Shown here one piece after another: positions 1 through 64,000 of a stretch of 64,000 nucleotides of DNA. The first letter of the stretch is position 1, and every line of letters begins with the position of its first letter. Below the pieces are notes generated by a model. It ran no database searches, was not told where the DNA came from, and worked only from the letters and a program-made list of their open reading frames with translations. The stretch is from NCBI RefSeq assembly GCF_014203275.1, contig NZ_JACHIP010000004.1:682001-746000 (forward strand), given 5' to 3'. The position numbers and the translations under genes are program-made. The DNA is from Granulicella aggregans (lineage in GTDB: Bacteria; Acidobacteriota; Terriglobia; Terriglobales; Acidobacteriaceae).

Positions 1-150
1 GCGCTTGAAGCGATTGACGTTCAGCAGCGGGGGGAGGACTGCGAGGGCGATGATGCAGGCGATGAAGAGGTAAAGGAGGGCGAAGCCGAAGGAGAAGAAG
101 TTGCGGCGGGGTCTTGCTGGCGCTTCGGCGGGGGTGGAGGTCTCGGGCAT
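1..150 (-). CDS. N-terminus of a membrane-anchored protein, probably AsmA-like (partial)
   Basis: Reading leftwards from an ATG at 150, 50 codons are open to the window edge. The product starts with a short Pro/Ala/Arg-rich cytoplasmic stretch (MPETSTPAEAPARPRR), then one strongly hydrophobic segment of about 25 residues, then PPLLNVNRFKR. A single N-terminal membrane anchor followed by an N-x-x-R-(F/Y)-K-type continuation is typical of AsmA/DUF-type periplasmic envelope proteins, but too little is visible to confirm this. It follows lepB in the same direction after a 240-bp gap, so it may be in the same transcription unit. Confidence 0.55.
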   Translation of the reverse strand, partial: MPETSTPAEAPARPRRNFFSFGFALLYLFIACIIALAVLPPLLNVNRFKR

Positions 151-206
151 GAAGGTACTCAAGAGGCAATTCTATTCTTTGGGGAGGTGGTGTGGGATGG
201 GAGAAC

Positions 207-236
207 GAGCAACAGCAGACCCTCCGCGTAGCGGAA
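207..236. repeat. dispersed intergenic repeat, copy A
   Basis: Related to copies at 3191-3230 and 5069-5108. The shared core reads GCAAC(GG)CAGCA-n-C-n-GA(C/T)CCTCCG followed by a variable arm and GAA. In this copy CCGC-GTA-GCGG can form a small hairpin. It lies in the gap between the gene starting at 150 and lepB. Confidence 0.5.
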
Positions 237-390
237 ACACGGTGAGGCTGTGCTTCCACGACGCGAAGCAGGACAAGGGGAAGTGTGTATTGAGCTTTGT
301 GAAGCAGAAGCGGTTCGTGTTTCGCACGAATCTCCCACCCATCGCGAACGACAGAGACGCGATGGATGAAGCACTCGGATCTGTGGTTGG

Positions 391-1221
391 CTAGCGGATG
401 ACGTGGAAGGTGCGACTCCAGCGGGTCCCGGGGAAGATGTGGGTGATGATGTGGACGATAAAGCCGAGGCGGTCGCCCACGCTGGTCTTTTCGATCTGGT
501 CGGCTGGAGTGTTGAAGGACCAGTAGACGAACATGGGGCGACCGACGATGTTCTCTTGCGGCACGAAGCCCCAGTAGCGACTGTCGAGGCTCTCGGTGCG
601 GTTGTCACCCATGGCGAAGACCTTGCCGGGTGGGACGACGAGGTCGCCATTCTCAACGTTCGTAGGCATCTCCAGCGACCAGCTTGCGGTCGCGCCTTGA
701 TCGACCGAAGCCATGAGGCTGGGGAAGTCATCACGGTATGCGTTGTAAGCATCCTGGTAGCTGCCGTTGTTGTTGGGCTTGGCTGCCTGGGGCTCGTCCT
801 GAGCCACACCGTTGAGATACAAAATGCCGTTGCGGAGGTGGATGTGGTCGCCGGGGAGACCGATGGCGCGCTTGACCAGGAAGAGATCGGGGGTCTCGGG
901 GTTGGGCTTGAGGAAGACGATGACATCGCCGCGATGTACGGGGCGGTAGTCGAGGAAGGGTGCCCAGGTGGTGCGCGGGGCGAGGGTGACGCGGTCGACG
1001 ACGACGTGGTCGCCGATGAGGAGCGTCTTCTCCATGGAGCCCGAGGGGATCTCGAAGTTCTGGAAGATGAACGTCATGACGAAGAGACCAATGGCGAGGA
1101 CGGTGCAGATGGAGGCGAGAGACTCGAGGGGAGTCTCGGTGTCTGCCTGCTCTTCCTGCGCGGGTTCCGATTCGGCTGGCAGGATGGCGTCCTTGATGGG
1201 TTGGTCGGCGGTCTTCGTCAC
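391..1221 (-). CDS. lepB: signal peptidase I
   Basis: Membrane-bound leader peptidase that cleaves signal peptides of Sec- and Tat-exported proteins on the periplasmic side. One transmembrane segment (about residues 38-55) precedes the S26 catalytic domain. The nucleophile is Ser62 in IPSGSMEKT, the general-base Lys is K117 in FLVKRAIGLPGDH, and the C-terminal box E reads MGDNRTESLDSRYWG. The start is a GTG at 1221 with GGAG eight bases upstream. It lies 89 bp downstream of a second signal peptidase gene in the same direction. 276 residues is a usual length with a modest acidic N-terminal extension. The large secretome in this window fits a need for more than one peptidase. Confidence 0.93.
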   Translation of the reverse strand: MTKTADQPIKDAILPAESEPAQEEQADTETPLESLASICTVLAIGLFVMTFIFQNFEIPSGSMEKTLLIGDHVVVDRVTLAPRTTWAPFLDYRPVHRGDVIVFLKPNPETPDLFLVKRAIGLPGDHIHLRNGILYLNGVAQDEPQAAKPNNNGSYQDAYNAYRDDFPSLMASVDQGATASWSLEMPTNVENGDLVVPPGKVFAMGDNRTESLDSRYWGFVPQENIVGRPMFVYWSFNTPADQIEKTSVGDRLGFIVHIITHIFPGTRWSRTFHVIR

Positions 1222-1310
1222 GGTGGATCTCCGATGGTGCTTAGGTAGTGTATCGCCGATGCAGGACGCTGGTCAGCGAAAGACAGCTGGTCAGCAAGTT
1301 AGCGGTAGGG

Positions 1311-2213
1311 TTACCGGACTACTCGCAGGACGCGGTTCCAGCGGGCGAAGTTGGCGATCTCGCCGAGGGTGGAGGTCTTTGCGGCCTTGACGATGGGCTG
1401 AGCGGAGACGCGGGGTGTGGGATCGGGGTCACGCGTGTCTGGCGTAGCGTCATCATCTTCGTCGGGGCGGCTGGCGGAGTTGACGGAGAAGTAGATCAGC
1501 AACGGCTTGCCGACGATTGCCGAGGCAGGGACGAATCCCCAGTAGCGGCTGTCCTCGCTGTTGTTGCGGTTGTCGCCGAGGACGAAGTAGCTATGTGGGG
1601 GGACGGTGAGTTCGCCGTGGTTGACGAGAGAGCGCATCTGGATCCACCAGGCGGAGGCGACGTCCGGGTCGGGGTTGGAGAGCCGGGGAAAGTTGTCGCG
1701 GAAGGGGTCGGCGGGGCCGGAACGGTAGACAGCATAGGGCTCAGGGAGCGGCTGGCCGTCGATGTAGACGCGATTTCCGTGGAGGTGGAGGTGGTCTCCG
1801 GGGAGGCCGATGACGCGTTTGACGAGGTGGATGGAGGGGTCGACGGGGAAGTGGAAGACGATCACGTCGCCGCGGCGGATGGGTGTGGAGGGCAGCGGGA
1901 TCGAGCCGGAGGTCGTGGGGAAGTTCTGCTTGGCTACCAGGAGGAAGTCGCCGACGAGGAGGGTCGGATCCATCGACTCCGAAGGAATGCGGAAGGGCTG
2001 GACGGTGAAGGTGATGATGAAGATGGCGATGATGATGATGTACAGCAGGGACTGGACGGCGTGGATCATGCCGTGGGACTCAGGCGAGCGGGGATTTGGC
2101 GCGGCGGACGGAACGGAGGCGGCGCTGGGTTCGGTCGAGGCGATGGAGCCGCCTGCGGGGGCTAGGACTTCAGTCGCAACGGCTGCGGACGGATTGTGAA
2201 GAACATCGCTCAT
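1311..2213 (-). CDS. lepB: signal peptidase I (second, adjacent copy)
   Basis: Second S26 leader peptidase. After an Ala/Ser/Pro-rich cytoplasmic extension of about 48 residues there is one transmembrane segment (about 52-72), then Ser80 in IPSESMDPTLL, Lys132 in HLVKRVIGLPGDH, and box E GDNRNNSEDSRYWGF. All catalytic boxes are intact, so both copies should be active. Its ATG overlaps the stop of rnc by the four bases ATGA, so it is translationally coupled to RNase III. It is clearly diverged from the neighbouring lepB outside the catalytic boxes, meaning an old duplication. The C-terminus carries a Pro/Asp-rich tail before a final basic segment. Confidence 0.93.
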   Translation of the reverse strand: MSDVLHNPSAAVATEVLAPAGGSIASTEPSAASVPSAAPNPRSPESHGMIHAVQSLLYIIIIAIFIITFTVQPFRIPSESMDPTLLVGDFLLVAKQNFPTTSGSIPLPSTPIRRGDVIVFHFPVDPSIHLVKRVIGLPGDHLHLHGNRVYIDGQPLPEPYAVYRSGPADPFRDNFPRLSNPDPDVASAWWIQMRSLVNHGELTVPPHSYFVLGDNRNNSEDSRYWGFVPASAIVGKPLLIYFSVNSASRPDEDDDATPDTRDPDPTPRVSAQPIVKAAKTSTLGEIANFARWNRVLRVVR

Positions 2214-3013
2214 GCACTGGCCACAAGCTTTTCGGATGCCGTTGCGGGGGGATTGTCTGCCAGAATGCGCAGGAAGGCGAGCCGAGCGGCCTCCTGCTGG
2301 GCGGCCTTTTTGGTCGGGCCATCGGCCTCGGCGAGGGTGGTTGCATTGCCGGCGGAGTCCTGGACGACGACCTGAATATGGAAGCGCTTTTGATGATCGG
2401 GACCGGATTCGGAGAGTAAGACGTACTCGGGCTTGCCGAGGCCGGAGGCCTGGAGGTGCTCCTGTAGGGCGGATTTGTGATCGCCGACGGCTCCGGAAAA
2501 GGTGGATGAACCGACGCCGTTGGGGGTTGCAAGGGCGAGAGTGATCTCGGGCAACGCCGGTTCAAGGATGTTCTTTTCGATGAAGGCAGCGGTGGGTTTC
2601 AAGCCCCCATCGAGATAGATCGCGGCGATGACGGCTTCGAGGGCGTTCGAGAGGATCGCGGACTTTCCGCGACCGCCGCTGCGCTCCTCGCCCCTGCCGA
2701 GGCGGAGGTGCGCGCCAAGATCGATGCGGGCAGCCATCTGGCCAAGATGCTTACGGCTGACAATGGAGGCGCGGAGCCGGGTAAGTTCGCCCTCTCGCGA
2801 CTGAGGAAAGCGGCGGTAGAGGGCTTCGGCGACGATGAGGCCGAGGATGGCGTCGCCGAGGAACTCAAGCTGCTCGTTATCAGCCTGGGTGTCGGTAAGG
2901 CTTTCGGGGTTAGTTTCGTAGGAGAGAGAGCGGTGGGTGAGGGCGCGCTCGAGGAGGGTGGGGTCGCGGAAGGTGTGCCCGAAAGGGGAGCGCGTGGATT
3001 TTCTTGGTGGCAT
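2210..3013 (-). CDS. rnc: ribonuclease III
   Basis: Double-strand-specific endoribonuclease for rRNA and mRNA processing. The signature EQLEFLGDAILGLI gives metal ligands E50 and D54; the second box is NALEAVIAAIYLDGG with E126. The residue aligned with E. coli Asp114 appears to be Asn123, a substitution I believe occurs in other bacteria but which should be checked. A double-stranded RNA-binding domain fills about residues 180-255 (ALQEHLQASGLGKPEY, then KKAAQQEAARLAFL). The ATG at 3013 is preceded by AGGGGAG. The gene is coupled to the downstream signal peptidase by an ATGA overlap; rnc next to lepB is a common bacterial arrangement. Confidence 0.93.
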   Translation of the reverse strand: MPPRKSTRSPFGHTFRDPTLLERALTHRSLSYETNPESLTDTQADNEQLEFLGDAILGLIVAEALYRRFPQSREGELTRLRASIVSRKHLGQMAARIDLGAHLRLGRGEERSGGRGKSAILSNALEAVIAAIYLDGGLKPTAAFIEKNILEPALPEITLALATPNGVGSSTFSGAVGDHKSALQEHLQASGLGKPEYVLLSESGPDHQKRFHIQVVVQDSAGNATTLAEADGPTKKAAQQEAARLAFLRILADNPPATASEKLVASA

Positions 3014-3190
3014 CGTAGCGGCTCTCCCCTTTGGTTAACTTTAGACCGAAAAGCGGGGTGTAGGGGGTAGCGAATAGGGTGTAGGCGAAGACAAGTGAAA
3101 TGCCAATGCGGGGTCTCTCCACTGCGCCGAGCGATGATGCAACTCGGCTACGGTCGAGATCAAGCTTCTTTTGTGGGGCAAGAAGCAAAA

Positions 3191-3230
3191 GCAACGGCAG
3201 CAGCAGATCCTCCGACTCCATCGAAAGACG
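3191..3230. repeat. dispersed intergenic repeat, copy B
   Basis: Second copy of the core seen at 207-236 and 5069-5108; it includes GCAACGGCAGCAGCAGATCC. Here CCTCCG and the terminal CGAGG can pair. It lies in the 237-bp gap between rnc and the TPR gene, the only thing I can identify in that gap. Confidence 0.5.
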
Positions 3231-3250
3231 AGGAGGGAGAACCTAGCGGC

Positions 3251-5017
3251 TTATTGCGGCGGGGGCGGTTTGTAGGCGTCCTTTTCAGCCTTGCCGGTGG
3301 GATCGACGGGGGTGTTGTCGTCGGTATCAGGCATGGCTTCGCGTTTCGGTGGGGCGAAGGGAGCGCGGATGCCGGCTTCAGCGGCGGCCTTGGTGTCGGG
3401 GCGGTCGTCGCGGAGATTGAGGGCGAGGTGGTACTCGGCTACGGCCTTCTTGCGGTCGGGAGTCTGTTGCATGTCGTAGAGACGTCCGAGATAGATGTGG
3501 CACCAGGCGAGGGTGCGAGGGTCGCGGGAGGTCTCTAGCGCGGCGTGGAAGTGGGTTACGGCGTCGTCAGGTTCCTGGTCGAGAAGGTTGATGCGGGCGA
3601 TGAGGTAATTGGCGCGGGCGTGGTCGCCAGTTGGACTGGCGAGAACCTTTTCGGCGATCTCACTGGCACCGTCTTTATCGCCCTTGAAGAGCTTCATCTC
3701 GGCAAGATCGAGACCGATGGGCTGGCGCGGGGCGCGGCGGACTACGTCGTGCGTGGTCTCGGGAAGGAAGGTGATCTGCTGGTCGTGGTGAGCTTCGCGG
3801 CCAATGTCCATGCCGTAGACCATCTGGCCGATGGCGTCCTTAAGGCTGGAGCCATCGCGCTGCATCTGGTTCAGAGCATCGTAAAAGTAGCCGGTGAGCA
3901 CCCAGCCCTGGCGCATGGCGAGGTCGGAGGCGCTGCGGCGAGCCGCCTCGGTCTGGCGGTCGTAGACGGCGAGTTCGCCGGTGTAGCGCTCCTGGTCAAC
4001 GCGTTCGTGGCTCTCTGGCCTGACGGGTTTGGGGAGGCCGACGTCCATGGTGTGAGCTTCGATCGCCTTGATCATGCACTCGGTGATGAGCGAGACGATG
4101 TCGGACTTGTAGTTGAAGTCGATGGGAGCGTCCTGCACTGTACGCAGCAGGGGTTGGAGGCGGTTCATCGCCGTGGCGCGGGAGTAGACGAGCGGCTCGA
4201 CCTCATAGTGAAGGTAGGTGTGGCGAATCTGCTCCATTTTGACGGTGCCTGGCGGCGTCGCCAAGGGCGAAACGACGACGGTGTAGTCATTGCCGTAGAT
4301 GCGGGCGTTGGTGGCGGCAGGGGCGAGCATGGGCTCGAGCAGGACGAGGAAACGACGGCCGTCGTAGCTGCTGGCGGGGAGCTTGAGATAGATGTTGGTG
4401 TTGAGGATGGTCCGGGTGAGGGGGTCGTGGACGAGGTCGATGAGGGCCTCGTACTCCGGGCGGTACTTGATCCAGATTGCGTGAAGGTGGACCTGCTCGG
4501 CGAAGGTGCGGAGCAGCGGAAGGATGTTGACGACCTGGGTGGAGTCGGGAGGCAGGTCGGTCTCGTCGGCTGCTGGCGCGAGTTCAGGCGGCGGGGTGAC
4601 GTAGAGCGCGAGTGAGACGTACTGGGCGAGGTTGAGGCCGGCGTCGGTGAGCTGGTGGGTGTGGACGTATTCACACAGAGCGCGGCGGGAGTCGGCAGCC
4701 TCGGGCGTGGCGATAGCGGCGGATTCGATGTCGGCGCGGACCTTAGCGCGAACAGGATCAGACTGGTCGAGACCGTCGTCATACCCGCAGAGATTGAGTG
4801 CGGATGCGAGGTAGAAGAGAGGCTCGCTGGTCTCGAGGGTGACGGCGGAGCCGCCGGCTTCGACGCTGGGACGCTTCGGGGTAGAGCGGCTCTCCTCCTG
4901 CGGCGCGGTGCCGGACTGCGAGGAGGATGAAGATGATGATTGGGCCGGGAGCTGAGCGGCAAAGGTGAGCAGGAGAGCTGCGGAGGCGAGGAGCGGAAGA
5001 TGGGGTTTTGCGGGCAC
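3251..5017 (-). CDS. secreted tetratricopeptide-repeat protein of unknown function
   Basis: The 588-residue product begins with a signal peptide ending near LPAQ (residue 26), followed by a Ser/Gln-rich linker. The large middle part (about 60-430) is not a family I can name; it has alternating helical and strand-like segments. The C-terminal part (about 440-540) contains helical repeats compatible with TPRs, for example SGDHARANYLIARINLLDQ-like and LAWCHIYLGRLYDMQ. The tail is Pro/Lys/Asp-rich. It is probably periplasmic or outer-membrane associated. It lies between the anti-sigma gene (121 bp upstream) and rnc (237 bp downstream) in the same direction, each junction carrying a copy of the dispersed repeat. 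Function unknown. Confidence 0.75.
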   Translation of the reverse strand: MPAKPHLPLLASAALLLTFAAQLPAQSSSSSSSQSGTAPQEESRSTPKRPSVEAGGSAVTLETSEPLFYLASALNLCGYDDGLDQSDPVRAKVRADIESAAIATPEAADSRRALCEYVHTHQLTDAGLNLAQYVSLALYVTPPPELAPAADETDLPPDSTQVVNILPLLRTFAEQVHLHAIWIKYRPEYEALIDLVHDPLTRTILNTNIYLKLPASSYDGRRFLVLLEPMLAPAATNARIYGNDYTVVVSPLATPPGTVKMEQIRHTYLHYEVEPLVYSRATAMNRLQPLLRTVQDAPIDFNYKSDIVSLITECMIKAIEAHTMDVGLPKPVRPESHERVDQERYTGELAVYDRQTEAARRSASDLAMRQGWVLTGYFYDALNQMQRDGSSLKDAIGQMVYGMDIGREAHHDQQITFLPETTHDVVRRAPRQPIGLDLAEMKLFKGDKDGASEIAEKVLASPTGDHARANYLIARINLLDQEPDDAVTHFHAALETSRDPRTLAWCHIYLGRLYDMQQTPDRKKAVAEYHLALNLRDDRPDTKAAAEAGIRAPFAPPKREAMPDTDDNTPVDPTGKAEKDAYKPPPPQ

Positions 5018-5068
5018 GGTTATGGGTTCTCGACTACAGAGCTAGCTTATGCAACGGCAACAACAAGT

Positions 5069-5108
5069 GCAACGGCAGCAACGGACCCTCCGCCTACGGC
5101 GAAGGATG
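5069..5108. repeat. dispersed intergenic repeat, copy C
   Basis: Third copy of the GCAACGGCAGCA-n-C-n-GACCCTCCG core, here with CGCC-TAC-GGCG as the hairpin arm. A partial extra GCAACGGCAACAACA unit precedes it (5051-5065). It lies between the TPR gene start and the anti-sigma stop. Confidence 0.5.
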
Positions 5109-5137
5109 GCAAGAGTTGTTGAGGGGATTTTGGAGGG

Positions 5138-5857
5138 CTAGGCGCGGACGGAGATGCCGTCGAAGGTCAAGATCATGTGGCCGCGGACCGGAGAGCCGAA
5201 GACGCTGGCGGGAGTAAAGACGCTGAGCATGAGCTGCTCGGCGACCTGCTTCTGGACCTCGGGGCTTTCGGGGCCGGAGAGGAACCTGTAGTCGTAGACT
5301 TGGCCGCGCGCATTGATGGCGGCATCGACGACAATGGTGGTGTCGTGATCGGCGACGATTGGACGCTCGGCTGCGGCAGAGTAAAGGAAATGAGGCGCCG
5401 TAATCGCGCTGAGCGGAACATCGTGTGCCATGACGGACTCAGGAGCAGCGACCATACCTACCAGCAACGCGATCGTGCCGACGAGGGCGATGGTTCCGGC
5501 GAATCCGGCTGAGACTTGAATGAGCAGCGGGCGAAGAGCGTTATCCCATTGAACCGAGAAGCGATCGGCCCAGGTGCGGCTTTCGCGTGCCTTCTGCTGG
5601 GAGATAGCGACGCGAAGCTTCAATCCAAGGTCGGCGGGCGGCTTCAGGGAGCGGAGGCTGGCCAGCGAGGCCTGCATCTCGCGGAGCCTCGAGAACTCCT
5701 GATCGCAGGACGGGCAGGCGCGGAGGTGAGTCGCGATGGCGTGCATCTCACGGCCGGTGACCGCACCGTCGAGATACTCCGAGAACGACGCCCGGAAGGT
5801 ATCGCACACGTGAATCTCGTCCGAGAACTGGACTTCCTGGGAAGGGTTCAGGTTCAT
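5138..5857 (-). CDS. zinc-finger anti-sigma factor
   Basis: Probable membrane-tethered regulator that binds the ECF sigma factor encoded just upstream. The N-terminal domain has the zf-HC2 pattern HLRACPSC (about residues 47-54), with C18 of HVCDTF as a further possible ligand. A transmembrane segment lies at about residues 115-140 (FAGTIALVGTIALLVGMV). The outer domain (about 165-239) resembles a TonB-C or energy-transducer-like fold: it ends in FTPASVFGSPVRGHMILTFDG. The ATG overlaps the sigma-factor stop by ATGA, so the pair is co-translated at fixed ratio, the usual sigma/anti-sigma arrangement. The inducing signal cannot be read from the sequence. Confidence 0.85.
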   Translation of the reverse strand: MNLNPSQEVQFSDEIHVCDTFRASFSEYLDGAVTGREMHAIATHLRACPSCDQEFSRLREMQASLASLRSLKPPADLGLKLRVAISQQKARESRTWADRFSVQWDNALRPLLIQVSAGFAGTIALVGTIALLVGMVAAPESVMAHDVPLSAITAPHFLYSAAAERPIVADHDTTIVVDAAINARGQVYDYRFLSGPESPEVQKQVAEQLMLSVFTPASVFGSPVRGHMILTFDGISVRA

Positions 5858-6561
5858 TGCGCCGACTCCATGTTTCTTTGATTCATCGGCAGCAGGCCCA
5901 GACTCGTTATCTGTGAGCTTCCGGCTGTGGATTCCTGGGCGAGAAGCAAGGTGCGGAGAGCGGAACGGCCGCGTGTGAGGCGTGACTTTACTGTGCCGAG
6001 GTTGACGTCGAGGATCTCGGCGATCTCTTCATACGCGAAGCCTTCAATCTCGCGAAGGACGACGACGGTGCGGAAGACCTCGGGGAGCTGGCGGAGGCAG
6101 GCTTCGACGCGGATGCGGGTCTCGTTTTGAGAGGCGTGGTCGAAGGGAGAGTCGCCCTGATCAGCCAGGGTTGAGGCCAAAGAGAAGGTCTCGCCGGACT
6201 CTTCGGACTCGGCAGGCACGTCGATCGTGACTTCCTGGCGTTTGTGGCGCGACCACCAGCGACGCTGGTTCGAGGCCTCGTGCAGCGCAATGCGGTAAAG
6301 CCAGGTACGCAGGCTGGCATCGCCATGGAAGCTGCGAATGCTGCGGAAGACCTTAATGAAAACTTCCTGGGTGATATCGGGGGCGTCGCTGGGATCGTTA
6401 AGGCTGCGGACGATGAGGGAGTAGATGGGCTGGTGATACTGGGCGATCAGCTGCGCAAAGGCCTCTTCGGAGCCGGCCTTGAGGTCGGCGACGAGGGATG
6501 CTTCCTCGGTGCGGATTCCGATTGCGCTCGCTAGATCTGCCACTGTAGTGCCCGCCTGCAT
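5854..6561 (-). CDS. ECF-type RNA polymerase sigma factor
   Basis: Alternative sigma factor of the RpoE/SigW kind. Region 2 is clear: EEAFAQLIAQYHQPIYSLI, then DITQEVFIKVFRSI and the DNA-melting segment LRTWLYRIALHEASNQRRW. An acidic linker follows (about 130-155), then region 4 with LRQLPEVFRTVVVLREIEG and the helix-turn-helix YEEIAEILDVNLGTVKSRL. 235 residues is slightly long for the family because of N- and C-terminal tails. The start ATG at 6561 has AGAGGA about eight bases upstream. The overlapping anti-sigma gene makes this a classical envelope-stress or extracytoplasmic-signal pair; such factors normally activate their own promoter. Confidence 0.93.
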   Translation of the reverse strand: MQAGTTVADLASAIGIRTEEASLVADLKAGSEEAFAQLIAQYHQPIYSLIVRSLNDPSDAPDITQEVFIKVFRSIRSFHGDASLRTWLYRIALHEASNQRRWWSRHKRQEVTIDVPAESEESGETFSLASTLADQGDSPFDHASQNETRIRVEACLRQLPEVFRTVVVLREIEGFAYEEIAEILDVNLGTVKSRLTRGRSALRTLLLAQESTAGSSQITSLGLLPMNQRNMESAQ

Positions 6562-6777
6562 GTCGGGTGTCCTCTAACTTACGGCTTCCGGGGTACGTCT
6601 GTCGAATCGAGCGAGAGACGTGCGCCGGAGGCGGCTGAAATTGGGCAAAACTTGCGATTGAACTGCGCCGCCGGCGACCGAGTGTCTCGCACCACTCTGC
6701 TTACTTAGACACCGATGGGGGCGGAATTTGTTCCCGCGCAGTCTGAGGGTGCCTCGAAAGTGACAGAGGAAGGCGGA

Positions 6778-6806
6778 TTGACGAAACGGGCGGCGTAGCT
6801 GAGAAT
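6778..6806 (+). promoter_or_regulatory. sigma-70-type promoter of the tRNA-Ala gene
   Basis: TTGACG (6778-6783), a 17-bp spacer, then GAGAAT (6801-6806), 23 bp before the mature tRNA. The -35 matches five of six consensus bases and the -10 four of six. Confidence 0.5.
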
Positions 6807-6829
6807 GATAGAAGTCCTTCCGCAAGAGT

Positions 6830-6905
6830 GGGCCTGTGGCGCAGCTGGGAGCGCGCTTCCATGGCATGGAAGAGGTCATCGGTTCGATCCCGATCAGGTC
6901 CACCA
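6830..6905 (+). tRNA. tRNA-Ala (anticodon GGC)
   Basis: A 76-base cloverleaf. The acceptor stem GGGCCTG pairs with CAGGTCC and includes the G3-U70 wobble that is the identity element of alanine tRNA. Anticodon stem CTTCC/GGAAG with loop ATGGCAT gives anticodon GGC (reads GCC and GCU). The T arm is ATCGG-TTCGATC-CCGAT. Discriminator A at 6902 and an encoded CCA at 6903-6905. It appears to be the integration target of the adjacent island. Confidence 0.96.
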
Positions 6906-6911
6906 ATTATT
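6861..6911 (+). repeat. attL-like site: 3' half of tRNA-Ala
   Basis: From the anticodon loop to six bases beyond the CCA this segment matches 53677-53727 at 45 of 51 positions without gaps. A repeat beginning in the anticodon loop and running through the tRNA 3' end is the usual crossover segment of tRNA-directed tyrosine integrases. Confidence 0.75.
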
Positions 6912-6912
6912 T

Positions 6913-7318
6913 CTAGCATTCAGAACACCTCCTCTCCGCGACCTTGTCGCAAATTCCAAAACCTTCCCTGATAAAAGACTTCGGTTTTGTCCGGTCGGAA
7001 GCCAGAAGCGGCTCCTCGGCCGAAACCGTCACCTTCACGATGCCGGTTGATGCCGGTTGCTTTGCCTTGGTCGACTTCACCTGCGTGTGGATTGAAATGA
7101 CCGTCGCCCGCACGCTCTCTGGGACCTCCTACATATACACATCGGTTGTCGTTCCTGGTCGGGAGTGCCGGAGAATATCCTGCACATCCTTTACTTACTG
7201 TGACCATTTTCTGAGCCAGCGTCGCGATGGTGCGCCGGATGATCTAGAAGGTCAGCTTCGGAAGCCCGACCTCATTGGCGCACTGGTGTAGAACGTGCGG
7301 CGCTAGCTGCTCGAATTC
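6913..7318 (-). pseudogene. decayed C-terminal part of a tyrosine recombinase (integrase)
   Basis: Conceptual translation of the minus strand gives, in order, NEVGLPKLTF, a TAG (7244-7246) where Gln is expected, IIRRTIATLAQK, then a frameshift near 7190-7210, then VKDVQDILRHSRPGTTTDVYM, another TAG (7129-7131) and EVPESVRATV. These blocks match the catalytic C-terminus of phage-type integrases: the conserved Arg in RRT, the His in LRHS and the nucleophile Tyr in DVYM. Two in-frame stops and at least one frameshift show that it is dead. The upstream catalytic and core-binding domains cannot be recognised beyond about 7318. The remnant lies just 8 bp from the tRNA-Ala 3' end, as expected for an island integrase. 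Confidence 0.78.
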
Positions 7319-7538
7319 ATGAAGCCGCTACGGGAGCGCCGAGGCATCGAGTGGAACGGAAGCAGTCGAACAGTATCGTGTACGTCGGCCGGATGTCACG
7401 CCCATGGACCTGCAGATGCAGCCTGGCAAAACGCGACATTCCAGGCAGGCAAATTGCAACATGAAACCACCGGTTGTGCTCAAGACGAACTGCTGCCGCG
7501 TGGAAAGGATGCCGGGCATGGCCTCTTCCGGAAAGAGC

Positions 7539-8321
7539 TCAGAAGGCGGCCGCGGCATCGTCAACGGATGGATCCCCTGAAGAGGTCAAGTCGTCGAGGC
7601 GTTTCGAATCCAGCATTACAAGTGCTTCGCGGCGAGGCACAATCAGACCCAGCTTCGCCCATTTAGAGATGAGCCGACTTACAGTGAAGAGAGTCATGCC
7701 AGACATCTGGGCGAGTTCGTAGCGGGAGATATGGATTTCGGCCCCTTCGCCGTTGGGGATGCCAATCTGCTCTGTTAGCCGGATGAGCGTGCAGGCGAGT
7801 CGCCGGGAGACCGAATCCGAGGCACTTTCGTGATAGCGCTCTTCAAGTTCGTGCATATGCCGGTGGAGGATGAGATACATATTCTCTGTAAACTGCGGCA
7901 ACCTGACGATCATGTCTTCGACATCAGCGGCCATCCAGGTGAGGGCGTGCCCGCGAGTAACTGCCTGAGCTGAACATGAGTGGGTCGAATGGGTAGTTCC
8001 GATCGGAAGGTCGACCGCATCGCCCACCCCGCGCAGGGCGAGAATTACTTCTTTGCCCTGCCTGTTAAGAAGGGTGAGCTTTACACAGCCGGACTCAATA
8101 AGTATCAGCTTCCTGAATGGCTGGCCCTGGGAGAAGAGGGTGTCACCTTTGAGGAAAGACCGGGGCCGGGCGAGGTCGGAAATTCTGGCGCGCTCAGATT
8201 GAGAAAGCCCAGAGAACAGGTCTGAGCCTCCAATTACTACACTCCGTTTGGCTTGTTCAAACGAGAGGATGGTGCTGGGTTCCACAGGGGAACTTCTGGA
8301 GCGTGGACGCGAGTTATCCAA
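7539..8321 (-). CDS. Crp/Fnr-family transcriptional regulator
   Basis: The product has a cyclic-nucleotide-binding-type beta-barrel sensor (about residues 35-150), a long dimerisation helix (about 155-180), and a Crp-type winged helix with the recognition element ISRYELAQMSGMTLFTVSRLIS. No cluster of N-terminal cysteines is present, so it is not an oxygen-sensing [4Fe-4S] Fnr; Cys54, Cys104 and Cys163 are scattered. The effector is unknown. The only good start is TTG at 8321 with GGAG seven bases upstream. It is divergent from the multicopper-oxidase genes and may control them. The tail is Asp/Ala-rich. About 220 bp separate its end from the integrase remnant, with nothing recognisable. Confidence 0.88.
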   Translation of the reverse strand: MDNSRPRSRSSPVEPSTILSFEQAKRSVVIGGSDLFSGLSQSERARISDLARPRSFLKGDTLFSQGQPFRKLILIESGCVKLTLLNRQGKEVILALRGVGDAVDLPIGTTHSTHSCSAQAVTRGHALTWMAADVEDMIVRLPQFTENMYLILHRHMHELEERYHESASDSVSRRLACTLIRLTEQIGIPNGEGAEIHISRYELAQMSGMTLFTVSRLISKWAKLGLIVPRREALVMLDSKRLDDLTSSGDPSVDDAAAAF

Positions 8322-8710
8322 GGCTCTTCTCCGTTACTTCAGACTTGAATGTTTCAACAATCACGCAAGGTCACTATTTCACTGATGAAAACTTTGATGT
8401 GGCCCATTGCGAGCGAAGCTAGCCGCAAGTCGACGAAATGTCAACGCACCTTCGTAAGTTACTGCCGCAAGGTTTAGTTACTTCAGTTACATCGATTCCT
8501 TCCTATTGCTAACTCCAGGCACAGGGCCATGTCTATCCGGTCGCGAAAAGGTTGGCGGCATTTTTTATTTTTTTAGTTTGCTTGCGCACAAGCAATGAGC
8601 AATCCGCGATTAGGCGCAATCATCGCTCTGCTTCGGCGAAACCTATTGCGGGTCACGGAAAGCCAGAATATTTTCGGCCTTATTCCAACCTTATGTCACA
8701 GAGAGGTCCT
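8322..8710. promoter_or_regulatory. divergent intergenic region between the Crp-like gene and the cupredoxin operon
   Basis: 389 bp without a supported gene. It holds the palindrome TTGAA-TGT-TTCAA (8345-8357) just upstream of the regulator, which could be a Crp/Fnr-type operator but has a three-base instead of four-base spacer. The pentamer GTTAC occurs at 8333, 8458, 8477 and 8486. An open frame continues upstream of the chosen start at 8711, but it encodes no signal peptide until that ATG. Confidence 0.35.
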
Positions 8711-10324
8711 ATGCGCGCTAGCTCACAAGTAAAGTTCCTGGTTGTGTCGATGTTTATAAGCCTAGGGGCAATGGCGCACGCGCAGGCCTTCCGGGTGCAG
8801 TGTCCCACATCTACATCGCTCCATCCGTCGTTAGGTACAGGTTCGCCTATGGGTGCGGGAGCAGCGTACACAGGACCCAGTACCATAACTGACTCCGCCG
8901 CCAACGGTACTGGATTGACATACACGTCCAACGGCGGCGTGATCCGTTGCCAACAGGTATCGGGCGGCGATGGGTACGCAACCATGGGCGACGGGAACCA
9001 GATTTATATGTTCGCGTTTGGACCGCTGTCGGGGTTGAGCGACATTTCGAACGGTCTTCCGGGTACACAACTCGCGAACGTGTACAACACCATGCCCCCA
9101 GTTCCACTTCAAGTGGGCGATCCCGCGACGAATGGCCCAGCGCTGCTGGGTTATAACGGAGCGGTCGGTCTGGCGCCTGATATGGATTACGGCGGAGTGA
9201 TAGATGGTCACGTCGACCCACGGCCGATCATGGACGTTGGGGTTATGAACGGCAACCAGCCGGCGCCCTTGATGGCTATCGACGAAGACGACGAGTTCTT
9301 TCTTACGCTGAGCAATGTGGGCATGTTGATGCGCCCCGACCTCTTCGAGCAACATACGATCCACTTCCACGGTTATCCAAACGCTTCTTCTTTTTACGAT
9401 GGTGTGCCGGACGCTTCAGTTGCTGTCGATATTGGCGGCAGCATGACTTACTACTACCTGGCACCGGATGCGGGAACCTACTTTTGGCACTGCCACATCA
9501 CTCCTCCCGAGCACCTGCAGATGGGAATGGTAGGTCAGCTTTATGTACGACCGAGACAGAATAGAGTGCCGACGGACGGAACTCACCTTTACACCTCGCT
9601 TATGAAACAGCAGACCGACTTGCGAACGGCATCTAGCTGCCAGAGCGATATTCTCTGCACGACGCCTCAGCCGCCAACCGATAATGGGGCCACTCATACA
9701 GCGAACAAGAGTAATTCGCCCACCCTTTATGCCTACAACGACGGCGATGGCTCGACGGCCTATGACGTGGAGTATCCGCTCCAGATTCATGGGTTCGATC
9801 CCAACTTCCATTTTGTGGGCATGACCTTCAATCCGGAAGGATTTGCGGACATGAAGGACAAGTATTTCCTGCTGAACGGACGGAGTTATCCGGATACGGC
9901 TGCTGCGGGAACGATGCAGACTCCTTCGTCGGACGGCGTAATGCACGACTCGCAGCCGCTACCGTCGATTATCAATATTCCCGCTGGCGGGAGAGCCCTG
10001 CTGCGGATCTCGGACCTCGATGTAAGCGAGTTTCAGACTCTGGCGTCACTGGGTATTCCGATGAAAGTGATCGGACAGAATGCGCGGCTGCTGCGGGACG
10101 AGGCCGGGAACAACATGTACTACGGGACAAACTCGATCACGCTAGGCGGCGGGGAGTCTATCGACGTGATTCTGGATGCAACTGGCTACACGGCACGCCA
10201 GAAATTTTTTCTTTATTCACCCAATCTAGACCACCTCTCGAACGACGCCGAGAACTTCGGCGGGCTGATGACGGAAGTGAATGTCTGCAATGCAGTCGAT
10301 CCGATTACGAAGGCCTGTAGCTAG
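8711..10324 (+). CDS. secreted multicopper-oxidase-like protein with type 1 copper site
   Basis: 537 residues. I chose the ATG at 8711 because AGAGAGG lies just upstream and it starts a clean signal peptide ending AMAHAQ (about residue 24). The first cupredoxin region carries HTIHFHG (215-221), matching the HPxHxHG motif, and FWHCHITPPEHLQMGM (about 259-273), matching the HCHxxxHxxxxM motif with two extra residues between Cys261 and His268. These give a full type 1 site (His215, Cys261, His268, Met273) plus four trinuclear-centre histidines. The C-terminal cupredoxin (about 370-530) lacks copper ligands. The other half of the trinuclear ligands is missing here but present in the next gene, 15 bp downstream. 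Substrate unknown; metal oxidation or electron transfer is possible. Confidence 0.8.
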   Translation: MRASSQVKFLVVSMFISLGAMAHAQAFRVQCPTSTSLHPSLGTGSPMGAGAAYTGPSTITDSAANGTGLTYTSNGGVIRCQQVSGGDGYATMGDGNQIYMFAFGPLSGLSDISNGLPGTQLANVYNTMPPVPLQVGDPATNGPALLGYNGAVGLAPDMDYGGVIDGHVDPRPIMDVGVMNGNQPAPLMAIDEDDEFFLTLSNVGMLMRPDLFEQHTIHFHGYPNASSFYDGVPDASVAVDIGGSMTYYYLAPDAGTYFWHCHITPPEHLQMGMVGQLYVRPRQNRVPTDGTHLYTSLMKQQTDLRTASSCQSDILCTTPQPPTDNGATHTANKSNSPTLYAYNDGDGSTAYDVEYPLQIHGFDPNFHFVGMTFNPEGFADMKDKYFLLNGRSYPDTAAAGTMQTPSSDGVMHDSQPLPSIINIPAGGRALLRISDLDVSEFQTLASLGIPMKVIGQNARLLRDEAGNNMYYGTNSITLGGGESIDVILDATGYTARQKFFLYSPNLDHLSNDAENFGGLMTEVNVCNAVDPITKACS

Positions 10325-10339
10325 GTCAGGAGAGCAGCA

Positions 10340-11953
10340 ATGAGCATTTTAAGTCTTGGAAAATGCGGATTGTTTCGGTACTTGTTTGCGGTGGGAGTTG
10401 CGGTAGCGACCCTGATCTCCACGGCGATGGCCTGGGGAGCTGCGCCCGGAATTATGGGAGCATCGGGGAACCCTACGTTCGCCCTTACTGCGCAGGACAA
10501 CTACATAAGCCAGCCGGATGGGCAGGCGATCTACTCCTGGGGTTATGGCTGCAGTTCGACTGCAGGACTGACCTATGCGCCAGCAGCCATAGCCGGCGCC
10601 ACCTGCCCAACGATGCAGATTCCGGGGCCGACGTTGATTGTGAATGAGGGCGACGTCGTGACGGTGACGTTGACGAACAATCTGCCGCTGGCTGCCGGAA
10701 ATACATCCATTTTATTCCCGGGATTTACCGTGACCACCGCGAGCGGAGTGCAGGGGCTGCTTACCCAGGAGGCAACTCCAGGATCCAGCGTCACCTATAC
10801 GTTTACGGCGACTTCTCCTGGAACGCGAGCTTACTACAGCGGTACACAGGGCGATCTTCAGGTGGAGATGGGGATGTACGGAGCAGTGATCGTGCTGCCA
10901 AAGACGGTCCCGAGCTCCTGCACGAGCGGCGTGATGCAGAGCAATATGTCGGCAAGAAGTAAATTCGGCGAGTCTGAATTTCGCTTGGCTCCGGCCGCCT
11001 ATGACAATGCTTCAACCTGCTATGACCGCGAGTATCTGTTTCAGTTTTCGGAGATAGATCCGACGATCCATAAGCAGGCCGAAGCAGCGGTTGCGGTCGC
11101 GGTTGCTTCAGGATGCACCGCGGGAGCTTGCCCGACGATGAACGTCAAGACGGAGCCATACCACCCAACCTACTTCATGGTGAATGGGCGGTCGATGCCG
11201 GACGACATGGATCCGAACTACGCATCGGAGTATCCACACCAGCCTTACAACGGTAATCCGCACATGCACCCCGGCGAATTGACGCTGGTCCGAGTGGTGG
11301 GACAGGGAAGGTGGCAGCATCCGTTCCATGAACACGGAAACCATGTGCGTGTGCTAGCTCGGGACGGCAACCTGATTACGAGTTCAAGCGACCCTACAAA
11401 GCTTGCGGGACCGCTGTTGTTTACGACTACTACTACGCCCGGCCTTGCGATGGACGGCATCTTCTACTGGACGGGTAAGGGCCTGAACTGGGACGTGTAC
11501 GGGCATAACAATAAGGACACCACAAATCCAATGGCGAATCTGGCTTGCAATGCGGACGTTAACGGATACAACACGATGGGCACAGCTTATACCCAGGCGA
11601 ACTACTACGAGTGGTGCGCCGACCATAACAAACCGCTCGAGAAGTTTCCTTTTGGCGATGTAGAAGCGGGCGGTCCAGTTACGTTGCCGGATCCGAACTA
11701 CCTGACGAACGGCACCTGGTATGGCGGCAGTGCATATCTTGGACCGGATGCAACGTCTCGTTCCGCAGGTCCAAAAGGGACTACACCGCCTTCCGGTACA
11801 GTCGGCAATCCCCCTAGTAGTGAGGCTGGGTTTGCCTTTATGTGGCACTCGCATAACGAGCGCGAGATCACGACGAATAACGTATTCCCGGGCGGAATGA
11901 TGATGATGATGCTCGTCGACTCGCGGGAATTTGTTATTGACGAATCGAATTAA
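10340..11953 (+). CDS. secreted multicopper-oxidase-like protein lacking a type 1 site
   Basis: 537 residues. The start ATG has AGGAG about 8 bases upstream, and residues 1-30 form a signal peptide. The N-terminal cupredoxin has the family motif IPGPTLIVNEGDVVTVTL, but its copper loop is degenerate (RAYYSGTQGDLQVEMGM, no HxH). The C-terminal part has HPFHEHGNH (327-335) and MWHSHNERE with H503 and H505, followed by an unusual run of five methionines (GGMMMMMLV). HEHG plus WHSH correspond to the first two HxH pairs of a multicopper oxidase, but there is no HCH and thus no type 1 copper. It complements the preceding gene product. Operon position and near-equal length support a two-subunit enzyme; this is inference. 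Confidence 0.78.
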   Translation: MSILSLGKCGLFRYLFAVGVAVATLISTAMAWGAAPGIMGASGNPTFALTAQDNYISQPDGQAIYSWGYGCSSTAGLTYAPAAIAGATCPTMQIPGPTLIVNEGDVVTVTLTNNLPLAAGNTSILFPGFTVTTASGVQGLLTQEATPGSSVTYTFTATSPGTRAYYSGTQGDLQVEMGMYGAVIVLPKTVPSSCTSGVMQSNMSARSKFGESEFRLAPAAYDNASTCYDREYLFQFSEIDPTIHKQAEAAVAVAVASGCTAGACPTMNVKTEPYHPTYFMVNGRSMPDDMDPNYASEYPHQPYNGNPHMHPGELTLVRVVGQGRWQHPFHEHGNHVRVLARDGNLITSSSDPTKLAGPLLFTTTTTPGLAMDGIFYWTGKGLNWDVYGHNNKDTTNPMANLACNADVNGYNTMGTAYTQANYYEWCADHNKPLEKFPFGDVEAGGPVTLPDPNYLTNGTWYGGSAYLGPDATSRSAGPKGTTPPSGTVGNPPSSEAGFAFMWHSHNEREITTNNVFPGGMMMMMLVDSREFVIDESN

Positions 11954-11982
11954 CTGCAAAGTGGATTTCAGGAGAGATAGAG

Positions 11983-14900
11983 ATGCGATTGAGCCACCAT
12001 AAATTCGCGTTGAGTGCGGTGTGCTGTCTTCTAGGAGCGGCGACAGCCCTGGGTCAGTCTGTGAGCCTTACCGCGGCGGCGAGCAGCGCCGTGCTGCCGG
12101 ATGGGCAGACGGTCCCGATGTGGGGACTCTCATGCGCACCGACTCTGCCTAGTTTGCCCCCGTTGCCCATCTTAACCGCGAGCTGCGCGGCGGCAAATCC
12201 GAACGCCGCAGGCGCCTGGTCTCCGGTGATCATCACGGTCGCGGCGACTTTGCTTACCGGCCCCGCATCGTTGACGATCAACTTGACGAACAACCTGCCA
12301 GTGCCGACTTCCCTGACGATTGTGGGTCAGGTGGGTGGTGGCCTGGGTGACACGACCAAGGAGATGGCGGTCCCGAGTCCGACCCACGCGCAACAGGGAA
12401 CGACGTGGCCGATCGCCAATGGCGGATCGACCTATCAACCTCCGCCGCAGGGGACGCGCGTTCAATCGTTCGCCCAAGAGCTACCGGCGGGCAGCGGGCC
12501 CACGGCGTTAACGTGGCCGAATCTGCGCCCTGGAACGTATTTGATCGAGTCGGGCACGCACCCCTCTATTCAAGGGCCGATGGGACTGTACGGGATCCTT
12601 GTCGTGACGCAACCGGCGGTTGCGGCAGTGCCGGGAATGGCGTATCCGAACGTCAACTACAACGCGGATGTGCCGTTGATCATGAGCGAGATCGATCCGG
12701 TTCAAAATTCGGCGGTTGCAAAGGCAGTAGCCACTCCCGGATTCAGCGAGACTATGGTGTGGTCGGGACAACCTGGCGGGTGCGGCTACCCGGGATCGAC
12801 GACCTATGGGCAGTGCTATCCGCCGGCGGTGAATTACTCGCCGCTGTATTACATGGTGAACGGAGTATCGCTCGATCGCAGCAACCTGGGCTCCTCGGTC
12901 TTCTCCACCACGCCTGCAATCGGAGTAACTGGCCAGGTGCTGGTACGCATGGTGAACGCGGGCCTGCGGATGCACGTTCCGTCGATCGTGGGATCTACAG
13001 CAGGGTCCGCTGTACCTGTAGCCCCGGTCCTGGGGACTGTACTGCCCGCGGCCTCCGGCTTCTCGCTGATTGCGGAGGACGGTAATGTTCTTCCGGGAAC
13101 GCCTCGGGTGCAGAGCGAAGTGTTTATGGCCGCAGGTAAGACGTACGACGTGATGATTAATGTTCCGTCGATTCCTCTACCTACTCTTACTAACCCGGTA
13201 CCAACTTTACCGACCGCGCTGCCAATATTTGATCGCCAGTTGAGCTTGTCGGCTAATAACCAGCGAGATGGTGGCATGCAGGCCTACATCAGCGTAAACG
13301 GGGCGGCCGCGCCCAGCAATGCGCAGACCGGGGCTAAGGCGAACGCGGACAGCTACATCGTGATTGCCAATACTCCGCTGGCTGTAAGCGACCCGGCAAA
13401 GGGCGTGATTGCGAATGACGTTGGGGTATATGGGGTTCAGATGTCGCCCACCGCGCCCGCACCCGCCCACGGAACGGTGAGCCTGAGCCCGGATGGAACG
13501 TTCACTTACACGCCAGATACTAGTTGGACGAGCACGACGACCGACTCATTTGTGTACCAGGCAAACGGTAAGGCTAGTCTTACGGCGATCGTCTCGCTGG
13601 GGGCTTGCACGGGATCTTGTCTTGGCGGCGCGCCTACTCCGGGCAATGCAAGCTATACGAGCAATGTTGCATCGCTCTACCACGTCGGACCTCCAGGAGT
13701 GCTGATGTATGCGACTGACCCGCAGGGTCATCCTATGACAGCGTCCACGGCGATGGCGGTAGGTGGGGGATCGGTAATTTTGAATCCGGACGGTTCGTTC
13801 ACTGCGAGCCCGACGACTGCTGCCAGCGGAACGCCTGCTACTGTCACTTTTCAGTATAAAGTCGCGAACTCACAAGGGACATCGAGCACCAATCTCGGCA
13901 CGGCAACGGTGACGTTCCTGCCGGGCAGCGGGCTGAAAGTGAATGTGCTGGATGCGCCAGTGGGGACTGTAGGTACGATCGGCAAAGCGATCACGGACTA
14001 CCGATGGATTATTGAAGAGGACCGGACATTCCAGGTAGATCCGAGCAAGGAGACAATCAGCACTACAAACCCCGTTCAAAGCCTGGGCACAAACTTCCAT
14101 ACCAGCTACATGCCGGTGATCGCAACGGGCTGCGTGGGTACACTGGCATGCGAGTCTGGGCAGACTATGGGGGGCGCGCCCGTAGTCTGCGATATAGGAG
14201 ACGGCGTTTGCCGAACCACCGCCTCACAGCAGACGCCGGTGGATCCGTCGCAGGTGCATCTCGATCCAAATCGGCACTACTACATTTCAATTCTTCCGGG
14301 GGACGCGGGAAATTCATTCACCTATGGCGGGGGCGCGCCGCAGCCTGTCAATCCTACGGATCCCAACAGCCCGTCGCGGCAGTTCGATATCACGAAGGAC
14401 TGCGGTGCCTATACCGGGCCGTCGGGAAACTGGGAGCCTGGAAAGGGCCAGTGCGGTCACGGTATGGGCGGAGCGCAGATTCCGCCGGCTGCGATCGCAG
14501 CGAAGTCGGTGAATGTGCTCCTGCAGGAGACGCCTTTCCAGCCGGCGAAGATCTCCGTGTTCGTGTATGAGGATGACTTCCCCTTGAACGGTGAAAATGA
14601 CGCCGGCGGTGGTGTGGATATTCTGGCACCGAATGAGCCCGGTCTTGGCGGATTCGAGGTTCGTCTGTGGGACGACGCAGGCGGCACCGGCGGCGCCACG
14701 GGCCAACTGACGTACGACATGTTCAACATGCCATTGTCTAACAGTCTTGCGGGAACGATCGACCCCGTTACGACTCTCAACGCCTGTCCTATTACCGCTG
14801 CGCCGGATGGCATTGTCGGCAGAATTGTGACTTGTCCGAAGTTCGAATCGGACGGCAAGACGCTTTCACCATTGGCCGGACAGGCGATTATTGCGAACAT

Positions 14901-17900
14901 GATGCCAGGGCGGTACGGCGTGCAGGCGAACCCTGGAGCCGACCGGACGGGCAAGGGCGAGGAGTGGCTGCAGACGAACACTCTGGACGGACAGAAGGCG
15001 CATGACTCCTTTATTAAGCAAGGCGGTCCCGCGTACTTCCAGGAGTTCGGGCCGGCTGGCTTCCATGTTTCGATCGGCTTCGCGCAACCGGCGTTGATCA
15101 ATGCCAGGCTTGCGGGCGTTTGCAATGGGTCGGACATCAACGTCACGGGAACGAACTGCCACAACAAAGTGACCGGCAAAATCACCATGATGCGGCAGAG
15201 CCATCCGCCCGATCAGCGGCTGTACAGCAGCGGTACGAATGACGCTTTGAGTTTCACACAGTGCTACGTCAGCCTGGGAGACCCGGACGGCGAAGACTTC
15301 GCGTTTGCCAAGTGTGATGCAAACGGCAACTTCGAGCTCGACAATATACCGGATGGGGACTGGAGAATCACGGCGTTTGATCAATGGAATGACCAGATCG
15401 TGGACGGTCTCTCGACGCCAGTTCGCTTGACAAACGGCACGGGCTATAACTTCACCAACCTCGCAGTGCAGCAGTGGCAGACCAACGTTTCGACGACCAC
15501 GTTCTTCGATGCGAACGGCGATGGCATCCGGCAGCCGGGCGAACAAGGTCTGGCGCTGGTGCCTACCAATGTCAGGTTCCGCGATGGAAGCTTTTCGAAC
15601 TTCAACAACACAGACCTGAACGGATACGCCGCGTTCAACGAAGAGTTTCCGCTCTTCAACTGGTACACGATCGAGGCCGACACAACGCGTTACAAGTCGA
15701 CGGGCGTGCACGTGGTGTACGACGGTGGCGGCCCCGCAGCCACGTCGGGAATAGCGGCAAACCTGGCTGGGACAGCGGAGTCCAGCAGTCTTCCCACCAA
15801 CCTGCGCTTCCCCGGTTCGGTCTATTGCAATACCGCGGACTGCACGGACATCCCGAAAGGGATCAAGGCAGGGCCAGGTGGAAGTACGACTGGAATCGTA
15901 TCTACCGGTCGCATCGACCCTCCGTGGGTGACGAGCGAAGGCTGGCAGGGCTTTATCGGTCAGTACGAGTTCCTGGAGTTCGGCAAAACGCCTTTTGTTA
16001 CGGGAGAGAACGGAGGCATTCACGGCGAAGTGGTTTACGCTTCGACTCGTCCGTTCGATGATCCGTCGCTGTTGACGCACCTTAGCTGGACGCCAAATGT
16101 TCCCGGCGTTACTGTGAACCTCTACCAGGAGTCGACTGCCGCCGATGGCACGACCAGCCTGAAGATGGTCGACACAACCAAGACGAGCAGTTGGGATGAC
16201 TGGGCACAGGGCTTCCGCTCCGACGGCGTTCCCAACATGAACTGTCCTGGGCAGGCGAGCTCAAGCGGAGGCGATCCGTTCTACTTTACGTTGCAGAACA
16301 CGCCATTCTTCCTGGACCAGTACAACGCGACCTACAACAACGGCACGCAACACACGCTGCCGAATAACTCGCAGTTCAAATGCTATGACGGACTGCACAA
16401 CTTCAACCAGGTGCAGCCGGCACCGTATGACGGCGCATATAAGTTCCCAAGCGTGACTTCGCGGAATCCTTCAACCGGGGCGGAGGCAGGCACGAACTGC
16501 ACCGTCTGCAAGGCCAATCCCACAGGAGATGGCACGCAGATGCTTCCTGCTGGAAAGTATGTGGTGGAAGTGGTTGTGCCTCCGGGATACGAACTGGTCA
16601 AGGAAGAGGATAAGAACATCCTGATCGGCGACAACTATATCGCGCCTGTGACGCAGGAGTTTGGCGGGCTGGGAAGCATCTTCATCCTGCCGGACCAAGC
16701 TGAGGTCACGTCGCTCTACAACGCGAATAACGCACAGAACTCCACGAACACGCTAGGAAGGACGACTTATCCGACATCGGACGTGGCGGGTTCCACGGAT
16801 ACGGCGTGGCCTTGCGTGGGTGCGTCCCGCGTCGTTCCGGACTTCATCAGTCTCTTCCCAGGGTCGGCCGAAGTTGCGCCGTTCGCGGGAGCGACGCGCA
16901 ATCTTTGCGATCGCAAGGAAGTTACTCTGGGCGACCAGACCTCCGCGCTGGCGAAGTTCTGGATCTTCAGCTCGACGCACGTAGCGGCGCACTTTACCGG
17001 CTTTATCTTGGACGACCTTTCGTCAGAGTTCGATCCGTTCTCGCCGCAGTTCGGAGAGAAGTTCGCGGTGCCGAATTTGCCGGTCTCGATCAAGGACTTT
17101 GCCGGCAACGAAGTGGAACGTGTGTATGCCGACCAATGGGGGACCTATAACGGGCTGAACTACTCGACGTGGGAGGTAAATCCGCCGAACCCGACGGGAT
17201 ATGCGCCGACGATGATGGTCGCCTGCATGAACGATCCGGGAACGGGTGCGACACCGGACCAATACTTCAATCCTTCGTACAGCCAGTTCTGCTACGAGAT
17301 TCCTTACATGCCCGGGCAGACGCAGTATATGGATACACCAGTTGTGCCGACCGCAGCGTTCGCCGAAGGGTATAACCCGCCGGATTGCAACTATCCCAGC
17401 GGTACGCCAGCGATTGGGTCGGTGATTGGGAGCGATGCGGCCGGAGCGGTTGGAGGATCGAGCGGCAAGGGACCGTGGGTAAGCGGCACGGGAACGGGCC
17501 ACACGCTGACGATCACCGCGCTCGGCGACCGGCCGGTACCCAACCCTGCTTATACGGGGCCGCAGGCAACACAAGCTCCGTTCAACCAGAAGTTCGTAAC
17601 GCGGCATTATGGTTTTGGCACGCAATGCACGGCTATCGGTGCGGGATGCACTGCGGTGTCGAGCGTGACGATCGGCGGGATTAGCGCACCTATCGGTACC
17701 TGGAGCGATACGTCGATCGCTGTGACGGTGCCTGCAAATGTGCCTTCGTGTGCGGCTAACGGGACCACACCGCTACAGCGAAATGGAACCGGGAACATGA
17801 AGTATGCGGCGCAGTGCGGCGAGGTTGTGATCACCTCTGGGACTGGACAGAAGTCGATCGATAGCATCACGGTGACTGTCGGCGGCAAGCCACCGTCAGT

Positions 17901-20900
17901 TGTGTCTGGCGAGAATTCAACAAACAGTGCGATTCAGACGGCTATCGACGGAGCCACTCCGGGCGATCTGATCCTGGTCAGCCCCGGTGTCTATCAGGAG
18001 ATGGTGTTGATGTGGAAGCCGGTCCGGCTACAGGGTTCAGGAGCCGGCGGCACGATCATCAACGCCAACACTCATCCTTCGGGCAAGCTAGATCCGTGGC
18101 GGCGGCAGGTCAACTGCCTCTTCGGGCTGGCGCTGAATGGAAGCCTGCTGAGCGCCGGAAATGCATATGATCCGACCGGCACCTACACATGTTCTCCGTT
18201 GATGCGGGGCGCGGTCGACCCGCTGCCGCTCGAAGGCATCGTGGGCTGGGATACAACACTGAACGGCAACCTCGCACAACTGCTCCAGGAGCCTTCGCTG
18301 ATGGGCGCTTATGAAGGCGCTGGAATCACGGTTCTGGCGAAGGGCGAGAACATGAGTATCGGCCTTGCCAGCACTGGAGCGGCGGGGACGGAGGGAGACT
18401 TCCCGACTGGCTCTCGTGTGCTTACCAACAGCGTTGCGGATTGCAATAAATTCCAGAGCAACTTCTGGTGCAATCCGTCGCGGATCGATGGCTTCTCGAT
18501 CACGAACAGTTCACAGGGCGGCGGCGGTATCTTCGCCCACGCCTGGAACCACAACCTGGAGGTCTCCAATAATCGAATCTACGGCAATGCCGGTACACTC
18601 TCTGGCGGAATCAATATCGGCCAGGGCGAGACACCGGACCCGACTTTCAACGCACTCAACGTCGAGATGCCGTTCAATTTCGAGACGAACGTGCTAGTCC
18701 ATAACAACTCCGTAACAGCGAATACTTCTTACGGCGACGAGTTATTCTCATCCTCGCCGTCGGCGGCGGGCGGTGTCACGTTCTGTACCGGCGCGGACTA
18801 CTACCACTTCAACTACAACTGGGTTTGCGGCAACCTGAGCACTGGAGATGGCGGTGGGCTGGTTCACGAGGGCTTCAGCTATAACGGAGACATCTCGCAC
18901 AACTGGATCCTATTCAATCAGAGCAATAACATTACCCTGCCGACGAATGGCGGCGGCATCGCGGTTCTTGGCGCTGCCCCGGATGGAACGACCCCGGCCG
19001 GGACAGAGTGCGGCAACACAGCGGCCGATGCCGACTGCGCGCCCGGTCTGAGCGATGGCACGGGACCGAACCTGGTCATCGACAGCAACGTGATCATGGG
19101 TAATACGGCGGAGAGCGGCAGCGGCGGCGGTATCCGGTTGCAGACGGTGAACGGGACAGATGTGACCCGCACACCTCTTCTGCCAGGACTTTGGAACTCT
19201 GTGACGGTGACGAACAACATCGTCTCGAACAACGTCGCAGGTTGGGACGGTGGCGGCATCTCGTTACAGGATGCGCTGAACGTGAAGATCATCAACAACA
19301 CGGTTGCGTCAAACGATACGACGGCCTCGGCTGGCGTTCTGTTCAATACGATCGGAGCGCCGGGTGCAAGCACGCCTCCTCCGGGATGCGACCCAAGCAC
19401 GAATCCCACATGCGCGGGCAAGCAAGTCCTGACGTCGACGCCTCAGGCCGCTGGATTGGTGACGATGCAGAATACCGCAAACCTTGCCACTCAGATGCCG
19501 AAGAACGTCATATGCCCCGCAGGGAATTTCAGTGGCGGGATACTTAAGGCGCTCAACGGGACCTGCACGACGTTCTCCTATCCACTGCTGGCGAATAATC
19601 TCTTCTGGCAGAACCGCATCTTCAACATCCAAGTAGGCGGATTGGGGACAGGCAATCTGAATCAGCAAAACTTGGTGACGCTGCTGCCGCAGCTGAGCCA
19701 GACGTCGACCGGGCAATGCGCGGCAGGACCCGGCTATTGGGATATCGGCGTCCGTGGAGACACGGGGCCGCACGACCACTCCTCTACGGTGACTCTCAAT
19801 CCAACGTATTCGATCCTGTCGGACACGACCGGCTACGGGATATCAAACTCCTCGACGAATCCAAACGTGGCGAGCCAGTATTGCAATGGATCGCGTGTGC
19901 CACCCGAGTTAGGCGGCACGGCCAATCCATTCGGGTTCCAGGTGCCTCCGGGAATTTCGGATGCGACTGTACCCAACCCGGTCTTCAACCTGACGCCGGC
20001 GGCTACGGTTGATGAAGGCAACAATTGGATCAACCTGACTTATGGTCCACTGAGCCTGGGGAACCCAACCCTTGCGTCTGCCACACTTCCGACGGCAAGC
20101 GGGACGGCGAATGGCAATTACAGCCTAACGAGTACATCGACGTCGGCTATCGGAGTCATCAAGAACACGGGCCTATCTGCGATCAATTACGGAGAGGCGC
20201 CCTCGGTCGATATTCTGGGCACACCTCGTAAGACGAATGGTGCCGTGGATATCGGTGCGGTGGAATATGTTCCGCCGGCTTACGCCATCGCGAGCATCAC
20301 GCCCACTTCGCTCGCCTTCGGCAATGTCGTTACGGGAACAACGAGTGCCTCACAGACGCTCACTCTTTCGAACACCGGTGGAGCAAGTCTGACGGGAATT
20401 GCGCTTGTCTTCTCGTCGCCCACTTACTCGCGGCCAGCGGGGACGGCGGGAGGTACCTGCACGGCGACATTAGCCGCCGGCACGACGTGTACGATCAACG
20501 TGGTATTTACGCCGACCACGGCGGTAGCGGTCAACGCAACGCTGGCTGTAAATGGCAGCGTGACGGTGACTGGTTCGCCGGTCGCACTGAGCGGTACAGG
20601 CGTGGCTCCACTGCCGGTCGTAAGCATCACGCCTACGGCGCTTGCCTTCGGAAATGTCGTCAATGGCTCCACCAGTCCGTCGAAGACACTGACGTTGTCG
20701 AACACGGGCAATGCCACTTTCACGGGCATCGCGCTAACCTTCTCGTCGCCACGCTACTCGCGGCCGGCGGGAACGGCGGGCGGGACTTGCGGAACGACGC
20801 TTGCTGCGGCCGCCACCTGCACGATCAATGTGGTGTTCGCGCCGACAGCGAGCGGTGCTGTGAACGCAACGCTGGGAGTTACGGGGACGAACGCTGCCGT

Positions 20901-21306
20901 AACTGGTTCGCCGGTGGGCCTGAGTGGAACAGGAGTTCTTCCGGGAACCGCTTCGATCACTCCTAACCCGCTGACGATCACGCTAGCGGCAGGCGGTAAC
21001 CCGCGCGGCGGTACGGGAACCGTCACGCTGACGAATACTTCAACTAACGCCGCGCCGGTAACGGTCACTTCGGTGGCGGTGAGTTCGGGCGCCGGCAGTA
21101 ACATCCTGACGTGGTTCTTCAATGCCATCGCTGGGCAGGATACCTGCACAGGCACCGTGCTTGCGCCTGGAGCCACCTGCACGGTTGGCGTCAGGTTTAC
21201 GAATGTGACGGCGGCAAGCGGTGCGAATCGAGCGGGAACGATTGTCTTCACCGACAACGCAACTGGCAATTCGCAGACTGGAGTGCTTACCGGGCATGCG
21301 AATTGA
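11983..21306 (+). CDS. giant secreted mosaic protein with degenerate cupredoxin, SdrB-like, beta-helix and HYDIN-like regions
   Basis: 3107 residues, ATG preceded by AGGAGAG, signal peptide ending ALGQ (about 25). Order: cupredoxin-like domains to about 440 with no HxH copper motifs (LRMHVPS replaces HPxHxHG); two cadherin/VCBS-like domains (about 450-650); a long region with SdrB-like blocks, such as KISVFVYEDDFPLNGEND (about 852) and TTFFDANGDGIRQPGEQG (about 1171); an IPT/TIG-like stretch (about 1870); a right-handed beta-helix (about 1985-2750) starting QTAIDGATPGDLILVSPGVY; and two close plus one diverged choice-of-anchor-D/HYDIN-like repeats (2770-3107). It lacks an obvious membrane anchor or sorting signal. 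Overall design recalls very large multicopper-type surface proteins discussed in metal oxidation and reduction (MofA, OmpB), but copper ligands are lost. It is probably a surface scaffold for the two upstream proteins. Confidence 0.8.
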   Translation: MRLSHHKFALSAVCCLLGAATALGQSVSLTAAASSAVLPDGQTVPMWGLSCAPTLPSLPPLPILTASCAAANPNAAGAWSPVIITVAATLLTGPASLTINLTNNLPVPTSLTIVGQVGGGLGDTTKEMAVPSPTHAQQGTTWPIANGGSTYQPPPQGTRVQSFAQELPAGSGPTALTWPNLRPGTYLIESGTHPSIQGPMGLYGILVVTQPAVAAVPGMAYPNVNYNADVPLIMSEIDPVQNSAVAKAVATPGFSETMVWSGQPGGCGYPGSTTYGQCYPPAVNYSPLYYMVNGVSLDRSNLGSSVFSTTPAIGVTGQVLVRMVNAGLRMHVPSIVGSTAGSAVPVAPVLGTVLPAASGFSLIAEDGNVLPGTPRVQSEVFMAAGKTYDVMINVPSIPLPTLTNPVPTLPTALPIFDRQLSLSANNQRDGGMQAYISVNGAAAPSNAQTGAKANADSYIVIANTPLAVSDPAKGVIANDVGVYGVQMSPTAPAPAHGTVSLSPDGTFTYTPDTSWTSTTTDSFVYQANGKASLTAIVSLGACTGSCLGGAPTPGNASYTSNVASLYHVGPPGVLMYATDPQGHPMTASTAMAVGGGSVILNPDGSFTASPTTAASGTPATVTFQYKVANSQGTSSTNLGTATVTFLPGSGLKVNVLDAPVGTVGTIGKAITDYRWIIEEDRTFQVDPSKETISTTNPVQSLGTNFHTSYMPVIATGCVGTLACESGQTMGGAPVVCDIGDGVCRTTASQQTPVDPSQVHLDPNRHYYISILPGDAGNSFTYGGGAPQPVNPTDPNSPSRQFDITKDCGAYTGPSGNWEPGKGQCGHGMGGAQIPPAAIAAKSVNVLLQETPFQPAKISVFVYEDDFPLNGENDAGGGVDILAPNEPGLGGFEVRLWDDAGGTGGATGQLTYDMFNMPLSNSLAGTIDPVTTLNACPITAAPDGIVGRIVTCPKFESDGKTLSPLAGQAIIANMMPGRYGVQANPGADRTGKGEEWLQTNTLDGQKAHDSFIKQGGPAYFQEFGPAGFHVSIGFAQPALINARLAGVCNGSDINVTGTNCHNKVTGKITMMRQSHPPDQRLYSSGTNDALSFTQCYVSLGDPDGEDFAFAKCDANGNFELDNIPDGDWRITAFDQWNDQIVDGLSTPVRLTNGTGYNFTNLAVQQWQTNVSTTTFFDANGDGIRQPGEQGLALVPTNVRFRDGSFSNFNNTDLNGYAAFNEEFPLFNWYTIEADTTRYKSTGVHVVYDGGGPAATSGIAANLAGTAESSSLPTNLRFPGSVYCNTADCTDIPKGIKAGPGGSTTGIVSTGRIDPPWVTSEGWQGFIGQYEFLEFGKTPFVTGENGGIHGEVVYASTRPFDDPSLLTHLSWTPNVPGVTVNLYQESTAADGTTSLKMVDTTKTSSWDDWAQGFRSDGVPNMNCPGQASSSGGDPFYFTLQNTPFFLDQYNATYNNGTQHTLPNNSQFKCYDGLHNFNQVQPAPYDGAYKFPSVTSRNPSTGAEAGTNCTVCKANPTGDGTQMLPAGKYVVEVVVPPGYELVKEEDKNILIGDNYIAPVTQEFGGLGSIFILPDQAEVTSLYNANNAQNSTNTLGRTTYPTSDVAGSTDTAWPCVGASRVVPDFISLFPGSAEVAPFAGATRNLCDRKEVTLGDQTSALAKFWIFSSTHVAAHFTGFILDDLSSEFDPFSPQFGEKFAVPNLPVSIKDFAGNEVERVYADQWGTYNGLNYSTWEVNPPNPTGYAPTMMVACMNDPGTGATPDQYFNPSYSQFCYEIPYMPGQTQYMDTPVVPTAAFAEGYNPPDCNYPSGTPAIGSVIGSDAAGAVGGSSGKGPWVSGTGTGHTLTITALGDRPVPNPAYTGPQATQAPFNQKFVTRHYGFGTQCTAIGAGCTAVSSVTIGGISAPIGTWSDTSIAVTVPANVPSCAANGTTPLQRNGTGNMKYAAQCGEVVITSGTGQKSIDSITVTVGGKPPSVVSGENSTNSAIQTAIDGATPGDLILVSPGVYQEMVLMWKPVRLQGSGAGGTIINANTHPSGKLDPWRRQVNCLFGLALNGSLLSAGNAYDPTGTYTCSPLMRGAVDPLPLEGIVGWDTTLNGNLAQLLQEPSLMGAYEGAGITVLAKGENMSIGLASTGAAGTEGDFPTGSRVLTNSVADCNKFQSNFWCNPSRIDGFSITNSSQGGGGIFAHAWNHNLEVSNNRIYGNAGTLSGGINIGQGETPDPTFNALNVEMPFNFETNVLVHNNSVTANTSYGDELFSSSPSAAGGVTFCTGADYYHFNYNWVCGNLSTGDGGGLVHEGFSYNGDISHNWILFNQSNNITLPTNGGGIAVLGAAPDGTTPAGTECGNTAADADCAPGLSDGTGPNLVIDSNVIMGNTAESGSGGGIRLQTVNGTDVTRTPLLPGLWNSVTVTNNIVSNNVAGWDGGGISLQDALNVKIINNTVASNDTTASAGVLFNTIGAPGASTPPPGCDPSTNPTCAGKQVLTSTPQAAGLVTMQNTANLATQMPKNVICPAGNFSGGILKALNGTCTTFSYPLLANNLFWQNRIFNIQVGGLGTGNLNQQNLVTLLPQLSQTSTGQCAAGPGYWDIGVRGDTGPHDHSSTVTLNPTYSILSDTTGYGISNSSTNPNVASQYCNGSRVPPELGGTANPFGFQVPPGISDATVPNPVFNLTPAATVDEGNNWINLTYGPLSLGNPTLASATLPTASGTANGNYSLTSTSTSAIGVIKNTGLSAINYGEAPSVDILGTPRKTNGAVDIGAVEYVPPAYAIASITPTSLAFGNVVTGTTSASQTLTLSNTGGASLTGIALVFSSPTYSRPAGTAGGTCTATLAAGTTCTINVVFTPTTAVAVNATLAVNGSVTVTGSPVALSGTGVAPLPVVSITPTALAFGNVVNGSTSPSKTLTLSNTGNATFTGIALTFSSPRYSRPAGTAGGTCGTTLAAAATCTINVVFAPTASGAVNATLGVTGTNAAVTGSPVGLSGTGVLPGTASITPNPLTITLAAGGNPRGGTGTVTLTNTSTNAAPVTVTSVAVSSGAGSNILTWFFNAIAGQDTCTGTVLAPGATCTVGVRFTNVTAASGANRAGTIVFTDNATGNSQTGVLTGHAN

Positions 21307-21334
21307 GAGCATAGAGCGTAGAAAGTAACAATTG

Positions 21335-21372
21335 CTCATGCTGCTTCCGATATGCATCGGGAGCAGCATGAG
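21335..21372 (+). terminator. strong hairpin terminator after the giant gene
   Basis: A 17-bp stem with one G-T wobble (CTCATGCTGCTTCCGAT paired with ATCGGGAGCAGCATGAG) and a four-base ATGC loop, 28 bp after the stop. The following T tract is short (ATTTG), so it may act as an mRNA 3' end or processing site rather than a full intrinsic terminator. It abuts an in-frame ATG at 21375, arguing against that as the next gene's start. Confidence 0.75.
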
Positions 21373-21392
21373 ATTTGAAGGGAATGGGATTC

Positions 21393-21995
21393 ATGGATCG
21401 TCAATCGCTTGCGAGACGCAACGTTTCCAAGATCAGATTTGGTAATAGGCAGGCATCAATGAACAGTAAATCCAAGCCGGTTTTTTCCGGTATTTTTGCA
21501 TCATTATTCGCGATTATTCTCCCTGCGATTCCTTACGCGGCGGCACAAGGCACCGGGACGTCAGTGAAACCCGTGGGGCAGGTAGCGTCAAACAACTCGT
21601 CCTCTGTCAGTTCGCCGACACCCGTGCGGCGTGCCGTCTCTATGTCGCCCCGCGCAATCGAGCATTATCAGCTCATATGGGGAGTAGAAAACCTGGACGT
21701 CAAGGCGGTGGAGTCCGGGCAGATGATTCGATTCAGCTACACGGTGTTGGATCCCGTGAAGGCGGCTATCTTGAACGACAAGAAGGTGAATCCATCGCTC
21801 ATCGACGAACAGGCGCGAGTGAGGCTCGAGATTCCGACAATGGAAAAAGTAGGTCAATTGCGGCAAAGCAGTACCCCCGAGGTCGGTAAGTCCTACTGGA
21901 TGGTTTTTTCAAATAAGGGTGGGATTGTTAAGCCTGGTGATCGTGTAAGTGTGATTATAGGAAGGTTCAAAGCGGATGGACTTTACGTTCGGTGA
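21393..21995 (+). CDS. small secreted protein of unknown function
   Basis: 200 residues from ATG 21393, which has GAAGGGA nine bases upstream; an alternative ATG at 21459 would give a more ordinary signal peptide (MNSKSKPVFSG, hydrophobic core, cleavage near YAAAQ) but has a weak ribosome site. After a Ser/Thr-rich linker, the mature domain (about 110 residues, from RAIEHYQLIWGVENLDV to FKADGLYVR) looks like a compact beta-rich fold. I do not recognise a family. It follows the terminator hairpin of the giant gene and precedes a LolA-like gene in the same direction. It probably belongs to the envelope or metal-handling unit by location only. Confidence 0.65.
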   Translation: MDRQSLARRNVSKIRFGNRQASMNSKSKPVFSGIFASLFAIILPAIPYAAAQGTGTSVKPVGQVASNNSSSVSSPTPVRRAVSMSPRAIEHYQLIWGVENLDVKAVESGQMIRFSYTVLDPVKAAILNDKKVNPSLIDEQARVRLEIPTMEKVGQLRQSSTPEVGKSYWMVFSNKGGIVKPGDRVSVIIGRFKADGLYVR

Positions 21996-22059
21996 CTGGT
22001 GGAATGGGCCTGCTGGCTGGCTCGAGTAGAAATCTTGGTACGTTTTGGAGGAGATTGGA

Positions 22060-22974
22060 ATGTTTTCCAGATTGATGATGAGTTGTTTATTGGGATGTTC
22101 GGTAGCTTCACTTGCGAGGGCGGCGGAGTTGCCGCAACCTACCGCAAAGCTTACGGCGGCTGAGATCGCCGATAAAAATGCGACTGCCCGCGGTGGGTTG
22201 ACCAAGTGGCGCGCGGTGCAAACCTTGAGTATCACCGGGAAGATGGAGGCAGGAGGAAATAGTCGTCCTACATTGCCCTTACCTGGAATTAAGGGAAAAG
22301 ATTCCCTGCCCCCGCCCAGGCCGGTTGAGCAAGTGCGACTGCCATTCGTCATGGAACTGAAAAGACCCAAAAGGATGAGGGTTGAGGTGACGTTCGCGGG
22401 ACAGAACGCGATCCAGATCTACGATGGCAAGGATGGCTGGAAGCTGCGACCATTTCTTAACCGGCGCGAGGTAGAGCCTTACACGGAAGCTGAAATCAAG
22501 ATGGCTGCTACTCAGTCGGAGCTCGACGGTCCGCTTATCGACTACGCCGCCAAAGGAACCAGCATCGAGTTGGCTAGTCTGGATAAAGTGGAAGGCCACG
22601 ACAGTTATAAGTTGAAGTTGACCATAAAAGATGGAACGACCAGATACCTCTGGATCGATGCAACAACGTTTCTCGATCTGAAGATGGAAGGTGATCCTGC
22701 GCGTCTCGACGGCAGGCCACGGCCGGTTGAGATCTACTTTCGCGACTTCCGGGCGGTAAGTGGATTGGAGATTCCCTTCGTGGTCGAGACGAAGGTGCTC
22801 AATCCGACCGTACAAGGAAGGGGAGGCGCGCCGGTGGCGAGTGAACAGATGACGCTGGAAAAGGTGGAGGTGAATCCAGCATTGAACGACGCTTTGTTCA
22901 CTAAGGCCGATCTGGTTGCATTAGCAGGGAGCCAGACGTTTGCGACAAGAGTCTCCAAGCCAGTGATCCATTAG
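22060..22974 (+). CDS. LolA-like outer-membrane lipoprotein-sorting-type periplasmic protein
   Basis: 304 residues. ATG 22060 is preceded by GGAGGAG at a six-base spacing and begins a signal peptide ending LARAAE (about 22). The body contains features of the LolA/LolB-like fold: ENQKMR-like opening EIADKNATARGGLTKWRAVQTL, then KRPKRMRVEVTF, QIYDGKDGWKLRPF, HDSYKLKLTIKDGTTRYLWID and PVEIYFRDFRAVSGLEIPF. Such proteins bind acyl chains or act as periplasmic accessory factors; the specific ligand is unknown. It lies 13 bp upstream of the RND adaptor gene, so it is almost certainly co-transcribed with the pump. It could deliver or sense something linked to that pump, which is inference. Confidence 0.75.
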   Translation: MFSRLMMSCLLGCSVASLARAAELPQPTAKLTAAEIADKNATARGGLTKWRAVQTLSITGKMEAGGNSRPTLPLPGIKGKDSLPPPRPVEQVRLPFVMELKRPKRMRVEVTFAGQNAIQIYDGKDGWKLRPFLNRREVEPYTEAEIKMAATQSELDGPLIDYAAKGTSIELASLDKVEGHDSYKLKLTIKDGTTRYLWIDATTFLDLKMEGDPARLDGRPRPVEIYFRDFRAVSGLEIPFVVETKVLNPTVQGRGGAPVASEQMTLEKVEVNPALNDALFTKADLVALAGSQTFATRVSKPVIH

Positions 22975-22987
22975 AGGAGAGACGTAG

Positions 22988-24307
22988 ATGGCGAAGAGGG
23001 CGGTCTATCTCGTTGCGCTTCTGATGGTGCTTGCCGCCGGGGTGGCGATCGGCCACTTTGCGCTGAAGCCGGCAGGGGCAGAGACTGCGCGCCTGCCCTT
23101 GTACTATGAAGACCCCATGCATCCTTCCTATCGGTCTCGCGGGCCCGGAAAGGCCCCGGACTGCGGTATGGATCTGGTGGCGGTCTATGCGGAGGATCTG
23201 CAGGGCAGGCGTTCGACGGTGGCCGGCCCAGGATCGATGGCCTTGCATATCGATGCCGGCACGCAAAGACAATACGGCATACAGGTCGAACAGGTTGAGC
23301 CGGTCAGCAAAGCTTCAAGCGGAGGAACGGTTCGCTTCTTCGGGAGCGTAGCGGCGGATGAGTCACGAATCTATCGGGTGAATCTGGGAACCGAAGGATA
23401 CGTGAAGGAGACCCATGGTGACTCGGTTGGAGAGAGGGTCGCCAAGGATCAGCGCCTGGCTACGGTATACGCTCCGGAGTTCCTTGCGGTAGTCGGGGGC
23501 TATCTCTCTGCGAACGAGCGCACGATGCAACCAACCGTGCCGATGAAGGACAACTCCGCTCCTACCGCTAATGCCGCGAGCGCGCAGGCAAGAGCCGATC
23601 GATTGAGAAATCTCGGGATGAGCGACTCACAGATCCAGGAGGTCAGCACCTCGCGGAAGATTCCCGAAGACGTGTACGTGGTCTCGCCGACCGATGGATA
23701 TGTATTGGCACGCAATATCTCACCCGGCTTGCGGTTTGAGCGCCACACTGATCTTTACAGCATTGCCGACCTGAGCCGAGTGTGGATCCTGGCGCAGGTG
23801 TCTGGGGATGAGGCGGCAACATTACGGCCTGGTTCTCTGGCCGAGATTGTTCTTCCGGATGGCGGAGGCAGACTGAAAGCACGAGTGAGCGATGCGCTGC
23901 CTGAGGTCGATGCGACGAGTCACACGGTTACGGTGCGGCTAGAGGCAGACAATCCGAGGGCGCGGTTGCGGCCGAACATGTTTGTTACGGTAGAGGCGGC
24001 GGGAGGAGCGCGCGGCACCGAACTTGCTGTGCCGGCGGACGCCGTTGTCGATTCCGGCCTATCGAAGCGCGTTTTCGTCGAGACAGCGGAAGGATACTTT
24101 GAGCCGCGCGAGGTAGAGACGGGCTGGCATCGTGGAGACAGGGTGCAGATTACGAAGGGATTGACTGGCGGAGAGACGGTTGCGGCCGCGGGAACATTTT
24201 TGATCGATTCAGAGAGTAAGCTCCATGGGCTTTCCGGTACGGCAAAAGCTCCTCCTCCAGGTGCGCAGGCGGCGGCGCCTGAGTTACAAAGCGGGACGTC
24301 GCGATGA
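22988..24307 (+). CDS. cusB: RND efflux periplasmic adaptor (CusB/CzcB type)
   Basis: 439-residue membrane-fusion protein linking an inner-membrane RND pump to the outer membrane. An N-terminal hydrophobic anchor (1-25) is followed by a heavy-metal-binding-like segment, YYEDPMHPSYRS and KAPDCGMDL (about 38-65). This matches the CPMHP...CPxCGM domain of copper adaptors but with Asp and Ala replacing two cysteines. Then come the barrel-sandwich and coiled-coil hairpin (about 115-240, with VSPTDGYVLARNISPG) and the beta-barrel and membrane-proximal parts (ILAQVSGDEAATLRPG; ELAVPADAVVDSG). The ATG of cusA overlaps its stop by ATGA. Export of Cu(I) or Ag(I) is the likely role, by family and by the copper proteins upstream. 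Confidence 0.9.
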   Translation: MAKRAVYLVALLMVLAAGVAIGHFALKPAGAETARLPLYYEDPMHPSYRSRGPGKAPDCGMDLVAVYAEDLQGRRSTVAGPGSMALHIDAGTQRQYGIQVEQVEPVSKASSGGTVRFFGSVAADESRIYRVNLGTEGYVKETHGDSVGERVAKDQRLATVYAPEFLAVVGGYLSANERTMQPTVPMKDNSAPTANAASAQARADRLRNLGMSDSQIQEVSTSRKIPEDVYVVSPTDGYVLARNISPGLRFERHTDLYSIADLSRVWILAQVSGDEAATLRPGSLAEIVLPDGGGRLKARVSDALPEVDATSHTVTVRLEADNPRARLRPNMFVTVEAAGGARGTELAVPADAVVDSGLSKRVFVETAEGYFEPREVETGWHRGDRVQITKGLTGGETVAAAGTFLIDSESKLHGLSGTAKAPPPGAQAAAPELQSGTSR

Positions 24308-27300
24308 AGGGCATCATCGGGCTCATTCACTGGGTCATCGAATATGCTGTGCGTCACAAGGCCCAGGTCTTCGCGGTTGTGTTTTGCGGTTGCGTAGCTG
24401 GCTACTGGTGCATGTCGACTCTGAAGCTGGACGCGGTTCCGGACTTAGGGGATACGCAGGTCATTATTTACTCGCGGTGGGACCGGAGCCCTGAGCTTAT
24501 CGAGAGTCAGGTGACTTATCCGATTGTTACTGCGCTGCTGGGCGCTCCGCATGTGAAGACAGTTCGCGGAGTCTCCGATTTTGGATATTCGTTCGTTTAT
24601 GTGATCTTCGAAGACAATACGGACCTCTACTGGGCGCGGTCGCGCACGATGGAGTACCTATCGGGGGTTCAGTCACAGCTTCCAGACGGGGTGAAGACGC
24701 AGATAGGGCCTGACGCGACGAGTCTTGGATGGATCTTTCAATATGCCCTGGTGGACAAGAGCGGGAAGCTTTCGACCTCGCAGCTAAGCGGGTATCAGGA
24801 CTGGTATCTTCGCTACTACCTGAAGGCGGTTCCGGGCGTGGCGGACGTGGCGGCTGCAGGAGAACTGCGCCGACAATACCAGGTGAACGTAGACCCGAAC
24901 CGTCTACGCAACTTCGGGATCAGCATCAGTCAGGTCGTCGATGCCGTTCGCGAAGGCAATGTTGAGACGTCTGGAAGGCTGCTTGAATTTGGCGGCACGG
25001 AGTATATGGTCAGGGGCCGCGGTTACGCGAAGACGTTGGATGATTTCCGTAACATCGCGGTGCCAAGGCCGGTTGGGAGTGGCCGGCCGGATAGTGGTTC
25101 AGTAAGACTTCGGGACCTGGGCGAGGTTACGACAGGCCCAGACCTGCGGCGAGGCGTGACCGATCTGGACGGACAGGGAGATGTAGTGTCGGGCATCGTG
25201 ATGATGCGCAGTGGCGAGAATGCTCTGGAGGTGATCGATCGGGTTAAGGCCAAGTTGAAGGAGATCGAACCCTCGCTGCCCCAGGGCGTGGAGGTGGTCC
25301 CGATCTACGATCGGTCGACGCTAATTCATCGAACGATAGGAAGCGTACGGCTCACGATCTTTGAAGTAATCATCACGGTGGCGCTGGTGATTCTGATTTT
25401 TCTCTGGCACTTTCCCAGTGCGATCATTCCTCTGGTGACGATGCCGGCGGCGATTCTTATCTCTTTCATTCCGCTTCGCCTGCTGGGGATCAGCGCGAAT
25501 GTGATGTCGTTGGCGGGCGTCGCGATCGCGTTCGGCGAGCTGGTCGATGCTTCGATTCTTATTGTGGAGCAGAGCTACAAGCGACTTGAACAGTGGGAGG
25601 CAACCGGATGTAGAGGACGGCAGAGTGACATCGTTCTTGGAGCGGTGAAGGAGGTCGCGGGGCCGATCGTTTTCTGTCTCTTGCTAATCGCGGTTTCGGT
25701 GCTTCCGGTCTTCGCGCTTGAGGGGCAGGAAGGACGGATGTTCAGGCCGCTGGCCTATACCAAGTCTCTGGCGATGATTGTGGCGGCGGTGATGGCGATT
25801 ACGCTCGATCCGGCATTACGATTGCTGCTGACCAAGGCACGGAGATTCGAGTTCGGTCCGCAGTGGGTTCGCAGATTCATGAACGCATTGACTAACGGAA
25901 GGATAAGGCGGGAGGAGCAGCATCCCATCAGTGGACCGATGGTGCGCGTCTACGAGCCGGTGGTGCGATGGACACTCCGCTACAAGTGGGTTGTGATTGG
26001 CTGCGCGGCAGCGATGATCGCGATTACGGTCCCGGTGTTTCTCGCGCTTGGGTCAGAGTTTATGCCGGCGATGAACGAGGGCACGATTCTGTATATGCCC
26101 ACGACGATGCCTGGGATTTCGGTGAACGAGGCGCAGAAGTTGCTGATTGCGACAGACTCGATTCTGAAGCAATTTCCGGAGGTGGATCGAGTACTGGGCA
26201 AAGCGGGACGGGCGGATACACCGACCGATCCAGCACCTCTCTCCATGCTGGAGACCCTAATTACGTTGAAGCCCCAATCGGACTGGCGCAAGGTCGACAC
26301 GTGGTACTCCTCTTGGGCACCCGAGTGGACTCGCCCGATGCTGCGGCCAATCACGCCCGATACGATCTCGCCTGAGCGGCTGGTTCGGGAGATGAATGCA
26401 TCCCTGCAAGCGCCGGGCGTGAGCAATGCGTGGACCACGCCGATCAAAGGGCGCATCGATATGCTGACGAGCGGCATTCGCACGCCCGTAGGCCTGAAGA
26501 TCTCGGGAAGAGACGTGGAGACGATAGAGGCGATAGGGAACCAGGTGCAGGCAATTCTGCCGTCGGTTCGCGGCACAGCGAACGTGTTTTCGGAGCACAC
26601 AAACTCCGGATATTTCATCGATATCGAGTGGCGACGCGACCAGCTCGCACGCTATGGCATAAGCATGGCGCAGGCCCAACGCGTCGTCGAAAACGGCATT
26701 GGGGGCGATAACGTTTCTACAGTTTCGCTGGGACCGGAACGCTATGCGGTGAACGTCCGTTATATGCCGGATTTCAGGAGTAGCATCGATGCGCTGAAAC
26801 ATGTTCTGGTTTCGACGCCGGAGAAAGGCCAGGTGGAGGTCGGCGAACTGGCGACGCTTCAAATGACCAGCGGTCCATCGATGATCCGCGACGAAGATGG
26901 TTTACTGACGGGCTATGTCTATGTCGATCTAGCGGGGCGCGACCCAGGCAGCTACGTCGCCGAAGCGAACAAGTTGCTGCATCAGAAGATGTCGCTGCCG
27001 CCGGGGTTCACGGTCACGTGGAGTGGGCAATACCAGGACATGCAGCGGGCCAATGAGCGGTTGAAGATTGCCATTCCACTGACGCTGGCGGCAGTCGTCT
27101 TTTTGATCTATTTGAGCACCGGCGCGGTAAGTAAGACGCTGATCGTGCTGCTGGCTGTTCCATTTTCCGCGGTCGGGTCAATCTGGCTGCTCTATCTGCT
27201 TCACTTCAATCTAAGTGTGGCCGTATGGGTCGGTCTTGCAGGTCTGTTGAGTATCGATGCGGAGACGGGAATTTTTATGTTGCTCTATCTCGATCTCTCC

Positions 27301-27711
27301 TACGACGAAGCAATGAAGCGGGGTCAGATCCGATCAATCGGGGAGTTGCGAGAGGTAATCGTTGATGGAGCGGCAAGACGGCTGCGACCGAAGTTTATGA
27401 CCTTTGCGACAATCTGCATCGGTCTGCTTCCGGTGATGTGGTCGACGGGTACCGGCTCCGAGGTGATGAAGCGGATTGCGGCGCCCATGGCCGGAGGCAT
27501 TGTTACATCGTTCTTACTGGAGCTACTGGTATACCCTGCGGTATATGAGTTATGGCGACGACGTTCGTTGCCTCGGCAAGTAGATCCCGACGAGATAGAA
27601 AGCTCCAGTCGCAGCAAGCTGTATGACGGAGAGAGGATGGCCGTCTCGATTGAGAGACAGCTGATTGGAATGGATGGAGCATTGGATTTTGGTTTGAAGT
27701 CCAGCAAGTGA
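24304..27711 (+). CDS. cusA: heavy-metal RND efflux transporter (CusA/CzcA family)
   Basis: 1135-residue inner-membrane proton-driven pump. A first transmembrane helix near residues 18-35 is followed by a large periplasmic porter loop, including PDLGDTQVIIYSRWDRSPELIESQVTYP typical of the heavy-metal branch; motifs are given only in part here. Then TM2-6 (from about 340, LTIFEVIITVALVILIFLWH) with FGELVDASILIVEQ in TM4, a second periplasmic loop with MNEGTILYMPTTMPG, and TM8-12 including SIDAETGIFMLLYL. Length is typical. It lies in the unit 22060-28688 and is translationally coupled to the adaptor. No CusC-type outer-membrane factor lies nearby. Metal specificity is most likely monovalent copper or silver, not proven. 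Confidence 0.93.
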   Translation: MKGIIGLIHWVIEYAVRHKAQVFAVVFCGCVAGYWCMSTLKLDAVPDLGDTQVIIYSRWDRSPELIESQVTYPIVTALLGAPHVKTVRGVSDFGYSFVYVIFEDNTDLYWARSRTMEYLSGVQSQLPDGVKTQIGPDATSLGWIFQYALVDKSGKLSTSQLSGYQDWYLRYYLKAVPGVADVAAAGELRRQYQVNVDPNRLRNFGISISQVVDAVREGNVETSGRLLEFGGTEYMVRGRGYAKTLDDFRNIAVPRPVGSGRPDSGSVRLRDLGEVTTGPDLRRGVTDLDGQGDVVSGIVMMRSGENALEVIDRVKAKLKEIEPSLPQGVEVVPIYDRSTLIHRTIGSVRLTIFEVIITVALVILIFLWHFPSAIIPLVTMPAAILISFIPLRLLGISANVMSLAGVAIAFGELVDASILIVEQSYKRLEQWEATGCRGRQSDIVLGAVKEVAGPIVFCLLLIAVSVLPVFALEGQEGRMFRPLAYTKSLAMIVAAVMAITLDPALRLLLTKARRFEFGPQWVRRFMNALTNGRIRREEQHPISGPMVRVYEPVVRWTLRYKWVVIGCAAAMIAITVPVFLALGSEFMPAMNEGTILYMPTTMPGISVNEAQKLLIATDSILKQFPEVDRVLGKAGRADTPTDPAPLSMLETLITLKPQSDWRKVDTWYSSWAPEWTRPMLRPITPDTISPERLVREMNASLQAPGVSNAWTTPIKGRIDMLTSGIRTPVGLKISGRDVETIEAIGNQVQAILPSVRGTANVFSEHTNSGYFIDIEWRRDQLARYGISMAQAQRVVENGIGGDNVSTVSLGPERYAVNVRYMPDFRSSIDALKHVLVSTPEKGQVEVGELATLQMTSGPSMIRDEDGLLTGYVYVDLAGRDPGSYVAEANKLLHQKMSLPPGFTVTWSGQYQDMQRANERLKIAIPLTLAAVVFLIYLSTGAVSKTLIVLLAVPFSAVGSIWLLYLLHFNLSVAVWVGLAGLLSIDAETGIFMLLYLDLSYDEAMKRGQIRSIGELREVIVDGAARRLRPKFMTFATICIGLLPVMWSTGTGSEVMKRIAAPMAGGIVTSFLLELLVYPAVYELWRRRSLPRQVDPDEIESSSRSKLYDGERMAVSIERQLIGMDGALDFGLKSSK

Positions 27712-27725
27712 CTACGGTGAGAAGA

Positions 27726-28688
27726 ATGGCGATTCCAGAAAAGAACGCGCCGAAGCTGTTTTTTTGTCTGCTCTTTCTCGCGATCACGATTTATCCCGCG
27801 CGAGCGCAGCAGACGGTCTCGAAGGGCAATTCGAATGCTCCGGCTGACGAGGTCTCGCCACCTCCGGTCAGGATGAAGTTGAGCCCTGCGAAGCTCCCAC
27901 ATGTAACTTGCGCCGGCGGCCAACTTACGATTGTGGCGGATAATTCCACGATGAGCAGCGTCTTCACAGCCATCCATGAGTGCATTGGCGTGGAGATCGA
28001 GGTCCCACATGGATTAAAGGACGATCGGACTTTTATCACCCTGGGACCGGGTCTCGCTCGTGACGTACTGAATGAGTTTCTAAGTGGAACAGATTTTGAC
28101 TATGTAATTCAATCATCCTTATCTGACACGAGAGCGATTCAGTCGATCCAACTCACGGCGCGCACCAAAGACATCCGAGATGGAAAGGACTCATTAGCGA
28201 CCGCCGACTTGACGATGACGCCCGCGCGCCGGTTGTGGCTTGCCAGCCGAAACGCCGGCAGACCGACGGCGACGTCTGAGGATAACGAGTCTCCCGCCGA
28301 TGAATCACAGCCAGGTCCACCCGTTCAGGACAGCTCGGCTCCTGCGCCGGTCGACGCAAAGGAAGCATCCGCGGGCGCAGAGGCAAAAGATCAACCCAAC
28401 GATCAAAAACAGGATCAACCGAATCAGAAACAGGACCAACCCAAAGACCAATCGCAGGAGAACTCAGGAGCAAGTGCGCCGTCCACTGGGGTTCCCGCTG
28501 CTGCTCCCGGCACGGGGGCGGCAGTTCCAACTCAGCCACCTGCAGACGGAAGCCAGACGACGACGCCGGAGCCCTCTCCTCTACAAAAGCAGATCAATCA
28601 GATGGAGCAGCTGTTCGAGCAGCGCAAGCAGATGAATGCGAAGCCGACTCAACCTCCGGCGCAGAACCCCGACACGAATCAGAATTAA
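27726..28688 (+). CDS. secreted protein with secretin N0/STN-like domain and Gln/Pro-rich tail
   Basis: 320 residues from ATG 27726, which follows GGTGAGAAG; a GTG overlapping the cusA stop (27708) is possible. A signal peptide ends near PARAQ (about 26). Residues about 60-160 resemble the secretin and TonB short N-terminal (STN/N0) fold: LTIVADNSTMSSVFTAIHECIGVEIEVP, then ARDVLNEFLSGTDFDYVIQ. From about residue 195 it is low complexity, rich in Gln, Asp, Pro and Lys with short repeats such as QDQPNQKQDQPK. It is coupled to the metal pump and convergent with a full secretin gene 154 bp away. It may contact an outer-membrane channel; inference only. Confidence 0.72.
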   Translation: MAIPEKNAPKLFFCLLFLAITIYPARAQQTVSKGNSNAPADEVSPPPVRMKLSPAKLPHVTCAGGQLTIVADNSTMSSVFTAIHECIGVEIEVPHGLKDDRTFITLGPGLARDVLNEFLSGTDFDYVIQSSLSDTRAIQSIQLTARTKDIRDGKDSLATADLTMTPARRLWLASRNAGRPTATSEDNESPADESQPGPPVQDSSAPAPVDAKEASAGAEAKDQPNDQKQDQPNQKQDQPKDQSQENSGASAPSTGVPAAAPGTGAAVPTQPPADGSQTTTPEPSPLQKQINQMEQLFEQRKQMNAKPTQPPAQNPDTNQN

Positions 28689-28842
28689 GTCTTTTGGCAG
28701 TTTGCGCTACGAGTGCGGGTACGTAAAGACGATCTCTTCCCCAGCGGCAAACTACCGTGCCAGTAACTCCCCGGAAACAGGAATGCAGCGAAATGGGTTT
28801 AGCCAACCCGCATCGTTACCTGCTGGAGCCGAGCGGATGACT

Positions 28843-30663
28843 TCAAGGCTTTAGAGGTTGCGGCACGGCAGGCGCAGGCATGGCAGGGGTAGGCACGGTA
28901 GGCGTCGCAGGTTTGGCGGAGTTGTCCGCGGGTTGAATAGTACGGTATGCGATGCTGCTTCCCGTCCCGATGTCCACCATCTTCTCATTGTCATCGTTTA
29001 CTTCATTGGATCGAATGATGTGTGGAGTTATAGCGAAGACAATCTCGCTCTGCTGGTGGTCTTTATTTTCCTGACCAAAAAGATATTTGAGCAGGGGAAG
29101 TCGCGCCAGAAAGGGGTAGCCGCTGAGTGAGTGACTCTCCGTGTCTTGAAGGATGCCTCCGATGAGGTTGACCTCACCATCGCGAAGGCGTGCCTGGTGC
29201 TCGATCCGGCGTTGTCCGATGGTTGGTTCGGTAACTCCATCCACCGTCTGTTCGCCAGTGACCGAGGAGATCTCAAAGGACATCTTAAGTGTCACTTCGC
29301 GGTTCGAGTGGATATAAGGAACAATGTCTACGTTGACGCCGACATCGATATAGGTAAATTGGGTGTTGACTCCGTTACTAAGCCCACTCTGATACGAACC
29401 CGTCGCAATAGGTATGCGATCGCCTATCTTTAGTGTTGCCTTTTCACTGTCCATGGCCCTGATCTGTGGCTTCTGCAAGACCTTGGTATTGCTGTCGGAG
29501 AGCAATGCCGTGAGCGAGGCACCTGGAATGGAGATCTGGACATTGTTTGCAGTAAGGTAGGCAAAAGAATTGAGCGTAAATCCGGAACTAGTTGTACCGG
29601 TCGTAGTCGTTCCGGTCGTGGAGGTGCTCGTGGTGCCGCTCGGCTGCAATGTGGCGCTCACGCTAGTCGGCGGATTTATTCCCAGGGTCTGAATCCTGCC
29701 TTTGCTTATCTCAAGGACGGCGATTTCAATCATCACCTCTGATCTTGGCTTGTCGATATCCAACAGAAGCTTTTGCGCCAGCACCATCTGGTCCGGCGTT
29801 CCGCGAATCGTGAGTGATCGCTGCTCCGGCGTTGTCTGGATGCGAGTAATGTCGAGAATCCCTTTTAGCGTGGAGGCAGCCTGCTGTAGATCCGCCGGCG
29901 TCGCTGCGTTCTTCAGATAGAAGGTCCGCATGACGTTCTGCTCGATCTCCTTGCGCTTTCCAGAGTTATCGGCGGATACAAGGATCGTGTTCGATGAGAC
30001 CGGGCGCCAGAAAGTCTTCGATTGCAGGGCGACCATGGAGAGAGCGTCTCGCACGTTGACATCTTTTAGCTCCATCTGAATCTTCTGGGGCTTGTACTCG
30101 GGGTCGATAAGCACATTGAAGCCGGCCAGCTTGCCGAGCGTCTTGTAGACCATGTCGACGGTTGTGACGAGATGAAGAGTGATGTCGTTGTTCGAAGGGA
30201 AGGTGATACTTACCGGACCGGCAGCGGAGCCAGCCTGCTTTTCCAACTGCGAGATCTGCGTTTTTACCTGCACTGACTGATTCTGTTCCGCCTCGCGTCT
30301 TTGAATGAGATCTTCGGTGCGACGGATCTCTTGGAATGCGCTGAAGTTGCTGCTGTCAATCTCGGCGGCACGGCGAAACTCCACCAGCGCGTCTTCAAGC
30401 TTGTATACGTCGCGGAGGGATTGTCCTTTTTGGACATGATCGGAGGACGCGTAGAGCCGAGCCTTAAGATAGGCCGCCAGGTATTTTGGCTCGTTCGGTT
30501 TCTTGTCATGCGCCGCCTTGAACGCGAGATAGGCGGCGTCAAGGTGTCCCTTGGCTTCAGCTCGGACTCCCGCCTTATAGGAAGATTCCGGGCGCTGGGA
30601 ATAGACGGGTAAACTAACGAACCCGATCAAGACGAGGCAAAGCTTGAATCTGACCGGAATCAT
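28843..30663 (-). CDS. secretin-family outer-membrane channel protein with N-terminal TPRs
   Basis: 606 residues from ATG 30663 (GAGG just upstream, signal peptide ending PVYSQ). Residues about 25-140 are helical repeats of the TPR kind (AKGHLDAAYLAFKAAHDKKPNEPKY is one; only part is quoted in analyses). Then an N0/STN-like domain (DITLHLVTTVDMVYKTLGKL), an N1-type domain (LSMVALQSKTFWRPVSSN), a secretin N domain (RGTPDQMVLAQKLLLDID) and the secretin core (about 400-570), with a Thr/Ser/Gly-rich loop and the C-terminal signature GEVNLIGGILQDTES plus QSEIVFAITPHIIR. This fits GspD/PilQ-type channels, but no other type II or type IV pilus genes are in the window. The tail is Pro/Ala-rich. Confidence 0.9.
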   Translation of the reverse strand: MIPVRFKLCLVLIGFVSLPVYSQRPESSYKAGVRAEAKGHLDAAYLAFKAAHDKKPNEPKYLAAYLKARLYASSDHVQKGQSLRDVYKLEDALVEFRRAAEIDSSNFSAFQEIRRTEDLIQRREAEQNQSVQVKTQISQLEKQAGSAAGPVSITFPSNNDITLHLVTTVDMVYKTLGKLAGFNVLIDPEYKPQKIQMELKDVNVRDALSMVALQSKTFWRPVSSNTILVSADNSGKRKEIEQNVMRTFYLKNAATPADLQQAASTLKGILDITRIQTTPEQRSLTIRGTPDQMVLAQKLLLDIDKPRSEVMIEIAVLEISKGRIQTLGINPPTSVSATLQPSGTTSTSTTGTTTTGTTSSGFTLNSFAYLTANNVQISIPGASLTALLSDSNTKVLQKPQIRAMDSEKATLKIGDRIPIATGSYQSGLSNGVNTQFTYIDVGVNVDIVPYIHSNREVTLKMSFEISSVTGEQTVDGVTEPTIGQRRIEHQARLRDGEVNLIGGILQDTESHSLSGYPFLARLPLLKYLFGQENKDHQQSEIVFAITPHIIRSNEVNDDNEKMVDIGTGSSIAYRTIQPADNSAKPATPTVPTPAMPAPAVPQPLKP

Positions 30664-31352
30664 GATGCCTCGCGAAAGCGGACAAACGCTTCTGCGAGCA
30701 CTGTAGGCCCCTTCTGCCGCGAGCTCTTTGCGTTTGCGCAAATTAGAGTGAAGTAAGGATCGCTCCGTCGACCTTGAACTATAAGTCAAGAAGCTGCTTG
30801 TCCAAGACGAGATTGTAGAAAAACTTCGAGGCTCGCCTCCCGCTCCGTCGCGACAAATTGACTGAGTACTGGTGGTTGTTCTGAATTGAATGGGTGATTC
30901 TAAATTGGAAGCGGCATCATTGGGGTCTAAACGTTTCGTGATGCTGATTGCATCAGACATGCTGCTTATCGTTTACGGGTCATCACTTAGCATTGCCTAA
31001 CGTGATCGCCATGTTTCGCGCTCAAGATGAGCACGGGTTTCATTTGTCGTATCTACGGCTCCCCGAAGAAATGGCGCGGGATGAGAATGATTAAAGCTGA
31101 GGCATTACCAACATCCACGCAGTGTTGACAAAGGTATTGCTGAACAGTAGCGTGGTGTGCGCTAGAACGATAGCTGACACCAGCGACCGTGTCAGGTCGC
31201 GAATTTGATGTATGTTTCTGCCGTGATCCTTCGGTGATCGCAGGCAGTATGAGGATGTAGAGCAACTTTTTCGGTATCTACATCTTATGTTCGTCTCCCG
31301 CCGGGTTGCATTTGGGGCTCTCAGTAATCAATTCGATTCTTGAGGTATGGCG
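30664..31352. other. 690-bp intergenic region between divergent genes
   Basis: No supported coding sequence. It must contain the promoters of the secretin (minus) and the orphan secreted protein (plus). A 7-bp inverted repeat, CTGACAC and GTGTCAG with an 8-base gap, lies at 31174-31195. I see no other clear structure. Confidence 0.4.
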
Positions 31353-32126
31353 ATGGCGAAGGTCTTGTTCCTTATATCGATGATTTTCCTTGGACCGCGC
31401 ATGGCGCGGGCCTATGAGTACACACTCCAATACACCGCTCCGAGCGGAGCCCGAGGCGTTATTGTCGCTGGTTACGCTTTCGCGAACTCAACCGTCTCCG
31501 GGGTCTGTAGTTACTACACAAGCCGCTATACGGGAGGGCGAGGAGGCCGGACGATTATCACCCACTACAACAACAGGTGCAGTTGGGACTTTTTCGGAAA
31601 CCTGATTAGTACGACACCACTAACATCGGGCCTGACGATTCCGACTGTGCTCTCGAGAGTGGGTTACGAGCTTATCTACGCCAAAGAGGGAGCAAGCAGT
31701 ACGGGTTTCGATACACGGGGTTTTGGGTTCGTGAGGACGCCATCGGCGCATTATTCGTGGGAGCCGCCAAGCGGGGGATATTCGGATATTAGCGATTCGG
31801 TTTTCACCTTCGTGGCAGACCTGGTGAGCGACGGAGACTACCCGCTGATTATCGACAAGGCCACAGTCGAAGCGGCTATCACGGGAAGGGTGACCGCGAC
31901 TGCGGGAACGATAAAAATTGTGAGCGACAGTTGCGGGAGGTTTCTGCCGGTGAGATCGACCTGCTCCGTGGTCGTGTCTTACAACCCGAGAACGATTGCG
32001 TGTACGACCTCTCCGTACGGCTATGCCTACACGGTTGCGGACGTGGCGCTAGTAACCGACGCGGGTGCCAACCCTTCGTACAAGCGAGGTTTTACAATTT
32101 ACGGCGTACCAGTTTGCGGTGACTAG
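31353..32126 (+). CDS. orphan secreted protein of unknown function
   Basis: 257 residues from ATG 31353, seven bases after GAGG; ATG 31347 is in frame but too close to it. A signal peptide ends near MARAYE (about 19). The mature protein is rich in Ser, Thr, Tyr and Gly, with six cysteines (for example GVCSYY, NRCSW, DSCGRF, STCSVV, IACTTS and the terminal VCGD), suggesting disulfide bonding. The strand-rich pattern, with ATAGTIKIVSDSC and STCSVVVSYNP, recalls immunoglobulin-like secreted domains such as choice-of-anchor folds, but I cannot assign a family. It is flanked by long gaps and appears monocistronic. Confidence 0.6.
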   Translation: MAKVLFLISMIFLGPRMARAYEYTLQYTAPSGARGVIVAGYAFANSTVSGVCSYYTSRYTGGRGGRTIITHYNNRCSWDFFGNLISTTPLTSGLTIPTVLSRVGYELIYAKEGASSTGFDTRGFGFVRTPSAHYSWEPPSGGYSDISDSVFTFVADLVSDGDYPLIIDKATVEAAITGRVTATAGTIKIVSDSCGRFLPVRSTCSVVVSYNPRTIACTTSPYGYAYTVADVALVTDAGANPSYKRGFTIYGVPVCGD

Positions 32127-32287
32127 TCGCCTCTCACGCGGCGATCTAGCGGCCCGGAGATCCAATAATTCGGGCAGCAGCTAGCCGTCGCGTGTCCAAC
32201 CTCTTCCCGAAGACCGCTCGTATCACCACCTGCATCGTAGCCTAGCTGGCGACAGAGGGAGCTTTGACTAGTAAGCCGCTCCGAACC

Positions 32288-35239
32288 CTACGCCGAGACC
32301 AGCTCGGCGTATTCGATCCTGTTGCGGCCGTTCTGCTTCGCGAGATAGAGCGCAGCGTCAGCGTCGCCAATGAGCGTTTCGATGGAACTATCATCGCCGA
32401 GGAACCATGCAACGCCGAAACTGCACGTAACTCTCAGTTCCAGATCGCCATGACGAATAGGTTTGTCGCCAATGGCTCGGCGGATCTCTTCAATACGAAG
32501 CTTGATACTGCCCATGTTGAGGCCCGGCATCAGGATCAGCAACTCTTCGCCACCATACCGTCCGATGGCGTCGATGGGGCGTGTGACCGCGGCGATTCGC
32601 GATGCGCACTCGCGTAAGACCGTATCGCCTGCAAGATGGCCGTATTGGTCGTTGACGCGCTTGAAGGAGTCGAGATCGGCCATGATGATGGCGATTGGCA
32701 GGCCGTTCGATCGCGCAGTCTCGCACAGTTGATCGAGACGCTCAAAGATTGCGGTCCGGTTCAACAGGCCAGTCAAACCGTCTCTTCGAGTAATCTCGAG
32801 CAGGGCCGAGCGGGCTGTGAGCAGCTCGGCTTTCTCCTTCTCAAGCTCGCGAGTGCGAGAGATTACGAGCCGTTCAAGCTCCTGCTGGCGGACGACCAGG
32901 ATGTGTATGTTCAGGCGCCAGAGGCCGAAGAGGACGAGAAGAGCAAACACAGCTTCTATGGCCATGCACCAGCGACGCTTCCACCATGGCTCGAGGACTG
33001 TGAAGGGTACGTCGGTGACAGGCGAGCTCAGATGAAGCCTTTGATCGTAGGCCTGAACATGCAGGTTGTACTTTCCGGCGTTGAGGGCGGGGAAGCGCAC
33101 GAGACCTCCGGCAGTCTCCTGCCAGTCGTTCTCTTCGCCTTCAAGTCTGTACTGCGCCACGACGCCTGAGCCGCTCTCATAGTTCACGTTGCGGAAGCGG
33201 AAATTCAGCGTGGGGCGGCGAAGATCGAAGCTGGGGCCACCGGTAGCGATGAGATTTCCCGAGAGTGATACATCGGCGAGTTGGATCTGCGGTGCGACGT
33301 GCTCGAAGAGATGCTCCGGATGGATGAGGTGGGAGATGCCGGCACTTGTGCCGATCCATACCGAGCCATCTGGATCGGCGAAGAAGGCATGGAAGTCTGT
33401 GTCATTCCAAATAAGACCATCCTCGGCGGTGCACATGATCCAGCGTTTGCCGTTGAAGACGTGGATGCCATCATCACTGCCTACCCACACCCATCCACGT
33501 TGATCGGTCTCGATGAACGTCGTGTTGTCCGAGCCAATATTTGCACCGCTGACCTGGTCAAGAATCTTCGCGTTGTTGCCTTCGAGTTTGAGATGAAGAA
33601 TAGGGTAAGGAAGCTTGTTCTGCATCCAAAAGGTGCCATCCGGGGAGATCGCAACCATGCGGTTGTACTCGATACCGTCGGCGAAGGGGAGATGGATCTC
33701 AGACCAGGTCTCTCCTTTTAGACGATAGATGCCTTTGCCCGTGGAGACCCATATCGATCCGTCAGGCCCTTCGGCAATAGCCCAGGCGTAACCGGTAGGT
33801 CCGTCGACTGCCTGGACGAAATGAGGCAGCGCCCAGTTGTCCGTGGGCGAGAAGAAGAGAAGCCCCTTCCGCGACCCGGCCCATATACGCTGCTCGTGGT
33901 CGATGCGCATCTGGAAGATGTGTTCGAGATGATCGGCGGCGACCCGGGTGCGCTGAGTCTGCGGATCGAAGTCAAGAACCTGACCGGTAGGATCGTCGAT
34001 CCATACATGATGTTTTGGACCCATAAGAGTCGAGAACAGGCGCTGAGTGAATGATCCTTGGTGAGTGATGCGATTCGTGGAGATATCGAGTCTGTCGAGA
34101 CCCGCGTCGGTTGCGACCCAAAGATCCTTTGCTCCGTCTCGAGTAAGGCTCCAGACGATATTGTTGTTAAGACCGGCGGTCTTGTTCCAGCCTTCCCAAT
34201 CTCCGTAGCCTCGCCAGCGCAAGATTCCGTGGCCGAGCGACGTGAGCCAGAGTGAACCCGAGCGATCGAACATAATGGTGTCCGTCTCATCACCGGGAAG
34301 ACCGTTGCTATCGTTAAAGACATGCCAGCCCTTGGGGCTGCCTACAGCGATTCCACTAGCAAGATTGAGAAGAACCGCGCCGGAGGGATCTTCGCTGAGG
34401 ACTGCCCTGCGGATGTTGTGAAAGCAATCCGCCGGGAGATTCAACACAGGTTCGAAGAGAGACGATCCGTTCCTAAGAACCGCTACGTTCTTGTCGCCCC
34501 TTACCCAAAGGTCGCCGGACCGCGTGACCATAAGCGCGTTCCAGCGATCTGCGGCAACGCCCTGCGATCGATCGAAGCGAACAACGCTCTGAAGGGATGG
34601 ATCTACCTCGCAGATTGATTCGCCGCAGCCAAGCCAGAGGCTCGACGGATGATTCGGGTCCACAGTGACACCAGTGATGGCCTTGAGTTCGGGGTAGCTT
34701 CTGAGTAGTTGCGGGCTGAGAGCATCCGCGACCTGCCAGGTGTGGCCACCATCGTGGGTACTTACGATTGATAGGTTGCCAGAGCGCAAAAAGAAGATGC
34801 CATCGGCCTGATGGGGAAGCACCGCGAGATCGAGCGGTTCATGGGTCAGCACATGGAACTTCAGGCCATTGATCGTCTGCAACGTGCCATTCTGCCAGAA
34901 GCCAAGATGGCGTCCGTCGGCGATCCAGATGCGCCCGGCGCTGTCTTCGCGCATGGCACGGATCGATTCGAACCCAGCGTCCGTGAAAGCCTTTTGCTTG
35001 TCGAAGCGTGGGCCGTCGGCGGTGAAGATTCCGCTCTGTGTGCCAGCCCAGAGAAGCCCTTTGCGGTCTTGCAGAAGCGTAGTAGCGTTCAGGTTCGAAA
35101 GTCCCGAGCCTTCGCCATAGGAGAAGAAGTTAAACTGCTGGGCTGTCGCAGCAGGCAGAATGAAAAGGCCTCCGAGCAGAAAACACAAAGCCGCGCCTCG
35201 ACTAAGAAGCCAACTCGATGTTGAGCGCGGCAGCCACAT
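32288..35239 (-). CDS. diguanylate cyclase with periplasmic two-component-regulator-type beta-propeller
   Basis: 983 residues synthesising cyclic di-GMP. A signal peptide or anchor (about 1-33) precedes many ligand-binding propeller repeats with the W-(A/V)-G-(T/S) rhythm (for example GLLWAGTQSGIFTADG, GSLWLTSLGHGILRW, GSVWIGTSAGISHL) through about residue 650. A Y_Y_Y domain (about 660-770) comes next, then one transmembrane helix (about 780-800), a coiled coil (QQELERLVISRTRELEKEKAEL), and a GGDEF domain with active-site GGEEL. The RPID motif, an RxxD inhibitory site, lies five residues before it, so product feedback is expected. ATG 35239 has GAGGG upstream. No EAL domain. Monocistronic and convergent with the gene at 31353. 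Confidence 0.93.
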   Translation of the reverse strand: MWLPRSTSSWLLSRGAALCFLLGGLFILPAATAQQFNFFSYGEGSGLSNLNATTLLQDRKGLLWAGTQSGIFTADGPRFDKQKAFTDAGFESIRAMREDSAGRIWIADGRHLGFWQNGTLQTINGLKFHVLTHEPLDLAVLPHQADGIFFLRSGNLSIVSTHDGGHTWQVADALSPQLLRSYPELKAITGVTVDPNHPSSLWLGCGESICEVDPSLQSVVRFDRSQGVAADRWNALMVTRSGDLWVRGDKNVAVLRNGSSLFEPVLNLPADCFHNIRRAVLSEDPSGAVLLNLASGIAVGSPKGWHVFNDSNGLPGDETDTIMFDRSGSLWLTSLGHGILRWRGYGDWEGWNKTAGLNNNIVWSLTRDGAKDLWVATDAGLDRLDISTNRITHQGSFTQRLFSTLMGPKHHVWIDDPTGQVLDFDPQTQRTRVAADHLEHIFQMRIDHEQRIWAGSRKGLLFFSPTDNWALPHFVQAVDGPTGYAWAIAEGPDGSIWVSTGKGIYRLKGETWSEIHLPFADGIEYNRMVAISPDGTFWMQNKLPYPILHLKLEGNNAKILDQVSGANIGSDNTTFIETDQRGWVWVGSDDGIHVFNGKRWIMCTAEDGLIWNDTDFHAFFADPDGSVWIGTSAGISHLIHPEHLFEHVAPQIQLADVSLSGNLIATGGPSFDLRRPTLNFRFRNVNYESGSGVVAQYRLEGEENDWQETAGGLVRFPALNAGKYNLHVQAYDQRLHLSSPVTDVPFTVLEPWWKRRWCMAIEAVFALLVLFGLWRLNIHILVVRQQELERLVISRTRELEKEKAELLTARSALLEITRRDGLTGLLNRTAIFERLDQLCETARSNGLPIAIIMADLDSFKRVNDQYGHLAGDTVLRECASRIAAVTRPIDAIGRYGGEELLILMPGLNMGSIKLRIEEIRRAIGDKPIRHGDLELRVTCSFGVAWFLGDDSSIETLIGDADAALYLAKQNGRNRIEYAELVSA

Positions 35240-35565
35240 GATTGTTCCCTCTCTAGGTATAAGGAGGCTCGGATGCGCGATGGAACGCGGCCCGGTAAAT
35301 CTCTGAAGAAGCTCCTTTTAGCACCGACAGATTACTCGGTCGGAGGGAAGATGGTTATGCAACCATAGTTGCAGCCGTAAGTAGGGTAGTAAACAAGCTG
35401 GAAAGCGGACTCTCCCGGGATAACCAGAGTTTCGAAAGCCGGCGTGGAGACCGCAGGGAGGGCATGGTTCATGCTCTCCCTGGGTCGTCCTATCAGAAGC
35501 AATCCAGCCATTCGATGAGTGCATCGGCGATCTTGTGTAAATCGACGACCTACACAACACTTCGA
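35240..35565. other. intergenic region with no recognised feature
   Basis: 326 bp upstream of the diguanylate cyclase and downstream of the aldo/keto reductase. A short ACCGA...TCGGT hairpin (about 35322-35342) is visible. No convincing coding sequence. Confidence 0.35.
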
Positions 35566-36591
35566 TCAGCTTGCAACCCTATCCGGACGTCGTCGGAGAC
35601 TTGCCTGACTCACTGCCGGGGGAGCGTAGACTGCACCCATCGGTCCTGCATCGGTACCCGGCGCAACGACTTCGTCGATTCGATCCAGGATCTCGTCGCT
35701 AAGGGCGACTTCGGCGCCGGCGAGCAGATCGTCGAGCTGTTGCATCGTGCGTGGGCCGAGGATCGCCGAAGTCACGCCAGGGTGAGCCATCACAAAGGCC
35801 ATCGCCATGTGCGTCAGCGACATCCCAGCCTCCTCCGCGATGAGGAGGAGTCGTTCGACGGCCTCCAGATTGCGCTCGTCAGACATCTGCGTGGGAAAGA
35901 CCTTGACGCGCAAGCTCTCCGGTAGAGCGTGGCCCTTGCGATAGCGGCCGGTGAGCATGCCCTTCGCCAGCGGGCTCCATACCAGCACACCCATCCCATA
36001 CTTCTGGCAGACAGGCAGAACTTCCTGTTCGATAGCGCGGTTGAGGATGGAATACGGCGGCTGTTCGGTGCGGAAGCGAGCCAGGCTGCGGTGCTCCGCC
36101 ACCCATTGCGCCTCCACGATCTCGGAGACGGGGAAGGTCGAGGACCCGATGGCGCGCACCTTGCCGGCGCGTACAAGGTCGGTAAGCACCGACAGCGTCT
36201 CCTCAATATCGGTATCGGGGGACGGCCGGTGGATCTGGTAAAGGTCGATGTGGTCGGTCTGCAGACGGCGCAGCGACGCCTCGACTGCCTGCGTGATCCA
36301 GCGGCGCGAATTGCCCTGCTGATTTGGATCCTCCCCCATGGCGCCGTTCACCTTGGTGGCTAGCACGATATTTTCGCGGCGACCCTTCAACGCCTTTCCC
36401 ACGATCTCTTCCGACTCGCCATTGCTATACCGATCGGCAGTGTCGATGAAGTTGATACCGGAGTCCAGGGCCTTGTGAATAATACGAATGCATTCGTCGT
36501 GATCGGAGTTGGCAATGCCGCCGAACATCATCGCGCCCAGGCAATAGGGGCTGACCTTGATTCCGGTCCGGCCCAGCGTGCGGTATCTCAT
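35566..36591 (-). CDS. aldo/keto reductase
   Basis: 341 residues from ATG 36591, with AAAGGA seven bases upstream. NADPH-dependent TIM-barrel oxidoreductase. The opening MRYRTLGRTGIKVSPYCLGAMMFGG and the catalytic-tetrad segments are clear: Asp and Tyr in NFIDTADRYSNGESEE, Lys in VLATKVNG, and His in YQIHRPSPD. The C-terminal cofactor region has GVTSAILGPRTMQQLDD. It belongs to the YajO/Tas-like (AKR11/12-like) branch, which reduces varied aldehydes; the natural substrate is unknown. It follows a short-chain dehydrogenase gene in the same direction after 68 bp and both are divergent from a LysR regulator, suggesting joint control. Confidence 0.92.
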   Translation of the reverse strand: MRYRTLGRTGIKVSPYCLGAMMFGGIANSDHDECIRIIHKALDSGINFIDTADRYSNGESEEIVGKALKGRRENIVLATKVNGAMGEDPNQQGNSRRWITQAVEASLRRLQTDHIDLYQIHRPSPDTDIEETLSVLTDLVRAGKVRAIGSSTFPVSEIVEAQWVAEHRSLARFRTEQPPYSILNRAIEQEVLPVCQKYGMGVLVWSPLAKGMLTGRYRKGHALPESLRVKVFPTQMSDERNLEAVERLLLIAEEAGMSLTHMAMAFVMAHPGVTSAILGPRTMQQLDDLLAGAEVALSDEILDRIDEVVAPGTDAGPMGAVYAPPAVSQASLRRRPDRVAS

Positions 36592-36659
36592 GACTGTGTC
36601 CTTTCTTGTGTCGGGTGCGTTGAAAACGCCTTCGATGGCTCTATGGTCGGAACTTCTAC

Positions 36660-37418
36660 TTACCAAGGGATGGTTTCGCCTTCCCAACGGGTGAACTTTC
36701 CTGTCGGGCTATCCAGCCCAAGCAACACAACCCGAACAACCTCAGCTGCGCCCTGCTCGACGGTCTCAGTACCCGCATATCCATTGAGGTTCGTCTTGGT
36801 GAATCCTGGAGAGACAGCGTTGACCTTGATCCCTTCCGGTTCCAACTCAAGCGCCATGGCGACCGTCAAGGCATTGAGAGCGGTCTTCGACGCAGGGTAG
36901 ACGGGGCCGAAGATCGAGCGCCAGGGAAAGTTCGGATCCGAATTCGTCGTCAGCGAGCCGACGCCACTCGACACGTTGACGATACGGGCGTTCGGCGCCT
37001 CGCGTAGAAGCGGCAACACGGCCTGGTAGACGGCTAGAACGCCGAACACATTCGTCTCCCACACCGCGCGCATTTCATCGAGGGTCACGTTGCTCGGGCG
37101 GGTCGTCGCTGCGTATTCTGCGACGGATTGGCCGGGCTGCTTGTTCGTATTCGAGATCGCCGCGTTCTGGATGAGCACGTCGAGGCGACCAAACTCGCTG
37201 CGAATGCGCGTCGCCGCCGTGGTGATCGAAGCCGGATCTGTCACGTCGAGTTGGATAGCGTGGGCGTCAGGCCCAACCTCCTTGGCCGCGACCTCACCGC
37301 GCTCGAAATTGCGAGACCCAACCAACACAGTGAAACCATGCGCTACGAGATCTTTTGCGATTTGAAGGCCAATTCCCTGGTTGGCACCAGTGACCAGAGC
37401 TACGGGTTTATCTTGCAT
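36660..37418 (-). CDS. short-chain dehydrogenase/reductase
   Basis: 252 residues. Two close ATGs (37424 and 37418) share the AGGAG site; the second has the better eight-base spacing. Classical Rossmann NAD(P)H enzyme: TGANQGIG cofactor motif at the N-terminus, LDVTDPAS, NAAIS, catalytic Ser in IVNVSSGVGS, and YPASK (Tyr-x-x-x-Lys). GSRNF after the second strand suggests NADPH preference. It is close to carbonyl-reductase-like members that act on small carbonyls; substrate unknown. It is divergent from the LysR gene 84 bp away, the usual setting for LysR-controlled reductases. Confidence 0.92.
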   Translation of the reverse strand: MQDKPVALVTGANQGIGLQIAKDLVAHGFTVLVGSRNFERGEVAAKEVGPDAHAIQLDVTDPASITTAATRIRSEFGRLDVLIQNAAISNTNKQPGQSVAEYAATTRPSNVTLDEMRAVWETNVFGVLAVYQAVLPLLREAPNARIVNVSSGVGSLTTNSDPNFPWRSIFGPVYPASKTALNALTVAMALELEPEGIKVNAVSPGFTKTNLNGYAGTETVEQGAAEVVRVVLLGLDSPTGKFTRWEGETIPW

Positions 37419-37502
37419 GGGCATCTCTCCTTTTCCGATTGGAGTATTCTGAGGTTGTAGTCGCACCATGCATTGTTGGAATGAGAGGTATGCACTCGAA
37501 GC

Positions 37503-38435
37503 ATGAGTAAAGTCCAGTTCCGAAATATTGACCTGAACCTATTGATTCCACTCAAAGCCTTGCTTCATGAGCGCAATGTCACTCGCGCAGCGGAGCGCAT
37601 TCATCTCAGCCAATCTGCCATGAGCCGCGCTCTGGACCGCCTTCGTTCCGAGCTAGGAGACGAACTGCTGGTACGCGTGGGTCGCAACTATGAACTGACA
37701 CCCCGCGGTAGCGAATTGCTCGAAGAACTGGCGCAAGTGATGCCTCGATTGGCACGCCTTTGGGCAGGAGAGACCTTCTCTCCGGCGCAAAGCGAAGGAC
37801 ACATCCGCCTCGCGATGAACGACTATGCAAGCAGTGTTGTGCTGGTGCCGCTAGCGGAGATCTGTGGACGGCTTGCTCCGGGCATTACGCTGGAGGCAGT
37901 CCCTTGGCACGAGCGGTTTCACGAAGAGAGCGGACTCGTGACAACGCACCTGATTCTAAGCCCATCGCCCGTCCCCTCGATATTCCGCGTGGAACCTCTG
38001 TTCGAGGATGTCTTCCTCTGCGTCCTCGGCCGCAAGCTCAGACATCATAGAGCGTCTCTCACGATGAAAGATTATCTAAGCTTCAGACATATCTCCGTAG
38101 AAACGCAGCCCAACCAGCAGAGCCTCATCGACCGGCCCCTTGGAGAAGCTGGTCAGCAGCGGCGCATTGCTGTCCAACTACCCTATTTTCTCGCAGCGAT
38201 TCGCATGCTGGAAATGACAGACTTGGCACTAACGATGCCTGCTCGCATCGCCGAGCATGTTGCAGAGCGTCATGATTTGGTAAGTCTGAAGGCGCCGAAG
38301 GAGATCCCGCCGATACGTTACTCCATGGTCTGGCACCCACGCTTCGAAAGCGACTCGCTGCATATGTGGCTTAGAGAGACAGTACGTCAGATCTTTCGCC
38401 CTGCTCCTCGTTCGGAAGGAACACGCAGGATCTAA
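37503..38435 (+). CDS. LysR-family transcriptional regulator
   Basis: 310 residues. N-terminal winged helix-turn-helix (about 8-66: LNLLIPLKALLHERNVTRAAERIHLSQSAMSRALDRLR), of which the recognition part ends DELLVRVGRNYELTPRG. The C-terminal effector-binding domain spans about 95-300. The NodD/LinR-like subgroup is suggested by the opening RNIDLNLL. Divergent orientation with only 84 bp to the short-chain dehydrogenase gene fits control of that gene and of the aldo/keto reductase, with autoregulation. The inducer is unknown, likely a substrate of those enzymes such as an electrophilic carbonyl. Confidence 0.92.
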   Translation: MSKVQFRNIDLNLLIPLKALLHERNVTRAAERIHLSQSAMSRALDRLRSELGDELLVRVGRNYELTPRGSELLEELAQVMPRLARLWAGETFSPAQSEGHIRLAMNDYASSVVLVPLAEICGRLAPGITLEAVPWHERFHEESGLVTTHLILSPSPVPSIFRVEPLFEDVFLCVLGRKLRHHRASLTMKDYLSFRHISVETQPNQQSLIDRPLGEAGQQRRIAVQLPYFLAAIRMLEMTDLALTMPARIAEHVAERHDLVSLKAPKEIPPIRYSMVWHPRFESDSLHMWLRETVRQIFRPAPRSEGTRRI

Positions 38436-38464
38436 CCCTCTCCAGAAGCGCTATCTCTTTCCGC

Positions 38465-41032
38465 TTAGAACCGGTATCCCACCGCGAATTGAAGTTGTCG
38501 TCCGGCAAGTGCCGCCGTCGGCTGATGGAAGAAGGAAGAACTCAACGCGCCGATGTAGTTAGTGAAATTTGTCCGGTTCAAAACGTTGAACGCAGAGGCG
38601 CCCGCTGACAGAAGTCTCGCATGATCGCCGGTTGCCTTCGTCAACCGAAAGTCATGGCTGTATAGAAGATCCAGTGAAGCGACCCCGCCTCCCTGAAGTG
38701 TATTGCGGCCAACTCCCGCAGGCCGTGCATTGCCGAGACCCGTATGAAAGTCATCGTTTCCAGTCGTTTCGGTGTAAGGAGTTCCGGAATATAAAGTCGC
38801 ATTGACTCCGAGCGAGAGCCAATGGTCAGGATTGATGTTGCCGATTAGATTGAGTCGATGACGGCGGTCCATGTCGGCGCGCGCCCATTCACTACCGGCG
38901 TCGTACTGGTCCTGGGGGAACCAGTTGATGCCGCCTGTGTTGCCATAGAAGCGCGACAGGGTGTACTGCGCCTGTCCCGAAAAGACTCTGCCTGCCTGAC
39001 CGCGAAAGGAGATATCGAGTGCGTTAAGTTCAGTCCGCCCTCGGGATTCGATCTGTTGGATCTGTCCATAGTTTGGATCAGGACGAGCGTAAGTCGCTGT
39101 GAGGTCAGGATTGACTGGAAGAATGGGAGCGTTGGCGTCGCGGGAACGGAACGATTTTGTCTGCACCTGGCCACGATAGGAGATCGTGACAGTCGCATTC
39201 TTATGAACCTGCCTTTCAAGCCCCAGACTGTATTGGAGAGCGTAGGGTGTGCGAACCCTTGAATCGAATCGTGCAAGATTTGTCGGAACGGCAGAGAAGT
39301 TCGTACCGGGTGCAATCGGGAAGTCAGGGTTTTGAATCTGGATGGAATGAAGAACACTTCCGTTATGCAGCTTGACGGTGGCGGGGAAGTCGCCGCCAGT
39401 TCTGTCGTAAAAGATGCCAGTCCCGAGCCGTAGTACCGTCTTGCCCTTATCCGGAGCGTACGCGAGCGATATGCGCGGCGCGAGATTATTGTTGTCGGGC
39501 AGAAATGTCTGCCAGTCATATCGTAGGCCGAGAACCAGTTGGACCCTGGGGCTTAGTTTGATCTGATCTTGGACAAACGATCCGAACTCATTGATCCAAT
39601 ATAGACCGCGTCCAGGCCCCTGCTGAGCCGTGAAGACGTAGGGCGTGTTTCCGCTGTAGCTGCCGAGTGACGAGAACTTGAAAGTGCCGAGCCGGTTCGT
39701 GTGATCGTCAACCGCCCTCCGGCTGAACTGCGGAAGCTGCACACCCGCTCGCACATAGTGGCGGCCGTGACTCCAGGTAACGATCTCGTTGATGTGAATG
39801 GTATTTTCCGTCCTGTGGGCATCGGCTTGAGCTCCCCCTCCAACAAACTCTCCATTGACCTGGATCGATTGAGCCTGGGTAACACTGCGAGTGTTGTCTT
39901 CGTCCTTCTCCAGCGTCACCTGCAACTGGTTGATCAGGTTTGGTGTCACGATGATCCGGTCATTCAAGATCAGGTCGTCTTCTCGGTAGTTGAGGTTATA
40001 CCCCGCCTCCGCTAGGACGATCCCGCCAACACCCGCATTCGTGCTGCCACTGTTCTCGAAGTTATAGCCAATCGACAGTCGATGCGTGGGAGAGAAGTCA
40101 TGATTGATGCGGCCAGTGAATCCCATGTTCCGGTTGGGCGTCAGGACATTCTGGTTGACGACACCATTTGGGCCGGTTGCATTGACTACGGCCGCGGTGT
40201 CCTGTTCGCGTCGCGATCCCGAGACAATGAAATTGGTATGCCCTCCACGCCCGAATGGTCCGCTGAGATGTCCTTCGTAGATGCGTCGCGACTCCGGCGG
40301 TCGCACGGCGGAGAAGTAATTCTTTGCATTGAATACCGCATTACGAACGGTGAAGTTAAGCTCAGCATGGAACTCCGGCGAACCTGGCTTCGTGATGATC
40401 TCGATGCGCCCTCGACCGGGCCGCGTGAACTCAGCTGAGTAAGGATCGTTATTAATTCGAACCTCTTGAATTGCGGAAGGCGACACCGCAACGCTCTTCA
40501 TCTCGACCCCGTCGACAATCAGAGTGACGCCTCCTGATGAACCTGAGGAACCGTCGAGAAATGGAGTCATGGTAGCGATGTAATCCTGATCGAAAACGGG
40601 TAGCTTCCGCAGATCGTCTCCACTGACGCTCACTGTGTCACGATTGCTCGACGCCTCAGTAGAGAGTGATTCTTCCTCACCTACTGTGACAGCCTGATCC
40701 ACGGACTCAATCTTTAACACAATCCTATGGTTGCTGACAGAGTGTGAGAGGTGCAGGGTCTCCTGACTGCCGGCAAACGGCGGCGTTGCGGGTATGGAGA
40801 TTCTGAAGTCGCCCGTGGTCAAGGACAACAATTCAAAATCTCCTTCCGCTCCTGACGTTGTCGCCTTTACGAGGGCGCCTGAAAGCGTCTCGACACTCAC
40901 GGCTACGTGGGGAATCGAGGCACCTGTGGTATCGACAACTGACCCACGCAGAAAAAATCCATTCTGTGCAGCAACGTTCGACGCGAAGGCCAGCAGAGAA
41001 AGCATGAAGATAGAAAAATTCCTAAAGACCAT
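38465..41032 (-). CDS. Oar-like TonB-dependent outer-membrane receptor
   Basis: 855 residues from ATG 41032, chosen because it starts a signal peptide ending NVAAQ; GGAGG is only one base upstream, so the true start is uncertain and a TTG further upstream (41095) is possible. Domains: carboxypeptidase-regulatory-like Ig fold (about 28-110), then a plug-like region (about 130-240, TLIVDGVEMKSVAVSPSAIQEVRINND), and a long barrel ending in Phe (AVGYRF), the usual outer-membrane-protein terminus. Typical of the abundant acidobacterial receptors, which are thought to take up large or bound nutrients; the ligand is unknown. It is convergent with lysR and divergent from the propeller protein at 41277. 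Confidence 0.88.
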   Translation of the reverse strand: MVFRNFSIFMLSLLAFASNVAAQNGFFLRGSVVDTTGASIPHVAVSVETLSGALVKATTSGAEGDFELLSLTTGDFRISIPATPPFAGSQETLHLSHSVSNHRIVLKIESVDQAVTVGEEESLSTEASSNRDTVSVSGDDLRKLPVFDQDYIATMTPFLDGSSGSSGGVTLIVDGVEMKSVAVSPSAIQEVRINNDPYSAEFTRPGRGRIEIITKPGSPEFHAELNFTVRNAVFNAKNYFSAVRPPESRRIYEGHLSGPFGRGGHTNFIVSGSRREQDTAAVVNATGPNGVVNQNVLTPNRNMGFTGRINHDFSPTHRLSIGYNFENSGSTNAGVGGIVLAEAGYNLNYREDDLILNDRIIVTPNLINQLQVTLEKDEDNTRSVTQAQSIQVNGEFVGGGAQADAHRTENTIHINEIVTWSHGRHYVRAGVQLPQFSRRAVDDHTNRLGTFKFSSLGSYSGNTPYVFTAQQGPGRGLYWINEFGSFVQDQIKLSPRVQLVLGLRYDWQTFLPDNNNLAPRISLAYAPDKGKTVLRLGTGIFYDRTGGDFPATVKLHNGSVLHSIQIQNPDFPIAPGTNFSAVPTNLARFDSRVRTPYALQYSLGLERQVHKNATVTISYRGQVQTKSFRSRDANAPILPVNPDLTATYARPDPNYGQIQQIESRGRTELNALDISFRGQAGRVFSGQAQYTLSRFYGNTGGINWFPQDQYDAGSEWARADMDRRHRLNLIGNINPDHWLSLGVNATLYSGTPYTETTGNDDFHTGLGNARPAGVGRNTLQGGGVASLDLLYSHDFRLTKATGDHARLLSAGASAFNVLNRTNFTNYIGALSSSFFHQPTAALAGRQLQFAVGYRF

Positions 41033-41276
41033 ACCTCCAGCGTATGCGGAGAAACTTAACTTTTGCTTAATTGCCAAACGAAGCTTTTTAAACAACCAAC
41101 TGCCGCCCCTCGCGTAGGCTGCAGTTCACCGCGCATATCAAGTTCTGAAGATTTCATGAGTACAGTTTGACTGGAAATTGCCCTCATAAAAACATACTCG
41201 AAGGTTAGTCCATCTACGATCACGATGACTCCCCCTAACGTTGGTCGGAGACTTTTCGTACCTTGAGGTTATGTAG

Positions 41277-42740
41277 ATGCGTCTATTTGCTGTACTTGTT
41301 TTATCGACTGTCTTCTCGGGAGCAATGGCGGCGGCACAGCAATCTTCCAGTAGTGCGGCTGAGACGCCGCTGGAGCTAAAGCAAACTCTCCCTCTCGCGG
41401 CGGAGATCAAAGGAAACTTTGACCACTTCGGCATTGACCTGAAGCGGAACCGCCTGTTTGCCACGCCGGAAGACTTCAAGGCGCTCCTCGTATTCGATCT
41501 CGCACAAGGCAAGCTGATCCACACAATTGAAGGGATCATGCGACCTCATGCTGTCCTCTTTCGCGAAGATACCGATCGCCTTTATGTGACCGACGGCGGC
41601 GATGGCAGCGTGAAGGTTTACGACGGCGAAACCTATCAGCAGTTGGAGCGCATACCGCTCTTGAAGGATGCTGATTCGATTGGCTATGACATCTCGAAGA
41701 AGTATCTTTACGTCGACAACGGTGGCCGCGATGTGGGTCAGGCTTACTCGATGTTGAGCGTGATTGATACGACGTCCAATAAGAAGATCGCCGACATCAA
41801 GATCGACGGAGACACGCTGGAGGCGATGGCTCTTGATACATACCGGCCACGACTTTACGTGAATGACAAGGCGAAGAACACGGTGGTCGTGATCGACCGA
41901 GTGAAGAACGCAGGGGTTGCGACCTGGCCAATCACAGGATGCAAAGGGAACACGACGATGGCGCTCGACGAGCAACACCAGCGCCTCTTCGTCGGCTGCC
42001 GGGATGGCAAGCTTGTTGTATTGGATACCAATACCGGTAAAGAGCTGGAGACGCTCACGATCACTCCCGGTGTGGACGATACGATCTACGACGCGAAGAC
42101 CAAGCGCCTCTATGCTGTGGGAGGCGGTGCGGTCGATAGCTTCGACCAGATTGCGATGGATCAGTATGCCGCCAAGCGTTCAGTGCATGCGGGCCTGGGG
42201 GCCAGGACAGGAAAAGTCGTCCCTCAGCTCGACGAACTATTTGTGGCTGTGCCGCATGCAGACGCAGAGAACGCAAAGGTTTTGGTCTACACACCGATGC
42301 ACGCGGGGGCGGGGATTGTACGTGGGCCCGAGCCACAGGAGCATGTGGACGCACCTCGCGCCGAGGAGCTGATTCTGAACTTCCTCTCCGCTCATCCGAT
42401 GCTGCGCAAGACGGGATTGCACGTGATTCCGCCCGGTGGCAAGGAGATGATCCTGATTGCGAACGGCAACGCAACGAGGCTCGGGATTCATACTTCTCCG
42501 GGAGACTTTGCCGCGGTGAAGAGCGGCAAGACCTATGGACCACACATCGCGGATGGGGGTTACTACAACATGAAGATGAACATGTTCGACGCGCGGGAGA
42601 GGAACATCGGAATTCTGGTGATGGAGATTCCGGACACTAGCGCGAGTTCGGAAGAAGATGCCGCTCATCAGGCGGAGGCGTTGCGCAAAGAGCTTGCCTC
42701 CCAGATCCCAAGCCTGGAGTGGCTCTTCCAGCAGAAATAG
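41277..42740 (+). CDS. secreted YVTN/YncE-like beta-propeller protein
   Basis: 487 residues, signal peptide ending AAAQQ (about 22), GAGG upstream of the ATG. Residues about 35-360 form a seven-bladed propeller with repeats such as DHFGIDLKRNRLFAT, LLVFDLAQGKLIHTIEG, DRLYVTDGGDGSVKVYD, SVIDTTSNKKIADIKID and KLVVLDTNTGKELETL. The last 110 residues form a separate, unrecognised alpha/beta region (from AEELILNFLSAHPML to SLEWLFQQK). Such proteins often bind extracellular ligands or act as redox-protein-like scaffolds. A hairpin follows 23 bp after the stop. It is divergent from one Oar-like receptor and upstream of another, but a direct link is unproven. Confidence 0.82.
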   Translation: MRLFAVLVLSTVFSGAMAAAQQSSSSAAETPLELKQTLPLAAEIKGNFDHFGIDLKRNRLFATPEDFKALLVFDLAQGKLIHTIEGIMRPHAVLFREDTDRLYVTDGGDGSVKVYDGETYQQLERIPLLKDADSIGYDISKKYLYVDNGGRDVGQAYSMLSVIDTTSNKKIADIKIDGDTLEAMALDTYRPRLYVNDKAKNTVVVIDRVKNAGVATWPITGCKGNTTMALDEQHQRLFVGCRDGKLVVLDTNTGKELETLTITPGVDDTIYDAKTKRLYAVGGGAVDSFDQIAMDQYAAKRSVHAGLGARTGKVVPQLDELFVAVPHADAENAKVLVYTPMHAGAGIVRGPEPQEHVDAPRAEELILNFLSAHPMLRKTGLHVIPPGGKEMILIANGNATRLGIHTSPGDFAAVKSGKTYGPHIADGGYYNMKMNMFDARERNIGILVMEIPDTSASSEEDAAHQAEALRKELASQIPSLEWLFQQK

Positions 42741-42763
42741 CTTCGAAGAAATACCTCCCATTA

Positions 42764-42794
42764 CATGCCGCAGTCGATGAACTGCTGCGGCATG
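42764..42794 (+). terminator. hairpin downstream of the beta-propeller gene
   Basis: CATGCCGCAG and CTGCGGCATG form a perfect 10-bp stem with an 11-base loop, 23 bp after the stop. No T tract follows, so its termination efficiency is uncertain. Confidence 0.6.
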
Positions 42795-42833
42795 CGGCTT
42801 CGTGTGCCTATCCGTTCGCTAACAGAAGACTGA

Positions 42834-42863
42834 AGATTCCCTGAAGCAGGATTCAGGGAATCT
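42834..42863. promoter_or_regulatory. 12-bp perfect inverted repeat upstream of the Oar-like receptor
   Basis: AGATTCCCTGAA and TTCAGGGAATCT separated by six bases, 60 bp before the receptor start at 42924. No T tract follows. It could be an operator or an mRNA leader hairpin; it is distinct from the terminator-like hairpin 40 bp upstream. Confidence 0.5.
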
Positions 42864-42923
42864 CAATCCCGCAGCAATCTTTCTGGCGAAGTCTCCTGTT
42901 TGACTGAGCTTGCCCAACCCTAA

Positions 42924-45900
42924 ATGTTTGCCGTGAATTGGAGATCCCTCTTGAAAATTCCGATCTTTCCCAGGTTTGTCCAGGCTCTGTTGGTGCTTGC
43001 CGGGCTGACAATTCCCGCTGCTGCTCAGATCGATCGCACGGAGCTGAACGGCGTGGTCAGCGACAGCTCCGGAGCTACGATCTCTGCCGTAACTGTCACC
43101 ATCAAGCAAGAGGGCACGAATCAGCTTCGCGTTGTGAACTCTGACAAGAACGGGCAATTTGTGGCGTCGTCAATGCCCATCGGTCGCTTTTCTGTCGTCT
43201 TCTCCCATGATGGCTTCAGCGATCTGCGGGTCGCCGATATCGATCTTCACTCCGGCGACGTGCAAACGCTCAACGCGCGCTTGGAGGTCGGGTCGGTGAA
43301 CCAGGTCGTCCAGGTTGAAGGAGACCGTGGCGGAGCTCTGCTCAACAAGAGTGATGCCACTCTTGGCGGCACGATTCAATCCATTCAGGTGGCGGAGTTG
43401 CCACTGAACGGTCGCAATCTAACCACCCTGGAACTGCTAGCGCCAGGTGCCATCGATGCCGGTTCGGGCCAACAATCGTCGATCCGTTTCGCAGGCAATG
43501 GCACTGACGATAACAACTTCCGGCTCGATGGAGTAGATGCGAGCGGAGTCTTTCACGCGTCGTTGAAGTCTGCACTGCGGCTGCAGTTTTCTACTGAGGC
43601 GATCGCGGAGTTCAAGGTGGATACCGCCGGCTACACGGCGGACACCGGCGGGTCTGCGGGAGCGCAGGTCAGCTTGATCTCGAAGACGGGAACGAACGCG
43701 TTTCATGGAAGCGTCTTCGACTATCTGCGTAACAGTGCGTTCGACGCGCTATCGCCGATCAAGGCAAAAGTTCATCAGACCTTTCATCTGAACCAGTTCG
43801 GCGGTAACATCGGCGGCCCGATCATCAAGGACCGCACCTTCTTCTTCGTCAACTATGAGGGCTTCCGGCAGCAGTTGAGCGGCGTGCCCCAGACTGGCTT
43901 CGTCCCGAGCGCCGCGTTCCGTGCTCAGGTTGCCGCTACACAGCCATCGCTGGCCTTCATCGTCAATGCCTATCCGACCGGTCAGGCATCGACGTCCGAT
44001 CCCACCGTGGATACCTTCACCGGAGTAGTGCCCAGCCCCAACAGCGAGAACGCCGGGACGGTCCGCGTCGATCACCGGATCTCGGGCAAGGACTCCGGCT
44101 ACGCTCGCTACAACATCGATGACGGTATCTCCACGAATGCGCTCAACGCGCTGGCGCAAGGCATCACCGTGAACGCGCGGACACAGAACTTCGCCCTGGA
44201 AGAGACCCACATCATCAACGAGCGCGCGGTCAACGAGTTTCAAATTGGATTTAACCGCAATGTTTATATCCAATTCCAGGAGACTGGACTTCCTTTCAAC
44301 TTTTCCATTACTGGCTTTACCTCGCTGAATGAGAACTACTCGAAGGAGCAGGTGGGGCAGTCATTTAGCGTCAACGACACCGTTACCTGGACGCGCGGGA
44401 AGCACACGCTGAAGTTAGGCGCGGAGTACAAGCTTCCGTGGTTCAACGAACAGAACTCGGTGGATGGCACGGCGACGTTCATCAATCAGCAGGCCTTCCT
44501 GCAGAATCAGCTCAGCACCTTCCTCACGACGGCGGCTCTGCCTGACAAGGGCATGCGTAAGACGCATGTTGGAGCGTACGTGCAGGATCAATGGAAGGTC
44601 AGTCCGAATCTCACGCTCAACTACGGCCTGCGGTACAACTTTTTCTCTCCCTTCAAGGAGCAGCACGGCAGCGAAGATCCGTTCGACATCGCCGATTGCG
44701 GAGGATACTGCGGAATTGGCACGTCTTTCTACCACACCAACTACCTAAGCTTCGACCCTCGCATGTCCGCAACTTATGCGCCTGATATTTTCCATGGCAA
44801 CACGGTGCTTCGCGCCGGCTATGGCGTCTATCACGGTGAAGTGCAACTCGGAGATGAAGACAGCCCGGTGGTAAACGTAGAGCCTTCCACCTTGCTAACC
44901 AGCGGACCGCAGTCGGACGGAACGGTCGTGCAGTTCTCGTACCCGGTGCCTGCCGCTCTTACTCCTTCCACGGGACTTGCGCTGACACCGCGCTCCATGG
45001 CGCGCAACCATCCGGATTCTTACGTCGAGCAGTGGACGGCTTCGATCCAGCAGGCCCTCCCCGGCCAGACCGCACTCACGGTGACCTATCTCGGATCGCA
45101 CGGCGTTCATCTCTTCCGCCGCAGCTATACGAACCTCCTGGACCCGAACACCCGTACACGTCCTTTGCCTCAGTATCCCAGCCAGATCGATACGAAGTAC
45201 AACTCGGGAGCCTCTAACTTCAGCGCGTTGCAGATCAGCGTCAATCGCCGCTTCCACAACAACCTCTTCCTGTCGGGCAACTACATGTACTCCCACGCAC
45301 TCGACGATGGTTCGGTTGGTGGCGGCGATGGCGACTCACCGGAGAACATCAGCTGCTACACCTGCGACTACGGCAGCTCTGACTTCGACTCGCGCCACAG
45401 CGGTACGATGAGTGCTGTCTACAACCTGCCGTTTGGCCGGGGCCAGCGGCTTCTCAATCGCGGCAAAGCATTCGACTTGCTGGTGGGAGGATGGTCGGTA
45501 AACACGTTGCTGCTGGCTCGTGCGGGATTGCCGATCAACATCGCACTCAGCCGCAGCTCCTTTGAACTTCCCGACGGAAACAATACGAGCCAACGACCGA
45601 ACCGTGTGCCTGGAGTTCCGATCTATCTTCCCGGTCGGGGCATCTCTTCCTGGCTCAATCCGGCAGCCTTCAGTCTTCCTGTGGCATGTCCGCAGACCGG
45701 TGCCTGTGTTCTCCCGGCCGGTACGTCGGCCTGGGGAAATCTGGCGAAGAACGCGGTAACGGGTCCGCCGTTATGGCAGGACGACGCTAGCGTGGAGAAG
45801 ACCTTCCATGTGACGGAACGCAACAAAGTCATATTCAAAACGGAGGCCTTCAATCTCTTCAACCGCGCGCAGTACGGATCTCCAGCGTCTTCCTTGAGCG

Positions 45901-46037
45901 TTAGCGGTACGGGCGCAACTCCTGCCCTGACGACACCTGCGAGCTTCGGCAAGCTTACCTCGGTGGTGAACAGCGCCGGCCTTGTGGGTACCGGAACCCC
46001 GCGGGTGCTCGAATTCTCACTGCGGCTCACGTACTAA
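42924..46037 (+). CDS. Oar-like TonB-dependent outer-membrane receptor
   Basis: 1037 residues. Signal peptide ending PAAAQ (about 34); the ATG has no strong ribosome site, so the start is not certain. The carboxypeptidase-regulatory-like domain covers about 38-120 (ELNGVVSDSSGATISAV), the plug about 135-260 (AELPLNGRNLTTLELLAPG and FRLDGVDASG), followed by a barrel with RTFFFVNYEGFRQ, GAYVQDQWKVSPNLTLNYGLRY and a C-terminal LRLTY. This is the most Oar-like of the three receptors. The two-component genes at 46212-48407 follow in the same direction after 174 bp and may sense the substrate it imports. Confidence 0.9.
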   Translation: MFAVNWRSLLKIPIFPRFVQALLVLAGLTIPAAAQIDRTELNGVVSDSSGATISAVTVTIKQEGTNQLRVVNSDKNGQFVASSMPIGRFSVVFSHDGFSDLRVADIDLHSGDVQTLNARLEVGSVNQVVQVEGDRGGALLNKSDATLGGTIQSIQVAELPLNGRNLTTLELLAPGAIDAGSGQQSSIRFAGNGTDDNNFRLDGVDASGVFHASLKSALRLQFSTEAIAEFKVDTAGYTADTGGSAGAQVSLISKTGTNAFHGSVFDYLRNSAFDALSPIKAKVHQTFHLNQFGGNIGGPIIKDRTFFFVNYEGFRQQLSGVPQTGFVPSAAFRAQVAATQPSLAFIVNAYPTGQASTSDPTVDTFTGVVPSPNSENAGTVRVDHRISGKDSGYARYNIDDGISTNALNALAQGITVNARTQNFALEETHIINERAVNEFQIGFNRNVYIQFQETGLPFNFSITGFTSLNENYSKEQVGQSFSVNDTVTWTRGKHTLKLGAEYKLPWFNEQNSVDGTATFINQQAFLQNQLSTFLTTAALPDKGMRKTHVGAYVQDQWKVSPNLTLNYGLRYNFFSPFKEQHGSEDPFDIADCGGYCGIGTSFYHTNYLSFDPRMSATYAPDIFHGNTVLRAGYGVYHGEVQLGDEDSPVVNVEPSTLLTSGPQSDGTVVQFSYPVPAALTPSTGLALTPRSMARNHPDSYVEQWTASIQQALPGQTALTVTYLGSHGVHLFRRSYTNLLDPNTRTRPLPQYPSQIDTKYNSGASNFSALQISVNRRFHNNLFLSGNYMYSHALDDGSVGGGDGDSPENISCYTCDYGSSDFDSRHSGTMSAVYNLPFGRGQRLLNRGKAFDLLVGGWSVNTLLLARAGLPINIALSRSSFELPDGNNTSQRPNRVPGVPIYLPGRGISSWLNPAAFSLPVACPQTGACVLPAGTSAWGNLAKNAVTGPPLWQDDASVEKTFHVTERNKVIFKTEAFNLFNRAQYGSPASSLSVSGTGATPALTTPASFGKLTSVVNSAGLVGTGTPRVLEFSLRLTY

Positions 46038-46211
46038 AGCTTGATCGACGTCCCTCGGAGCCCGCTCGCTATTAGCGGTCTGGTTCCGGGTGTGTCAAAA
46101 CAACTCCGTCGCAGAACTCCTTTTATTACCCGTCAACAAACTCTTGGGAAACTGTGTTTTGGTACTTCTCCCTGCAGAGGATTACGGGCGGTCATCTGGA
46201 GCGAAGAAACT

Positions 46212-46889
46212 ATGCGAATACTAATCGTGGAAGATGATCGAAAGATGGCGCTGATCCTTCGGGAAGCGTTGGAGAGACAGATGCATCGGGTCGTCTCGGC
46301 CTCTACGGGCCCCGAAGGATTGGAGATCGCTCGTTCGCATCCCTTCGAAGCGATCGTGCTCGATGCCATGCTGCCCGGCATGGACGGGTTTCGCGTCGCG
46401 CAGAATCTGCGAGAGTCGAAGGTTGCGACTCCGATATTGATGCTCACGGCGCGAGATGCGAAGTCGGATGTGGTGATGGGGCTAGACAGCGGCGTGGACG
46501 ACTACCTGACGAAGCCGTTCGCATTCCAGGAACTCTTCGCTCGGATACGGGCGATCAGCAGAAGACCGCCGACGGAGGCTGCACTGTACTTTGAAATGGC
46601 GGACCTCAAGCTTGATCCGAGAACGCATGCCGCCTCTCGCGGCGGCCGGACCTTGTCCCTGACGCGCACCGAATTTCTAATCCTCGAGTTCATGATGAAG
46701 CACCCTGCATCTGTCCTGCGACGGGAAGAGATCATCAATGCGGTCTGGGGCTACGAAGAGACGGTCGAGAACAATACGCTTGATGTCTTTATGAAACAAC
46801 TGCGGACCAAGGTTGATGATGGGGCCAGTGAGAAGCTCATTCACACGGTGCGCGGCTTCGGCTACAGGCTCTCTGCGGTGGCTTGCTGA
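46212..46889 (+). CDS. OmpR/PhoB-family response regulator
   Basis: 225 residues from ATG 46212; open frame continues upstream but the receiver starts here with MRILIVEDDRK. Receiver residues: Asp9-Asp10, phospho-acceptor Asp in VLDAMLPGMDG (about 52), and Lys in DDYLTKPF (about 102). A winged helix follows (about 130-220: LSLTRTEFLILEFMMKHP, then TLDVFMKQLRTKV and HTVRGFGYRL). It resembles the CusR/QseB branch, which is suggestive given the Cus-type pump in the same block. Its stop abuts the sensor kinase start with no gap (TGA then ATG), so the pair is co-translated. Confidence 0.92.
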   Translation: MRILIVEDDRKMALILREALERQMHRVVSASTGPEGLEIARSHPFEAIVLDAMLPGMDGFRVAQNLRESKVATPILMLTARDAKSDVVMGLDSGVDDYLTKPFAFQELFARIRAISRRPPTEAALYFEMADLKLDPRTHAASRGGRTLSLTRTEFLILEFMMKHPASVLRREEIINAVWGYEETVENNTLDVFMKQLRTKVDDGASEKLIHTVRGFGYRLSAVAC

Positions 46890-48407
46890 ATGCGGCTCTC
46901 GATCCGGGCCCTTCTGACTTTGTGGTATGCGACGGTAGTCGCGCTGATCGTATTTACCCTGGGACTAGGTGTCTACTTCAGCGCGGCGTGGAGCGTGCGG
47001 CGCGCCATCGACAGCGACCTTACGTCGGGCATCGATGGGGTCACTGCCTTCCTTCGCCACAAGTACGATCAGAACGACATCAAGAATCTTGGCGAGGAGT
47101 TGAGGGAACACTCGGCGTTGCTGCCAAAGGCCAAGCTCTTGCGTGGGAGCGATGCTCGTGGTGTCGTTCTCTACGAGACGCCGGACATGCAACTGCTGCC
47201 CATACTGCCTGCCAGCGCAGACGGCAAGTACTCGCGGCGCGACGCTGTGGCGGGTGGACGATCCTTCCGCTACTTCAGCCGTATCTGCAAGGCCGGTCCT
47301 GACTTCTTTCTCATTGAGATCGGCGAGGACGAGACAGAGTATGCCCTGATGTTGCGGCGCCTCGCTTGCTTGCTGACGCTCAGCATCCCGATCGCTGCTG
47401 TATTGGCGGCTCTTTGCGGATACTGGATGAGCGAGCGCGCTCTCCGGCCTATCCATCGTATTACCAGCACCGCAAGCCTCATCGATGCACAGAACCTGCA
47501 ACTGCGGCTTCCACTGCGAGGCACCAACGATGAACTGGACTTCCTTTCGAAGACTTTGAACTCAATGTTCGACCGCATTGAACTAGCGTATGGGCGGGTG
47601 ATGCAATTCACAGCCGATGCCTCCCATGAACTGCGCACACCCGTGGCGGTGATCCGAGCGAACGCTGAGTATCTGCTGATGGAGAAGCCAGACGAAGAGC
47701 GAACCGCGCGGGGGATCGCCGACATCTTGAAGGAGAGCGAATTTATGACGCGTCTGGTCGGAGATCTGCTGACACTGGCCCGAGCCGATCGCGATCAACT
47801 CTCTCTCGAAAAAGAGCTTTTTGAAATGGAAGAAGCATTCGGTGAGATTGTTGCCCGGTCCGAGATTCTTGCGGCACTTCAGGAAATTCGAATCGTGTAT
47901 CAACCCGCTCGTCGCGTCGTCGCGATCAGCGGATACCGCAACGACTTTCAGCGGTTGGCCGTGATCTTTATAGACAACGCAATTCGTTACTCACCTAGAA
48001 ATAGTCAGATTACCGTTGCAACGTGGAGTACGGCGGATGAATGTGGATTCACGGTCTCCGACCACGGAATAGGAATCTCGCCGGATGATCAGGATAAGAT
48101 CTTTGAACGCTTCTACCGGGTTGATCAGGCCCGAACCCAGCGCGATGCCGGAACCGGCCTAGGCCTCGCCATCGCCAAAGAGATTCTTGCGAGCCACATG
48201 GGTAGGGTGGCTGTCGAGAGCGAAGTTGGCCGCGGGTCTCTTTTTACGGTAAGCCTCCCGCGCGCGGACCGGGACATACCTCAGTCCGCAGACAAGATGA
48301 GACCCCAAAGCTCGCAGATAGATGAGGGCTCAAAGGCCTTCGCAATCCGCTTTACACTTGCTCGAGAAGAGGATCGTTTGAAAATAGACAAAACCAGTAT
48401 TGAGTGA
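46890..48407 (+). CDS. sensor histidine kinase (two transmembrane segments)
   Basis: 505 residues. TM1 at about 8-30, a periplasmic sensor of about 120 residues, TM2 at about 160-182, a HAMP domain (ALRPIHRITSTA, then LRLPLRG), a dimerisation domain with the phospho-acceptor His in ADASHELRTPVAVI, and an HATPase domain (IFIDNAIRYSPRN N-box, SDHGIGISPDD G1, GTGLGLAIAKEI G2). The C-terminus continues about 45 residues past the kinase core with a polar tail. The periplasmic part does not show an obvious metal-binding Met/His cluster, so the CusS-like assignment is not supported beyond architecture. Partner of the response regulator immediately upstream. Confidence 0.92.
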   Translation: MRLSIRALLTLWYATVVALIVFTLGLGVYFSAAWSVRRAIDSDLTSGIDGVTAFLRHKYDQNDIKNLGEELREHSALLPKAKLLRGSDARGVVLYETPDMQLLPILPASADGKYSRRDAVAGGRSFRYFSRICKAGPDFFLIEIGEDETEYALMLRRLACLLTLSIPIAAVLAALCGYWMSERALRPIHRITSTASLIDAQNLQLRLPLRGTNDELDFLSKTLNSMFDRIELAYGRVMQFTADASHELRTPVAVIRANAEYLLMEKPDEERTARGIADILKESEFMTRLVGDLLTLARADRDQLSLEKELFEMEEAFGEIVARSEILAALQEIRIVYQPARRVVAISGYRNDFQRLAVIFIDNAIRYSPRNSQITVATWSTADECGFTVSDHGIGISPDDQDKIFERFYRVDQARTQRDAGTGLGLAIAKEILASHMGRVAVESEVGRGSLFTVSLPRADRDIPQSADKMRPQSSQIDEGSKAFAIRFTLAREEDRLKIDKTSIE

Positions 48408-48542
48408 CGCTTGAATTTCGGCAGATAGATTGGTCTGCCCTGATGGACACACCGGATTGTCCCGAACGCGACGTTGGAGCAACGCTTTCGGAAATGACTC
48501 AGTCTCTCTTTGAAGCCGCAGGGACTGTCGCTCAATAGTTTG

Positions 48543-49925
48543 TCAGGCGATATGCTCAATCGGAAATAACAGCCGGATAATCGCGCCACCTCCGGCCCGG
48601 TTGCTTGCCTGAACGGTTCCGTCATGCAATCTCACGGCCCTTTCGGCAATCGCCAGTCCCACACCGAAGCCTCCGGTCGAGGAGCTTCTGGCCTGGTCAA
48701 CGCGGTAAAAGGGTTTGAAGATGTGTGCGAGATCTGCCTCTGGAATGCCCGGTCCGCAGTCGGTGACTTCGATTGCCGCAAATGGCTGTCCATCGAATGG
48801 AATAGAGAGAACCCGGATGGTTACGCGGGAACCCGCATCGGTATACCGGATCGCATTGCGGACAACGTTCTCCACTGCGCGATAGATCAGTTCCCAATCG
48901 CCGCGTATGGAACACGCTTCCGCATGCTCTAGGACTAAAGCGCACGGCCGTTGCGTAGCTTCGTACTCAGCGTCTGGCAGAATCTGTTCGCAAAGCTTGT
49001 TGAGTGAAATTGTGCTGAAGGCTGCGATGCTCTCGCGGACCTCCATCGATGAGAGCGTCAGCAGTTGACCGATGAGCAGGTTCAACTTGTCGGCCTCTCG
49101 TTCAATGCGGGAGAGATGTTCTGTTCGACCCGGGTCTCCGTCCTCTTGCGCCAGGGCAAGAGCTACGCTTAGGCGCGACAAGGGCGAACGCAGTTCGTGC
49201 GAGACATCTCGGAGAAGGAGTTTTTGTGCGCCGACAAGAGATTCGAGCCGTTCCGCCATATGGTTGAAGTCGTGTACCAGGCCTTCAAACTCGTCGGAAT
49301 GCCTGAGCGCTCCGGCGTTGCCAGACGCTTCAACACGAACATTCAACTTGCCTTCCGCTAGTTGACGAGCGGCCTTGCGAAGCCGTACAAGCGGTCGTGT
49401 AAATAGCAGAACCAGTACGAACGTGGTCAATCCGCCTACAGCAATTGCTACCGGAAGCTGGGGAAAGGCAAAGCGCCAGAAGTCATGCCATCTGGACGGG
49501 GGACGCGATTGCGCTGGCGGTTGGAACCAGACATATTCATAGCGCGTTCCATCACTAGCAGCCACTGGAATCAACCATGCCCAGCGCCCTGACACTTCGC
49601 GAACGTCGATCCTCGGGGGTAAATGATCCAGGGAAGGAATCGCCGAGGAGCCCGCGGTTTGGCAGACTTTCGTTCCGTGCTCGTCAAGCAGTGCAGAGCC
49701 AGTCGGCTCATTTCTCGCAGCGTTGTCTGCAAATGTCTGACAGCCACCGGTCTGGTAAGCCCGTAATGCGGCGGCGGCGTTATGGAAAAGATTGTTGTCG
49801 AGAGCGTCGGAGACAATGTTGTGCGTGGGAAAACGCTGGCTCACGATGAGCGCAGTCGAGATGACAAAGATGAGGCTTTGTGCGATCCAGAAGATCGCGA
49901 AGATTTTAAAGAAGAGGCCGCGCAC
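48543..49925 (-). CDS. sensor histidine kinase (CpxA/EnvZ-like)
   Basis: 460 residues from GTG 49925, preceded by AAGGAG at a six-base spacing; the frame is open further upstream, but this site decides the start. TM1 at about 5-28 (LFFKIFAIFWIAQSLIF), periplasmic domain to about 160 with paired cysteines (GCQTF and KVCQT), TM2 (VAIAVGGLTTFVLVLLF), HAMP, DHp with VSHELRSPLSRL, and an ATPase with NVVRNAIRYT, DCGPGIPEAD and GFGVGLAIAER. It overlaps its response regulator by 20 bp. It is convergent with the other histidine kinase. The two pairs are of different subfamilies rather than a recent duplication. Confidence 0.92.
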   Translation of the reverse strand: MRGLFFKIFAIFWIAQSLIFVISTALIVSQRFPTHNIVSDALDNNLFHNAAAALRAYQTGGCQTFADNAARNEPTGSALLDEHGTKVCQTAGSSAIPSLDHLPPRIDVREVSGRWAWLIPVAASDGTRYEYVWFQPPAQSRPPSRWHDFWRFAFPQLPVAIAVGGLTTFVLVLLFTRPLVRLRKAARQLAEGKLNVRVEASGNAGALRHSDEFEGLVHDFNHMAERLESLVGAQKLLLRDVSHELRSPLSRLSVALALAQEDGDPGRTEHLSRIEREADKLNLLIGQLLTLSSMEVRESIAAFSTISLNKLCEQILPDAEYEATQRPCALVLEHAEACSIRGDWELIYRAVENVVRNAIRYTDAGSRVTIRVLSIPFDGQPFAAIEVTDCGPGIPEADLAHIFKPFYRVDQARSSSTGGFGVGLAIAERAVRLHDGTVQASNRAGGGAIIRLLFPIEHIA

Positions 49926-50634
49926 TGTCAGCTCCTTTCGCAGACGTGCGGCGGAGTACGAGTTGATAACCACTTCCGCGGATCGTCTTCACGCGTTCAT
50001 CATCACTACGATCACCCGCCAGCTTTTTACGAAGTCGGCTCACGTGCATATCCAGGCTGCGGTCGAACGCACTGAGCTTGCGGCCGAGCACCTCCTCCGC
50101 CAGACTCTCCCGCTCGACAACTTTGCCGGGATTGCGCATCAGCACTTCGAGTAGGGTGAACTCAACGTCGGTAAGTTCCAACGGTTCGCGGTCTCTCGTC
50201 ACTGTGCGCGCAGCCCGGTCGAGAATGAGGTCTTCCACGATGAGTACAGGAGACTCTGCCGCCAAAGTCGGCGTCACGCTGCGTCTGCGAATCGCTCGAA
50301 TACGAGCAAGGAGCTCGCGGGCGTTGAAGGGCTTAGCGAGATAGTCGTCCGCTCCCATCTCAAGTCCCACTATTCTGTCGACATCCTCTCCGCGTGCTGT
50401 CAGCAGCAGCACGCTCACAGAGGAGAACATGCGAATGCGCTTGAGGACTTCGAAACCATCCATGCCCGGCAGCATAACGTCGAGCAGGACCATCGGCCAG
50501 CTCCCCGCGCGAACTACTTCAAGTCCCGTGTCTCCGCGATGCACCGAGGTGACACGCAGATCGTATCTGCCGAGATATTCGCCCAACATCTCGCACAGTT
50601 CAACATCGTCATCGATGAGCAGAATGTCTTCCAT
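49906..50634 (-). CDS. OmpR-family response regulator (CpxR-like)
   Basis: 242 residues from ATG 50634 (MEDILLIDDDVELC). Receiver with the acidic pair in IDDDVE, phospho-acceptor Asp in LLDVMLPGMDG and Lys in DDYLAKPF. The C-terminal winged helix (about 140-235) includes ELTDVEFTLLEVLMRNP and SLDMHVSRLRKKL; subgroup CpxR/RstA-like. It is coupled to its kinase by a 20-bp overlap. A regular array of GTTAC boxes lies 61-117 bp upstream of its start, between it and the divergent receptor gene; the same regulator may control both, an inference from position and spacing. Confidence 0.92.
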   Translation of the reverse strand: MEDILLIDDDVELCEMLGEYLGRYDLRVTSVHRGDTGLEVVRAGSWPMVLLDVMLPGMDGFEVLKRIRMFSSVSVLLLTARGEDVDRIVGLEMGADDYLAKPFNARELLARIRAIRRRSVTPTLAAESPVLIVEDLILDRAARTVTRDREPLELTDVEFTLLEVLMRNPGKVVERESLAEEVLGRKLSAFDRSLDMHVSRLRKKLAGDRSDDERVKTIRGSGYQLVLRRTSAKGADSARPLL

Positions 50635-50694
50635 TGTCGCTATGCTTCCTGCGTTATGGTACCGCTGAACGATGCCTGATCTACCGCTGCTGAT

Positions 50695-50751
50695 GTAACG
50701 AATGGTCACCGCCATCGTTACAAAACGTTACATGCGGTTACTCAATGTAAC
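50695..50751. promoter_or_regulatory. periodic GTTAC/GTAAC operator array, probable response-regulator binding site
   Basis: GTTAC starts at 50717, 50727 and 50737 and GTAAC at 50747, each exactly 10 bp apart (N5 spacers). Upstream, GTAAC at 50695 and GTCAC at 50705 are also 10 bp apart. OmpR-family regulators bind direct repeats with one-helical-turn spacing; the CpxR box is GTAAA-N5-GTAAA. The array lies between a cpxR-like gene and the divergent receptor gene. Confidence 0.7.
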
Positions 50752-50806
50752 AGCACCCGGTCGCGGGATGCGGTCTCCTGAAGAAGGTTCAGGAGGGCGC
50801 AAGACG

Positions 50807-53650
50807 ATGAAGGTTTTTGCCGCGAGATTTGTTCTAGGTGTGATGCTCTGCATGGCTGGCATCGCACATGGTCAGTCAACTACGGGCACTGTGAAAGGCA
50901 CGGTTACGGATTCCACCGGTGCACTGGTCCCGCAGGCCGAAGTAGTTGTTATGAATTCGGGTGGCGTAGTGGCTAAGGTCAAGAGCAACGCCACAGGCTT
51001 CTTCGAGGCTCCTCGCCTGGTTCCCGGTCGCTACTCGCTGAGCATCACCGCCAAAGGCTTTTCTCAGACAGTGATCGACGATGTCTCGGTATTCGGAGGC
51101 AAAGCCACGACCGAGGCAGTCCAGATGACATTGACGGTCGAGACAAACGTGCAGGTGACCGCCGAGACCCAGGGGATTAGCACCAGCCCGGACGACAACG
51201 CCAGCGCCCTCGTAATCAAGGGCAAAGATCTAGACGCACTCTCGGATGATCCCGACGACCTGCAAAATGAACTAACCGCTCTTGCTGGTCCCGCAGCCGG
51301 TCCCAGCGGCGCTCAGATTTACATTGACGGTTTTACCGGTGGCCAGCTTCCTCCCAAGAGTTCGATTCGCGAGATTCGTATCAACAAGAATCCGTTTTCA
51401 GCACAGTACGACAAGCTTGGATATGGCCGCATTGAGATCCTCACAAAGCCGGGTACCGACAAGTTCCACGGCTCGTTCATGATCTCCGGCAACGACAGTG
51501 CCTTCAACTCACTGAACCCCTTCGTTACGAGCGAGCCCCCATACTATTCGACGTTCCTTATGGGGAACGCAAGTGGAGCGCTAGGCAAATCCGCCTCCTG
51601 GTTTACAAGCGTTTTTCGTCGCGACAACGCCTCCAACTCCATAGTCAATGCAGTGGTGCCTGATTCGAACGGTGTAGCGCAAAGCGTCTCTCTCGCCGTG
51701 GCAAATCCGCAGTCGCGGCTGGATATCAGCCCAAGGTTCGATTTCCAGTTGGGAGCAAGCAATACGCTCAGCGTGCGCTACATGTACGACCGGCAGAAGC
51801 AGACGAACAGCGGCGTTACTGGCTTTGCTCTGCAGAGCCAGGCGTACAACGTACTCGACCACGAGAATACAGTCCAGATAAGCGACACACAGATTCTGAG
51901 CCCAAAGGTCGTCAACGACCTACGCTTCCAATACACCGCCGAACGCGACAGCCAGGTCGCAAACTCAACGGACCCCACCGTCACTGTGCAGGCAGCATTT
52001 ACCGGCGGTGGCAGCAACTCCGGAACCGTGCGCGACAATCAGGATCGCTATGAGCTTCAAGACTATGTGACCGCTGCTGAAGGCAGGCACGCGCTCAACT
52101 TCGGTACACGACTGCGGCTCACGCACGAGGTCAGCAATTCCACATCCGGCTTCAACGGCAACTACATCTATCAGTCGCTTGCTGCCTACACGGCAGGAAC
52201 TCCCTCTGAGTACGACGTAACTGCGGGCAATCCTACATCACGCGTGAACCTCTTCGATGCCGCCCTCTTCTTGCAGGACGATTGGACGATCCGCCCAAAT
52301 CTGACCCTGAGCTATGGCATCCGCTACGAAGGACAGAACCGCATCAACGACCACGCCGACTTGGCCCCTCGCTTTACGGTCAGCTACGCCCCAGGCGCTC
52401 GCGACGGAAAGAAGGCCAACACGGTCTTCCGTGCGGGATACGGCTGGTTCTTTGACCGTTTCTCCCCGTCCTATGTCCTCGACGCCATCCGGCAAAATGG
52501 AATCAACCAGCGTGAATATGTAGTCAAGAATCCAACCTTCACGATGAATGCGCCAACCGCCTCGGAACTCGCAGCCAGCAGTACGTCCGCACCAAGTCTT
52601 TACTCGGTCGCACCGGGTCTTAAGAGCTCCGTGAACATGCAGGCGGCAGTTGGGGTTGATCACCAATTTGGCAGAGCCGTGACGTTATCAGCGACCTACA
52701 TCAACTCACGCGGTGTGCATCAGTATTCGAGTGACAACGTCAACGCTTATGTTGCGTCCACCTACGACGCGACCACAGGCACAGGCGTTCGACCGAATGG
52801 TACGAACGAGAATCTTTATCAGTTCCAATCCGGCGGTGTCTACAACCAGAATCAGATAATGCTCAACTACTCAGTGCGCGCGAAGAAGCTCTCCCTCTTT
52901 GGCTTCTACATGATGAACTTCGCCAAGGCTGATACCTCAGGTGCAACTTACTTTCCATCCGAGCAGACCAATCCCGGTGCAGACTACGGACGGGCGACCT
53001 TCGATGTGCATAACCGATTTCTGTTGGGAGGAAACTACATCGCTCCGTTCGGAGTCTCCATCAGCCCCTTCCTGGTGGCAAACTCAGGAAGCCCCTTCAA
53101 CATTACCGTGGGCCAGGACCTGAACGGCGATAACCAGTACAACGATCGTCCAGCATTTGCCACCGCCAACAGCACAAGCACGCTGCAGACAGCGTATGGA
53201 GACTTCGACCTCAACCCGGCGGCAGGAGCGGCGCGTGTGCCCTACAACATGGGGAACGGCCCAGCTCAATTCAGCATGAACCTGCGGGTCGCAAAGACGT
53301 TCGGCATTGGCCCCAGGGCGGAAGGTGGATCCGGTGGCGCTTCGGGAGGTGGCCCTGGTGGGCCCGGCGGAGGCCCGGGAGGTCCTGGCGGTGGACGAGG
53401 CGGTGGTCTTGGCCCCGGTGGCCTCAGCGGCAATAACGGCCCGCCGCGGCTAGATCAGGTTGCCGCTCGAAAATACTCACTAAGCTTCTCCGTGATGGGA
53501 CGCAATGTCTTCAACCACGTTAGCCTTGCAGCTCCTGTCGGCGTGTTGGATTCACCTCTGTTCGGTACGTCGAATGCGATCGCGGGTGGTTTCTTCGGCT
53601 CTGCCGCATCTAACAGAAGTGTCGATCTCCAAGCCAGCTTTAATTTCTGA
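50807..53650 (+). CDS. Oar-like TonB-dependent receptor with Gly/Pro-rich barrel loop
   Basis: 947 residues from ATG 50807 (AGGAGGG nine bases upstream), signal peptide ending AHGQ (about 23). Carboxypeptidase-regulatory-like domain about 26-110 (VKGTVTDSTGALVPQAEVVV), plug-like region about 130-240 (IYIDGFTGGQLPPKSSIREIRI) and a barrel ending SVDLQASFNF. Near residues 840-880 there is a striking Gly-Pro-rich insertion with repeated GGPGG units, predicted to be a flexible extracellular or periplasmic loop. It is divergent from the CpxR-like pair across the periodic operator array. Its stop lies only 26 bp from the tRNA remnant, so it is the last gene of the putative island. Confidence 0.88.
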   Translation: MKVFAARFVLGVMLCMAGIAHGQSTTGTVKGTVTDSTGALVPQAEVVVMNSGGVVAKVKSNATGFFEAPRLVPGRYSLSITAKGFSQTVIDDVSVFGGKATTEAVQMTLTVETNVQVTAETQGISTSPDDNASALVIKGKDLDALSDDPDDLQNELTALAGPAAGPSGAQIYIDGFTGGQLPPKSSIREIRINKNPFSAQYDKLGYGRIEILTKPGTDKFHGSFMISGNDSAFNSLNPFVTSEPPYYSTFLMGNASGALGKSASWFTSVFRRDNASNSIVNAVVPDSNGVAQSVSLAVANPQSRLDISPRFDFQLGASNTLSVRYMYDRQKQTNSGVTGFALQSQAYNVLDHENTVQISDTQILSPKVVNDLRFQYTAERDSQVANSTDPTVTVQAAFTGGGSNSGTVRDNQDRYELQDYVTAAEGRHALNFGTRLRLTHEVSNSTSGFNGNYIYQSLAAYTAGTPSEYDVTAGNPTSRVNLFDAALFLQDDWTIRPNLTLSYGIRYEGQNRINDHADLAPRFTVSYAPGARDGKKANTVFRAGYGWFFDRFSPSYVLDAIRQNGINQREYVVKNPTFTMNAPTASELAASSTSAPSLYSVAPGLKSSVNMQAAVGVDHQFGRAVTLSATYINSRGVHQYSSDNVNAYVASTYDATTGTGVRPNGTNENLYQFQSGGVYNQNQIMLNYSVRAKKLSLFGFYMMNFAKADTSGATYFPSEQTNPGADYGRATFDVHNRFLLGGNYIAPFGVSISPFLVANSGSPFNITVGQDLNGDNQYNDRPAFATANSTSTLQTAYGDFDLNPAAGAARVPYNMGNGPAQFSMNLRVAKTFGIGPRAEGGSGGASGGGPGGPGGGPGGPGGGRGGGLGPGGLSGNNGPPRLDQVAARKYSLSFSVMGRNVFNHVSLAAPVGVLDSPLFGTSNAIAGGFFGSAASNRSVDLQASFNF

Positions 53651-53676
53651 GGAGGAACTAAGAAGCGGATCGCCCG

Positions 53677-53727
53677 ATGGCATGGGAGAAGTCATCGGTG
53701 CGATCCCGATCACGTCCACTAATAATT
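53677..53727 (+). repeat. attR-like diverged copy of the tRNA-Ala 3' half
   Basis: Matches 6861-6911 at 45 of 51 positions, starting at the anticodon loop. The T loop has lost its universal TTC (now TGC) and CCA has become CTA, so it is not a functional tRNA half. There is no 5' half: similarity fades immediately upstream. This is the pattern expected for the displaced original 3' end after island integration. Confidence 0.75.
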
Positions 53728-53869
53728 AAATAAACTAGGGAATTCGCAGAATAAACGAGATATGTTTTCGAGATGTCTTTTATCACGCTACTTCCCATCT
53801 CCGCGACGTTGAAGATTGATACAAACGGCGTTGTGCCCGCCAGGCTGGAGACAGGAAGCCAATTGCTCT

Positions 53870-55579
53870 CTATCGAGTGCTGGTACCTTTACGAGTCGCG
53901 ACGGACAGACGGCCGGCCCTCAGATTTTCCGAGAGCAGTACAGCATCCGCAATCTCTCGCATCGATCTTCTGCGTTCCCGGCTTTCTTTTTGCATAACGC
54001 GATATGCCTCATCTTCAGATAGATTGAGGTCCCTCTGCAGAAGCCCTTTCGCCCTGTCGATCACCTTGCGCGATTCGAGCCGGTCAGAAAGCTGCAGATT
54101 TTCTGTCTCCAATCGAGCCCGCTCAATCTCCGCACCGACAAGGACGCCGATCGTTGCAACAAGCCTTCGCTGAAGCTCAGTGTGCACATAGGGTTGTCTA
54201 TGCTGCAGATTCAGCACGCCCACAACCCTGCCGGCACAAAGTACCGGAACGCAAAGCATGGCCTCAAAAGAGTCTTCCGGAAGGCTCCTGAAAGCACTGA
54301 ACCTCGGATCGTCACTGGCCTTTTCGGAGATGGCTACTGGCTCGCGATATTCGGCCACCCATCCGCTCACACCCTGTCCGAGCGAAATCTTGAGCTGATC
54401 AATCTCTGCCGCGTGCGGATTTCTCGACGCTCGAAGAACCAGCTTGTCTTCTTCCAGCGTGTAGATAAAGCAGGATTCGCAAGGCACGATCGAGCACACA
54501 CAAGCGACGATCCGAGACAGTACGACATGTAACGGGTCGCTCGATATTAGACTTCCGCTTACTTGTTGAAGCACGTCAAGTGGCGCGAGGCCATCGCGAA
54601 AGCCGGCCATCGTCGGGGTCGACAGAGATACCTGCTGCACTGGCCATGATGCTGACCGAGCTGCCGGTGGGCTGGCATTCGTACTCACTCGAATTGGAGG
54701 CTCGAAGGTCCGCTGCGCATCGGAGTCGGCAGATGGCGTTCGTTTTGCAGCCAACACGTTGCGGGCATACTGTGCCGCCTCGTTGACCATGAAGCCCATG
54801 CGTGGCCGGGAAGGTTCAAAATCAGGCTTGAGCCCGTATTGCAGAATCTCTTCAGTGGTCGTTGGGCCCACCGAAATAATTGCGATCGACTGCATGGCGC
54901 GGCGCATCTCCTCAACCACGCCCATACCGCTTGCCACCTGAAACAGGTGAATGACCTGCACCGCCGTCATAAACAGAACGACGTCGATTGATCCATCGAT
55001 GATCTCGCGGATGCTCCGCTGCAGCGGCTCTACATCGATAGGCAGCCCCCACTGATAGACAGGGATCTTGGTCACCGAGGAACAACGTTGCACCAGTTCG
55101 GCAAGAAGCTCTGGATTCGTCGCTCCGTATTCCTGCACCGCGACAGACAGAGTCCCGATCCTTTCCCCGTATGTCTTATCGATCTGCGCGACAACCTCTC
55201 GCCATGTGCTGGGTTCAGATGTGGTCACTGCCACCGGGATCTGCAGTTCGCGCAGCGCGCCTAACGGCTTGACTCCCCGCGCCACGATCTCACGCTTTCG
55301 CAATTGCTCGACAATCTGCGAACGGTCAAAGGATGAGTCGAGAATTTCGAGCATCTTCGTGACACCCACTCCAGTCATGAAGATGATGATGTCGAACTCT
55401 CCTGCGAGAAGGCGTCGCCCAAACTCGAGGCACATCGTATTGGAGCTGAGTGGGATCTCTCGCATGGATGGCACCACAAGCGGATCGCCGTTGTAGGTAG
55501 AAATCAACTTCTCCACTTCACGCGCGCGGCGGGTCTCCAGCGATAACACACGGAGTCCGTCAAAACTTGCATGAGGCAT
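53870..55579 (-). CDS. HemD-like/GAF/ANTAR fusion regulator of nitrate assimilation
   Basis: 569 residues; ATG 55579 has AGGAGG upstream. Residues about 5-265 form a uroporphyrinogen-III-synthase (HemD)-like bilobed domain (LSLETRRAREVEKLI; DIIIFMTGVGVTKMLEIL; AIISVGPTTTEEILQYGLKPDFEPSRP in part). About 310-480 is a GAF domain (FIYTLEEDKLVLRAS, GQGVSGWVAEYREPVAI, MLCVPVLCAGRVVGVLNLQH), then a coiled coil and an ANTAR RNA-binding domain (about 505-560: VIDRAKGLLQRDLNLSEDEAYRVMQKESR in part). ANTAR proteins bind paired hairpins in leader RNAs to prevent termination. Siroheme synthesis starts from uroporphyrinogen III and the neighbouring NirA uses siroheme, so HemD activity or tetrapyrrole sensing would link cofactor supply to nir expression. 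Whether the HemD part is catalytic is unknown. Confidence 0.85.
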   Translation of the reverse strand: MPHASFDGLRVLSLETRRAREVEKLISTYNGDPLVVPSMREIPLSSNTMCLEFGRRLLAGEFDIIIFMTGVGVTKMLEILDSSFDRSQIVEQLRKREIVARGVKPLGALRELQIPVAVTTSEPSTWREVVAQIDKTYGERIGTLSVAVQEYGATNPELLAELVQRCSSVTKIPVYQWGLPIDVEPLQRSIREIIDGSIDVVLFMTAVQVIHLFQVASGMGVVEEMRRAMQSIAIISVGPTTTEEILQYGLKPDFEPSRPRMGFMVNEAAQYARNVLAAKRTPSADSDAQRTFEPPIRVSTNASPPAARSASWPVQQVSLSTPTMAGFRDGLAPLDVLQQVSGSLISSDPLHVVLSRIVACVCSIVPCESCFIYTLEEDKLVLRASRNPHAAEIDQLKISLGQGVSGWVAEYREPVAISEKASDDPRFSAFRSLPEDSFEAMLCVPVLCAGRVVGVLNLQHRQPYVHTELQRRLVATIGVLVGAEIERARLETENLQLSDRLESRKVIDRAKGLLQRDLNLSEDEAYRVMQKESRERRRSMREIADAVLLSENLRAGRLSVATRKGTSTR

Positions 55580-56019
55580 GCGCCCTCCTAAGGGAAGCAG
55601 GTGCGATCTCTGTAAAGTTGGATTGGAAGAGGATCGGGCTTAGTATACTGCCGCTCGGGCGGACTCTCCCGGCCGTCTCCCGCCTTGGCTCTTCAAAAGA
55701 AGCTTGGCGCCGATGAAAGCGATCCCAATAAAAAAATGTTGCGTTAGCACTGAGTTGTTCCTATACTCGCTAAATCAACGGTGCCCGGGGGATCTTCCCG
55801 ACCTGCATCGTTTCTCGTGAGACTCCTCGAAGCGTCCACACTCTCGCCTAACCTGATATTTCCTTATCGGAGCTCCCTGACGAGCCTGAGATCACCCGAA
55901 TTGCGTGGTGAATCCTGTGCTTGCCCTATGGATGCTTAACCGCACATCTTTCTACATGCTTTTGATCTCAGGCTCTCAGGACACAACCGCCGGTTCTCCG
56001 GAGTGTTCTAAGGCCGACT
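55580..56019 (+). promoter_or_regulatory. nirA leader and divergent promoter region
   Basis: 440 bp with no supported gene. It contains a perfect 13-bp inverted repeat, GAGCCTGAGATCA (55882-55894) and TGATCTCAGGCTC (55963-55975), enclosing 68 bases, then CCGG-TTCT-CCGG (about 55992-56003) shortly before nirA. I could not find a convincing pair of ANTAR-type hairpins with six-base loops having A at position 1 and G at position 4. Confidence 0.5.
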
Positions 56020-57813
56020 ATGTCTACTGTTTCTCCACCAAACGCGACGCCTGACTCCGGGTTCACGGATCAGCAGACTCACTATCTGCGCGGGTTCTTC
56101 GCCGGCGTTCAGCAGCGACCGTTCGTTGCGCACTTATCGCCCGCGCAGATTACCTATGAGCCTGGTTCCAATGCGCGGAACCTGGCCGAACCACAGAATG
56201 AAGAGACCTTCTGGGGTACGCCGATCTCCGATCTGTGCGCCGAAGAGGTGTGGAAGTACGAGTCCAACTCACTCGACCTGTGGGACGAACTGCTGGACGC
56301 AGCCGCGCGTGACGAAGCGCCGAACGCGGAGCAGCGCTATCGATTCAAATTTCATGGCCTCTTCCACGTCGCGCCCGCACAGGACTCTTTCATGCTGCGC
56401 CTGCGCGCTCCCGGAGGGATCATCACCTCGCATCAGGTTCGCGGGCTGGTGAAGATCGCAGAGAGCTGGGGCAATCGGCGCCTGGACCTGACGACTCGCT
56501 CGAATGTGCAGCTTCGCGAATTCGCGCCGAGACACATCGTGAATGTTCTCAACAGCGTTCGCAAGCTCGGCATGAGCGGCCTTGGCTCTGGCGCGGACAA
56601 TATTCGCAACATCACCGCGTCGCCTATCTCCGGCTACGATCCGCAGGAACTGATCGACGTGCAACCGTTTGCCGATGCGTTGCAGAACTACATCACCAAC
56701 TCTCGCGACATGTTCGGTTTGCCCCGCAAGTTCAACATCGCCTTCGACAATGGCGGTGCCATCAGTGCGCTCGCCGACACCAATGACATTGGTTTTGTAG
56801 CCGTCAAGGTCGCGGATGACAGGTCGGTTCCCGCGGGGATCTACTTCCGGGTTCTTCTGTGCGGCATCACCGGCCATAAGCAGTTCGCAACGGATTGCGG
56901 CCTTTTACTTCGGCCGGATCAATTAGTCGCCGTCGCCGCGGCCATGGTGCGCGTCTTTGCCGAGAATGGCGATCGCACAGACAGGAAGAAGGCGCGCCTC
57001 AAGTATCTGGTCGATCGGTGGGGCATAGACCGCTTTGTTGCGGAGACAGCGAAGAAGCTCGCCTTCCCGGTCCTTCACGTCGACGCCAACGTCGCGGAGC
57101 CTCGTGGCCCGGTCGACAGGGCCGGTCACTTGGGTATCCATCCTCAATCGCAGCCCGGCAGGTCTTACATCGGCGTCTGCATTCCTGTGGGATGGCTGCC
57201 CATGGAACAGGCGCTAGCCGTCGCGGAGATCGCGGATCGGTTCGGCTCAGGCGAAATCCGCCTTACCGTATGGCAGAACCTTCTCATTCCGAACGTGCCT
57301 CAAGAATGCGTCGCTGAAGCCTGTGCGGAGCTGAAGAGGGCTGGCCTGGCGATCGACGCCGGTCGCGTGCAGAGCGGAACCGTAGCATGCACCGGCAGCC
57401 GCGGATGCCGCTTCGCCATGACAGACACCAAAGCTCATGCGCTGGAGATTGCGCGCTCACTCGATGCCTCGTTCGCCCTCGAACAGCCCGTGAATCTGCA
57501 CGTCACCGGATGCCCGAACTCCTGCGCACAGCACTACATCGGAGACATCGGATTGATGGGCGTCAAGGTAGGCGGCGAAGAGGGCTATCAGATCAACCTT
57601 GGCGGCGGCGCCGATAGCGATCAGGCGATCGCGCGGCAGCTCTTCCCGGGGATCAAGTACGCAGAGGTTCTCCCGATGTTGCACGCTCTGTTTGCGGGCT
57701 ATAGAAAGTGCTCTCAAGGCGAGGAGAGCTTTCTCGAATTCACACGACGGCACAGCATCGAGGAGCTCCGCGGCATAGCTGGAACAACAGACAACCTGGA
57801 GACGATGGCATGA
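56020..57813 (+). CDS. nirA: NirA-type ferredoxin-like nitrite/sulfite reductase
   Basis: 597 residues. Siroheme- and [4Fe-4S]-dependent six-electron reduction of nitrite to ammonium is expected from context; sulfite reduction cannot be excluded. The cluster/siroheme cysteines are C457 and C463 in ACTGSRGCRF, and C498 and C502 in GCPNSCAQH. Duplicated ferredoxin-like domains precede each half (LRAPGGIITSHQVRGLVKIAE; VCIPVGWLPMEQALAVAEIA). An N-terminal segment GFTDQQTHYLRGFFAGVQ is characteristic of bacterial NirA-like proteins. AAGG lies upstream of the ATG. Its stop overlaps the start of the flavoprotein gene by ATGA, suggesting that this flavoprotein is the electron donor. Confidence 0.88.
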   Translation: MSTVSPPNATPDSGFTDQQTHYLRGFFAGVQQRPFVAHLSPAQITYEPGSNARNLAEPQNEETFWGTPISDLCAEEVWKYESNSLDLWDELLDAAARDEAPNAEQRYRFKFHGLFHVAPAQDSFMLRLRAPGGIITSHQVRGLVKIAESWGNRRLDLTTRSNVQLREFAPRHIVNVLNSVRKLGMSGLGSGADNIRNITASPISGYDPQELIDVQPFADALQNYITNSRDMFGLPRKFNIAFDNGGAISALADTNDIGFVAVKVADDRSVPAGIYFRVLLCGITGHKQFATDCGLLLRPDQLVAVAAAMVRVFAENGDRTDRKKARLKYLVDRWGIDRFVAETAKKLAFPVLHVDANVAEPRGPVDRAGHLGIHPQSQPGRSYIGVCIPVGWLPMEQALAVAEIADRFGSGEIRLTVWQNLLIPNVPQECVAEACAELKRAGLAIDAGRVQSGTVACTGSRGCRFAMTDTKAHALEIARSLDASFALEQPVNLHVTGCPNSCAQHYIGDIGLMGVKVGGEEGYQINLGGGADSDQAIARQLFPGIKYAEVLPMLHALFAGYRKCSQGEESFLEFTRRHSIEELRGIAGTTDNLETMA

Positions 57814-59579
57814 ATCCTCAGCCCATTCCCTTCATCCCCGATGACGCCCCCTTCAACCCGGACCAGCGCGCCTGGCTGAATGGCTTTCTCGCTGGCATGT
57901 TCTCGACCGCCACGCAGACGGCGGCGCAGCCATCCGCCACCTCTGAAGAGGTTGCGCTCTACTTTGCTACCCAGAGCGGCACGGCGGAGCGGCTTGCGAA
58001 AAAATTTGCCAAGGATCTCAAGGCTAACGGTCATCGTCCGGTCCTTGCTTCGCTGGCAGAAACGGACATGGCCTCCTTTGCCAGCCAACGCTGCGCCGTG
58101 ATCTTCGCGAGCACCTACGGCGACGGTGAGGCTCCCGAGAATAGCCGCTCCTTTCGCGACGCCCTGCTGGCCGAGGACTGCGCCCGCCTCAATTCGCTGC
58201 GTTACGCTGTCTTCTCTCTCGGCGACAGCAGCTACGAGCAGTTCTGCCAATTCGGCGTAGAGCTCGATGAACGCCTGGCAGATCTCGGCGCAACACGCAT
58301 CATCGGTCGGGTCGAGAGCGACGTGGATGTAGATGCTCCGTTTGCCGCGTGGAAGGATACCTGCATCGCCACCATAGGGAAGAAGAATGGTGCCAGTCCG
58401 AGCGTATCCGTCGCCGCCGTGCCCATCGCCCCCGTGTCCGTCACGGCGAAGCCCTCCCTGTACTCCCGCGATAGTCCATTCCCGGCCGAGATCGTGGAGC
58501 GTCGCGCTCTCACCACCGGAACTTCAAGCAAGCTCACCATGCATCTCGCGCTACAGCTGAATGAATCTCTGCCCTACGAAGCCGGTGACGCCTGCGGCGT
58601 CATCGCGCAGAACGATGCTGCTCTCGTGGATGAGATCATCTCACTCCTGCCGTTCGACGGGACCACGCCAGTCGATCTCCCCAAAATCGGTTCAACCACC
58701 GTTCAGTACGCACTGACCCAGCTCTATCAGCACACCCGCGCCAGCCGCAAGATGGTGCAGGCTTTCGCCAGCAGGACACAGCACAAGAATCTGCTGACTC
58801 TTCTTCAGCCTGAACAGGGCGGTCACCTGGACAAGTACCTCTACGACCGCGGGCTGATCGACCTTCTGAGCGAGTATCGAGGCGCCATCGAGTCGCCGTC
58901 CGAGCTCTTCGCCATACTTCCACGACTTACGCCTCGTCTCTACTCCATCTCTTCAAGCCCTGCCGCCCATGGGCACGAGCTACATTGCACCATAGCGGTG
59001 GTCAAATATCGCTCCCACAACCGCGAACGCGGTGGAGTGGCATCGACCATGCTCTCCGACCGGCTTGAAGTCGGACAGACTGTGCCCGTCTACATCCAGC
59101 CCAACCAGAAGTTCCGGCTGCCCGCGGACGGTAGGACGCCGATCATCATGATTGGCCCCGGCACCGGAGTCGCTCCTTTCCGATCTTTCCTGCACGAGCG
59201 CCGGGCGCTTGGACATAAGGGGAAGAACTGGCTCTTCTTCGGTGAGCGGAGTGTGCAGACCGATTTCCTCTATTGCAATGAGCTGCAGGAGATGTGTGAC
59301 AGCGGCCACCTCACGCGTCTGGACACTGCTTTCTCACGCGACCAGGCGACAAAGATCTACGTTCAGGACCGCATGCTCGAGCACGGTGCCCTGTTCTGGA
59401 GCTGGTTGCAGGAAGACGCTCGCATCTACGTCTGCGGCGACGCAACCTACATGGCAAAGGACGTCGATGCCGCGCTCCACGCACTGATCGAAAAGCATGG
59501 CGGCATGGGCCCGGAAGCCGCACAGGAATACGTTACGAAGCTGCAGGACGAAAGCCGTTATCACCGCGACATCTACTAA
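57810..59579 (+). CDS. CysJ-like diflavin reductase (flavodoxin-FAD-NADPH)
   Basis: 589 residues from ATG 57810, overlapping the nirA stop by ATGA. An N-terminal segment with NPDQRAWLNGFLAGMFS (about 15-31) resembles the matching segment in NirA. The flavodoxin domain (about 45-195) has FATQSGTAERLAKKFAKDL and ASTYGDGEAPENSRSF. The FAD domain contains RLYSISSSPAAHGHELH (about 370-390), and the NADP-binding part GPGTGVAPFRSFLHER and FFGERS. Length matches sulfite-reductase flavoprotein alpha chains. It would pass electrons from NADPH to the nitrite reductase encoded just upstream, replacing ferredoxin, an unusual partnership inferred from operon coupling. A role in sulfite reduction is the alternative. 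Confidence 0.88.
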   Translation: MNPQPIPFIPDDAPFNPDQRAWLNGFLAGMFSTATQTAAQPSATSEEVALYFATQSGTAERLAKKFAKDLKANGHRPVLASLAETDMASFASQRCAVIFASTYGDGEAPENSRSFRDALLAEDCARLNSLRYAVFSLGDSSYEQFCQFGVELDERLADLGATRIIGRVESDVDVDAPFAAWKDTCIATIGKKNGASPSVSVAAVPIAPVSVTAKPSLYSRDSPFPAEIVERRALTTGTSSKLTMHLALQLNESLPYEAGDACGVIAQNDAALVDEIISLLPFDGTTPVDLPKIGSTTVQYALTQLYQHTRASRKMVQAFASRTQHKNLLTLLQPEQGGHLDKYLYDRGLIDLLSEYRGAIESPSELFAILPRLTPRLYSISSSPAAHGHELHCTIAVVKYRSHNRERGGVASTMLSDRLEVGQTVPVYIQPNQKFRLPADGRTPIIMIGPGTGVAPFRSFLHERRALGHKGKNWLFFGERSVQTDFLYCNELQEMCDSGHLTRLDTAFSRDQATKIYVQDRMLEHGALFWSWLQEDARIYVCGDATYMAKDVDAALHALIEKHGGMGPEAAQEYVTKLQDESRYHRDIY

Positions 59580-59603
59580 CACGCACCTCTCGGGAGCAAC
59601 AAC

Positions 59604-61202
59604 GTGGCTTTACCACTACAGGAACGGGCAATGGAGACCGACAGCGCAGAGCTTGTGCGGATGACGCTCATCGAGAGCGGTGCCGCACCGTCGCTGGTAG
59701 ATTTGCTCATCCCGTCCCGGCCGCTTGAGCCCGGAGAGCAGTACCGCTTTCACTTTGACATGACGAAGTGCATCGGATGCCGCTCCTGCGAAGTCGCCTG
59801 CAACGAGCAGAACGGCAATCCGGCAGACATCAAGTGGCGACGGGTGGGCGAACTCGAAGGCGGCACCTATCCGCTGGTCTCCCGCACCTATCTCTCCATG
59901 GGTTGCAATCATTGCGTCAGTGCGGATTGCGTGCGCGGCTGCCCGGTCGACGCTTACACCAAAGATCCAATCACCGGCATCGTCCTGCACTCCGCTGACG
60001 CCTGCATTGGTTGCCAGTATTGCGTATGGAACTGCCCTTACAGCGTCCCGCAATTCAATCCGGAACGTGGCGTGGTGGGGAAGTGCGATATGTGCCGCGA
60101 CCGGCTTCTGGATGGGCGTGAGCCTGCCTGCGTGAACGCCTGCCCGGAGAATGCGATCCAGATTGAAATCGTGAACCTCGCCGAATGGGTAAACGATTTT
60201 GCGCTCGCCGAATCCCCGGGCATGCCACCGGCTGAGCAAACCATCTCAACCACTCGCATCACCCTGCCGAAGACAGCCGTGTCCGAGCTGGCTCGGGTGG
60301 ACACCAGCCAGATTCCCTTGGAGCACGCCCACGGCTCCCTGGTGCTAATGACATCGGCGATGCAGGCGGCGTTCGGCCTGCTTTGCTTTCTGCTGTTCGA
60401 CCACAATCTCACTCCTGCCAGCCTGGCATTTCTGCTGCTCGTCACCATTGTTGCCATCAATATCTCGGTCTTCCATCTGGGACGTCCGGCGTATGCCTGG
60501 CGCGCCTTGAAGATGTGGAGACGCTCATGGCTGAGCCGCGAAGTCCTCTGCTTCACATTATTTCTTTGCACTCTCTCTGCATGTGCAGCCGCAGCGTGGT
60601 CGCCGCTGTTCCATCTGAATCTCACGCGCGCCGTGCTGCCCTTGGCGGCGGCCACTGCCCTCTTTGGGCTGATGGGAACCGGCGCCAGCGCCTGCATCTA
60701 TCTGGTCAAAGCGCGCCCCGCCTGGGACCTTGTACACACACCAATCGACTTTCTACTCTCGGCACTGTTACTCGGCGCGCCGCTCAACGCTTCGCTGGCC
60801 ATGCCTTCACAGTGGCTTTACGGTAAGTGGCGCTTGCCCGGAATGGCAGACACTGCACCACACTTCCATATCCATCCCTGGTGGATGGCGCTGATCGCCG
60901 CTGCGTGGTTGCTCAATCAGGTTCTTCGCACACTGCGGCTCCGTAACTCTGAAGTCTTTGAGCTTCGCGCGACCTATGACCACCTTCGCGGCGTGCTCCT
61001 ATCCCGGCAGGTTGGTCTCGCATGGAGCTGCGCTGTAGCCGCCACGCTACTTCTTGCTATTCCACTTCCCATCTTGTCCTTTGTCGCCGCCGGGGCGGCC
61101 GTTCTGGTGAACCGCTATCTCTTCTTCGTCTCTGTTGTACCGCGCAGCATGGCACTTACCTTCCTCGGTGCAACCGGCAAACACGCGAAGCGGGCGGCAT
61201 GA
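59604..61202 (+). CDS. DmsB-DmsC-type fusion: [4Fe-4S] protein plus membrane anchor
   Basis: 532 residues from GTG 59604 (GGGAG upstream). The N-terminal half (about 45-195) carries four clusters: CIGCRSCEVAC, CNHCVSADCVRGC, CIGCQYCVWNC, CDMCRDRLLDGREPACVNAC, as in DmsB/NrfC. The C-terminal half (about 245-525) is a hydrophobic DmsC-like anchor with about eight membrane helices, starting HAHGSLVLMTSAMQ and including VFHLGRPAYAWRALKMW. In dedicated respiratory enzymes these are separate subunits that carry electrons from quinol to a molybdoenzyme. Here the fusion lies between the diflavin reductase and the nitrate reductase, and its stop overlaps the nitrate reductase start by ATGA, so it is probably its electron-transfer partner. 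Confidence 0.88.
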   Translation: MALPLQERAMETDSAELVRMTLIESGAAPSLVDLLIPSRPLEPGEQYRFHFDMTKCIGCRSCEVACNEQNGNPADIKWRRVGELEGGTYPLVSRTYLSMGCNHCVSADCVRGCPVDAYTKDPITGIVLHSADACIGCQYCVWNCPYSVPQFNPERGVVGKCDMCRDRLLDGREPACVNACPENAIQIEIVNLAEWVNDFALAESPGMPPAEQTISTTRITLPKTAVSELARVDTSQIPLEHAHGSLVLMTSAMQAAFGLLCFLLFDHNLTPASLAFLLLVTIVAINISVFHLGRPAYAWRALKMWRRSWLSREVLCFTLFLCTLSACAAAAWSPLFHLNLTRAVLPLAAATALFGLMGTGASACIYLVKARPAWDLVHTPIDFLLSALLLGAPLNASLAMPSQWLYGKWRLPGMADTAPHFHIHPWWMALIAAAWLLNQVLRTLRLRNSEVFELRATYDHLRGVLLSRQVGLAWSCAVAATLLLAIPLPILSFVAAGAAVLVNRYLFFVSVVPRSMALTFLGATGKHAKRAA

Positions 61203-63442
61203 CGAATCCGACGACCGGGCAACAGCCCGCCAACGCCAGTGCAAAGGAGCGCATCGCCATGCGCTCGATGTCGCTGGCTCAGCGCGTCGGAAAGTGGCTG
61301 GGCTTCGACATCAGCCGCAGCGTCTATCGCTACGCAAAGGACAAACGCTTCGGACATATCTCCGAGTCTCGCGTTGCGGACAAATGGACAAAGACCACCT
61401 GCGGCTACTGCTCCGTCGGGTGCGGTATGTTGATTGGCACACGCGATGGCCGCCCCGTAGCAGCGCGCGGTAACCCCGAGCACCCGGTTAATCTTGGTAA
61501 GCTCTGCCCCAAGGGACTCAGTGAACATCTGATCGTTGAAGCACCTGGACGAGCGACGACGCCTATGCTTCGTAAAGGTGGCCGAGGCACACCCCTGGAG
61601 CCTGTAAGCTGGGACGAAGCCCTGGACGCCATGATCGCGCGCATTGGTGCGTTGCAGGTCAGGCATGGAAACGAAGCGCTGGGAGTCATCGGCACGGGGC
61701 AACTTCTGACCGAAGAGTTCTACACTCTCGGCAAGCTCGTGCAACTCGGCTTTCGCACGCGCAACTACGATGGCAACACCACCCTGTGCATGGCCAGCGC
61801 CGTGTCGGGCTACAAGCTCAGCTTTGGTTCCGATGGTCCCCCCGGTGCGTACGCCGACCTCGAGACTGCGGATGTGGTTCTTCTGGTTGGCTCCAATCTA
61901 GCCGACAACCATCCCATCCTTTGCAACCGCCTGCGCAAGAAGCCGGGACAGGTGCTCATCGTTGCGGATCCGCGCGTTACGAAGACTGCTATGATGGCCG
62001 ACCTTCATCTGCCCGTGAAGCCACGCTCCGACATCGCGCTCCTCAATGGCATCGCCCACATTCTGCTGCGTGATCAACTCGTCCATCGCGACTACCTTCG
62101 CGACCATGTCGACGGCCTCGATGATTTTGTTCGCTTCGTCACGGAGTTCACGCCTGAAGCGGTGAGCGAGGTCACGGGACTTTCGGTCGAGACGATTGAG
62201 ACGGTCGCAAGCATCTATGGCCGCGCCAAAGCAGCGTTCATCGGTTGGACCATGGGCGTCAATCACTCCACGCAAGGAGCGGTCACTGTAGCAGCCATTA
62301 ACAACCTGGCTTTGCTGACCGGCAACATCGGGCGCGTGGGTGCATCGCCGTTCTCCATCACCGGGCAATGCAATGCGATGGGTACGCGAGAGAGCGGGTT
62401 CGCGTCCTCGATGCCGGGCTATCGCAAGTTCGATAACGCGAACGACCGCGAAGAACTCGCGAGCCTCTGGGATATTGAAGAGAGCGAACTCCCCTCTGCG
62501 CGCGGTCTAGCCTATCCCGACATCATCGAAGCCGCAGTGACAGGGAAGGTGAAGGCGCTCTGGATCATTGCCACCAATCCAATCGTCTCTTTTCCAAACT
62601 ACAACCTGCTCAAGCAGGCCTTTGACACTGCGGAGTTCGTCGTTGTGCAGGATGGCTTCTACCCGACACCTACGATGGAGTTCGCTGATCTCGTGCTACC
62701 TGCGGCTATCTGGGGTGAGAAGGAAGGTACCTACACAAACTCCGAGCGGCGCATCAGCAAAGTCAACTCGTTCGCCACGCCGCCCGGCGAAGCTCGCAGC
62801 GACTTCGATATCTTCATGGCACTGGCAGAGGGCCTCGGTGTGAAGGATAAGCTCTTTCCCGGATGGACCACAACCCATAGCGCATGGCTCGAGTGGCAGA
62901 AGGTCTCTGCGGGTCGGCTATGCGACTACAGCCCCTTCACCTGGCAACAGATCGAGGACCAAGGCGGCGCACAGTGGGGCGGTGCACGTCTTTACGAGGA
63001 TGGCGTCTTCCCCCGCGAAGGTGGTCGCGCGCTCTTGCACTGTGTGCCTTGCCTGCCTTTTGTTGAGCAGCCCAATCGAGAGTTCGATCTGATCCTCAAC
63101 ACCGGGCGCACTGTAGAGCATTGGCACACGCGGACCAAGACGGGTGCAGTTGCCATGCTCGAAGGCATGGTCCCCAACGCATGGCTGGAGATGAATCCCG
63201 TCGACGCACAGCGCCTCTCGCTGCGTCAGCACGATCCCGTCACGATCCGCTCGCGACGTGCTTCGATTACCCAGGTAGAGTTACGCGTCACGGAGATCGT
63301 GGCTCCTGGTCAGGTTTTTATGCCCTTCCACTTCGCCGAGCAGAACTCAAACCTCGTCACGCTGGGGGCCTTCGATCCCATCAGCCGCGAGCCCAATTTC
63401 AAACAGTGCGCTGTTCGCGTGGAGCGATCCACGTTGAATTAG
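61199..63442 (+). CDS. molybdopterin nitrate reductase, Nas/Nap-like catalytic subunit
   Basis: 747 residues from ATG 61199, overlapping the previous stop by ATGA; this junction decides the start over an earlier in-frame one. An extension of about 65 residues precedes the [4Fe-4S] motif (CGYCSVGCGM, then LGKLCPKG). Mo-bisMGD domains follow: YDGNTTLCMASAVSGYK contains the Cys that ligates Mo in Nas/Nap enzymes, WTMGVNHSTQG and GQCNAMGTRESG are pterin-contact motifs, and the C-terminal domain has GRTVEHWHTRTKTG. No twin-arginine signal, so the enzyme is cytoplasmic. It lacks the C-terminal [2Fe-2S] domain of some NasA proteins. It should reduce nitrate to nitrite for NirA. Confidence 0.9.
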   Translation: MTNPTTGQQPANASAKERIAMRSMSLAQRVGKWLGFDISRSVYRYAKDKRFGHISESRVADKWTKTTCGYCSVGCGMLIGTRDGRPVAARGNPEHPVNLGKLCPKGLSEHLIVEAPGRATTPMLRKGGRGTPLEPVSWDEALDAMIARIGALQVRHGNEALGVIGTGQLLTEEFYTLGKLVQLGFRTRNYDGNTTLCMASAVSGYKLSFGSDGPPGAYADLETADVVLLVGSNLADNHPILCNRLRKKPGQVLIVADPRVTKTAMMADLHLPVKPRSDIALLNGIAHILLRDQLVHRDYLRDHVDGLDDFVRFVTEFTPEAVSEVTGLSVETIETVASIYGRAKAAFIGWTMGVNHSTQGAVTVAAINNLALLTGNIGRVGASPFSITGQCNAMGTRESGFASSMPGYRKFDNANDREELASLWDIEESELPSARGLAYPDIIEAAVTGKVKALWIIATNPIVSFPNYNLLKQAFDTAEFVVVQDGFYPTPTMEFADLVLPAAIWGEKEGTYTNSERRISKVNSFATPPGEARSDFDIFMALAEGLGVKDKLFPGWTTTHSAWLEWQKVSAGRLCDYSPFTWQQIEDQGGAQWGGARLYEDGVFPREGGRALLHCVPCLPFVEQPNREFDLILNTGRTVEHWHTRTKTGAVAMLEGMVPNAWLEMNPVDAQRLSLRQHDPVTIRSRRASITQVELRVTEIVAPGQVFMPFHFAEQNSNLVTLGAFDPISREPNFKQCAVRVERSTLN

Positions 63443-63581
63443 ATGCGCTGATCTAGCTTTCATCCTCGCGCCCATGGTCGCCGCGAGATCAGTTGTTGAG
63501 CTGAACCCGGACGTTCGCTCCTGTTGTCGCTCCTCTGCATCACCGCTTCTACATCTCAAGATCATCTTCAGGAGCTTCGCC

Positions 63582-64000
63582 GTGGCCAACGCTAAATCGT
63601 TTCTCAAATCCGGTCATCCTATGACCCTCTTTGCGTCCTTCCTCTACTTTGACTTCACCTTTGCAGTCTGGGTACTGAACGGTGCCATGGGTCCATTCAT
63701 CAGTGAGCAGTTCCACCTGTCCCCTGCCCAGATCGGCCTGATGGTCTCGCTTCCGACGTTGTCGGGCGCGTTCATGCGCTTCCCGCTAGGCGTGCTCAGC
63801 CAGTACATCGGCCGCAAGAGCGCCGCTATTGTGGAGATGTGCTGCATCCTTGTGGCTCTGTTATATGGCTACTTCTTCGTGCACTCGTTCTCGAATGTTC
63901 TGGCGATGGGCGTTCTTCTCGGCACCGCCGGCGCCAGCTTTGGAGTTGCGCTTTCGCTCGGATCGGGCTGGTTCCCTCAGAAATACAAAGGGCTCGCCAT
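63582..64000 (+). CDS. narK: NarK/NasA-type nitrate/nitrite MFS transporter (partial)
   Basis: Open to the window edge. GTG 63582 has AGGAG eight bases upstream. The first 140 residues show a short basic N-terminus, then helices of an MFS protein: TLFASFLYFDFTFAVWVLNGAM with the Phe/Trp pattern of nitrate porters, IGLMVSLPTLSGAFMRFPLG and GVLSQYIGRKSA (MFS loop 2-3 motif with G-x-x-x-D/Q-x-x-G-R-K-like end). The Arg in MRFPLG corresponds to the conserved substrate-binding Arg of TM2 in NarK. It sits 139 bp after the nitrate reductase and completes the import side of the pathway. Confidence 0.88.
   Translation, partial: MANAKSFLKSGHPMTLFASFLYFDFTFAVWVLNGAMGPFISEQFHLSPAQIGLMVSLPTLSGAFMRFPLGVLSQYIGRKSAAIVEMCCILVALLYGYFFVHSFSNVLAMGVLLGTAGASFGVALSLGSGWFPQKYKGLA

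Follow-up and report, generated by a model that had tools for sequence, protein, structure and literature searches.

Described multicopper oxidases carry all their copper ligands in one gene product and are either homotrimers (two-domain enzymes) or single chains (three- and six-domain enzymes), as far as the accessible sections of PMC13151041 describe them. The type C two-domain oxidases (3g5w from Nitrosomonas europaea and 2zwn from a metagenome) have two cupredoxin domains, the first of which holds the type 1 copper, the motifs being HxxHxHG and HCH in domain 1 and HxxHxHG and HxH in domain 2; one gene gives a homotrimer in which each chain has all the ligands. MnxG, the MofA-like oxidases and ceruloplasmin are single chains of six cupredoxin domains with one trinuclear cluster. 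The products of several contiguous genes are required for the multicopper oxidase of the Bacillus Mnx complex (MnxE3F3G), in which, according to the accessible text of PMC5622069, MnxG is the sole multicopper oxidase and MnxE and MnxF are proteins of about 12 kDa without known homologues. In the mof operon of Leptothrix and Rubrivivax, a large extracellular-type oxidase lies beside the cytochrome c gene mofC, and a metallochaperone is also present in the operon of A210 (accessible part of PMC8218464).

Here, we analyzed a stretch of 64,000 nucleotides from Granulicella aggregans (the window), in which such a ligand set is divided between genes. An earlier note on this DNA had pointed to two adjacent open reading frames, P1 and P2, of matching length, with leaders and separated by 15 bp. 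This description holds: both encode 537 aa, both starts are preceded by an AGAGAGG/AGGAG-like site, and both products begin with a hydrophobic leader, as judged by eye. The four motifs named in the note are likewise in place, with ligands assigned as follows:

8711 to 10324, forward strand: P1, two-cupredoxin subunit of 537 aa; domain 1 has the type 1 site and four trinuclear-cluster histidines
9353 to 9373, forward strand: P1 motif HTIHFHG (residues 215-221); type 1 H215, cluster H218 and H220
9488 to 9529, forward strand: P1 motif HCHITPPEHLQMGM (residues 260-273); cluster H260 and H262, type 1 C261, H268 and M273
10340 to 11953, forward strand: P2, two-cupredoxin subunit of 537 aa; domain 1 is ligand-less, and domain 2 holds the four cluster histidines that complement those of P1
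11318 to 11338, forward strand: P2 motif HPFHEHG (residues 327-333); cluster H330 and H332
11843 to 11854, forward strand: P2 motif WHSH (residues 502-505); cluster H503 and H505

Both proteins matched Pfam Cu-oxidase_3 (PF07732) and Cu-oxidase_2 (PF07731) above the curated cut-offs. All type 1 ligands (H215, C261, H268, and M273) sit in P1 domain 1, the N-terminal of its two cupredoxin domains, and alignment of the domains showed that domain 2 is a cupredoxin without ligands, its HxH pairs being gone. In P2, the same alignment identified domain 1 as the cupredoxin whose copper motifs are lost. The P2 motif HPFHEHG was matched to HPFHIHG of CueO domain 3, with weak E-values only; H327 occupies the type 1 His position, Ser stands in place of the type 1 Cys in WHSH, and the HCH motif is absent from the P2 sequence. 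Neither polypeptide holds both cluster halves, as a type C chain does, and the full type 1 and trinuclear ligand set is found in no single gene product, being complete for the P1-P2 pair only. The ligand motifs are invariant in 81 of 81 P1 and 80 of 80 P2 sequences, and in a more divergent set, with identities down to 38% (P1) and 35% (P2), they are kept in 29 of 29 sequences of each. The claim that neither protein is complete alone, while together they hold every ligand, was thus confirmed, with complementary sets that do not vary in any aligned sequence. Because of this invariance and the Pfam matches above cut-off, the motifs cannot be put down to chance. P1 M271, to which no ligand role was assigned, is kept in 28 of the 29 divergent sequences; P2 H327 is invariant too, and H429 is another invariant residue in the divergent P2 set.

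The division of ligands, together with the co-occurrence of the genes described below, supports in part the proposal of one oxidase spread over two polypeptides, but the earlier note had missed a third homologous unit (P3N), which lies in the next gene:

11983 to 21306, forward strand: P3, 3107 aa, with another two-cupredoxin unit (P3N), devoid of copper ligands, at residues about 24-440

Profile comparison among the units gave 99.4% for P2-P3N, 96.9% for P1-P2, and 56.7% for P1-P3N, and decayed copper-site segments could be aligned in four of the six cupredoxin domains of P1, P2, and P3N. Against solved structures, P3N gave weak matches (best E 0.0035), which are supportive at most. The best fit of P1 domain 1 was to the type C oxidases 3g5w and 2zwn; type C enzymes topped the sequence matches of P1 and also ranked among the top structural matches of the predicted P2 model. 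This model aligned to two-domain oxidases over both domains (Z 20.4-20.9), with Cu nitrite reductases, which have no trinuclear cluster, scoring almost as high; its overall fold is usable, unlike the two ligand motifs, where pLDDT is <50. A fold of the P1-P2 read-through (pLDDT 51.7, pTM 0.41, both ligand-bearing domains mostly <50) was too poor to use. Judged from sequence, P1 is of a type C-like layout, its type 1 copper being placed in domain 1, and P1, P2, and P3N appear to be three copies of a type C-like two-domain oxidase subunit.

P2 lies after P1 in all 80 loci found with P1, and P3N comes after P2 in 78 of these, both exceptions being contig ends. Genome samples, or sequence excised from them, yielded a further 42 loci; in the 37 with strong P2 matches, many at 35-50% identity, P1 was upstream in 37 of 37 and P3N downstream in 36, the remaining one being a contig end. 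One weak match (G528) and two strong places (G420 C22 and G420 C181) were left out of these neighbor counts. Six weak P2-profile matches (48-58 bits) were set aside, five of which (L126-L130) had no P1 or P3 partner. When 297 Acidobacteriota were searched, the P1 and P2 profiles retrieved the same genomes, at least 13, and the P1 profile matched one extra genome, at a contig end; because scoring was limited to the few top candidates of each genome, genome counts are lower bounds. The search for homologues lacking their partner, which the note had suggested, found P1 and P2 together in every locus where the contig allowed. Its other suggestion, to look for fused genes, yielded no P1-P2 fusion in the loci examined (the 80 P1 loci and the 42 further loci); no P2-P3 fusion was seen either. 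In the one annotated record seen, P1, P2, and P3 are called hypothetical.

Beyond P3N, P3 consists of a giant module that gave Ig/cadherin-like, SdrD-like, and choice-of-anchor D matches as well as weak beta-helix ones. P3 carries this module as a fusion in the window type and in loci L167 and L168, P1 does so in two loci (L163 and L113), and a separate upstream gene encodes it in 14 of 18 divergent regions. In L159, a frame check showed that its reading frame differs from that of P1, and it was counted as separate. L158, L163, L164, L171, and L172 encode P3N as a free-standing protein of 341-433 aa that lacks the giant module. L158 is a compact cluster, whose three subunits have 419, 451, and 393 aa.

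Three further features follow downstream:

21375 to 21995, forward strand: P4, a small exported-looking protein whose homologues come after P3 in many clusters
22045 to 22974, forward strand: LolA-like protein, with a weak Pfam match under the cut-off
22988 to 27711, forward strand: metal-type RND efflux pair, HlyD_D23 with a heavy-metal-binding domain and an AcrB family protein

A Pfam search gave no match for P4, homologues of which were found in L101, L102, and L103, in 9 of the 18 divergent regions, and in L114 and L115. Homologues of the LolA-like protein occur in three Burkholderiales records, on the downstream side of the trio. Homologues of the RND pair adjoin the trio in L165, and the pair is probably a neighbor, not a component of the enzyme. 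A scan for sigma-70 promoters and terminators gave results near those of shuffled sequence. Metal-pump, copper-chaperone, and cytochrome c genes were observed near the trio; such neighbors lean weakly towards a metal ion as the substrate.

The ligands of P1 and P2 are complementary and invariant, the three units are homologous, and the gene order is constant. We infer that P1, P2, and P3 assemble outside the cytoplasm as a ring of six cupredoxins. Our main reading, to which we give a probability of roughly 0.7, is that P1:P2:P3 is a secreted heterotrimer of diverged two-cupredoxin oxidase subunits, forming a six-domain ring with one trinuclear cluster. The single cluster would lie where P2 domain 2 meets P1 domain 1 and be fed by the P1 type 1 copper via the HCH motif, while the interfaces of P1 domain 2 with P3 domain 1 and of P3 domain 2 with P2 domain 1 would be structural, their copper sites having decayed. 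An outside reductant would give electrons singly at the P1 type 1 site, O2 would be reduced to water at the shared cluster, and the giant module may act as the scaffold or anchor that holds the ring. Since each of the three genes seems to bear a different part of the enzyme, it probably works only as the assembled complex.

If the ring model is right, six cupredoxin domains and one cluster are common to the trio and to MnxG, the MofA-like oxidases, and ceruloplasmin; unlike these single chains, the trio has three separate genes and the type C layout. MofA has four motifs in one chain, in contrast to P1 and P2; this comparison with MofA and MnxG is drawn from published descriptions. Compared with type C enzymes, the ligands are divided between P1 and P2, and the third copy has none. 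Because the described two-domain oxidases are homotrimers and the six-domain oxidases single chains, the P1-P2-P3 form would be new, and no description of such a system was recognized in the literature searched, which covered few subscription journals.

As to origin, we see about even odds that P1-P2-P3 is an obligate heterotrimeric, scaffold-mounted multicopper oxidase representing a living step from homotrimeric two-domain oxidases (three clusters) to six-domain rings (one cluster). Complementary decay of duplicated subunits would have made every copy indispensable without gene fusion, and the attachment point of the ring to the giant extracellular scaffold would have shifted between subunits. 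Alternatively, the trio could have come from the splitting of a single-chain six-domain oxidase of the MnxG/MofA kind and not from multiplication of a two-domain one; the working enzyme would be much alike, and this estimate concerns origin and does not share odds with the other readings. We consider it unlikely: bacterial six-domain oxidases likewise possess a single type 1 site and a single cluster, but according to the accessible text of PMC3600357 they have the type 1 site in domain 2, with the cluster at the interface of domains 2 and 3, whereas here P1 domain 1 bears the type 1 site and pairs with P2 domain 2, and no P1-P2 or P2-P3 fusion was seen.

It is also conceivable that P1 and P2 alone make up the enzyme, as a dimer or an alternating ring, and that P3N merely docks the giant protein. 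Every ligand is in P1 and P2, and the window-type P3N does bear the giant module; however, P2 has its closest profile relative in P3N, which comes after it wherever the contig permits and exists without the giant module in five loci, and known two-domain oxidases are trimers (PMC13151041, accessible sections). This makes an enzyme of P1 and P2 only decidedly improbable. Even less probable, and in our view a long shot, is that there is no shared cluster and the two proteins act sequentially, P1 carrying electrons as a blue copper protein that may form a homotrimer, and P2 binding metal on its own. A full type 1 site is present in P1 alone, the extra invariant P2 residues H327 and H429 could bind another metal, and the sole complex-like model of P1-P2 is unusable. 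Against this, the four cluster histidines kept by P1 are precisely complemented by the four of P2, with no variation in any aligned sequence, and each set would make no sense as half a cluster without the other. Finally, a single oxidase gene broken by a sequencing error or stop codon is hardly credible, for although P1 and P2 in the window share a frame with one TAG between them, their frames differ in 65 of 79 loci, each protein starts with a leader, and the same division is seen in both Burkholderiales and Acidobacteriota.

If the heterotrimeric reading is true, this conserved heteromeric oxidase would represent an architecture new among O2-reducing copper enzymes, and three proteins annotated as hypothetical would be given a role. 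One presumed stage in how six-domain oxidases, e.g., ceruloplasmin, arose would then be testable in living bacteria. The giant partner, together with the metal and electron-transfer neighbors, suggests that a redox system operates outside the cell in Acidobacteriota and Burkholderiales.

The first two genes of the cluster divide the copper ligands of a multicopper oxidase between them, and the third begins with a related two-domain unit:

8711-10324, + strand: P1, 537 aa, N-terminus leader-like by eye
10340-11953, + strand: P2, 537 aa, N-terminus leader-like by eye
11983-21306, + strand: P3, 3107 aa, with an N-terminal two-domain unit (P3N) homologous to P1 and P2

The earlier note had described P1 and P2 as adjacent ORFs of similar length, 15 bases apart (10325-10339), with signal peptides (leader-like N-termini by eye) and divided copper motifs (HTIHFHG and HCHITPPEHLQMGM in P1; HPFHEHG and WHSH in P2), and this description was borne out. 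Both Cu-oxidase_3 and Cu-oxidase_2 (Pfam) scored above their cut-offs in P1 and in P2, and every NCBIfam match to either protein fell far below cut-off. With P1 as query against genome contigs, 212 relatives were confirmed. Among the best 80 of these 212, which came from Burkholderiales, Acidobacteria and metagenome bins, P2 was found downstream of P1 in all 80 and P3N downstream of P2 in 78, the contigs of the remaining two ending 281 and 271 bases past P2. The P1 ligands H215, H218, H220, H260, C261, H262, H268 and M273 were invariant in the 81 aligned P1 sequences, as were H327, H330, H332, H503 and H505 in the 80 aligned P2 sequences (L082 excluded). The gap between the two genes was exactly 10 bp in 47/80 loci (our count, taking the longest ORF each time), suggesting translational coupling, and their frames differed in 65/79. 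Given the recurrent pairing, the invariant ligands, the gap pattern and the differing frames, the split is not a sequencing artefact.

Two further observations concern P2. In L082 (3960-5589), a locus from a metagenome bin, its reading frame is interrupted, leaving ORFs of 239 and 293 aa; the break is either genuine or introduced during assembly. A histidine that belongs to none of the four copper motifs, H429 (window 11624-11626), was invariant in 80/80 sequences and in 29/29 of a more divergent set; H429 and H327 might form a further metal or proton site.

Searches with the P2 profile gave matches at E 1e-20 in at least 6/250 genomes of the order of Paraburkholderia adhaesiva (the genome of locus L021) and at least 13/297 Acidobacteriota, and at E 1e-12 in at least 16/369 genomes of the P. 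adhaesiva class, six of them weak (48-58 bits); these counts are lower bounds, since few candidates were scored per genome. Fetched matches, plus four stretches cut from genomes G066, G068 and G069, gave 42 loci (L104-L145), which were scanned with all three profiles. A strong P2 match (≥232 bits) was present in 37, including three duplicates, the window itself and one at the same place as L021; some may overlap genomes already among the 80 P1 relatives. P1 lay immediately upstream in 37/37 and P3N downstream in 36, with L140 and L142 counted via longer stretches (L164, L174); in the 37th, L113, the contig edge was reached. No partner genes were found by the three profiles in the five weak-P2 loci, which look like ordinary oxidases. 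The P1 profile matched 14/297 Acidobacteriota, the same 13 and G816, where the match lies at a contig end. Regular occurrence of either gene without the other, which the earlier note had set as a test, was thus not seen in the 80 or the 37 strong loci. In a divergent alignment of the window and 28 loci (two repeating two others, and the 42 scanned loci covered in part), all ligands were retained in 29/29 P1 and P2 sequences, although identity to the window fell as low as 38% and 35%, respectively. No P1 match reached past the generic oxidase domain in any of 36 other genomes of the window's genus. The distribution of the trio is patchy, and we infer horizontal transfer. Several trios per genome were observed in G066, G068 and G069 (genomes of L100, L065 and L074), with five, six and five P1-profile matches, respectively, some being fragments of one gene.

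Profile comparison gave 99.4% for P2-P3N, 96.9% for P1-P2 and 56.7% for P1-P3N. Copper-site segments can still be aligned between the units, four of the six domains having lost the ligands: GTYFWHCHITPPEHLQMGMVG (P1), PGTRAYYSGTQGDLQVEMGMYG (P2) and PGTYLIESGTHPSIQGPMGLYG (P3) in domain 1, and FMWHSHNEREITTNNVFPGGMMMM (P2) with FFLYSPNLDHLSNDAENFGGLMT (P1) in domain 2. P3N also occurs without the giant, the large module that forms part of P3 in the window, as a stand-alone protein of 341-433 aa (L158, L163, L164, L171, L172). Of 18 divergent regions (L158-L175), 17 encode a giant protein with homology to P3 residues about 650-2760, and the 18th, L175, ends within P3. The giant is encoded upstream of P1, separately from P1 and P3, in 14 of these regions; L167 and L168 resemble the window in having it fused to P3, and in L163 it is joined in frame to the P1 N-terminus; L113, outside the 18 regions, holds a second P1 fusion. 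Because the fusion partner changes between loci, gene organization argues that giant, P1 and P3 would belong to one complex.

Around the trio, the window contains:

5138-6561, - strand: zf-HC2 zinc-finger protein and an adjoining ORF, extracytoplasmic sigma factor-like by eye, upstream of the operon
21375-21995, + strand: P4, small exported-looking protein, with homologues after the trio in L101-L103, 9/18 divergent regions, L114 and L115
22988-27711: metal-type RND efflux pair that includes a heavy-metal-binding domain, immediately downstream, with homologues adjoining the trio in L165
28843-30960, - strand: secretin, not far from the operon; related secretins also occur close to the trio in L101 and L114

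A Pfam scan of selected ORFs in the divergent clusters revealed S8 subtilases (L158, L159, L160, L162, L169, L171, L173, L174), possibly processing proteases of the giant, a MopE-like metal motif above cut-off (L158, L159), SCO1 (L162) and a multihaem cytochrome (L166). Downstream in L103, a Paraburkholderia record, lies a cytochrome c protein that has relatives in L160, L161, L162 and L173, along with two LolA-like proteins whose scores are near or under the cut-off. The neighbours hint at copper and electron transfer without naming a substrate. Type II secretion genes lie about 17 kb downstream of P2 in L103; together with the secretin, they only hint at how the complex would be exported and anchored.

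Against solved structures, P1 fitted best to 3g5w (E 1.5e-15) and 2zwn (E 4.3e-14), and P2 to 3gdc, 3g5w and 2zwn. Judged by their sequences, in which the type 1 motif falls within the first domain, 3g5w and 2zwn appear to be type C enzymes. A model of P2 alone (pLDDT 65.5, pTM 0.71) was good in the first domain and below 50 at residues 252-276, 293-304, 327-336, 347-360 and 399-506, which include both ligand motifs. Untrimmed, it spans both domains of two-domain enzymes (Z 20.9 for 3gdc; 20.4 for 7rab, 2zwn and 3g5w; rmsd 3.3 over 256 residues for 3g5w), with Cu nitrite reductases nearly equal (Z 20.3 and below). The model thus supports a predicted two-domain architecture, the copper site itself not included. 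A single P1-P2 read-through model, a direct look at the shared cluster, was of too poor quality to use.

The trio would function in the manner of type C two-domain enzymes but is not a member of that class, as no single chain has both halves. Bacterial six-domain enzymes differ in placement, with the type 1 site in domain 2 and the cluster between domains 2 and 3 (PMC3600357), and Mnx differs in having just one multicopper oxidase subunit (PMC5622069). P1, P2 and P3 were all labelled hypothetical in the sole annotated record seen, and no description of this system was found in the literature searched, which does not prove its absence.

Two-domain oxidases are trimers whose trinuclear cluster joins domain 1 of one chain to domain 2 of the next (PMC13151041). 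By this interface rule, the full ligand set arises only where P2 domain 2 meets P1 domain 1, and P1 and P2 very probably share one trinuclear site. For the whole model, a secreted P1:P2:P3 heterotrimer with a six-cupredoxin ring attached to the giant, we estimate a probability of 0.68. A P1-P3N-P2 ring would contain a single active site, its two other interfaces being silent. Electrons would pass from a reductant to the type 1 copper of P1 (H215, C261, H268 and M273, the last of which we take to be the axial ligand by comparison with known oxidase motifs), then through the HCH motif to the shared cluster and O2.
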